A DNA stretch of 32,971 nt from Lachnospiraceae bacterium (lineage in GTDB: Bacteria > Bacillota > Clostridia > Lachnospirales > Lachnospiraceae), in NCBI GenBank assembly GCA_017437785.1, contig JAFRXH010000069.1, positions 1-32,971 of the forward strand. Reading direction: 5' to 3'. Below are positions 1-32,971 of the stretch, piece by piece. The position numbers were made by a program, and so were the translations under genes. The first letter of the stretch is position 1. Each line of letters opens with the position of its first letter. The notes beneath the pieces were generated by a model, which made no database searches, was not told where the DNA came from, and worked only from the letters and a program-made list of their open reading frames with translations.

Positions 1-1301
1 ACATTTCCCTTATAATTCTCTGATGAACTCCCGGCATTTATCACCTTAAATGCTATATCATCTCCCGAAAGCCCCAGTTTCTCACCCGTAAGCTTTATGT
101 ATTCATCCTCTGTCATAAAAAAGAACTGTACCGCATCCATCATATTTCCTTTAGAACGGTCCGTAATGCATACCCCGTTATCAAAGGAAAATGCTGTTTC
201 CAGATAATGCTGCTGCGTAACTGCTTCTACCTCAAGGCCGTGTTTTTCCGATACTTCATAAACTATACCGGCCATTACCTCCGAAGGAACCGAATGATCA
301 TATCCGTCATCGTCGAAATAATAAGTCTCCATATACAGTTCTTTTGAAAAGCTTTTCCGAAGCATCTCCTCCGCCCCGGCATACAGACTCACCGTTGTAG
401 AGATCATGACCAGAACGCCTGTTGCCAGTATGCATATAGATGCAAGTCCCACGGCATTCTGCTTCATCCTATACAGCAGTCCCGATACAGCTGTCATATG
501 TCCCGGCCTGTAATAGTATTCTTTGTTATTCTTAAGCTGCTTGAGTACAAATATGGTGCCGCTCATAAAGAGGTAATATGTTCCCACTATCACCAGCAGG
601 ACTGCTGCAAAGAACAGCGATAACGCGCTCAGCGGATTTTTGACACTCAGAGCGATATAGTAGCCGCCGGCAAGACAGAGGATACCTGTTATGAAGGTAA
701 GCCACTTTACCTTAGGCTCCTGTTCGCCCGTATGTATGCTTGCCATCAGTTCCACCGGCTTCATACGTGCGATACTTATACAGTTGCATATATATGTGAA
801 AGCATCGATAATAGCAAAGCCTGCTACTGCGGGAACGGTCATCTTTGCCGAGATATAATAAAACCCAAGTATGGATTCCACACCCAAAAGCCTGCAGATA
901 AAGAGCGAACTCAGCTTGTAGAAGATGATACCGAGTATTATGCCGGTGATGATGCTGCAGACACTGCTTATCAGTGACTCATAAAAAAGCACTTTTACCA
1001 CATGTCTCTTTTCCATACCCAGCACATTATAGAGTCCGAATTCACGCTTGCGCTGTTTCATCAGAAAGCTGTTAGTATAGAGCATCAGTATGATCGAAAG
1101 AAGCGTTATTACCACAACGCCTATGAACATGAAAAACGGAAGATACGATCCGCCCCTTACCTGTCTTATACGCTCATCACGATAAAGCGTAAATACGATA
1201 AAGTAACATGCTAAAAGCCCGGCTTCGGTAAGGATGCGCGGTATAAAAAAGCGCGAATTTTTCCTGATATTCTGAAGCGCCATTCTCAGATAAAGACTCA
1301 T
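1..1301 (-). CDS. BceB-like FtsX-family ABC transporter permease, 3' end cut by window edge
   Basis: This is an open frame of about 433 codons that starts with ATG at 1301 and runs off the left edge without a stop. The start overlaps the stop of the upstream ATPase in an ATGA junction, so the two are translationally coupled. The N-terminus (MSLYLRMALQNIRKNSRF) and a first membrane segment, followed by paired segments and a conserved KQRKREFGLYNVLGMEKRH stretch, match permeases of the bacitracin/lantibiotic-sensing BceB group. Those are about 640 residues with a large extracellular domain between TM7 and TM8. The visible part ends in what looks like that extracellular domain. In the family the protein senses or removes cell-wall-active peptides with a BceRS two-component system; any such partner would lie beyond the left edge. 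Confidence 0.85.
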   Translation of the reverse strand, partial: MSLYLRMALQNIRKNSRFFIPRILTEAGLLACYFIVFTLYRDERIRQVRGGSYLPFFMFIGVVVITLLSIILMLYTNSFLMKQRKREFGLYNVLGMEKRHVVKVLFYESLISSVCSIITGIILGIIFYKLSSLFICRLLGVESILGFYYISAKMTVPAVAGFAIIDAFTYICNCISIARMKPVELMASIHTGEQEPKVKWLTFITGILCLAGGYYIALSVKNPLSALSLFFAAVLLVIVGTYYLFMSGTIFVLKQLKNNKEYYYRPGHMTAVSGLLYRMKQNAVGLASICILATGVLVMISTTVSLYAGAEEMLRKSFSKELYMETYYFDDDGYDHSVPSEVMAGIVYEVSEKHGLEVEAVTQQHYLETAFSFDNGVCITDRSKGNMMDAVQFFFMTEDEYIKLTGEKLGLSGDDIAFKVINAGSSSENYKGN

Positions 1302-2062
1302 CTTGCCTCACCGCCTTTCCTGAGCATCGTAAGAGTATCGGATATCTTCTGATAAAGTTCCTCGTTTGATGCGTCTCCGCGGTATATCTGATGGAACACC
1401 ACGCCGTCACGTATGAACAGCACCCTGTTGGCATGTGAGGCAGCATCAGTTGAGTGAGTTACCATTAATATCGTCTGCCCCGCCCTGTTCATCTTTTCAA
1501 ATACACGCAGCAGATCTGCAGAAGACTGTGAATCCAGCGCGCCTGTAGGTTCATCGGCAAGTATAAGCTTTGGATCGGTGATCAGCGCCCTTGCTGCAGC
1601 CGCACGCTGTTTCTGCCCGCCTGATACCTCATAAGGATATTTCTCCAGGATCTCCGCTATACCCAGGGATTCCGCTATGGGACCTATCTTCTCTTCCATC
1701 TCGGCAACTTTTTTACCGGAAAGTACCAGAGGAAGAAGTATATTATCCTTAAGGGAAAAAGTATCCATCAGATTGAATTCCTGAAAGACAAAACCAAGGT
1801 TTTCGCGCCTGAACGATGCAAGAGCCGCATCCTTAACTTCGGAAAGATCCTTGCCATCCAGCATCACGCTGCCGCCGCTTGGCTTGTCCAGTGCCGCCAG
1901 TATGTTTAAAAGAGTGGTCTTTCCCGATCCCGATTCTCCCATGATGGCGACATATTCGCCCTCTTCAACTGTAAAGTTTACGTTTTTAAGTGCCTCAACC
2001 TTATTACTGCCAAAACGTCCGGTATAGGTTTTCTTCAGTTCTTTAACTTCAAGTATTGTCAT
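1298..2062 (-). CDS. BceA-like ABC transporter ATP-binding protein
   Basis: A 254-residue ATPase of the MacB/LolD/BceA type that powers the permease encoded immediately downstream. Walker A is GESGSGKTT near residues 41-49, the signature is VSGGQKQR, and Walker B with D-loop is LILADEPTGALD, followed by the H-loop MVTHS. An in-frame ATG lies seven codons upstream at 2083, but I prefer 2062 because a strong GGGAGGAG ribosome site sits about six bases before it and the family begins with this kind of sequence. The product is cytoplasmic and membrane-associated. Control is probably through the dyad at 2127-2165. The peptide substrate cannot be read from the sequence. Confidence 0.93.
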   Translation of the reverse strand: MTILEVKELKKTYTGRFGSNKVEALKNVNFTVEEGEYVAIMGESGSGKTTLLNILAALDKPSGGSVMLDGKDLSEVKDAALASFRRENLGFVFQEFNLMDTFSLKDNILLPLVLSGKKVAEMEEKIGPIAESLGIAEILEKYPYEVSGGQKQRAAAARALITDPKLILADEPTGALDSQSSADLLRVFEKMNRAGQTILMVTHSTDAASHANRVLFIRDGVVFHQIYRGDASNEELYQKISDTLTMLRKGGEAR

Positions 2063-2126
2063 CTTTATCTCCTCCCGTTTCATTAACTGTGTTCATTTTA
2101 ATAAAACGGGATACATAATAAAATCG

Positions 2127-2165
2127 GATCGTATGACAATAATGTGACATTTTTGTCATACGATC
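2127..2165 (-). promoter_or_regulatory. BceR-type operator dyad upstream of the BceAB-like genes
   Basis: Two perfect 13-bp arms, GATCGTATGACAA at 2127-2139 and its reverse complement at 2153-2165, flank a 13-bp spacer. Nested inside at 2145-2158 is TGACA-N4-TGTCA, which fits the known BceR-family consensus (TnACA-N4-TGTnA). On the minus strand a -10-like TATTAT (2115-2120) follows downstream, about 55 bases before the ATPase start. The dyad has no T-run on either side, so an operator is more likely than a terminator. The cognate regulator is not in the window. Confidence 0.65.
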
Positions 2166-2210
2166 ACGTCCTCATAAAACTCTGCATCCGGCTGCTTATG
2201 TGATGGCGCG

Positions 2211-3461
2211 TCACATCATATCATGTACCGCCTTCGCTATAGAGACAGCATTGTCTGTATACGGGATCAGCATTGCCTGAAATGCATGATACAGATCGGA
2301 TTTTCCGGGCCATACCGTTTCCTTAAGCCTGTTATGTTCATCCAGCTGATGAAACCACGATCCGCATGTATGATCCAATACCGTTGTATCCAGATATCTC
2401 ATAAAACATGCGTAATCCTTCGCATATTTATCCTCTCCGGTGATCCTGAAAAGTACCGCTGCGGTATTGATCGCTTCTGCCAGCGTCCAGTGCATCCTGT
2501 CGTGAACTACGGCAGCTCCGTTCCAATCCGTTGTATAAACTATACCTTCCGCCCCGTCTGCATTCCAGGCATCCGCTATAGCCCGGTCATACAGGCAGCG
2601 GGCGGCATCCACATATTCATCTGCCTTTTTATACATACATCCGCTCAGATCACCTGTTGAAAGTGCCCACTGACAGATAAGCCTCCCCCATTCTATACCA
2701 TGTCCCGGTGTTGCTCCGTATGGTTTAAAAGGATCATCCGGCTTTTGTCTGTTTTTTTCAAGATCCGGTTTCCAGTCGCAGGTAAAATGCTCCGGTATCC
2801 TGTATCCGTTATCCTTCGCCCAGCCTATAACACGGTCGATGATCCTCCCCGCACTTATGCGGTATTTATCTCCGGCCTCTTTAAGCGTATCCGCTGCTGC
2901 CAGGAAAGCTTCCACGGTATGCATGTTCGCATTTATGCCGCGGTAATCATCAAGTACAGTAAATTCCGTATCCCAGGTATCACATGATAAACCTTCTTCT
3001 TCATTCCAGAATTTCTCGTCATATATCTTAAGCGCATCATCAAGCAGCTCTTTTGCTCCATCGATACCTGCCAGGAGCGCGCTCGTAGCCGCCAGGATAA
3101 CAAAGGCATGGGCATAACATTGTTTGGACGGCACTATGCTGCCATCGCACGTAAGTGCAGCATACCACCCGCCGTTCTTTTTATCCTTAAGTTCGCCCAA
3201 AAGCCCGCGTATGGCGGCCTCTGCCAATGCCTTACTGCCTGCATCTCCCATCATGGATCCTATGCTGTATACATGCGCCATGCGGCAGGTTATCCATGTT
3301 TCCCTGTTTCTGTCTTTTAAAGGCGTACCGTCGCCCGACAGATAATAGCTGCTTCCTCCCGGAGAAGGAAACTGCCTGCCGAAATCGAGCAGCGCCTGTG
3401 CGTTCTTTTTAAGGAACTCCCTGTTTTCACCGGTGTTTATTATATATTTACTGTCCATCAT
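2211..3461 (-). CDS. AGE-family sugar epimerase/isomerase (mannose isomerase or cellobiose 2-epimerase type)
   Basis: A 416-residue protein with the repetitive alpha/alpha-barrel sequence style of the N-acylglucosamine 2-epimerase superfamily. Recognisable motifs are TPGHGIEWGRL near residue 250, MHWTLAEAI near 325 and SWFHQLDEHNRL near 370, which carry the His and Glu residues typical of the YihS/mannose isomerase and cellobiose 2-epimerase groups. It is the third gene of an operon, 24 bases after the beta-mannosidase and two genes after a fructokinase. That context favours D-mannose to D-fructose isomerisation, with epimerisation of mannosyl-glucose disaccharides as the alternative. The frame opens with two ATGs; the second (3458) has better spacing from the GGGAGAGGAG ribosome site. 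The exact substrate is inference. Confidence 0.82.
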   Translation of the reverse strand: MMDSKYIINTGENREFLKKNAQALLDFGRQFPSPGGSSYYLSGDGTPLKDRNRETWITCRMAHVYSIGSMMGDAGSKALAEAAIRGLLGELKDKKNGGWYAALTCDGSIVPSKQCYAHAFVILAATSALLAGIDGAKELLDDALKIYDEKFWNEEEGLSCDTWDTEFTVLDDYRGINANMHTVEAFLAAADTLKEAGDKYRISAGRIIDRVIGWAKDNGYRIPEHFTCDWKPDLEKNRQKPDDPFKPYGATPGHGIEWGRLICQWALSTGDLSGCMYKKADEYVDAARCLYDRAIADAWNADGAEGIVYTTDWNGAAVVHDRMHWTLAEAINTAAVLFRITGEDKYAKDYACFMRYLDTTVLDHTCGSWFHQLDEHNRLKETVWPGKSDLYHAFQAMLIPYTDNAVSIAKAVHDMM

Positions 3462-3485
3462 CCGCTCCTCTCCCGTATCTGTCTG

Positions 3486-5984
3486 TCAGCGTATATCAAA
3501 CACGCTGCGTACCTTAAGCCCCTTAGCCTCGCCTTTAATGATCTTTATCCTCCTGCTTCCCCCGTTTAAGTCAAAGAAGTTGTCGGATAATATCAGATCA
3601 TCATTTTCGTTTCTTATCTCTACGCTCTTTGCATATGCCTGCGATGATACTACGATCTCATCTCCTTCAAGCCATACTTTAAGCGCCGGATCGATGAAGT
3701 TAAAATGCTTGGGCGGGCAGAAAAGTACGCTTCCCTGTGAGATGACCTCATCCTTATCCATCAGCTGGTAAGAAACGTAGTTCTCATATAAAGAAGCATC
3801 ATCAAGCCTTATCTCCTCAAGCCATACGGCACTGAGGGCATCTACATCTATCTCTTTACTGTCCTCTTTTATCACTGAACCGTCATTATTTCTAAGCTGC
3901 CATTTAACCATACGTTTTACCGCGCTTTTAGTATCATTGGCAACGCTTAAACGTATGGACTTTTTCACATCAAAAGGCTCTGCGTTGACATTCATGCTCT
4001 GGGTGAGCAGTCCCTCTTCCTCACAGGATATCATTACCGGTGCAAAGAACCTTTTTGCATAATAATGCAGCGCTTTCCATCTGCCGTAATAGTCGATCGA
4101 TGACCAGGAAGCCACCGGCCAGCAGTCATTTAACTGCCAGTAAACCGTTCCCATGCATCGTCCCCTGTTTCTCCTGAAATGCTCCACACCATATCTTATC
4201 GCCTCTGCCTGCAGCAGCTGTGATGCATATATCAGCGTATCCAGATCGTTAGGATACAGGAAGGTCTGCTCCATGTAATTCATTATCTTTCCATTAGCGG
4301 AGGCGTTACGCTGATGCTTTTCCATGATATATGAAAATACGTTTCTGTCCTGCGGCAGTGTAAAGCTCTCCACGGTCTTTATCGAAGGAAATGACTGGAA
4401 GCCGAACTCGGAAAGATATCTGAAGTAAAACTTCCTGTATTCGGTAAAAGGCTTGTTGCCATGCCACACATCCCAGTAATGGACATCTCCTCTGTCGGCC
4501 GAATTGGGATCGTCAAAACCGCCGCCGCACGAAGGTGATGCCGGCCAGTAAAAACGGTCGGGGTCCTCCTCTTCCAGAAGCCTCGGAAAGAGATACTCAT
4601 ACATCTTCACATAATCGCTCTTTATCTCGTTTTTTGCTCCCCACTCCCCTTTATCGACAAACATCTCCATTTCATTGTTGCCGCACCATAATCCGAGACT
4701 CGCATGATGTGCCAGTCTCCTTATATTGTCGCGGAGCTCTGAGAGTATATTCTCTTCGAAATCACGACTGAGCCTGTAATTTGCGCAGGCAAACATAAAG
4801 TCCTGCCATACCACCAGTCCCAGTTCGTCACAGGCATCATAAAAGTCATCCGAAGGATACAGACCGCCGCCCCATACACGAATGCAGTTAAAATTAGCGG
4901 CTTTACACTGCTTAAGCAGATCATACGTCCTCTCCCTGCTGCATCTTGAGAGTATGTTATCCTCAGGGATATAATCAGCCCCCATCGCAAAGAACTTTAT
5001 ATTGTTTACAACATGGGCAAATTCCGCACCGTACTCATCCTTTCGCGTGCTCATTGCCAGATCGCGCAGTCCTATCCTTTTGCGTACGCTGTCGCAGATC
5101 TCTCCGTCTTCGCCGGCAAGCTCGATCTCAAGCGTATAAAGCGGCTGTTCTCCCAATCCGTTAGGCCACCACAGCCTGGGCTTATCGATATCAAGCAGAG
5201 TGCTGTTACGATCACCGCCGCAGTTTAAGCTCATCTCTTTTTTATCATACAGTTTATTCCCGTCGGGATCGGTAATGCTTACGCGTCCGGTAACACTGCC
5301 TTCTCCCGATACCGTGGTATTGATATCAAGCGTTACATGGTCCAATGCCACCTCATCCGTCCCCGGTATACGGCTCCATTTCTGGCTTATATATACGCGC
5401 TCGAATGCGGCCTTTTTAAACTTAAGCAGCTCCACGCTCTTCCAGATACCACCGTCCGGCAGTCTGGGGCCCCAGTCCCAGCCAAACATGTAATGCCCTT
5501 TCCTTATCTTGGGGAAACCCCGCATCGCATCCTCAGTACCCAGTATGGCCGGATCCTTTTTAAATTCTCCGGCTATAAACTCCACGGGTGAATGTATGAT
5601 GACACACAGCTCATTGCCCTGCTCCTTAAGATAAGCTTTTACGGGATACTCCCAGATACGGTGCATATTGTCCGCACTGCCAAGCACATGGCCGTTCAAA
5701 CTGATGTCTGCAATCGTATCTATTCCGTTAAAGCGCAGTATCACTTCATCCGCATCGTCATATTCATCCTTATCCACATTAAAACTTCCGCGATACTCAA
5801 AGTCGTTCTTCATAAGATCTAACGCCTTAAGCTCATTATCTCGCCAATACGGATCTTCCATCCTGCCTGCATTGATCAGGTCATTGTATACGGATCCCGG
5901 TACCGTAGCCGGGATCTGCCCTTCGATTTCCTTATCTCCCAAAACCCTTAACGTCCATTTTTGATCTGTATCTATCCTTTTCAT
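3486..5984 (-). CDS. GH2 beta-mannosidase
   Basis: This 832-residue protein has the size and motif order of cytoplasmic GH2 beta-mannosidases: a jelly-roll sugar-binding domain with GWDWGPRLPDGGIW at 168-181, an immunoglobulin-like domain, then the TIM barrel. The expected acid/base is E438 in WCGNNEME and the nucleophile E526 in SEFGFQSFPS. No signal peptide is visible, so it should act on imported manno-oligosaccharides or N-glycan cores, releasing mannose from non-reducing ends. The start at 5984 follows an AGGAAGGG ribosome site. It lies 21 bases after the fructokinase and 24 before the AGE-family gene, so all three are likely co-transcribed. Activity on other beta-hexosides is possible, but GWDWGP strongly suggests the mannosidase branch. 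Confidence 0.92.
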   Translation of the reverse strand: MKRIDTDQKWTLRVLGDKEIEGQIPATVPGSVYNDLINAGRMEDPYWRDNELKALDLMKNDFEYRGSFNVDKDEYDDADEVILRFNGIDTIADISLNGHVLGSADNMHRIWEYPVKAYLKEQGNELCVIIHSPVEFIAGEFKKDPAILGTEDAMRGFPKIRKGHYMFGWDWGPRLPDGGIWKSVELLKFKKAAFERVYISQKWSRIPGTDEVALDHVTLDINTTVSGEGSVTGRVSITDPDGNKLYDKKEMSLNCGGDRNSTLLDIDKPRLWWPNGLGEQPLYTLEIELAGEDGEICDSVRKRIGLRDLAMSTRKDEYGAEFAHVVNNIKFFAMGADYIPEDNILSRCSRERTYDLLKQCKAANFNCIRVWGGGLYPSDDFYDACDELGLVVWQDFMFACANYRLSRDFEENILSELRDNIRRLAHHASLGLWCGNNEMEMFVDKGEWGAKNEIKSDYVKMYEYLFPRLLEEEDPDRFYWPASPSCGGGFDDPNSADRGDVHYWDVWHGNKPFTEYRKFYFRYLSEFGFQSFPSIKTVESFTLPQDRNVFSYIMEKHQRNASANGKIMNYMEQTFLYPNDLDTLIYASQLLQAEAIRYGVEHFRRNRGRCMGTVYWQLNDCWPVASWSSIDYYGRWKALHYYAKRFFAPVMISCEEEGLLTQSMNVNAEPFDVKKSIRLSVANDTKSAVKRMVKWQLRNNDGSVIKEDSKEIDVDALSAVWLEEIRLDDASLYENYVSYQLMDKDEVISQGSVLFCPPKHFNFIDPALKVWLEGDEIVVSSQAYAKSVEIRNENDDLILSDNFFDLNGGSRRIKIIKGEAKGLKVRSVFDIR

Positions 5985-6005
5985 CTTTAACCCTTCCTGT
6001 ATGTT

Positions 6006-7022
6006 TTATCCGATCTTAAGCACTTCCTCTATCTCATCACGCGCCGGTATAGCCGGTATGCCGCCGCTTTTCTGAATGCAGAGTCCCCCGGAAACCGCAC
6101 CGTATCTTAGCGCATTATACAGCTTATCCATGGTTATATCCGAAGTCTTATGTATCCCCTGTCTTACAAGGGATGATAAAAAGCCTCCCCAGTATGCATC
6201 TCCGGCGCCTGTAGTATCAACCACATGCTCAACTTTCATCGATGCCATATCCGTGAAAAATACCCGGCCGTCTCCTGTATCCTTCCAGCCTTCTTCTGCA
6301 TTCAATGCTTTATCCGCGCAGTTGTAGTAAACCCTTGCACCGTCGCCTCCGCGCGTCAGGGCTGTCACACTGATATCGTACTCTTTCATAAAAGCCGGGA
6401 TGTTATCCTGCCCGCCCACAAAGACAAGTTCCTCTTCCGATATCTTCATAAAATCGGTAAGCGGAAATATCTTCTTCGATTCCGTTAAGCAGTCATCAAC
6501 GCTCCAGATCTTGTCCCTGTAATTAATATCAAAGCTTACCATTTTCCCTGCGTCTTTAGCTTTCTTAAGCATCTTAAGTACCGCATCACGTTCAGATGTT
6601 ATATTTCCCGCCACAGCCCCCGACTGGCTTACAGATCCGGCATGGATCACATCCCACTTCGCGATATCGGTCTTCTCAACTTCTTCTTCCGACAGCAGCA
6701 TATCAGCGCCGGGCTTTCTCGCAAAAGTAAACGAGCGGTCCCCTTTATCATCCAGAGTTACAAAAGCAAGCGTCGTAGTCGCCTCATCAGTCAGCGACGG
6801 AAGGAGCACTTCCACATTGTTCTCCTTAAGGGTTTTTAGCAAAAGCCTTCCGAAATCATCATTTCCAAGCTTTCCCAAAAATCCTGCTTCTATCCCGTTA
6901 CGCGCCGCGCTTACCGCCACATTAGCAGGTGCCCCGCCGGGATTTGCCATATACGCATTGCCCTCCGGCGTTACAACCGGTGTAAAATCGATAAGCATCT
7001 CCCCTATACACAGTATTCCCAT
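6006..7022 (-). CDS. PfkB-family fructokinase
   Basis: A ribokinase/PfkB-fold sugar kinase of about 338 residues. The substrate-binding motif NPGGAPANVAVSAARNG lies near residue 27, RSFTFARKPGADMLL near 100, and the C-terminal DTTGAGDAYWGGF carries the catalytic Asp and anion hole. NPGGAPANVAV and the ADMLL stretch are typical of fructokinases rather than KDG kinases or ribokinases. I chose the ATG at 7022 (MGILCIGE) because family members start there; longer in-frame starts reach 7073, but those extra residues are not family-like. First gene of the mannose operon, it would phosphorylate fructose made by the AGE-family isomerase. A candidate extended -10 promoter lies just upstream. Confidence 0.88.
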   Translation of the reverse strand: MGILCIGEMLIDFTPVVTPEGNAYMANPGGAPANVAVSAARNGIEAGFLGKLGNDDFGRLLLKTLKENNVEVLLPSLTDEATTTLAFVTLDDKGDRSFTFARKPGADMLLSEEEVEKTDIAKWDVIHAGSVSQSGAVAGNITSERDAVLKMLKKAKDAGKMVSFDINYRDKIWSVDDCLTESKKIFPLTDFMKISEEELVFVGGQDNIPAFMKEYDISVTALTRGGDGARVYYNCADKALNAEEGWKDTGDGRVFFTDMASMKVEHVVDTTGAGDAYWGGFLSSLVRQGIHKTSDITMDKLYNALRYGAVSGGLCIQKSGGIPAIPARDEIEEVLKIG

Positions 7023-7068
7023 ATTCACCATACCTCTCTTTATATAATGATCAGGCTTGTCTTCGGAC

Positions 7069-7097
7069 ATCATACCACATAATCCGGCATATTTACA
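7069..7097 (-). promoter_or_regulatory. Candidate promoter for the fructokinase/beta-mannosidase/AGE operon
   Basis: On the minus strand there is an extended -10, TGGTATGAT (core TATGAT at 7069-7074). At 17-bp spacing sits only a weak -35, TGTAAA (7092-7097). The predicted leader is about 40 nt to the start at 7022. It is back to back with the yitT promoter. Confidence 0.5.
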
Positions 7098-7106
7098 GAT
7101 GCACTA

Positions 7107-7135
7107 TTGATAGAGCTTCGATATCTGTGTATACT
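7107..7135 (+). promoter_or_regulatory. SigA-type promoter for the YitT-family gene
   Basis: TTGATA at 7107-7112 and TATACT at 7130-7135 are separated by exactly 17 bases, a near-consensus vegetative promoter. It points at the YitT-family gene starting at 7175, leaving a leader of about 33 nt. Confidence 0.7.
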
Positions 7136-7174
7136 TTGGGGAAACAAACAGATCATACTCAAAAGGAAAAAAAG

Positions 7175-8011
7175 ATGAAAAAAAATACGCAAGATTTCAT
7201 TTCCGTTCTGATGATAATAGCCGGCGCCCTGCTGGCCAGCTTTTCCGTCATATGCATACTGATACCCAACGATGCCATTGACTACGGGACCGCCGGTATA
7301 GCCATCATCATCAACAAGCTTACGGGCTTCAACCTTTCCCTCTGCGTTATCCTGATATTCCTGCCGTTTCTTATCGCCGGCACCTGGCTTTTGGGAAAAC
7401 GCTTCGGAGCCAAAGCCTTTATAGGAACACTCTTTTATACGATAGGCCTTAGCGTATTTGAAAAGATACCGTTTGAACTGAATACCGAGCACTTTCTGGC
7501 TGTCGTGTTCGGCGGTGCGATACTGGGTGTGGGGCTGGCCATGATACTGCGCTTTGGCGGATGTATCGACGGTTCGGAGATATTCGCCAATATACTGCTC
7601 AAACTTGCAGAGAATAAAACCGGCAAAAACTTCAGTATGACTTACATACTGCTCTTCTTTAATGCAGCGGTCTATCTGGCGGTGTTTGTGCTTATCAACC
7701 GTAACTCCGCGCTCTTAAGCCTGCTGGTATACTTTATAGCCACAACAGTCATAAATCATTTTACCGACCATTTCGAAGCCATCAAGCAGGTAACGATCAT
7801 AACCAAAGATCCCGACGAACTGATAGCGCAGATCAAGAAGGAGCTCAATAAAACCTGCACTATCATGAATTCCTACGGGGCTATCGCCGGTGAGAACAAA
7901 ACGCTGATATGCTATGTTACATACTTTGAACTGCAGAAAATGAAAGAGATCATTTCCGCAAACAAAGGGACTTTCAGCACGGTATCCACCGTTGAAGAGA
8001 TACTGCGCTAA
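7175..8011 (+). CDS. YitT-family (DUF161/DUF2179) membrane protein
   Basis: A 278-residue protein with a hydrophobic N-terminal two-thirds of about five to six membrane segments, including FRFGGCIDGSE-like small-residue motifs (seen as RFGGCIDGSEIFANIL). A soluble C-terminal domain of about 80 residues (KQVTIITKDPDELIAQIKKE onward) is typical of DUF2179. Start 7175 was chosen because AAAAGGA lies eight bases upstream and MKKNTQDF leads straight into the first membrane segment; an upstream in-frame ATG at 7127 lies within the promoter. Function of the family is poorly known. It stands alone on the plus strand, divergent from the mannose operon, and its stop codon overlaps the stop of the convergent FucU gene. 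Confidence 0.85.
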   Translation: MKKNTQDFISVLMIIAGALLASFSVICILIPNDAIDYGTAGIAIIINKLTGFNLSLCVILIFLPFLIAGTWLLGKRFGAKAFIGTLFYTIGLSVFEKIPFELNTEHFLAVVFGGAILGVGLAMILRFGGCIDGSEIFANILLKLAENKTGKNFSMTYILLFFNAAVYLAVFVLINRNSALLSLLVYFIATTVINHFTDHFEAIKQVTIITKDPDELIAQIKKELNKTCTIMNSYGAIAGENKTLICYVTYFELQKMKEIISANKGTFSTVSTVEEILR

Positions 8012-8451
8012 GCCTGCAGCACGCAGCCTTTCTGAAGCAGTATGTTTGCATACTGGCTGCGCTCAGAAGTAGCTATAACAGCATATGCACGCTTAGCCTG
8101 CTCATAAAATTCAAAACGCTCCAGTGTCTGTATCAGAGCACTGCCGCGTTCTTCCTCTTTTGCTATTATCTCCTCATATGTTTTCCATATAGAGATATCC
8201 GCTGTATCCCCGGGAACACGCTCCATTAGACTCACAGGCTTTTCCACATACTGATCCAGCGGAAATACCTTAAGTACCGCCTCTAAGATCTCAGGTACTC
8301 CGTGTCCGTCCATACGTATAACGATAGCGTCCTTTCCCATGGTTTCCGCAGGGAAATTCCCGTCCGCTATAACGATAGTATCGCTGTGTCCCATCTCGCA
8401 GAGCACTTTAAGAAGCTCAGGAGAAAGTATCGGTGATATTCCTTTTAACAT
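8008..8451 (-). CDS. fucU: FucU/RbsD-family L-sugar mutarotase
   Basis: A 147-residue protein of the RbsD/FucU fold, close to the usual 140 residues. The N-terminal GHSDTIVIADGNFP (residues 21-34) supplies the conserved His22 and Asp residues, and the C-terminal ERFEFYEQAKRAYAVIATSE has the FucU-type tyrosines. FucU interconverts alpha and beta anomers of L-fucose, a 6-deoxy-L-galactose, so L-galactose is a natural alternative. It is the last gene of the six-gene operon, 21 bases after the lactonase, with GGAGG nine bases before the ATG. Supplying the right anomer to a 1-dehydrogenase would fit the proposed pathway. Its TAG stop overlaps the convergent YitT stop. Confidence 0.88.
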   Translation of the reverse strand: MLKGISPILSPELLKVLCEMGHSDTIVIADGNFPAETMGKDAIVIRMDGHGVPEILEAVLKVFPLDQYVEKPVSLMERVPGDTADISIWKTYEEIIAKEEERGSALIQTLERFEFYEQAKRAYAVIATSERSQYANILLQKGCVLQA

Positions 8452-8472
8452 TTTTTTATACCTCCATGATGA

Positions 8473-9357
8473 TCATTCCAGCATATTGGGGATATCCGGC
8501 AGCGGCTTAAGCCCTTCTGCTTTATAAAAACGCACGGCGTTTTCTCCCAGGAAAGCATCCTTCTCCGCCTCCGAAAGCTCAGGACTCTCCTCGATAAAAC
8601 GCAGCGCCGAGCGGTAGGTCAGATCCGTCATCGTGCGCGGATAATCGCTTCCCCACATCAGCTTATCCATACCGCAGATATCACGTGCTTCCAGTATTGC
8701 TTTGACAGCGGAAGGATACGGATAGAATTCATGATGAAAAAGCCAGGTAAGTCCTCCGCTCTCAATATATACATTCTTATTGCATGCAAGAGCTATCTGT
8801 TTCTGCCATCCCTTAGTCGTTACCATCCCGAAGTGCCCTATAGTCACACGCAGATCGGGGCAGGCATCTATGATATATTGCATATCATCCGTCTGTGCAT
8901 CTCCGTCTGCCAGATCAAGTCCGACAAATTTACCGGATGCCTCTATACGTTTAAACACGCTAAGGAGCTTCTTAAGATCACTGTCCTTAAGCCTCCCTGC
9001 ACAGATCTTTATGCCGTCGAATCCCTCTAAGGCAAAATCGTCACGTTCCTCATAAAGTGAACATATACGGAATCTGTCGGGATAGCTTTTGCGTGCCTTA
9101 AGAAGATATCCGTCCTGATTTCCGTCGATATATTCCTGGGTCACCACACACATATTTACCCGTGCATAATCCATGTTTGCGATAAGCCGCTCCGAAGTAT
9201 TACTGTTATCCTCCATATACGGCGGCATCATCTGCCTGCGCACGCCTTCAAAGTCCGCTATACCGTTTCCCACGCCATATACAGGCTTCCCTCCGGCACG
9301 CCCGTTTTGCTTTTCCCACAGATGAACATGTGCATCAATGATGATCCTCTCACTCAT
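8473..9357 (-). CDS. Amidohydrolase-2 family sugar lactonase (L-galactono/L-fuconolactonase type)
   Basis: A 294-residue TIM-barrel amidohydrolase of the COG3618-like group. HVHLW at residues 10-14 supplies the metal ligands His10 and His12, GHFG gives His175, and WGSDYPR gives the catalytic Asp238. Characterised relatives open aldonolactones such as L-fuconolactone, L-rhamnonolactone and galactarolactone. Its start overlaps the UxaA stop by four bases (ATGA), so it is translationally coupled into the operon. With a sugar dehydrogenase upstream, the predicted job is hydrolysis of L-galactono-lactone to L-galactonate. The lactone identity is inferred from the neighbours; related decarboxylases share the fold, so a different reaction cannot be excluded. 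Confidence 0.8.
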   Translation of the reverse strand: MSERIIIDAHVHLWEKQNGRAGGKPVYGVGNGIADFEGVRRQMMPPYMEDNSNTSERLIANMDYARVNMCVVTQEYIDGNQDGYLLKARKSYPDRFRICSLYEERDDFALEGFDGIKICAGRLKDSDLKKLLSVFKRIEASGKFVGLDLADGDAQTDDMQYIIDACPDLRVTIGHFGMVTTKGWQKQIALACNKNVYIESGGLTWLFHHEFYPYPSAVKAILEARDICGMDKLMWGSDYPRTMTDLTYRSALRFIEESPELSEAEKDAFLGENAVRFYKAEGLKPLPDIPNMLE

Positions 9358-10745
9358 AATGTTACCCCATCCTTAAAGATCGCGATCTCGCGGTATGCGT
9401 TACGCTCGTTTTCGGTTTCCTTTCCTTCCGCCACCTCAAGGCAGTACTCAATAAAATCTTTTTGCAGATCCACGCCGTCTATCATCGGCCCCGCATCAAA
9501 ATCTATCCAGTTAGATTTCCGTCTGCTGATATCGCGATTGGTACCTATCTTAACCGTAGGAACAGGCGCTCCCAGCGGTGTCCCCCGTCCGGTCGAAAAG
9601 AGTATCATATGACATCCTGCCGCTGTCAGATTTGTCACTGCCACCATATCATTACCCGGCCCGTTTAAAAGGTTTAAGCCGTTCTTTCTGACCGTATCCC
9701 CGTATGTCAGCACATCGACCACCGGCGAAGTCCCGCCCTTTTGCGTACATCCGAGTGACTTCTCCTCAAGTGTTGTGATGCCCCCCGCCTTGTTGCCCGG
9801 TGAAGGATTCTCATAGATCACCTGATCGTGTCTGGTGTAATAATCCTTAAAGTCATTGATAAGCCTTACGGTCTTATCAAACACCGCAGCGTCTGTGCAG
9901 CGGTTCATAAGTATCTGCTCTGCGCCAAACATCTCCGGCACTTCCGTCAGGACAGTGCTCCCTCCCTGTCCGCACAGCCAGTCGGAGAACATGCCGATCA
10001 AAGGATTGGCAGTTATTCCCGAAAAGCCGTCGGAGCCTCCGCACTTTAAACCAACTCTCAGTCTTGATACCGGTACGCTCACCCTCTTATCGGCGGAAGC
10101 TGTTTTTTTTAGCTCCGTGATCAGCCTTATCCCCTCTTCTATCTCATTCTCAAAAGACTGGGCATTCAGAAACTTTACCCGGTCTTCGTCAACAGTTCCA
10201 AGGACTTTCTTAAATTCATCAATATTATTATTCTCACATCCCAGCCCCAGTACCAGTACTCCTCCGGCATTGGGATGTCTTACCAGTCCCCGCAGTATCT
10301 TCTGCGTAGTCTCATGATCCCCGCCAAGCTGCGAGCAGCCGTAAGGATGGGTGAAGCAGAATGCACCGCTGCGCCGGGAAAGCTCTTCAGCTGTCTTGTT
10401 CACACAGCCGACAGTATTGATGATCCATATGTCATTACGGATACCGATATTTCCGTCAGCCCTCTCATAAGCCATGACAGTCCGTCCCTCTGTGTCTGCA
10501 CATGCTACGTCCTTATGCAGCGCAGCATCAGGTTCGTACTTATAATCCAGCTTACCGCTAAGGCTTGTAGCCATATTATGTGTATGGACGTGTTCTCCTT
10601 TTTGAATGTCAGCCGTGGCATGCCCTATAGGAAAGCCGTACTTGATGATATCCTCCCCCTTACGGATATCGCTTAAAGCGCTCTTGTGCCCTGTCTCTGT
10701 ATCCACAGCCACATTATCCGAAGGATGTATCTTTAATAAGCTCAT
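9354..10745 (-). CDS. uxaA: Altronate dehydratase UxaA
   Basis: A 463-residue two-domain protein: an N-terminal SAF domain (about residues 8-75, with GHATADIQKGEHVHTHNM) and the large UxaA catalytic domain from about 90. Key motifs are FTHPYGCSQLGGDHE at 131-145, VLGLGCENN, NPSPGNKAGGITTLEEKSLG and STGRGTPLGAPVPTVKIGTN. E. coli UxaA is about 495 residues, so this is a normal full-length form. It dehydrates D-altronate to 2-keto-3-deoxy-D-gluconate using an iron cofactor. ATGA overlaps link it to uxaB upstream and the lactonase downstream. The downstream KDG kinase and aldolase are absent from the window and must be encoded elsewhere. Galactarate/altronate-type relatives share the fold, but adjacency to UxaB makes altronate the best call. 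Confidence 0.93.
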   Translation of the reverse strand: MSLLKIHPSDNVAVDTETGHKSALSDIRKGEDIIKYGFPIGHATADIQKGEHVHTHNMATSLSGKLDYKYEPDAALHKDVACADTEGRTVMAYERADGNIGIRNDIWIINTVGCVNKTAEELSRRSGAFCFTHPYGCSQLGGDHETTQKILRGLVRHPNAGGVLVLGLGCENNNIDEFKKVLGTVDEDRVKFLNAQSFENEIEEGIRLITELKKTASADKRVSVPVSRLRVGLKCGGSDGFSGITANPLIGMFSDWLCGQGGSTVLTEVPEMFGAEQILMNRCTDAAVFDKTVRLINDFKDYYTRHDQVIYENPSPGNKAGGITTLEEKSLGCTQKGGTSPVVDVLTYGDTVRKNGLNLLNGPGNDMVAVTNLTAAGCHMILFSTGRGTPLGAPVPTVKIGTNRDISRRKSNWIDFDAGPMIDGVDLQKDFIEYCLEVAEGKETENERNAYREIAIFKDGVTL

Positions 10746-12082
10746 GCCAATACCTCTTCAAAAGCTGCTGCCATTCCCTTATCCTGCATGATATCGTAAT
10801 AATGTTCAACTTTATCCGCCATAAAGCTAAGATCCTGTCCCCAGTATTCCTGCTTTGCAAGTATCCCGCGCACAGGTGCGCTCTTCATATAGGCCATTAT
10901 CTCTTCGCCGTCATTACTCTCATCGGTACGGTAAAATGCGATCAGCGCGGAAAGAGAAAAAGTAAGACACTCAGGCAGTTTTCCTCTCTGCTCATAGTAT
11001 TCCAGTATCGTAGGCAGTACCCGCGCTTTAAATTTGCTTACGGAGTTAAGTGCGATGCTAAGGAGCTGATGCTTAACGAAAGGATTGGCAAAACGCTCCA
11101 AAACCGCATTTCCGAAAGGAATATCTTCCTCTTCATGTCCCAGCGTGGGAATGATCTCTTCAAATACCGCCTTATTCAGGAAACGGCTTACCAGCGGATC
11201 ATCCAGGCATTCTTTGACAGTGGAGAGTCCGTACAGCCGTGCTGCCAGTACCATCGAGGTATGTCCGCCGTTTAAGATGCGTACCTTTCTTTTTTTGTAC
11301 GGCTTGACATCATCGGTCCAAATAACATTTATTCCTGCTTTCTTAAGCGGGAAGATATCCTCATGATGTCCCTCGATAACCCACAGGTGAAAGATCTCGG
11401 CAGTATTCATCAGTTTATCATTGCATCCGAGACGCTCTGTAAGCGCCTCCGCTTCATCCTTGGGATATCCCGTACAGATACGGTCCACCAAAGTGTTACA
11501 GAAGTCATTTTCAGTCTCTACCCATTTGCTGAATCCTTCCGGCAGTTCCCAGAGTTTTGCATACTTAAGCACGCATGCCAAAAGCTCTTTTCCGTTATTG
11601 TCTATAAGCTCACACGAAAGTATGGCAAAGCCTCCCAGTCCTGCCTTATAACGTTCATACAAAAGAGCCGTGAGTTTTGCGGGGAAGGATCTGGGAGGAG
11701 CATCCGTTATCTTCTCCGTTCCCAGATACTCTATACCGGCCTCTGTAGTATTCGATATAATGATCTGCATATCCGGATCCCGTGCCAGTTTTAAGTATTC
11801 ATCATAATCGGTATAGGGATCCACACCGCGTGATATGGAATGTACTTCTATACATTCATCTATAACCCTGCCTTCATCTATACCGCGCAGGAACTGGTGA
11901 TATACTCCGTTCTGCTCATTTATCACCGGTATCAGTCCCTTGGCGATAGGCTGTACCACAACGGCTTTCCCGTCGTAGAGCCCCTGCTCGTTCATCTTAT
12001 GTATAAAAACATCCACGAAACTGCGGAGAAAACCGCCTTCTCCGAATTGTATGATCCTCTCTTTGTATTCTGTTATTGCCAT
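10742..12082 (-). CDS. uxaB: Tagaturonate reductase UxaB
   Basis: A 446-residue mannitol-dehydrogenase-family oxidoreductase. From the N-terminus, ERIIQFGEGGFLRSFVD (8-24) is the Rossmann start typical of UxaB, followed by SNTTEAGIEY (110-119), CELIDNNG, TGYPKDE and DDVKPYKKRKVRILNGGHTS (257-276). These match E. coli UxaB much better than UxuB. It reduces D-tagaturonate to D-altronate with NADH. The frame stays open upstream to 12226, but I place the start at 12082 (MAITEYKERI) because family similarity begins there; its ribosome site (GGGCGGTG) is weak. No uxaC is nearby, so its tagaturonate must come from another reaction, presumably the LgoD-like dehydrogenase encoded just upstream. Confidence 0.94.
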   Translation of the reverse strand: MAITEYKERIIQFGEGGFLRSFVDVFIHKMNEQGLYDGKAVVVQPIAKGLIPVINEQNGVYHQFLRGIDEGRVIDECIEVHSISRGVDPYTDYDEYLKLARDPDMQIIISNTTEAGIEYLGTEKITDAPPRSFPAKLTALLYERYKAGLGGFAILSCELIDNNGKELLACVLKYAKLWELPEGFSKWVETENDFCNTLVDRICTGYPKDEAEALTERLGCNDKLMNTAEIFHLWVIEGHHEDIFPLKKAGINVIWTDDVKPYKKRKVRILNGGHTSMVLAARLYGLSTVKECLDDPLVSRFLNKAVFEEIIPTLGHEEEDIPFGNAVLERFANPFVKHQLLSIALNSVSKFKARVLPTILEYYEQRGKLPECLTFSLSALIAFYRTDESNDGEEIMAYMKSAPVRGILAKQEYWGQDLSFMADKVEHYYDIMQDKGMAAAFEEVLA

Positions 12083-12146
12083 TTCATTCACCGCCCTTTT
12101 TTGTTTGTATCCGCCACGGACATGCGGCAGGATATGCCGTTTGCTT

Positions 12147-13169
12147 TTATTTATCACCGATATTGATAAGTACTTTAGCCAGGCTGCCGTCATTGTCTGC
12201 CAAAGCCTTAAACGCCTCATCCGCACGCTCTATAGGATATATATCGCTTACCATATCCAGTACATTGATCTCCCCGGATGCTATAAGGTCGATCACCGCG
12301 CGGAAATCCCGGGGATAGGAATTGCGGCTTCCGAATACATTGAGCTCCTTCTTAAGCAGGACCGAATGCAGGAATGTAGTCTCCTTCTTACCGTTTCCGA
12401 TCAGGATTATATTTGCTGCGAATGCAGCACAGTCTATACATGATAAAAATGTCACCGACTGTCCGCAGGCTTCCACGCACACATCAAAGCCATTTCCTCC
12501 GGTGATGCGCATCGCCTCTTCACGTATATCTTTTTCTTTCGAATTTATCACGCCATCGGCACCAAAGTGAAGTGCTTTTTCAAGTCTTCCGGGTAAGATA
12601 TCTGCCGAATATACTTTAGCTCCCTGAGCTTTTGCCGCGATCAGCGCAAACAGTCCGATCGGGCCGGCACCGACTATCAGCACATTATCTCCGGGTTTGA
12701 CTTCTGCCCGGTGCAGGGCGTGATAACTTATGGTAAAGGGCTCAACCAGTGCAAGTTCTTTTGCTGAGAGTCCTTTTCCGTTATATATCCTCTCAAGCGG
12801 CATCACTATGTATTCACGGAAAGCCCCGTCCCTCTGCACACCCATGGTCTGGTTGTCAGTGCAGCAATTGACAAATCCCCTGCGGCAGGAATAGCACTCC
12901 CCGCAATTAAAATACGGATTGGCTGTCACTATATCTCCGGCTTTAAGGCCTCTGTCGTTTTCGGGCACAGATACGATCTGTGCACTGAACTCATGTCCCG
13001 GGATCCTTGGATAAGTGGTAAAAGGCTGATTGCCTATGTAACTGGCCACATCAGCACCGCATATCCCGCCGTACATTACCTTAAGAAGCGCCTCTCCTTC
13101 CCCGGGCTTGAGCATATCCGTTTCGCCCACATGTATCTTAAAAGGTTCATCTATCATTACTGTTTTCAT
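12147..13169 (-). CDS. Zinc-dependent dehydrogenase, LgoD/YjjN-like (L-galactonate 5-dehydrogenase candidate)
   Basis: A 340-residue medium-chain dehydrogenase, the same length as E. coli LgoD (YjjN). The catalytic zinc ligands are expected at Cys37 (GGICGAD), His59-Glu60 (GHE) and Glu in VEPFTISYHAL. The structural zinc is held by Cys89, Cys92, Cys95 and Cys103. The NAD-binding motif is GAGPIG. Phrases such as GNQPFTTYPRIPGHE and the late FGSRNSYPRDF resemble YjjN as I remember it. LgoD oxidises L-galactonate at C5 to D-tagaturonate, exactly the substrate of UxaB encoded next. The ATG at 13169 follows CGGAGAG. Other polyol or sugar-acid dehydrogenases of this family remain possible; the pathway context is what favours L-galactonate. 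Confidence 0.75.
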   Translation of the reverse strand: MKTVMIDEPFKIHVGETDMLKPGEGEALLKVMYGGICGADVASYIGNQPFTTYPRIPGHEFSAQIVSVPENDRGLKAGDIVTANPYFNCGECYSCRRGFVNCCTDNQTMGVQRDGAFREYIVMPLERIYNGKGLSAKELALVEPFTISYHALHRAEVKPGDNVLIVGAGPIGLFALIAAKAQGAKVYSADILPGRLEKALHFGADGVINSKEKDIREEAMRITGGNGFDVCVEACGQSVTFLSCIDCAAFAANIILIGNGKKETTFLHSVLLKKELNVFGSRNSYPRDFRAVIDLIASGEINVLDMVSDIYPIERADEAFKALADNDGSLAKVLINIGDK

Positions 13170-13235
13170 ATTCTTATCTCTCCGTTCTTTATGATCTGTA
13201 CAATTCCGTGCTTTTTTTTGTTAAACACTGTCCCA

Positions 13236-14450
13236 TCAGGTTCGTGCGGACTGCATATCCACATACTCCGGATTCCATACCACAGCCGTTTTCATCGGCG
13301 CACCTTTTGAATATATACGGTTTTTATAAGCTCCGATCGGATCTTTTGTGAATTCGTCACGGTCTATCAGTTCAACTATCTCATCATAGCTGCTCTTTGC
13401 AAGCAGCTCTATCGCCTTCTCCATATGATCCTGCCTGAAGTTGATCGATCCGAATATCAGATGATTCTCAAAACCAAAAGGCATCGTATCAAACGATATA
13501 TCAGGTCCCAATGAGAAGCTGTTGTAGATACCGTTGCAGCCCAGCACCTTATGCTCAAATGCGATCCTGTGCTCTGAATTGCCTCCGCTGACACCTATAA
13601 ACAGTGTCGCACGTCCGCCCATGCGCTCCACTATCGCTTTTGCAAGATCTTCTTCGCTATCAAAAGTATTACGGAGATACTGCGCATTTGTCTGTCGCAG
13701 GGCAAAGCTTACCTTGGGTGAATCCTCACTGCTCCTTGCCACAAAAAGGACATTAGCGTTTTTGTGCGCCTTAAGTATCAGATCACCGATGAACATGCCC
13801 GTTGTCCCAAGCCCGAATATAACGGTACGCTCAAAGATCTCTTCCTTTGCCGCATCACGCGCCTCCTGTTCGGAACAGCCCAGCCTTTTCATGGTCCTGC
13901 GGAAATTATGTGCGCTTCCCAGATCCTCCATCCTCTCAAGCTGGAAAAGCATGCACGCAAAAGGATCGGGAAATACCATTTTTTTTGCAAACGAAAGATC
14001 AAGCTTTCCGTCTTTTACATAACCGTCGGGTATGCGCAGAAGCATATCCGGGTTAAAATACTGTTTGTCACAGAATAAGCCGTCTGCACCGTCGCATCCG
14101 TATTCAAAATATGTTTCATCTTCGGTATAGCGTGTAGGATCCCAGCTGTCACCGCCGCGGATAAGCACGATGGCAAAGCGATTTTCCGAAGGGACCCAGA
14201 CGATACCCTCATGTCCGTTGATAAGACGGTTGCGCCCTTTCGGGAACTTGGGACCTAAGAGTCCTTTGCTTCCCATGTTCATCAGTTCATTATCCGTGCC
14301 GCAGAATCCGACCATTACAGGTTCACAGAGCACGCCATCTTTTTCTTCCTCACCGCGCAGTCTCCTGCGGCGCACGTTTTCGATCTCCACATCACCGTAT
14401 ACCAACGGCTTATCGGGGTCATTCTGAAAATATGTTCCCTTAACTATCAT
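13236..14450 (-). CDS. Divergent MDR sugar dehydrogenase (glucose-dehydrogenase-like), candidate aldose 1-dehydrogenase
   Basis: A 404-residue medium-chain dehydrogenase resembling the archaeal-type glucose dehydrogenase branch. VGFCGTDNELM (Cys50) and NGHEG (His80, Glu81) are the catalytic zinc motifs, and VIFGLGTTGMFIGDLI the Rossmann turn (GLGTTG at 213-218). The region that usually holds four clustered structural-zinc cysteines has only Cys119 and Cys127 in a rewritten segment. First gene of the operon, 66 bases before the LgoD-like gene and divergent from the AraC regulator. Predicted role: oxidise an aldose at C1 to its lactone, the substrate of the lactonase. Start codons at 14474, 14456 and 14450 are possible; GAGG nine bases before 14450 favours the last. 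The substrate is inference. Confidence 0.72.
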   Translation of the reverse strand: MIVKGTYFQNDPDKPLVYGDVEIENVRRRRLRGEEEKDGVLCEPVMVGFCGTDNELMNMGSKGLLGPKFPKGRNRLINGHEGIVWVPSENRFAIVLIRGGDSWDPTRYTEDETYFEYGCDGADGLFCDKQYFNPDMLLRIPDGYVKDGKLDLSFAKKMVFPDPFACMLFQLERMEDLGSAHNFRRTMKRLGCSEQEARDAAKEEIFERTVIFGLGTTGMFIGDLILKAHKNANVLFVARSSEDSPKVSFALRQTNAQYLRNTFDSEEDLAKAIVERMGGRATLFIGVSGGNSEHRIAFEHKVLGCNGIYNSFSLGPDISFDTMPFGFENHLIFGSINFRQDHMEKAIELLAKSSYDEIVELIDRDEFTKDPIGAYKNRIYSKGAPMKTAVVWNPEYVDMQSART

Positions 14451-14480
14451 CCGCATATACCTCTTTCCTGACATTAAGTA

Positions 14481-14510
14481 TGATCTGATACGTGATGATC
14501 CGTCAGATCA
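14481..14510. repeat. Inverted repeat in the araC/dehydrogenase intergenic region
   Basis: TGATCTGA (14481-14488) and TCAGATCA (14503-14510) form a perfect 8-bp inverted repeat with 22-bp centre spacing, two helical turns. It lies between the dehydrogenase start and its candidate promoters, so a repressor or AraC-type binding site is plausible. Nothing here proves binding. Confidence 0.4.
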
Positions 14511-14515
14511 CTATC

Positions 14516-14574
14516 ATTTTACTCTTCATACCTGCCAAGGCAAAGTGGAGCATGTGCCCTGTTTTGACATTATA
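14516..14574 (-). promoter_or_regulatory. Candidate promoters of the L-galactose-type operon
   Basis: Two minus-strand options exist. A perfect TATAAT at 14569-14574 lacks any recognisable -35, as expected for an activator-dependent promoter. A second option is TTGCCT (14538-14543) with TAAAAT (14516-14521) at 16-bp spacing. The first sits inside a small dyad, GACAT-N3-ATGTC (14566-14578). The divergent AraC-type protein is the likely regulator. Confidence 0.4.
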
Positions 14575-14597
14575 TGTCGCCTTTTCGCAGATTATTC

Positions 14598-14627
14598 TTG
14601 ACAGATCCCGGCACCAAAAGCTAACAT
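14598..14627 (+). promoter_or_regulatory. Candidate promoter of the AraC-type regulator gene
   Basis: A perfect TTGACA at 14598-14603 is followed after 18 bases by TAACAT (14622-14627), on the plus strand. This leaves a leader of about 65 nt before the ATG at 14699. Confidence 0.45.
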
Positions 14628-14698
14628 ATAGCATGCAGATGCTTTTTATGCAGACACTTTTCTGCTATTATTATCCGGAATCCGGAGCGGGAGTTTTT

Positions 14699-15544
14699 AT
14701 GAAATACCGTAACTTAAGTCTCAGCTTTACAATGGATGATGTTACCTTCAATGTCCTGAGTATAAGCAACGAACAGATGCTTAATACGATCCCGAAACAC
14801 AGCCACAGCCGCAACAGCTACGAGCTGCATTACATTTCATACGGCTGCGGGACACTGATCGCTGATGATGCTGCTTACAGTATCACTCCGGGTACTTTCT
14901 TTATGACCGGTCCGCAGGTTATGCACGAACAGATCCCCGACCCTGATGATCCTATGCGTGAATACGGGGTTTATCTTAAAGTAAGGCTGCCGCGTAACGG
15001 TACTAAAAGCAGGCTTCTTAAGCGTTTTCTGCAGCAGTCTTTTTATTTCGGTACCGCAGGTATTGAATTCTATGATCTGATGAAAAGAATGACGTACGAA
15101 CTCGAACAGAATCCGGACGGTCAGCAGCTGATGCTTTCGGCCCTTCTTGAAGAACTTATCGTTATGGTATCAAGACTCTATCTTACCACGGCAGACGGTG
15201 CGGCAAACGAAAGTGCCGCTGCTTTTCACTCCCCCGACGACCAGACCTATCTTATCATCGAGGAAGCTTTTTTATACAACTACCGTGATATAACCCTTGA
15301 CAGCTTATCCGGACTTCTGAGCTTAAGCCGACGCCAGACGGAACGGCTTCTTAAACAGCATTACAACAAGACTTTTCTTCAAAAGAAAAAAGAGGCCCGC
15401 ATGTCGGCCGCCTGCATCTTATTACAGGAAGCCGGCAAAAGCATTGCCTCTGTTGCTTACGAACTCGGCTATTCATCGCCGGAGCATTTCACCCATGCGT
15501 TCAAAAGCTATTATAATATCTCACCTTCAATGTACGGGAAATGA
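14699..15544 (+). CDS. AraC-family transcriptional regulator
   Basis: A 281-residue regulator with an N-terminal cupin sensor domain (PKHSHSRNSYELHYISYGCG) and a C-terminal double helix-turn-helix (LDSLSGLLSLSRRQTERLLK, then IASVAYELGYSSPEHFTHAF, ending NISPSMYGK). The frame is open upstream to 14492, but I choose 14699 because GGGAG lies five bases before it and the upstream residues are not family-like. Divergent from the six-gene sugar operon, it probably activates that operon in response to the sugar or a pathway intermediate. The inverted repeat at 14481-14510 and the -35-less TATAAT at 14569 are the places to look for its sites. Confidence 0.9.
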   Translation: MKYRNLSLSFTMDDVTFNVLSISNEQMLNTIPKHSHSRNSYELHYISYGCGTLIADDAAYSITPGTFFMTGPQVMHEQIPDPDDPMREYGVYLKVRLPRNGTKSRLLKRFLQQSFYFGTAGIEFYDLMKRMTYELEQNPDGQQLMLSALLEELIVMVSRLYLTTADGAANESAAAFHSPDDQTYLIIEEAFLYNYRDITLDSLSGLLSLSRRQTERLLKQHYNKTFLQKKKEARMSAACILLQEAGKSIASVAYELGYSSPEHFTHAFKSYYNISPSMYGK

Positions 15545-15567
15545 CCCTTTTGTGTGTCCGGTCATTT
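15539..15567 (+). terminator. Weak stem-loop at the 3' end of the araC gene
   Basis: AAATGACC (15539-15546) pairs with GGTCATTT (15560-15567) across a 13-nt loop, overlapping the stop codon. Only a short, mixed T stretch follows on plus and none on minus, so terminator function is uncertain. It is the only structure I see between the convergent araC and ABC-F genes. Confidence 0.35.
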
Positions 15568-15611
15568 CTGTTTGCTCTCAAAAAACGCATTAAGTTTCCT
15601 GCCATTAAAAC

Positions 15612-17171
15612 TCACAGTTTAGTCGTCCATTTGGTACAATCCCATATCTGCGTGGCCAGGTTAGTGTAGAATTCCGGCTCATGGCACACCATAAGGATGC
15701 TTCCTTTATATTCTTTCAACGCCCTTAGCAGCTCGTTTTTCGCATCCACATCCAGATGGTTCGTAGGCTCATCGAGTACCAGCAGATTCGATTCCCTGTT
15801 GATCAGCTTACACAGCCTTACCTTGGCCTGCTCTCCACCAGACAGCACCTTACACTTGCTCTCGATATGTTTGGTGGTCAGCCCGCACTTTGCCAGTGCA
15901 GAGCGTGCTTCGTACTGGGTAAATCCGGGGAATTCGTTCCATATCTCCTGCAGACAGGTAGTCTCTATATCAGCCGGCATCTCCTGTTCGAAATACCCTA
16001 TCTCAAGATTCTCGCCAAGTTCCACTTCCCCCTTTAGCGCCGGGATCAGTCCCAGTATACTTTTTAACAGGGTAGTCTTGCCTATACCGTTGGATCCGGT
16101 AAGCACTATACACGATCCGCGTTCCATACTCACATTAAGCGGCGAAGATAAGGGCTCATTATAGCCTATCACCAGATCCTTCGTCTCGAATAAAATCTTG
16201 CTTGGAGTCCGTGCTGTCCTAAAATTGAATTCCGGCTTGGGCTTTTCCTGTATCTTTTCGATAACTTCCATATTATCCAGCTTCTTCTGCCTGGACATGG
16301 CCATATTCCTGGTAGCGACCCTGGCTTTATTACGTGCCACAAAGTCCTTAAGCTCCGCTATCTCCTGCTGCTGTTTATTATATGCCGCTTCACGCTGCGC
16401 TTTCTTTACTTCATATACCTCAGTGAATTTATCATAATCGCCTACATAGCGCTCCAGACTGTGCGTGTTTCCGTCCATATGATATACGATGTTGATCACG
16501 CTGTTTAAGAACGGAATATCATGCGAGATCAGTATGAACGCATTTTCATAATCCTGCAGATATTTTTTAAGCCATTCGATATGCTCTGCATCAAGGTAGT
16601 TTGTCGGCTCATCCAAAAGCAGTATATCCGGCTTCTCCAGCAGCAGTTTCCCCAGCAGTATCTTGGTACGCTGTCCTCCCGAAAGTTCCGTAACATCACG
16701 TTCAAGCCCCAGATCCAACAGTCCCAGAGCTCTGGCCACCTCTTCGACCTTTGCGTCTATCATATAAAAGTCGTGATTTGTCAGAAGATCCTGTATGGTC
16801 CCGGTCTCTTCCATATACTCCGCCATTTCTTCTTCCGTGGCTTCGCCCATCTTCTCATACAGCTCGTTCATCCGTGCTTCCATATCGTAAAGCGGTTCAA
16901 AAGCACTTGCGAGTACTCCGCGTATGGTCATCCCCTCTTTAAGAACCGCATGCTGATCCAGATAGCCCGCTTTAACATTCTTAGCCCACTCTATCGTACC
17001 TTCATCCGGTGTCAGTTTTCCCGTGATGATATTCATAAACGTGGATTTTCCTTCCCCGTTTGCTCCCACAAGGCCGATATGCTCCCCCGGGAGCAGTCTG
17101 AAAGAAACATCGTCAAAAATCGCCCTGTCTCCGAAACCATGTGTTAAATGTTCAACATTTAATATACTCAC
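15612..17171 (-). CDS. ABC-F family ATPase (ribosome-associated type)
   Basis: A 519-residue protein with two ABC nucleotide-binding domains and no membrane segments. Domain 1 has GANGEGKST, ELSGGQRTKILL and LLLDEPTNYLD; domain 2 has GSNGIGKTT, LSGGEQAKVRL and LVLDEPTNHLD. The linker around residues 240-320 is charged (RNKARVATRNMAMSRQKK), like the P-site tRNA interaction motif of ABC-F translation factors and antibiotic-protection proteins. The second domain ends with an unusual MVCHEPEFY in place of SHDRxF. Translation starts at a GTG (17171) nine bases after GAAGGA. It follows an orphan response regulator by 28 bases, so co-expression is likely. Whether it is a housekeeping translation factor or a resistance factor cannot be told from sequence. 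Confidence 0.92.
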   Translation of the reverse strand: MSILNVEHLTHGFGDRAIFDDVSFRLLPGEHIGLVGANGEGKSTFMNIITGKLTPDEGTIEWAKNVKAGYLDQHAVLKEGMTIRGVLASAFEPLYDMEARMNELYEKMGEATEEEMAEYMEETGTIQDLLTNHDFYMIDAKVEEVARALGLLDLGLERDVTELSGGQRTKILLGKLLLEKPDILLLDEPTNYLDAEHIEWLKKYLQDYENAFILISHDIPFLNSVINIVYHMDGNTHSLERYVGDYDKFTEVYEVKKAQREAAYNKQQQEIAELKDFVARNKARVATRNMAMSRQKKLDNMEVIEKIQEKPKPEFNFRTARTPSKILFETKDLVIGYNEPLSSPLNVSMERGSCIVLTGSNGIGKTTLLKSILGLIPALKGEVELGENLEIGYFEQEMPADIETTCLQEIWNEFPGFTQYEARSALAKCGLTTKHIESKCKVLSGGEQAKVRLCKLINRESNLLVLDEPTNHLDVDAKNELLRALKEYKGSILMVCHEPEFYTNLATQIWDCTKWTTKL

Positions 17172-17199
17172 AGCTGTTTATCCTTCTTTGTTTTCCTTA

Positions 17200-17934
17200 T
17201 CATTCAATGATATATCCCACACCCCAGATAGTCTTCAGTATCTTGGGATCATCCGGATCATCCTCAAGCTTCATCCTGATACGCCTGGCATGGACCGGCA
17301 GTGTACCTTCTCCTATAAACTCATCCTCCCAGGCACACTTAAGGAGTTCATCTTTTGTAACGACCCTTCCCCTGTTTTTCAATATATACAGGAGCATATT
17401 GTACTCCCTGACCTTAAGTTCTGTCTCTTCGCCATTCTTTACCAGTTTATGTGCTGATGTATCCAGATAGATATTTCCGGCTATCTTTATCTGTGCTTCC
17501 GCCTTAGAAGATGTATCATCAGCCGTACTTCCCGATGCATTCTCTGCTGCCTTCGCCAGGCTTACGGCTTTCTCATATCGCTGAAGTACCGCTTTCACCT
17601 TTGCAAGAAGTATACTCATGGTAAAGGGCTTGCCTATATAATCATCACCGCCGATATTTAAAGCAGTAAGGATATCGTCATCACTCTTTCGCGCGCTGAT
17701 GAACAGGATCGGCATATCAAATTCCCGGCGTATCTTCTTACACAGCTCAAAGCCGGACCTCTCACCCAGATTGATATCCAGAAGCACCAGAGATGTTTCG
17801 TTTTCCTCCAAGAACCTGACTGCATCATCATAGCTTGTGACGAATGCGGTGGATATGTCAAAAATATTAAAGTATTCTGCTGTATTTTCAGCGATCGTAA
17901 TATCATCATCTACGATCAGGCATTTTACGTCCAT
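17200..17934 (-). CDS. Orphan OmpR-family response regulator
   Basis: A 244-residue regulator with a receiver domain (acidic pocket D9-D11, phosphoacceptor D53 in LVLLDINLG, Lys102 in YIGKPF) and a C-terminal winged helix (ELKVREYNMLLYILKNRGR, then KTIWGVGYIIE). A roughly 35-residue Ala/Ser/Thr-rich linker separates the domains. ATG 17934 was chosen because AGGAGG lies five bases upstream. The frame remains open through the GC-rich leader as far as 18051, so a longer product is conceivable but not expected. No histidine kinase gene is adjacent; the gene is followed by ABC-F. Its targets are unknown; nearby ABC transporter promoters are candidates. Confidence 0.9.
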   Translation of the reverse strand: MDVKCLIVDDDITIAENTAEYFNIFDISTAFVTSYDDAVRFLEENETSLVLLDINLGERSGFELCKKIRREFDMPILFISARKSDDDILTALNIGGDDYIGKPFTMSILLAKVKAVLQRYEKAVSLAKAAENASGSTADDTSSKAEAQIKIAGNIYLDTSAHKLVKNGEETELKVREYNMLLYILKNRGRVVTKDELLKCAWEDEFIGEGTLPVHARRIRMKLEDDPDDPKILKTIWGVGYIIE

Positions 17935-17942
17935 GCTGTCCT

Positions 17943-18040
17943 CCTGTGCATCGGGTAGGGAAGACGAAGTCGCACCCTGCCCGCGCGCGGGCCGCCGGTT
18001 GCCTTTAGGCAACATATTCCTTACGGCGGCCCTGTGCATC
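17943..18040. repeat. GC-rich multi-hairpin element bounded by 10-bp direct repeats
   Basis: CCTGTGCATC occurs at 17943-17952 and again at 18031-18040. The 78 bases between are far more GC-rich than the neighbourhood and full of symmetry: GGGCCGCCG (17989-17997) pairs with CGGCGGCCC (18024-18032), enclosing GTTGCC/GGCAAC (17998-18013); a 14-bp palindrome GCCCGCGCGCGGGC lies at 17979-17992. It forms most of the leader of the response regulator gene. It could be a small inserted repetitive element with target duplication or a structured mRNA leader. Confidence 0.5.
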
Positions 18041-18079
18041 AAAAAAGCCACAGATATTATACCATTTCTGTGGCCTTTT
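18041..18079 (-). terminator. Rho-independent terminator after the SxxK hydrolase gene
   Basis: GCCACAGA (18047-18054) and TCTGTGGC (18067-18074) form an 8-bp stem with a 12-nt loop. On the minus strand the stem is followed by TTTTTT (18046-18041), and on plus by CTTTT, so it may work both ways. It lies 12 bases past the hydrolase stop. Confidence 0.8.
18056..18064 (-). promoter_or_regulatory. Extended -10 promoter inside the terminator loop
   Basis: On the minus strand the loop of the terminator reads TGGTATAAT, a perfect extended -10. The -35 position shows only TGGTTA. It would start transcription near 18049 toward the response regulator at 17934, giving a leader of about 115 nt that contains the GC-rich hairpins. 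Confidence 0.45.
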
Positions 18080-18091
18080 AACCATATATAT

Positions 18092-20002
18092 TTACTTTGT
18101 CGTGCTTACTGCAACGCTCTGCCCCGTCACGCCGGCAAAGACGATCATCCCGTACTCCGGCAGAGGAACCTTGTTTCCATATCCGGTCATATAAGAGGAA
18201 TACTTTATATTCATATATTTATCATATACATACACCGATGCATTCTCCGGTATGTCAAGTCTTAGTGTTACATCCTTTGCCCCATCTATCTTAAACCAGC
18301 TTGCTTCACCGGACATAAGCTCTACCGTCGTAACTTTATCCGTAAATACGGGAATATCTTTTTCCGATATAAGTCTAAAGCCCAGGTCATCAAGACAGGC
18401 ATATTCTTTCCCGTCGATCCTCTCCATGCGCAGATCACTGATATCCCTTGAGGCGCTTCCGGGCATGATCTGATCATATCCTGCATGATCTTCATCCTGC
18501 ATCCGATATCCGTTTACCATGCCGGGAGCCTGATCGCTCGTACACAATTTCATCCGGTTGTTGTCGGTATAGGCGGTATCTGAAAACGAACCGCTCACCA
18601 GGTAGTAGTATAGGCCGTTACGCTCATCCCATGCCTTCTGTACGCTTTCCTCCACCTTTTTTTCCCTTACCTTTACCAGCATGCAGCCCATTTCCGGATG
18701 TGAAAGATATACCTGCCCGTTCCTTTCTTCAAACATATATGCCTGCAGCGGCTGAGCCGGAATGGCATTTCCGGAACTTACATCTCCGCTCATCTCCACG
18801 AATGTGCCGTCTGCGGTATACATATACTGCAGTTCAAACTCATTTTCGGAAGTAACGGAACGTACCTGCATGTAGCGTTTATCCGGAAAGCTTATATACA
18901 TGGTCTTTTCAGTATTTGCATATAAACCTTCATATTTCATGTACTCATCCGGTACCATGATAAGTTCAGGCTTTTCTTTTTCCGGATGCACTATGTCGAT
19001 CCCCTGTTCTGAGAGTGCCACATCCATAAGCTCTAAACATATCTCCTCACAATTGGTACTGGATCCGCCGGATGAAAGCACTGCCACGCTGATCTTCTCA
19101 TCCGGCGCTACCAGCAGATTTGAATGATGCAAGGCATCCCCTCCCTTTGAAAGCAGCTTTACACCGGCTTTTTCATATTCTTCCTTCTCTACGTTATCCC
19201 AGCCCAGGCCAAAGGCCGGCAGGCATCCGTCCACACTGTTGTTCTCTGCCATTTCGCGCTTGGCTTCTTCGGACAGTAAGGTATTATCTCCTGTAAAAAA
19301 CGCTGTCCCAAACTTACATACATCCTCTGCATCAGACAAAATCCCTCCTGCGCCTATCAGCTGCACAACTGCATTAGCCAGCTTTACATTTCCATTTATA
19401 TATACGGGAACCTGCCCGTTGGGGTCCACGTCCCACAGAGTTCCCGTATGTTCCAGACTCAGCGGCATGCTTATGTTTTCTTTCAGATATTCCGTAAAGC
19501 TCAAACCGCTTACACGCTCCACAAGTATCTCGAGCAGAGTAAAGCCGTCGTTGCAGTAGCAATTGAATGCACCCGGATCTGCTTTCAACCGCTGCCTTTT
19601 CAGCTTCTGTAAAAACGTATCATGGTAATCCATGCTTATTTCATCAAAGAGAAGGGCCCCGGCATAAGTCGATCCCATCAGTCCCGAAGTATGGTTCATC
19701 AGCATGCGTACCGTGATATCCTTGTAACGTCCATCCGCCATTTTAAAGTCCGTAATGTAATCTGCAACCGGCTTATCAAGTTCAACCTTTCCGCTGTCCA
19801 CCAGCTGCATTACCGCTGTGGTAACATACATCTTGCTTACGGATGCAATGTTTAAAACACTGCTGCTTATATCATTGGCTGCAGCTGCCGGTATGCTTTC
19901 ATTGCCCGGATCTTTTGCATTCACTGCCAAGGCCCCGGCGGAGGCAGTTAATGCCAGCCCGATCATTATCCCTGAATACAATTTTTTAATCTTTTTTTTC
20001 AT
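18092..20002 (-). CDS. Exported serine beta-lactamase-fold hydrolase (class C/esterase-like)
   Basis: A 636-residue protein with a signal peptide (MKKKIKKLYSGIMIGLALTA, cleavage probably soon after AVNA near 28) and a beta-lactamase/DD-peptidase-like domain. The nucleophile motif SVSK places Ser54 and Lys57; the second motif is Tyr149-Cys150-Asn151. The third motif is not a clear KTG or HTG; SKGGDALHHSN is the best candidate. The last 250 residues are beta-rich and carry no motif I recognise. Start 20002 follows TTGGAGGAAAAA. It lies 50 bases after a MacB-like permease gene, ends at a strong terminator and is likely co-expressed with that transporter. It may act on peptides, esters or beta-lactams outside the membrane; the substrate is unknown. 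Confidence 0.85.
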   Translation of the reverse strand: MKKKIKKLYSGIMIGLALTASAGALAVNAKDPGNESIPAAAANDISSSVLNIASVSKMYVTTAVMQLVDSGKVELDKPVADYITDFKMADGRYKDITVRMLMNHTSGLMGSTYAGALLFDEISMDYHDTFLQKLKRQRLKADPGAFNCYCNDGFTLLEILVERVSGLSFTEYLKENISMPLSLEHTGTLWDVDPNGQVPVYINGNVKLANAVVQLIGAGGILSDAEDVCKFGTAFFTGDNTLLSEEAKREMAENNSVDGCLPAFGLGWDNVEKEEYEKAGVKLLSKGGDALHHSNLLVAPDEKISVAVLSSGGSSTNCEEICLELMDVALSEQGIDIVHPEKEKPELIMVPDEYMKYEGLYANTEKTMYISFPDKRYMQVRSVTSENEFELQYMYTADGTFVEMSGDVSSGNAIPAQPLQAYMFEERNGQVYLSHPEMGCMLVKVREKKVEESVQKAWDERNGLYYYLVSGSFSDTAYTDNNRMKLCTSDQAPGMVNGYRMQDEDHAGYDQIMPGSASRDISDLRMERIDGKEYACLDDLGFRLISEKDIPVFTDKVTTVELMSGEASWFKIDGAKDVTLRLDIPENASVYVYDKYMNIKYSSYMTGYGNKVPLPEYGMIVFAGVTGQSVAVSTTK

Positions 20003-20051
20003 TTTTTCCTCCAATCTATGATCACCGTTTCGCTCAGGATGACATATCCGC

Positions 20052-22556
20052 TTATTCAGAGATCAGTTCATATACCGATATCTTTTTTATCCTTCTTGCA
20101 CTGATGTACGCGCAGATAAAGCAGTAGAGAAGGACAGCTGTATCCATCAATATTATGGAAGAAGCCGAAACTATAACTTTACATACAAATGCGTTGACAA
20201 CTCCGATAAGCAGGATCGAAAGCACAGTTCCAAGGATAACTGCCAATACCGCTACCGGTACTATGCGAAACGCCAGCTGGAACTTAAGTTCCCTTGATGT
20301 ATAACCCAAACCTTTCATTATCCCCAATTCTTTATACTGTCTCCTGATCGTAGAAGCCATCAGGATCGACAGGATCAGGCTCACGACTATCGCTGATACA
20401 GCCATCATAATACCGGCGATCCCGGCAAAAGATACAAGGAGCATATCAGCCACTTCTTCAACCTCCTCTCTTTCAAATGTCAGGGTTTTGATTTTCATAA
20501 GTGAAGTGCTGCCCGTAATGATCTTATCACCCACGCTGATGGCATATTCCATATAGCTGACGCCCTGCTTTGTCATGGCCTCTGCCATCTTTTTATCTGC
20601 TGCCGCCCTGATCTTTTCTTCAAGAGTATCTCCCGTTATCTCATCATCCTTATAATCTGCTATCTCTTTTCCGTAACGTTCTCTCAGAAGCGCAGCGAAT
20701 TCCTTACTGTCTGCACCTTCATTCAGATAAATATCGAAAGCCAAAGGCGTATATACCGGATTCATACGTTTAAATCCTTCTTTTGTGATGTAGACCGTAT
20801 TGGGATTGACCACCGAATTGACTATACCTGTTATGACATAGTCCTTCTTTACTTTTCCGTACTCAAGAGTAATGGTATCACCCATTTGGGCTCCGATGAT
20901 CATCTTAAGCGACTGGACTGTTACACACAGCTCGTTTTCGTGTTCCGGAAGTCTTCCTTTAGTAAGTATTATCGTTGAAGTCTCAGAATAATCCTCATAG
21001 ACCTCCGCAATTAGCGGGATATCCTTATCCATCCCGACATTACCGTTTACTGCCTTCACTCCGATTCCCACAGCAGGCGTCAGGACCTGCCTTACTCCGG
21101 GCATTCCCTTAAGCTCTGCCGCAAAAGCCTCCGGCTCGATATCCCCGATCGCTTCTATCCTTATATCACAGAGTTCATGTCCGCACACTGAGCTCAGGAT
21201 CCTTTCCGGACTTGCAAAGAAAGTCCCCAGTATAAAGCCTGTCAGCGCTAATACCGTACAGGCCATTATACATACCGTTAATCCCAGATGATTTCCTGCA
21301 TTTTGGAAAAGCGCTTTTATGGCAAGGCGGATATGAACATTGCCTTTTGTCTTCGCCAGCGGCAGGATGTTCTTTTTGAAACTGTGTGTTTCGATCCCCT
21401 TTCTGAAAGCCATTACAGGAGGATACTTTTTGACCGTGCATGCTCTGCTTAACGCCGTGATCCCGACAAAGGCAATTACCGCCATTGTACAGATGAATAC
21501 CGGAGCAGCCGGAACCGTAAGCGGTCCGCCATAGTATACACTTGAAGCTGCATTCTTAAGTAGTCCTTTTGCCATTATCATTGCAGGAGCCGCTCCGATC
21601 AACGCGCCGGTAAACGCGATCAGTACATACTCCGCAATGTATGAAGCAGCGATCTGTCCCGATGTGTATCCTATCGCTTCCAATACACCGATCGATACGA
21701 TCTGTTCCTGAATATCGCTAACAATGCGGAATCTGATCATTATCATTATCGCGATCACGATCACAGCCGACATTATCATTGTAATGATGCTAAGTATCGA
21801 CATATTTATATTATTGTTTGCAAGCGTTTCTTCATAAGCAGACGAATCCCAGGAACCTGAGAGATCGTTTATTGAAGCTTCTTCCGCGAAGGCTTTAAAA
21901 CCGGAAAGCACACTTTGCTCATCAGCTCCGGCAGCGGTATTTATGCCTATCATCTCAAAGCGGTCATCCATAACGTTTTCCAGATAGGCAAAATCGACCT
22001 CGTTTATCACCGCTTTGGTTCCATAATTCCAGATCCCCGTTTCGTAAAATCCCGTAACAGTGAATGTGAATTCTTTATTATCCCAGATGATCGTGAAGTC
22101 ATCTCCTTCGGAAAGCTCAAATTTATCCCTGTTGGCGGATGCAAGTACTATAGGATGAGCCGCAGTCCCAAACTCAGGATCAGGCTCAAAGCTTTCCATC
22201 CTGCATTCACCGTTAAGCGGAACAAAGCTGATATCTGCCAGAATGTCGCCCTCATCCTTAGTCCTTACTTTGATCACATCCGTAACGAAGCTTGTATGAT
22301 CAAAACTTTCTACATCCGCCTTATCCTCAAGAAATTCAAGATAGCGGTCTGAGTAATGCTCCTGCCTGATAGATACAAGATTTTTATAGCATCCGCTTTC
22401 CTCCACCATCCGGGGTGTGATCTTTCCGATCCCCGTTACCGCTGATACCGCCGCAGAAAGCAGCACCATTCCCAGCGTGATAAGGATCAGAAAAAGGACC
22501 GACTCTTTTTTATGCTTTTTTATATTTGCAAATGATAATCTTAAGATCTTTTTCAT
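20052..22556 (-). CDS. MacB/FtsX-like ABC transporter permease (duplicated form)
   Basis: An 834-residue permease built as two FtsX-type halves. A first membrane segment lies near 18-42, then an extracellular domain to about 250, then segments around 253-275, 300-330 and 350-375. The second half repeats this with a segment near 420-445, another extracellular domain and three C-terminal segments, ending ARRIKKISVYELISE. Duplicated permeases of this length usually act with one ATPase to move or extrude lipids, lipoproteins or peptides across the membrane. It starts three bases after the ATPase stop and is followed by the SxxK hydrolase gene. The substrate cannot be named. Confidence 0.88.
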   Translation of the reverse strand: MKKILRLSFANIKKHKKESVLFLILITLGMVLLSAAVSAVTGIGKITPRMVEESGCYKNLVSIRQEHYSDRYLEFLEDKADVESFDHTSFVTDVIKVRTKDEGDILADISFVPLNGECRMESFEPDPEFGTAAHPIVLASANRDKFELSEGDDFTIIWDNKEFTFTVTGFYETGIWNYGTKAVINEVDFAYLENVMDDRFEMIGINTAAGADEQSVLSGFKAFAEEASINDLSGSWDSSAYEETLANNNINMSILSIITMIMSAVIVIAIMIMIRFRIVSDIQEQIVSIGVLEAIGYTSGQIAASYIAEYVLIAFTGALIGAAPAMIMAKGLLKNAASSVYYGGPLTVPAAPVFICTMAVIAFVGITALSRACTVKKYPPVMAFRKGIETHSFKKNILPLAKTKGNVHIRLAIKALFQNAGNHLGLTVCIMACTVLALTGFILGTFFASPERILSSVCGHELCDIRIEAIGDIEPEAFAAELKGMPGVRQVLTPAVGIGVKAVNGNVGMDKDIPLIAEVYEDYSETSTIILTKGRLPEHENELCVTVQSLKMIIGAQMGDTITLEYGKVKKDYVITGIVNSVVNPNTVYITKEGFKRMNPVYTPLAFDIYLNEGADSKEFAALLRERYGKEIADYKDDEITGDTLEEKIRAAADKKMAEAMTKQGVSYMEYAISVGDKIITGSTSLMKIKTLTFEREEVEEVADMLLVSFAGIAGIMMAVSAIVVSLILSILMASTIRRQYKELGIMKGLGYTSRELKFQLAFRIVPVAVLAVILGTVLSILLIGVVNAFVCKVIVSASSIILMDTAVLLYCFICAYISARRIKKISVYELISE

Positions 22557-22559
22557 AGC

Positions 22560-23318
22560 CTACCATCCCATCTCGTTTAAGAAGTCCTGTAATGATCCCC
22601 TGCGCTGCTTATTTTCTTCAGTTCCGTAATACGGCATCCTGTGCTCTCCGACTATGCCGCCATCCCTGAGATAGATCACCCTGGTACCTCGAAGAGCCGT
22701 CTTAATATCGTGTGTTACCATCACTATACTTTGTCCGCTTTTATGAAGCTCTGTAAATATATCCAGCACATCCTGTCCCGAAGATGAATTAAGAGCACCT
22801 GTAGGCTCGTCTGCAAAGAGTATCTTCGGATCGTTGATCACCGCCCTTACTATGCCTACTCTCTGGCATTCACCGCCTGATAACTGGTTAGGATATTTTT
22901 TCCACATATCTTCAGATATCCCTACCTTGTTAAGAAGGGTTTTTATGCGTTCCACAAGCTCCGGTGAATTCTTCCGCGCTGCCAGGGCTCCTGTCATGAT
23001 GTTATCAAATACATCCATGTTATCCAGAAGGTAGATGCTCTGGAACACAAAACCGCAATGATCTCTTCGAAACACTGCCAGTCTGTCATTATCGTACGAA
23101 GATATCTCCTTCTCTCCGAAATACACCTTGCCAAGCGTCGGCTTATCCATACCCGAAAGCGCATAGAGCAATGTGCTCTTGCCTGAGCCGGAGGCACCCA
23201 TGATGACGGTAAAATCACCTTCAAAGATCTCCAGATCCAGATTCTTTATAACATGCTGCTGCAGTCCCGCATTTGAAAATGACTTGCAGAGTTTTTCGGT
23301 TCTCAATACAGTATTCAT
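22560..23318 (-). CDS. MacB/LolD-like ABC transporter ATP-binding protein
   Basis: A 252-residue ATPase: Walker A GASGSGKST near 41-49, signature LSGGECQRVGIVRAV, Walker B with D-loop ILFADEPTGALNS, H-loop MVTHD. Its C-terminus (LQDFLNEMGW) closely parallels that of the second ATPase encoded at 27074-27835 (INKWLMEQGW), which suggests the two transporters are duplicates. It is the first gene of the ATPase-permease-hydrolase operon and is preceded by repeats resembling response-regulator sites. Confidence 0.93.
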   Translation of the reverse strand: MNTVLRTEKLCKSFSNAGLQQHVIKNLDLEIFEGDFTVIMGASGSGKSTLLYALSGMDKPTLGKVYFGEKEISSYDNDRLAVFRRDHCGFVFQSIYLLDNMDVFDNIMTGALAARKNSPELVERIKTLLNKVGISEDMWKKYPNQLSGGECQRVGIVRAVINDPKILFADEPTGALNSSSGQDVLDIFTELHKSGQSIVMVTHDIKTALRGTRVIYLRDGGIVGEHRMPYYGTEENKQRRGSLQDFLNEMGW

Positions 23319-23355
23319 ATTCCTTCTGCCCTCCCTGATACTTCTTTATGCTCCC

Positions 23356-23420
23356 ACTATACCATCCGTCATAAATAACATCTTTACACAAATATTAATA
23401 ATTCTTACAGAATTCTTACA
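23356..23420 (-). promoter_or_regulatory. Promoter with response-regulator-like direct repeats upstream of the ATPase/permease operon
   Basis: On the minus strand TGTAAGAATT occurs twice in tandem with an 11-bp period (23411-23420 and 23400-23409). A looser copy, TGTAAAGAT (23380-23388), lies about 21 bp further on. An extended -10, TGGTATAGT, follows at 23356-23364 with no good -35. Tandem 10-11-bp repeats overlapping a missing -35 are typical of OmpR/PhoB-type activators, most simply the adjacent regulator encoded at 24888-25568. Confidence 0.6.
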
Positions 23421-23465
23421 TGTCGCCCGGCAGATCATCCTGTCCCGGACGGGCGTCTTAACCAC

Positions 23466-23502
23466 AAAAAAAAAAACTCCCGGGTAATTTAACCAAAAGT
23501 TT
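23466..23502 (-). terminator. Rho-independent terminator after the histidine kinase gene
   Basis: On the minus strand an imperfect stem formed by AAACT plus TTTGGT and ACC...AGTTT is followed by eleven Ts (23476-23466). It separates the two-component genes from the next operon. The rest of this 247-base gap holds the promoter repeats and a GC-rich CGCCCG/CGGGCG dyad near 23424-23456 without a T-run. Confidence 0.65.
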
Positions 23503-23565
23503 CTTTTAAAACCGCATTATGCGACCATTATTTTCCTTAATAAGTCATGGTATAAGCTTTAATGA

Positions 23566-24891
23566 TCACACATTTACGTCCACAGGCACGATCAGGGTCA
23601 CTTCAGTAGTCTCCTCCTCCGCATCGCTCTTCATGAAAATATCTCCGCCCAGTTTCTCCGCGATCTTTCTGGCCACATACAGCCCTATGCCCTGGCCTTC
23701 TTTCCCGGAAGCATTGGATCCGCGCCAGAAGCTTTTAAAAACATATGCCGTTTCCTCTTCCGACAGCACACTTCCCTTATTCTTAACACTTATTATCACA
23801 TCCTCATCCTGTCTCCCCATATGCATGCTTATTCCAAGACCGGAACCGTATTTCACGGCATTATCCAGCAGCTGGGATATTATCTTAAACAAACCGTCCT
23901 TATCGCTGCATATAAGCGGATCATTCTGGCATATTGTCTCAAACGGGATATGCAGAAGTTCCATGCGAGCGCAGTATTCCGCCTTTATGGCATCCATCAG
24001 CTCCTTAAGATAAAATGTGCTTATCACCGGAGTATGAGCACTGCCGGCATCAGCACTGCTTTTCATGATCTCCTTCACAAGCAGTTCAACCTTCTCCACA
24101 TTTGTCTTTATCTTAGCCGCCGTCTCGGCATCTTTTTTGTCAGGTGTTTTATTATCGTGATATATGCCTCTTTCTATGGCTTCCGCATAGAGTTTTATAT
24201 TTGAGAGCGGTGTTTTTATGCCATGAGCTATTGAGATGATCATCGTCTGCTTTTCCTTTTCCATGGCGTTTATATTCTTATCCTTAAGATTCATCTCGTC
24301 ATTAAGCATGTTCATGCCCCAGATATACTTTTTAAACAGTCCGGAGCTGTTCTGCGGCATGCCGTCGGTAAGCCTTCCCTTCGCTATTTTTTCCGGATAT
24401 TCCGATAGCGCATTAAAAGGTCTTACCATAAGCCTGTACAGCATTATGACCACACTCACGGCGGCAATATACGATACCAGAAGGATCACAGCCACCATAT
24501 GTACTGTATACTCCTTATCTTTCGAAAAATATGTTATCATCAGAAAGCCGGTGATCTTTCCGTCAGAGCCGCTTACCGGACAGATGATCTGGTACCCGTA
24601 AGGATCCTGCGACAGCTGTTCTTTTGTAACATCGTATCGCATCACATCTATGTATTCCACTCTGTCAGGGACATAGCGGCTGCCGTATTCATCACGAAGC
24701 TTCGCTATATCCGCTTCGTACTTTTCACCCTTTTCCATCGTTCTTAGTGCGTCTATGACAATACGGTTGATAACGATATTCATCATACCGTTTTCATCAT
24801 CATAGTGTTTGTTTATAGCATGAAAAATAAGCAGCGAAGCTGCCAGAAAAAAAAGTGACATAAATAAGATGATCCTAACCGTACTTTTCAA
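23566..24891 (-). CDS. Membrane sensor histidine kinase
   Basis: A 441-residue kinase with a membrane segment at about 5-25, an extracellular sensor of about 105 residues, a second segment at 131-153, a HAMP-like linker, HisKA and HATPase domains. The phosphoacceptor is His223 in SIAHGIKTPLS. The usual acidic residue after this His is Gly224, which is unusual and could alter kinase or phosphatase activity. The ATP-binding motifs are intact: LLDNAVKYG (N box), SVKNKG and GQGIGLYVARKIAEKLGG. ATGA overlap with the upstream regulator gene shows they are partners. The location between two ABC exporters suggests it senses an envelope-active compound. Confidence 0.93.
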   Translation of the reverse strand: MKSTVRIILFMSLFFLAASLLIFHAINKHYDDENGMMNIVINRIVIDALRTMEKGEKYEADIAKLRDEYGSRYVPDRVEYIDVMRYDVTKEQLSQDPYGYQIICPVSGSDGKITGFLMITYFSKDKEYTVHMVAVILLVSYIAAVSVVIMLYRLMVRPFNALSEYPEKIAKGRLTDGMPQNSSGLFKKYIWGMNMLNDEMNLKDKNINAMEKEKQTMIISIAHGIKTPLSNIKLYAEAIERGIYHDNKTPDKKDAETAAKIKTNVEKVELLVKEIMKSSADAGSAHTPVISTFYLKELMDAIKAEYCARMELLHIPFETICQNDPLICSDKDGLFKIISQLLDNAVKYGSGLGISMHMGRQDEDVIISVKNKGSVLSEEETAYVFKSFWRGSNASGKEGQGIGLYVARKIAEKLGGDIFMKSDAEEETTEVTLIVPVDVNV

Positions 24892-25568
24892 TTACCGTCA
24901 CCGAATATATAGCCTTTACGCCATACCGTCTTTATAATACGCGGTTCATTCACATCATCCTCTATACGCTCACGCAGCCACCTGATGTGAACATTAAGCG
25001 TGGACGGTTCAACAAAAGAATCGCCCCATACCGCATCATACAATTCATCCTTAAGCAAAAGCCTTCCGCTGTTTTTCATCATGAACAGCAGCAGATCATA
25101 CATCTTTCCCCTGATATCGCAGGCTTTACCATTTTTATAAACCTGCCTTTTTCCGGTATCTATCGAGATACTGCCGCAAGTCATGCGTTCTTCCGCAGCA
25201 GTATTCTTCTCGCTCCGATGCAGAAGGGCTCTGATCTTCGCGGTAAGTACAGCCGCAGAAACAGGCTTGGCAATATAATCATCTGCGCCAAGTTTATATC
25301 CCATAAGCTTGCTTTCATCATCATCCCTGGCGCTCATCATGATCACGGGGATATCCTTATGTTCTCTTATAGCGCTGCAGGCAGTAAAACCATCAATCCC
25401 CGGAAGCATAAGATCGAGCAGGATGATCCTGACCGGATCTTCCTCAAGGAAAGCCATCCCCTCTTCGGCTGTAGCCACAGCCACGCTCTTATACGCCTCG
25501 GCTTCCAGAAAATCCGCAAGAAGCCCGCGCAGTTCATCATCATCTTCAATTATAAGGACATCGGTCAT
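24888..25568 (-). CDS. OmpR-family response regulator, partner of the adjacent kinase
   Basis: A 226-residue regulator with a receiver domain (E8, D9, phosphoacceptor D52 in ILLDLMLPG, Lys101 in YIAKPV) and a winged-helix DNA-binding domain (LLFMMKNSGRLLLKDELYDA, then STLNVHIRWLRERIEDDVNE and KTVWRKGYIFG), similar to VanR/BceR-type regulators. The kinase gene follows with a four-base overlap. Its likely targets are the ATPase operon with tandem TGTAAGAATT repeats and possibly the upstream transporter/lipoprotein genes. Confidence 0.95.
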   Translation of the reverse strand: MTDVLIIEDDDELRGLLADFLEAEAYKSVAVATAEEGMAFLEEDPVRIILLDLMLPGIDGFTACSAIREHKDIPVIMMSARDDDESKLMGYKLGADDYIAKPVSAAVLTAKIRALLHRSEKNTAAEERMTCGSISIDTGKRQVYKNGKACDIRGKMYDLLLFMMKNSGRLLLKDELYDAVWGDSFVEPSTLNVHIRWLRERIEDDVNEPRIIKTVWRKGYIFGDGN

Positions 25569-25624
25569 AATTATGTTTATCCTTAATATCAGCTTGTATC
25601 TGTATCATCCGTGGCCCCGGTCCC

Positions 25625-25664
25625 CGGGATCATTCATTAGGATATCATCCCGACGGTCTTTTTT
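25625..25664 (+). terminator. Plus-oriented hairpin with T-run between two minus-strand genes
   Basis: CGGGATCAT (25625-25633) pairs with ATCATCCCG (25644-25652) with one mismatch; a T6 run (25659-25664) follows shortly after on the plus strand. On minus there is no T-run after the stem, so it would stop antisense transcription rather than end the lipoprotein gene. Tentative. Confidence 0.3.
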
Positions 25665-25668
25665 CAAC

Positions 25669-27060
25669 TCAGTGCGAAACCTTTGTAAATACGGGATGAT
25701 CCACCACTCCTTCGGGACCGGTAAATGCTATATCCAGCTCACCCGTCGCATAATCATATATAACGATATGATAAGTCAGGTATGAATATATATTCTGCCA
25801 TCCCGAATCTCTTTGTGTACTTTCTCTGGTAACAATACTCTTTATATCGGAAACCGAAAGCTTATCCTTCTCACCCACCCACTCGTTATACTTACAGAAG
25901 CGTATATAATTATGTCCGGAAATGGTAAAAGAATCATCTGCCCCCTCGGATAAAAATGCGTTTACTACGCAAAGACTGTCCGGATTATCCCAGCTGATCC
26001 CGTCTGTAAGGGGGGTATCCTTATCACGAAGCGTGGACAATCCGGCACTGTATTCCGATGTATCAACGCAATCCTCCGCCACAAAGCAGTCGTTCTTATC
26101 AGTCACTACAATGTTATGGGAATAAGTAAAATTCTTGCTTTCTTCCACCATATGCTCTCCCAGGCTGCGGGCATCATCCATGTCTTCAAGAGCACGCCTT
26201 AATTCAAAACTGTAGCACTTCTTTCCTTCACATACATAGTCATAACCGCTGCCTGCATCGAGCATAGCCGCAAATACACCCTTATCATTCAGTCCGGTGA
26301 GCACATCAAGCATGCCCAGTACAGCAACGGAAGTAAAGCTGTTTTTGCCTTCCCCCATAACGAAATGCATTACCGCCTGTGCCGTGCACATCTGATTTGT
26401 ACTTCCCATCGGCCAGTCCATTGTTCTGCTGATTATTCTTTCACCTGTCACGCTCTTTTCACCCCATACCGACAGAGCGTTGCAGTTTGTACCTCTTAAA
26501 CAGTCCGGTACCATACTTGCCAGAAATACTTCCTCGTAACTGAGCTTTCCATCTGCTTCCATGCCTTTTAAGCCCCCGGAAAGTACCGTAGCAAAGCCTT
26601 CCAGTTCCTGCACATACTCCTGCGGTATCTGAGGCTTTAAGAGATTTATACGGTCGATCACCGGCGTATACTCACCATCAAGATTCGGAAATGCGCTGTC
26701 TATATTTTCGTACAGATACGGTTCCAATACTTCGGCATAATCCATTCCCGTTTCAAGGATCGCTTCTGCATATGCGCATCCCACATCATATGGATCGCCT
26801 TTATCGTGATACAGCCACACCTCATAATACGAAGGCTTTTTTTCTATTACACACAGCCCATCCTTTGAAGCAAAGGTTTCAAGCGCCTCTTCAGCTTGCG
26901 CTTCTTCTCCTTCGTAACTGTCATATACCAGTGTTGTATCAACTTTCTTAAGTCCTTCTGCCGCATTTACAGCAGCAGGAACATTATAGTCCGGTTCATC
27001 TGCGCTGCAGGCACAAAGAAGTGTTGAGATCAGTACTAATAGAATATACTTTTTCATCAT
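25669..27060 (-). CDS. Lipoprotein resembling C45-family Ntn acyltransferases/hydrolases
   Basis: A 463-residue protein with a lipoprotein signal (KKYILLVLISTLLCAC; lipidated Cys18). The core resembles the C45 family (acyl-CoA:6-aminopenicillanate acyltransferase, carcinine hydrolase and relatives): a candidate nucleophile Cys193 in GTNCNALSVWG, then ERIISRTMDWP (Asp215-Trp216), the usual second landmark. In this family a propeptide is cut just before the Cys, so residues 19-192 could be released or held as a subunit. It lies 13 bases after an ABC ATPase gene and upstream of the two-component pair, so it is probably made with the transporter. It would act on amide or acyl bonds at the cell surface; the substrate is unknown. 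Confidence 0.75.
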   Translation of the reverse strand: MMKKYILLVLISTLLCACSADEPDYNVPAAVNAAEGLKKVDTTLVYDSYEGEEAQAEEALETFASKDGLCVIEKKPSYYEVWLYHDKGDPYDVGCAYAEAILETGMDYAEVLEPYLYENIDSAFPNLDGEYTPVIDRINLLKPQIPQEYVQELEGFATVLSGGLKGMEADGKLSYEEVFLASMVPDCLRGTNCNALSVWGEKSVTGERIISRTMDWPMGSTNQMCTAQAVMHFVMGEGKNSFTSVAVLGMLDVLTGLNDKGVFAAMLDAGSGYDYVCEGKKCYSFELRRALEDMDDARSLGEHMVEESKNFTYSHNIVVTDKNDCFVAEDCVDTSEYSAGLSTLRDKDTPLTDGISWDNPDSLCVVNAFLSEGADDSFTISGHNYIRFCKYNEWVGEKDKLSVSDIKSIVTRESTQRDSGWQNIYSYLTYHIVIYDYATGELDIAFTGPEGVVDHPVFTKVSH

Positions 27061-27073
27061 AATTCCCTTCTTT

Positions 27074-27835
27074 TTACCAGCCCTGTTCCATCAGCCACTT
27101 GTTTATCTGTCTCTCTCTTCCGCTCAGGTCCGCTTCATCCTTAAGCTTTCCAAGTTCCATGCTTCCCACGATATGTCCGTCGATGAGATATATCACCTTA
27201 TCGCTCGCTGCAGCGACTCTTGCACTGTGTGTGACCATCATGATCGCTGTCCCGTCCCTGTTTACCTTTACCAGCTCATTTACCACTTCTCCGGCCGCCT
27301 TGGAATTAAGCGCTCCGGTAGGTTCATCTGCAAAAAGCACCTTGGGATGATTGATAAGCGCTCTGCAAAGACACGCTCTCTGGAGCTGTCCGCCCGATAC
27401 TTCATTTATCTCATTATCGGCGATCTCCATGATGCCCAAACGTCTCATCAGCATTTCCGCTTCTTCCCTTACCTTTTTCCGTTCAGCCAGTCCCGCGTGA
27501 AATCCCGGCAGCAAAATGTTATCGAGTATGCAGAGTTTCCTCATCATATACATCTGCTGAAAGATAAAGCCCATGCTCACAAGCCTTATCTTTGCCATTT
27601 CACGATCATTCATATCCGCGTAGCTTTTTCCCAGAAAGCTGATATCACCGGCTGTTGCTCTGTCCATGCCGCTGACTGTGTACAGCATGGTAGACTTGCC
27701 GCTTCCCGAAGGTCCCATTATAGTTACAAACTCTCCTTCTTTAAGCGTAAAGTCAATATTCCGGAGCACGTTATTGCTGTTCTTTTTAATGATATAGGTC
27801 TTACACAGCCCCTTTACATCTATTACAGTTTCCAT
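27074..27835 (-). CDS. MacB/LolD-like ABC transporter ATP-binding protein (second system)
   Basis: A 253-residue ATPase: Walker A GPSGSGKST near 41-49, signature VSGGQLQRACLCRAL, Walker B with D-loop VLFADEPTGALNS, H-loop MVTHS. It begins three bases after the permease stop and ends 13 bases before the lipoprotein start. Gene order here is permease then ATPase, the reverse of the other transporter operon, although the proteins look paralogous. Confidence 0.93.
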   Translation of the reverse strand: METVIDVKGLCKTYIIKKNSNNVLRNIDFTLKEGEFVTIMGPSGSGKSTMLYTVSGMDRATAGDISFLGKSYADMNDREMAKIRLVSMGFIFQQMYMMRKLCILDNILLPGFHAGLAERKKVREEAEMLMRRLGIMEIADNEINEVSGGQLQRACLCRALINHPKVLFADEPTGALNSKAAGEVVNELVKVNRDGTAIMMVTHSARVAAASDKVIYLIDGHIVGSMELGKLKDEADLSGRERQINKWLMEQGW

Positions 27836-27838
27836 CCT

Positions 27839-30268
27839 TTAATCCTCCCGTATGTTCCACAGATTGATGCCTTTGATCTTTATCACACATATCCTCATAA
27901 CGATCATTCCGATGACGATTATTATCCCGGGTATCACCAGCAGATTCTCAAACAGATCCGGCACGAAATGCTTCCCCGTATTTCTAAAGGTTTCAAATAC
28001 GGCTCCCGCAATGGGATCGACCAGGATATATTCTGCAAAGTATCCCAAAACTATAGCCACCACCAGTATTATCAGCATTCTTATCATCTGCCACTTTCTC
28101 ACGTCTTTTTCACTAAAGCCCACACATTTTAAGATTGCTATAGCCGGAGTCTCTCCCACCAGATCCACTGTCATATAAAGCATAGTGTTGAGTGCAAGGA
28201 TCAATATGATCATCACCGTAAATACTGCCTTAAGTGCATCGACCGGATCCACGATATAAGAAAAATTCTGTCTGCTGTATTCCTCAAATACACGGATATT
28301 CCTGTCCCCGAACCTGTCCTGAAGGCGTTTTATCAGTGCCGGATGTTCAGACTCAGGCGCGTCAAGGTGTATGTTGGTCAGACAAAACAGCGGATCATAG
28401 GCGCCCTTAAATTCGTACCCTGCTATCATTTCAGGATAGCCCTCTTCCATCATGTCCATATATCCGGTTATGATGAAATCCTTCTCGGTCTCATGTGTTC
28501 CTATCCTGTCGTCATCATATTCAAGAAGCTGCAGCCGCAGGCTATCTCCTATCTTTAATCCTTTTTCTTTTGCCGTATAATAGCTTATGAGCAGCTCATT
28601 ATCATAAACCGGAAGCTTCCCTCCCTTTCTCAGCGGAATGGCTTCATTATATGTATCCCCGAACCAGAGTGTGGCACCGATGTTTTCCTCCTGATCACGC
28701 AGGATCGTTACGGATTGGCCCTTCATATAGCGTACACTTACCGGCACGCCTTCCCTGTTCATATCTTCCACAAAAAGCTTTGTAGCGCCCTCGCGGTCTC
28801 CGCCTTTCTGGTAGTAATAATCTGCAATATCATCATAGAAAAAGAAACAAAAATCCCTTTCAAGCTGCAGAAAGCTTTTCTGATAAGCCCGGCTTAAGAT
28901 CGTACTTTTCAGATTAAAAACGGTAAGCAGTATTACCGTTGCCAGCATATAACTGATGATCAGAAAACTGTATTTTGCAAAGCTGTTGGCCATATCAGAA
29001 ATTGCCAGAAAGGCCGGAACCCTGGTTTTCTTTGAACGATAGAGATCCACGCGGCTCACGCCGGTAAATCGTTCACCGTTGTTATTCCCGCGCATCGCTT
29101 CTACTACGGATATCTTCTTAATGCGTCTCATCATGATCGCGGCAAATGAAATGATGAGCAAAACTATCCCCAGCGAAACTATCAATCCGATTTTTTGAAT
29201 AATATAAGGATCTTTAAGAATGATATTCTTACAGAATTTTCTGACCACATATCGCGCCAGCGGCTCTCCAAGCGTAATACCGGCTACTCCTCCGATCACT
29301 GCAAAAGTGATATAAGTTGCGGCAAACATCCAGCGATAGCGGAAAGAATCAACCCCTATAGCGCGCATCATTCCTATTTCCTTTTCTTCCCGTTTGATCG
29401 CGGCCAGCATCATATAGCGTATCATTATCATCATGATTATAAGGATCATGATACTCATCGCCACCAGGAAGTACGATATCACCACAATGATCGTATATTC
29501 CGGATCGATCTCCGGCGTATATTCATAAGACGTGCATGCGCGGACCACTTCTTTGCCGTCCTTCTTAAGCTCGTAGAGGTCATTTTTCAAGCCGTTGGTA
29601 TAGCTCAGATTCCCGGCTCTAAGCAGTAATTTGACAAGCCTGAACGGATTCTCTTCTTTAAGGCTCTCAAAGTCCTCAGCGGAAATGATGAGTTCCTCGC
29701 AGTTCATATCAAACGGAGTTTTATAGATCTCTGATAAGGTAAAACTGTATACTGTTCCCATCTGCGTGGTGATGCGTACCTCATCCCCCCGCTTAAGCCC
29801 GGCCATATCAGATATATTATAGCTGAGCGCTATGCATCCGCGCCCTACCGAAAAGCGTTCATCTGCATCATTATAAAGCAGATTGACCCTTGATGATGCG
29901 GTAGTGAGCTGAAATGTATTATGTTCCGGAAATGCCTCATCCCATGCATATACTCCGTTTATGCTTACATTATCATTTGTCAGCCTTATATACTCTTTCA
30001 GCTCGCCTTCATCTATCTTCGGATTCTCCTCCATCCATGCTTTTAACGCGTCCTCTTTCTCATAAAGCCTGCCGGCCCCCGTGTTAACATTAAACACTAC
30101 ATTGGCGATATTACTTACCTTATCCGTCCTGACTCTTCCTGCCAGCTCCGTGTACATAAGATTAGCAGCCACCACCGATATGATCGATGCGCTGATGATA
30201 AAGATAAACAGAATGATATTCAGACCTTTATGTGCTTTCAGGTCATTTTTTAACATTTTAAAAAACAT
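27839..30268 (-). CDS. MacB/FtsX-like ABC transporter permease (second system, duplicated form)
   Basis: An 809-residue permease with two FtsX-type halves. There is a first membrane segment near residues 17-38 (INIILFIFIIS-like, visible as LNIILFIFIISASIISVV), an extracellular domain, three segments, then a second cycle starting near LIISYMLATVILLTVFNL and ending in segments rich in Ile/Val, with the tail LWNIRED. Start 30268 (MFFKMLKND) was chosen because AGGAGAGG lies seven bases upstream; an in-frame ATG at 30313 sits ahead of the promoter -10. First gene of a permease-ATPase-lipoprotein operon. The transported compound is unknown. Confidence 0.88.
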   Translation of the reverse strand: MFFKMLKNDLKAHKGLNIILFIFIISASIISVVAANLMYTELAGRVRTDKVSNIANVVFNVNTGAGRLYEKEDALKAWMEENPKIDEGELKEYIRLTNDNVSINGVYAWDEAFPEHNTFQLTTASSRVNLLYNDADERFSVGRGCIALSYNISDMAGLKRGDEVRITTQMGTVYSFTLSEIYKTPFDMNCEELIISAEDFESLKEENPFRLVKLLLRAGNLSYTNGLKNDLYELKKDGKEVVRACTSYEYTPEIDPEYTIIVVISYFLVAMSIMILIIMMIMIRYMMLAAIKREEKEIGMMRAIGVDSFRYRWMFAATYITFAVIGGVAGITLGEPLARYVVRKFCKNIILKDPYIIQKIGLIVSLGIVLLIISFAAIMMRRIKKISVVEAMRGNNNGERFTGVSRVDLYRSKKTRVPAFLAISDMANSFAKYSFLIISYMLATVILLTVFNLKSTILSRAYQKSFLQLERDFCFFFYDDIADYYYQKGGDREGATKLFVEDMNREGVPVSVRYMKGQSVTILRDQEENIGATLWFGDTYNEAIPLRKGGKLPVYDNELLISYYTAKEKGLKIGDSLRLQLLEYDDDRIGTHETEKDFIITGYMDMMEEGYPEMIAGYEFKGAYDPLFCLTNIHLDAPESEHPALIKRLQDRFGDRNIRVFEEYSRQNFSYIVDPVDALKAVFTVMIILILALNTMLYMTVDLVGETPAIAILKCVGFSEKDVRKWQMIRMLIILVVAIVLGYFAEYILVDPIAGAVFETFRNTGKHFVPDLFENLLVIPGIIIVIGMIVMRICVIKIKGINLWNIRED

Positions 30269-30297
30269 GCCGCAACCTCTCCTATCCTGATGAAGAG

Positions 30298-30306
30298 ATT
30301 GTAGCA
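30298..30306 (-). promoter_or_regulatory. Extended -10 promoter of the second transporter operon
   Basis: On the minus strand TGCTACAAT at 30298-30306 is a good extended -10, placing the start of transcription about 23 bases before the permease ATG. No clear -35 is present. Upstream, CTTTAA (30325-30330) and TTAAAG (30338-30343) form an AT-rich dyad that may be an activator site. Confidence 0.5.
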
Positions 30307-30365
30307 TGTCCACTTACACTTAATCTTTAAGAAACTATTAAAGTTTTTGACGTCCTACGCCTTTC

Positions 30366-30465
30366 ATTTCACATCACAGAGAAGTATATCGATCCCTATA
30401 TCATATTCATCGATTACATTTCCGAACATTTCCGCTATCTGTGCAGATAATACCTGTATTACCTG
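30366..30465 (-). other. Short coding-like remnant without a start codon
   Basis: Just past the acyltransferase stop, in a different frame, about 32 codons read like protein (VIQVLSAQIAEMF, then NVIDEYDIGIDILLCDVK) and end in TGA near 30366. No start codon with a ribosome site is visible except an internal ATG that would give 21 residues. It could be a decayed gene end or chance. The remainder of this 190-base gap holds the promoter above. Confidence 0.25.
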
Positions 30466-31709
30466 TCATTTAGGCCTTCGTTTTTCTGAAACAGCCACTC
30501 ACCTATGAACTGAAGCTGCGTGGGATTGAACTCCTCATCATCGCAATAAATATAATAACAGCATTTGGCAGTGGACAAAACTATCGCTTTTCCTTTTTTT
30601 CCGCGATAATCATATTCGGTCTGAACCGATTCCCTTATCTTATGCGGGAAATGCAATACCTCTTTGTTTATATCAAGCGTAAACTCCTTTTCATTCATCA
30701 GGAGTTTTCCTTTCCCCAGATCAACAAAACCTTTTTCATTCGGCAGCGCTTCCACATGCACATCGTAGCTCATCAAAAACGCCTCAGCCTCATCGGCTGT
30801 CTCTTTGATCTCTGTTTCTCTCTCCCACTCATACCAGTCGGGGATCCTGAATATCTCCCTGCTATCGCCCATTTCTTCAAGCAGCCCGTCCTCACGCAGC
30901 AGATAGTGTCTACCGCACGCCTTACATTCAAGAATATCCCCGTGACTCGCCATCTTATACCTCTGCTTGCACTTTCTGCACATATACAAAGGCATATGCA
31001 GGCCTTCCGCACGAAAGCTCTCCGTGATACGGATCTTATTTGCCAGCTGATAATCATACTCGTTATACTTAAGGCCATCCTCTATCGCAGCCTGGATCTC
31101 CCGTTCATTTTTACTGCGTACCTCTTCCCGTGAAAACAGAAGCTTCATCTGCCCTCTGGCAGGAACTTTCCTGCTGCGCAGTTCATCCCAGAACGGATTG
31201 GCAAGATACGATCCGTACAATGTAAAAAGAACAACAGGCACATCCATCGTTTTACAGAGTTTTCCCATGTTTTTCGGAATGTATGCCGTAGTCCCCGCAT
31301 TAGAATGACGCGATTCCGGATAGACCCATACTGCCTGTTTTTTGGCGATAGCATATTTCATATTGCGCACTACACTTATATCGGGAACAAATCTCCTCTT
31401 TCCTATACAGCCCAGTCCGCGGTAAAGCCACTTTCCGTACCAGGCAAAGCCCTCCATGTCAGAGACAAAAACTGCCCTGTGCGGAAACATTGCCAGCGGC
31501 GCAGCCGAGTAATCAGCTGGCCCCTGATGAGTCGCTATCACCAGATACGGCGGCTTTATCCCTTTCATGCCCGTCTTGTCGATCTTAAGCCCTATCTTGC
31601 GGGTATCCAGAAATGCAGCCAGCCAAATAAGCGGCATAAGGAAAAAATATTGCTTTGAAGGTCTCTCCGCCATTGCAAACGGAGTCATATCATCCGTATA
31701 TCTAAGCAT
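30459..31709 (-). CDS. PlsC-like acyltransferase with zinc ribbon
   Basis: A 416-residue protein. Residues 50-180 form a PlsC-type acyltransferase: the HX4D motif is His61-Asp66 (HQGPAD), and YPESRHS (130-136) stands for the usual FPEG block. A hydrophobic segment at about 21-34 suggests membrane association. Residues 244-265 hold a four-cysteine zinc ribbon (Cys244, Cys247, Cys262, Cys265), followed by a C-terminal domain I do not recognise. Family members acylate lysophospholipids or related acceptors. The ATG lies five bases after the GH27 stop without a good ribosome site, so translation is probably coupled. Its relation to the glycosidase is unclear. Confidence 0.8.
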   Translation of the reverse strand: MLRYTDDMTPFAMAERPSKQYFFLMPLIWLAAFLDTRKIGLKIDKTGMKGIKPPYLVIATHQGPADYSAAPLAMFPHRAVFVSDMEGFAWYGKWLYRGLGCIGKRRFVPDISVVRNMKYAIAKKQAVWVYPESRHSNAGTTAYIPKNMGKLCKTMDVPVVLFTLYGSYLANPFWDELRSRKVPARGQMKLLFSREEVRSKNEREIQAAIEDGLKYNEYDYQLANKIRITESFRAEGLHMPLYMCRKCKQRYKMASHGDILECKACGRHYLLREDGLLEEMGDSREIFRIPDWYEWERETEIKETADEAEAFLMSYDVHVEALPNEKGFVDLGKGKLLMNEKEFTLDINKEVLHFPHKIRESVQTEYDYRGKKGKAIVLSTAKCCYYIYCDDEEFNPTQLQFIGEWLFQKNEGLNDR

Positions 31710-31714
31710 TTATT

Positions 31715-32971
31715 TTAACCGATATAGTATACTTTAGCGCCGTGTGCAGGGATTTCAATACTATTGTTTTCTCCCAGCACAACGCTCTCACCGCTCCAGA
31801 GTTCAGTTGCTTTAGCATCTGCCGGAATGCCTTCCAGCTCATCAAGAGCTACATCAAATACTCCGTCTTCTTCTCCGGCATTGAATACCGCTATATACTT
31901 TCCGCCATTGCAGTCATCGGCTGCCCACAGTATATATTCTTTTTTATCCGTCTGTCTTCTGAATATCTGTCTCGCATTCCTTGAAGAAGCATGCATCTTA
32001 AGTACAGCCTCGTTTGTGATCAGCTTCATTGTAAACTCATCAAACCCTGTCATCTCTCCGCCGATCATAAGAGGCGAACGCATTATGCTCCAGAGAGTCA
32101 TCATCGTGATCTGCTCATCTTCCGTAAAAGCAGTTTTATTGTTTTTATCATAATCCTGCTTGATAGGACCTATAGGCAGCATATCAGCGTCAGGAAAATG
32201 TCCTGCTCCCGCATGTATGCTCCATTTTTCCGCGCGTTCAAACATCGCATAAAGCAGTTTCCAGTCATCCCAGAAGTCGTCGGTGATACGCCACATATTA
32301 GCAAGCTGCTTATACAGCTCTGCCTTTTCAAGAAGCGCAGGTCCGGGAGAGAGCGAAAGGACCATTTCTCTTCCGCAGCCGTTAAGCGCTTCCGATAAGA
32401 TCACCATTTCTTTTTCTTCGTGAGGAAGTTCCCTGCAGATATCATCGCATTTGATAAAATCCACACCCCATTCGGCATACAGCTTAAAGATCGAGTCGTA
32501 ATATGCCCTTCCGTTTTCATCCGGCGTAATGCCGTACATATCTGGATTCCACATGCATATGCTGTTAAATCTCGCAGCATCACGCGCTGTTATATCTGTC
32601 CCATAAACAGGAAGGTTTTTATGAACAGCCTGTCTGGGGATGCCGCGCATGATATGTATACCGAACTTAAGTCCCAGAGAGTGTACATATTCCGCAAGCG
32701 GAGCAAAGCCCTTTCCGTCTGCTGCAGAAGGAAAGCGGTTCGGCGCCGGAAGCAGTCTTCCGTATTCATCCATGCACAGATCTGCAAAAGGTCTGTACTC
32801 ATGGCTGGTAGCTCCGGGTTCATACCACTGTATATCGACCACCACATATTCCCAGCGGTATTTCTTCAGATGCTTTGCCATAAACTCGGCATTCTGTCTT
32901 ACTTCTTTCTCTGTTACGGCTGCACCGTAGCAGTCCCAGCTGTTCCAGCCTCTGGGTGCGATCTTTGGTCT
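31715..32971 (-). CDS. GH27 alpha-galactosidase, 5' end cut by window edge
   Basis: The open frame runs in from the right edge and gives 418 residues. The visible protein begins with the GH27 hallmark PRGWNSWDCYG, so only a short N-terminus is missing; the internal ATG at 32881 is not the start. The nucleophile is expected at the Asp of FIKCD (visible residue 176) and the acid/base at the second Asp of WRITDDF (visible residue 232). SPLMIGGEM and a C-terminal beta domain follow, as in GH27. The family removes alpha-galactose, and some members beta-L-arabinopyranose. Together with the beta-mannosidase it would suit galactomannan breakdown. The missing part may include a signal peptide, so location is unknown. 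Confidence 0.9.
   Translation of the reverse strand, partial: RPKIAPRGWNSWDCYGAAVTEKEVRQNAEFMAKHLKKYRWEYVVVDIQWYEPGATSHEYRPFADLCMDEYGRLLPAPNRFPSAADGKGFAPLAEYVHSLGLKFGIHIMRGIPRQAVHKNLPVYGTDITARDAARFNSICMWNPDMYGITPDENGRAYYDSIFKLYAEWGVDFIKCDDICRELPHEEKEMVILSEALNGCGREMVLSLSPGPALLEKAELYKQLANMWRITDDFWDDWKLLYAMFERAEKWSIHAGAGHFPDADMLPIGPIKQDYDKNNKTAFTEDEQITMMTLWSIMRSPLMIGGEMTGFDEFTMKLITNEAVLKMHASSRNARQIFRRQTDKKEYILWAADDCNGGKYIAVFNAGEEDGVFDVALDELEGIPADAKATELWSGESVVLGENNSIEIPAHGAKVYYIG

Follow-up and report, generated by a model that had tools for sequence, protein, structure and literature searches.

A putative AraC-controlled operon for oxidative L-galactose utilization in a Lachnospiraceae genome

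Results

A six-gene operon predicted to convert L-galactose to KDG

The window considered here, 32,971 nucleotides of Lachnospiraceae DNA comprising an entire contig (C19 of the genome), contains six genes running in one direction on the minus strand (8008-14474) which, together with a divergent gene for an AraC-family regulator, quite probably form an AraC-controlled operon for the oxidative use of L-galactose. In the proposed pathway, a FucU-type mutarotase would interconvert the anomers of free L-galactose, a glucose dehydrogenase-like MDR protein would oxidize L-galactose to L-galactono-1,5-lactone, a COG3618-type amidohydrolase would open the lactone to L-galactonate, and an LgoD-like zinc dehydrogenase would oxidize L-galactonate at C5 to D-tagaturonate. 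UxaB would then reduce D-tagaturonate to D-altronate, UxaA would dehydrate D-altronate to KDG, and a kinase of the PfkB family (read as kdgK), together with a KDPG aldolase also encoded at C44, would finish KDG. The genes, their families, their conservation, and their linkage are read directly from the sequence; every reaction and substrate in this scheme, as well as the operator function and sugar source discussed below, is predicted.

The operon genes are intact, with families assigned using Pfam and NCBIfam. The UxaA and lactonase genes overlap by 4 bases, as do the UxaB and UxaA genes, and the other three neighboring pairs are separated by 21, 64, and 66 bases. The gene calls and family matches bear out the original prediction of six co-directional, partly overlapping genes with a divergent AraC gene. 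All six genes occur together in 33 of 80 related loci, so the arrangement is not a product of chance. These 80 loci, kept from 300 confirmed stretches as loci of MDR relatives, come mostly from Lachnospiraceae and other Clostridia, many from herbivore guts. The survey of gene co-occurrence in relatives that had been proposed as a check found, in this set (in which contig ends cut some loci), the LgoD-like dehydrogenase in 72, the lactonase in 66, FucU in 53, and UxaA in 39. The conserved core is therefore the MDR protein, the LgoD-like dehydrogenase, the lactonase, and the mutarotase, with UxaB and UxaA optional.

A pfkB gene at 6006-7073 was considered as the operon's KDG kinase and set aside: its best NCBIfam match is a fructokinase model, below cut-off, and a convergent YitT gene stands between it and the operon. 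The PfkB kinase that lies beside the KDPG aldolase gene at C44, away from the operon, and is read as kdgK by position only, fits the KDG step better.

The predicted first enzyme has a predicted MDR fold

The predicted L-galactose 1-dehydrogenase (13236..14474, minus strand; 412 aa, although the start may be 14450 or 14456) is an MDR-fold, aldose 1-dehydrogenase-like protein. It scores 21.1 bits against Pfam Glu_dehyd_C, below the cut-off of 34.9, and none of the named NCBIfam families matches it. The fold of its AlphaFold model, which has a poor stretch at 107-131, lies nearest to glucose 1-dehydrogenases among re-ranked Foldseek matches, a comparison (used for all folds here) that is less than a full structure search. 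Archaeal MDR glucose 1-dehydrogenases (2cd9, 2b5v) have the same predicted fold and likely share the reaction type, oxidation of an aldose at C1, but identity to them is only 18-19% and the substrate of the window protein is predicted. Comparison of profiles gave no support for a relationship between the MDR protein and the LgoD-like dehydrogenase. LguA, BVU_0219, and plant L-galactose dehydrogenase are aldo-keto reductases; neither Pfam nor NCBIfam gave an aldo-keto reductase match for the window protein, whose predicted fold is MDR instead, and it is not an enzyme of the LguA/Bvu0219/plant GalDH type.

The MDR protein might oxidize a different sugar of related configuration, such as D-arabinose or an aldose that we have not listed, and a mammalian L-fucose dehydrogenase is reported to take D-arabinose and L-galactose as well (PMC13406643). 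We regard this as very unlikely: judging from the structures, C5 of D-arabinonate bears the terminal hydroxyl alone, and neither an LgoD-type C5 oxidation nor UxaBA would follow.

Predicted dehydrogenase, lactonase, and mutarotase steps

The LgoD/RspB-type zinc dehydrogenase (12147..13169, minus strand), the predicted L-galactonate 5-dehydrogenase giving D-tagaturonate, has zinc alcohol dehydrogenase domains (Pfam, 98.8/82 bits) and is 34.8% identical to E. coli LgoD (202 bits) versus 31.0% to RspB (170 bits), the only two E. coli proteins compared. Its catalytic and structural zinc ligands, at what we take to be the ligand positions of the LgoD family, are intact in 73 of 73 alignment rows, among them those of LgoD and RspB from E. 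coli. Against NF007489 ('Zn-dependent oxidoreductase'), presumably the LgoD/YjjN family, it reaches 201.5 bits and not the cut-off of 376, and we therefore call it LgoD-like rather than filing it as LgoD.

The predicted L-galactono-1,5-lactonase (8473..9357, minus strand) shows each hallmark of a COG3618 lactonase-like amidohydrolase: an Amidohydro_2 domain (Pfam, 85.9 bits), the HxH/H/D pattern that we take to be the metal ligands of COG3618-type amidohydrolases (66 of 66 rows, apart from one X at H10), and a predicted fold nearest, among re-ranked Foldseek matches, to the COG3618 structures 4dlf/4do7 from Burkholderia multivorans. Those structures, presumably of an L-fucono-1,5-lactonase, have fold and ligand pattern in common with the window lactonase but only 18-19% identity, and its score against the L-fucono-1,5-lactonase equivalog NF052480 (26.9 bits) is far short of the NCBIfam cut-off of 400. 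The FucU-type mutarotase (8008..8451, minus strand), predicted to interconvert L-galactose anomers, matches RbsD_FucU (PF05025) at 152.7 bits, the FucU structure 3mvk at 206.5 bits, and the L-fucose mutarotase model NF011949 at 134.5 bits (cut-off 141).

UxaB and UxaA, and the link between UxaA and the operon

UxaB (D-tagaturonate reductase; 10742..12082, minus strand) exceeds the cut-off of the tagaturonate reductase model NF002969 (543.4 bits versus 359, scored on 10742-12106) and is 43.7% identical to E. coli UxaB. The residues K274, N279, and H282, which we take to be the catalytic K-N-H of the family, are unbroken in 42 of 42 rows, E. coli UxaB among them. We place the start at ATG 12082 (446 aa), which follows a Shine-Dalgarno-like AAAAAGGG; the ORF from GTG 12226 is over-long. 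UxaA (D-altronate dehydratase; 9354..10745, minus strand) carries the second and C-terminal GD_AH domains (Pfam, 329.1/146.9 bits, the former for GD_AH_C) and is 53.7% identical to E. coli UxaA. A galactarate route, with the MDR protein as uronate dehydrogenase and UxaA as galactarate dehydratase, was rejected: UxaA scores 246.1 bits against TIGR03248, far below the cut-off of 730.85, and the route leaves UxaB and the LgoD-like dehydrogenase without explanation.

The original prediction had argued that, for want of uxaC, the tagaturonate reduced by UxaB must have another source. This argument fails: the window lacks uxaC, but the genome carries it at C26:53-1474. The host's uxaC is not linked to uxaB or uxaA, sitting on a different contig, and it probably serves glucuronate, because uxuA and an adjoining mannitol dehydrogenase-family gene (read as uxuB) are present at C24. 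The genome yielded no GD_AH_C protein besides the UxaA of the operon and no close UxaB besides that of the operon, so the pair may serve galacturonate as well.

Where the operon lacks UxaBA, UxaA is encoded elsewhere in 23 of 27 genomes (27 of the 30 lactonase-bearing loci without the pair were searched, leaving out L080, L091, and L092). Genomes with UxaA in the operon were positive in 33 of 33 cases, with a single copy in 32 (33 of 39 such loci, leaving out L015, L028, L048, L054, L069, and L072); the background in the host's own family is 89 of 250 genomes, and the genomes searched are mostly MAGs that may be incomplete. The operon's product therefore seems to need an altronate dehydratase, which fits tagaturonate.

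These data bear on the possibility that the locus is an ordinary D-galacturonate locus with a displaced uxaC, the MDR protein, zinc dehydrogenase, lactonase, and FucU being passengers. The genome does hold uxaC, any galacturonate use would run through the operon's UxaBA as the only close pair found there, and one relative with UxaBA in its operon (L107) has a GH28 gene near uxaC. However, it is the four supposed passengers that make up the conserved core, UxaBA being optional, and uxuA accounts for uxaC. All 9 inspected genomes without UxaBA in the operon have uxaC and uxaA together at a galacturonate locus of its own (8 of 9 with uxaB too), among 20 hand-picked uxaC loci. In UxaA and UxaB trees (the latter with long-branch warnings), moreover, the operon copies form clades of their own with a single exception, L013, whose divergent UxaBA pair beside the MDR gene groups with galacturonate-locus copies. 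We consequently give this alternative very little weight. On the MDR tree, operons must have switched between having UxaBA and lacking it 10 times or more, an unreliable count given that contig ends cut some loci.

Glycosidase neighbors and the likely sugar source

Enzymes that release L-galactose are found in GH95 and GH29. GH29 enzymes are embedded in three of the operons (L036, L081, L089): that of L089 scores 403 bits against the exo-alpha-L-galactosidase BpGH29 versus 257 for the best other alpha-L-fucosidase structure, and a profile of the other two scores 337.5 versus 217.6 bits. A divergent GH95 gene adjoins the MDR gene in L042, L044, and L047, and the host's own genome holds one GH95. 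GH31 genes lie in or near 8 of the 80 loci, the one tested (L080) being nearest to alpha-xylosidases. No GH29, GH95, or GH31 gene occurs in 20 control loci, a small set (267 kb versus 1294 kb for the 80 loci) chosen entirely around uxaC in operon-bearing genomes. Further cluster members were assigned to families by clustering and tblastn with Pfam spot checks, and most reference proteins derive from the same loci and hence match themselves. The glycosidase neighbors constitute independent evidence on the substrate in a minority of loci. We discarded the GH95 Thr/His position as a reporter of substrate; the host's GH95 carries Thr there in our reading of the alignment, but so does a strict fucosidase (PMC8245568).

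L-fucose is 6-deoxy-L-galactose, and the same first steps could instead yield L-fuconate in an L-fucose operon whose UxaBA serves something else. The models closest to FucU and the lactonase are named for L-fucose enzymes, 4dlf/4do7 (the nearest solved lactonase) is presumably the B. multivorans L-fucono-1,5-lactonase, and GH29 and GH95 consist mostly of fucosidases. L-fuconate, however, lacks the C6 hydroxyl, so that its C5 oxidation product would not be tagaturonate; a later product would lack the site for C6 phosphorylation, yet UxaA presence tracks the operon; Pfam identifies none of the operon's genes as a fuconate dehydratase; and the in-operon GH29 enzymes are nearest to an exo-alpha-L-galactosidase. 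We thus consider L-fucose an improbable substrate, if the least improbable of the alternatives.

For L-galactose, the preferred substrate, alpha-L-galactosidases of GH95 or GH29 probably free the sugar from plant glycans, the likeliest source for herbivore-gut hosts being grass glucuronoarabinoxylan. Corn xylan carries side chains capped with L-galactose and owes its recalcitrance to the unusual nature of its side chains (PMC4491172, PMC7176698).

The divergent regulator and a candidate operator

The AraC-family regulator gene (14699..15544, plus strand; Pfam HTH_18 and AraC_binding) probably starts at 14699 (281 aa) rather than at the listed GTG 14492; Btr, discussed below, belongs to the same family. 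Between it and the MDR gene lies a candidate operator, CTGCGAAAAGGCGACA (14575..14590, minus strand). Its pattern, derived from the window and 9 other loci, occurs with at most 2 mismatches upstream of the MDR gene in 23 of 26 loci with a divergent AraC gene, and in 15 of the 18 such loci outside the derivation set. Genome-wide, there is one exact site, that of the operon, and one site with 1 mismatch (C1:4231); a reversed-pattern control likewise gave one site, and the pattern thus reveals no further regulon.

Discussion

The central L-galactose-to-KDG reading of the original prediction is strengthened by gene co-occurrence, UxaA complementarity, alpha-L-galactosidase-type neighbors in some loci, and two predicted folds. 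The assembled pathway is not new in kind, having been described for Bacteroides vulgatus and Luteolibacter LG18 (PMC12632266). What is new is the predicted non-orthologous first enzyme, the Firmicute gene set, the operon's own UxaBA clade, and the candidate AraC operator; a limited literature search found no Bacillota route for freed L-galactose. A broader view would hold that with the MDR protein a new family of L-galactose 1-dehydrogenases begins, one not orthologous to the known enzymes; that the operon is a widespread route of herbivore-gut Bacillota (and Treponema) for alpha-L-galactose side chains of grass glucuronoarabinoxylan; that D-tagaturonate is a hub shared with galacturonate; and that a dedicated clade of UxaBA has, in many of the genomes, taken the place of the standard galacturonate pair. 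Taken as a whole, we see this view as evenly poised between right and wrong. If the MDR protein is an L-galactose dehydrogenase, it would represent a second evolutionary origin of this enzyme, and give a name to an unnamed protein family, and its gene would serve as a marker of L-galactose use in the guts of herbivores.

In Bacteroides (Phocaeicola) vulgatus, whose lactonase is reportedly of the amidohydrolase type, L-galactose likewise passes through the lactone and L-galactonate to D-tagaturonate and then the hexuronate route, using a dehydrogenase and an L-galactonate dehydrogenase. That pathway is attributed to Bvu0219/Bvu0220/Bvu0222 (Hobbs et al. 2014, as summarized in PMC12632266), and BVU_0219 falls into one group with LguA and the plant L-galactose dehydrogenase (PMC12632266). 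The predicted first enzyme here is instead an unrelated MDR protein, and the window unites UxaA, UxaB, and FucU in one operon.

In Luteolibacter sp. LG18, knock-outs of lguABCDEF show L-galactose catabolism, and the cluster shares with the window an L-galactose dehydrogenase, L-galactonate dehydrogenase, tagaturonate reductase, altronate dehydratase, and an oppositely oriented regulator gene, annotated Btr (PMC12632266). It differs in that LguA is not an MDR protein, that lguA-F include no lactonase or FucU (an rbsD-annotated gene lies beside lguG elsewhere), and that a KDPG aldolase and a fructokinase, missing from the window's operon, are included (PMC12632266). LguA and LguD act on both L-glucose and L-galactose or their acids (PMC12632266), and the window's operon could in principle be similarly dual; this is highly improbable, as an LguG-type C4 epimerase gene is absent from it and L-glucose presumably does not occur naturally (PMC12632266). 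The Luteolibacter authors, whose LguA cluster includes Bacillota sequences, found no organism with the six L-galactose orthologues but without lguG (PMC12632266); our loci offer one answer to that missing organism, with a different first enzyme. Finally, E. coli lgoTRD/uxaCA/uxaB resembles the window in that LgoD makes tagaturonate from L-galactonate, followed by UxaB and UxaA, but the annotated genes are scattered and begin at L-galactonate, whereas the operon described here would begin at L-galactose.

Organization of the operon and its surroundings

The window constitutes the complete contig C19 (32,971 bases) of a 3.2-Mb genome distributed over 107 contigs. The operon runs from 14474 to 8008 on the minus strand, in the order MDR (the predicted L-galactose 1-dehydrogenase), LgoD-like dehydrogenase, UxaB, UxaA, lactonase, and FucU. 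Neighboring genes overlap by 4 bases in two cases and are otherwise no more than 66 bases apart, and an AraC gene is divergent from the operon. By our reassessment, the start of UxaB should be 12082 and that of AraC 14699. Matches to Pfam and NCBIfam bear out the gene families named in the original prediction, and the catalytic residues show no loss at the family-typical positions checked; the LgoD, lactonase, and FucU proteins fall short of equivalog cut-offs, which counts against a route from L-galactose to D-tagaturonate. None of the operon's genes in the window was recognized as encoding a transporter.

For the downstream steps, a PfkB-family kinase, read from its position as kdgK, and a KDPG aldolase lie side by side on another contig (C44) of the same genome.

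Elsewhere in the window, a minus-strand row of genes at 2211–7073 comprises one for a GlcNAc/mannose 2-epimerase family protein, one for a beta-mannosidase-like protein of GH2, and a pfkB resembling fructokinase genes, plausibly for mannose use via fructose. Response regulators, a beta-lactamase-fold protein, an FtsX permease with its ABC ATPase, and a sensor kinase occupy 17200–25568, and two additional ABC ATPase/FtsX pairs lie at 3–2083 and 27074–30313. The minus strand also carries an ABC-F protein (15612–17171), whose score of 389.9 against the ribosomal protection-like model NF000355 barely clears the cut-off of 380, and an alpha-galactosidase with a Melibiase_2 domain (31715–32881).

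A conserved core across related loci

A single genome scan confirmed 300 relatives of MDR, of which 80, nearly all from metagenome-assembled genomes (MAGs), were kept with their flanks. The gene co-occurrence survey called for by the original prediction came out in its favor: among these 80 loci, contig-truncated ones included, the LgoD-like gene is present in 72, the lactonase in 66, FucU in 53, UxaB in 41, UxaA in 39, and all six genes in 33. Counting against the proposed route, an iron-type dehydrogenase replaces LgoD in four to five loci. This Fe-ADH_2-family protein (424–454 aa) adjoins MDR in L079, L080, L084, and L091 (perhaps also L092) and, where the contig extends that far, stands beside the lactonase, occupying the place of the LgoD-like gene; it is possibly a non-orthologous L-galactonate dehydrogenase.

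Besides Lachnospiraceae and further Clostridia, the loci include two from Treponema and one from Chloroflexota. Many record titles refer to samples from rumen, sheep, goat, buffalo, horse, roe deer, or rabbit (“Lapin”), and the others give no source. The record of one relative, Lachnospiraceae bacterium YSD2013 (L052), carries no MAG label. The closest named relative (97% in MDR) is the uncultured Lachnospiraceae MAG RUG12463, presumably a rumen genome, judging from its prefix. Within the taxonomic family of the window's genome, MDR is patchy: 5 of 250 genomes match, the window's own among them, and one of the five matches reaches no better than E 9.6e-4.

In two loci (L024, 9050–11341; L040, 14011–16320), the operon is interrupted after UxaA and ahead of the lactonase by a gene for a hybrid histidine kinase. 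At L082, ABC sugar transporter genes (solute-binding protein and permease; 6525–9764) immediately precede MDR, and are a candidate importer of L-galactose-bearing oligosaccharides.

The operon accompanies a UxaA wherever the latter is encoded

We traced to their genomes 27 of the 30 loci that have the lactonase and lack UxaBA, and 33 of the 39 with an operon UxaA. In the former group, 23 of 27 genomes encode UxaA elsewhere; the remaining four, in which none was found, count against the proposed route and are MAGs, possibly incomplete. In the latter, UxaA is present in all 33 and is single-copy in 32. The background is 89 of 250 genomes of the taxonomic family to which the window's genome belongs. 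Twenty genomes were hand-picked for inspection of the uxaC locus. All nine without operon UxaBA have a galacturonate locus with uxaC and uxaA (uxaB also in eight), and in the eleven with operon UxaBA, uxaC is unaccompanied by uxaBA. Trees place the operon UxaA and UxaB apart from the galacturonate-locus copies, except at L013. Taken together, the counts, the uxaC loci, and the trees indicate that the operon accompanies a UxaA wherever that enzyme is encoded, an association that fits D-tagaturonate as the product and is at odds with L-fuconate products.

Because uxaC is present in nearly all genomes searched (57 of 60 traced), the operon may also partly serve galacturonate use. For the window's own genome, uxaC is probably explained as glucuronate use by contig C24, where an AraC gene and uxuA lie with a mannitol-dehydrogenase-family gene, the presumed uxuB.

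A candidate AraC operator

The block CTGCGAAAAnnCGACA occurs upstream of MDR with at most two mismatches in 23 of 26 loci that have a divergent AraC gene, in the operon's orientation in every matching one, and in 15 of 18 loci outside the derivation set. At L021, where a GH2 gene precedes MDR, the block stands before the GH2 gene. An exact match occurs once in the window's own genome.

Glycosidase neighbors

GH29 genes lie within the operon at L036 (between lactonase and FucU), L081 (after the lactonase), and L089 (immediately before MDR). The L089 protein matches the exo-alpha-L-galactosidase structure BpGH29 (7ljj) at 403 bits (next match 257), and a profile of the L036 and L081 proteins matches it at 337.5 bits (next 217.6). 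PDB entry 7snk, titled a fucosidase, is the same enzyme (PMC12316285); the BpGH29 sequence cluster includes fucosidases too (PMC11189522), so these matches call for caution. GH95 is divergent from MDR at L042, L044, and L047, and GH31 lies within or close to eight loci, the single one tested being closest to alpha-xylosidases. Corn xylan bears alpha-L-galactose and alpha-xylose side residues, and both Bacteroides ovatus (PMC4491172) and a Herbinix isolate (PMC7176698) have GH95 and GH31 enzymes that cleave them. None of the glycosidase families tested occurs in the 20 uxaC-containing control loci, a small control. Such linkage involves a minority of loci, which counts against an L-galactose substrate; the window's own genome has one GH95, distant from the operon, and no GH29.

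Comparison with known systems

An oxidative L-galactose route was reportedly described in Bacteroides vulgatus by Hobbs in 2014. The same route has been published for Luteolibacter LG18, whose L-galactose dehydrogenase LguA clusters with the plant enzyme and the B. vulgatus counterpart BVU_0219 (PMC12632266). LgoD, UxaB, and UxaA are all encoded in E. coli K-12. FucP is able to transport L-galactose, though with low efficiency (PMC13406643). Among the literature matches listed, which mostly do not cover subscription journals, no publication describes such an operon in Firmicutes. In contrast to LguA, the window's MDR falls outside the family formed by LguA, plant L-galactose dehydrogenase, and BVU_0219. 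Since the LguA cluster includes Bacillota sequences (PMC12632266), an LguA-type route may exist in other Bacillota as well.
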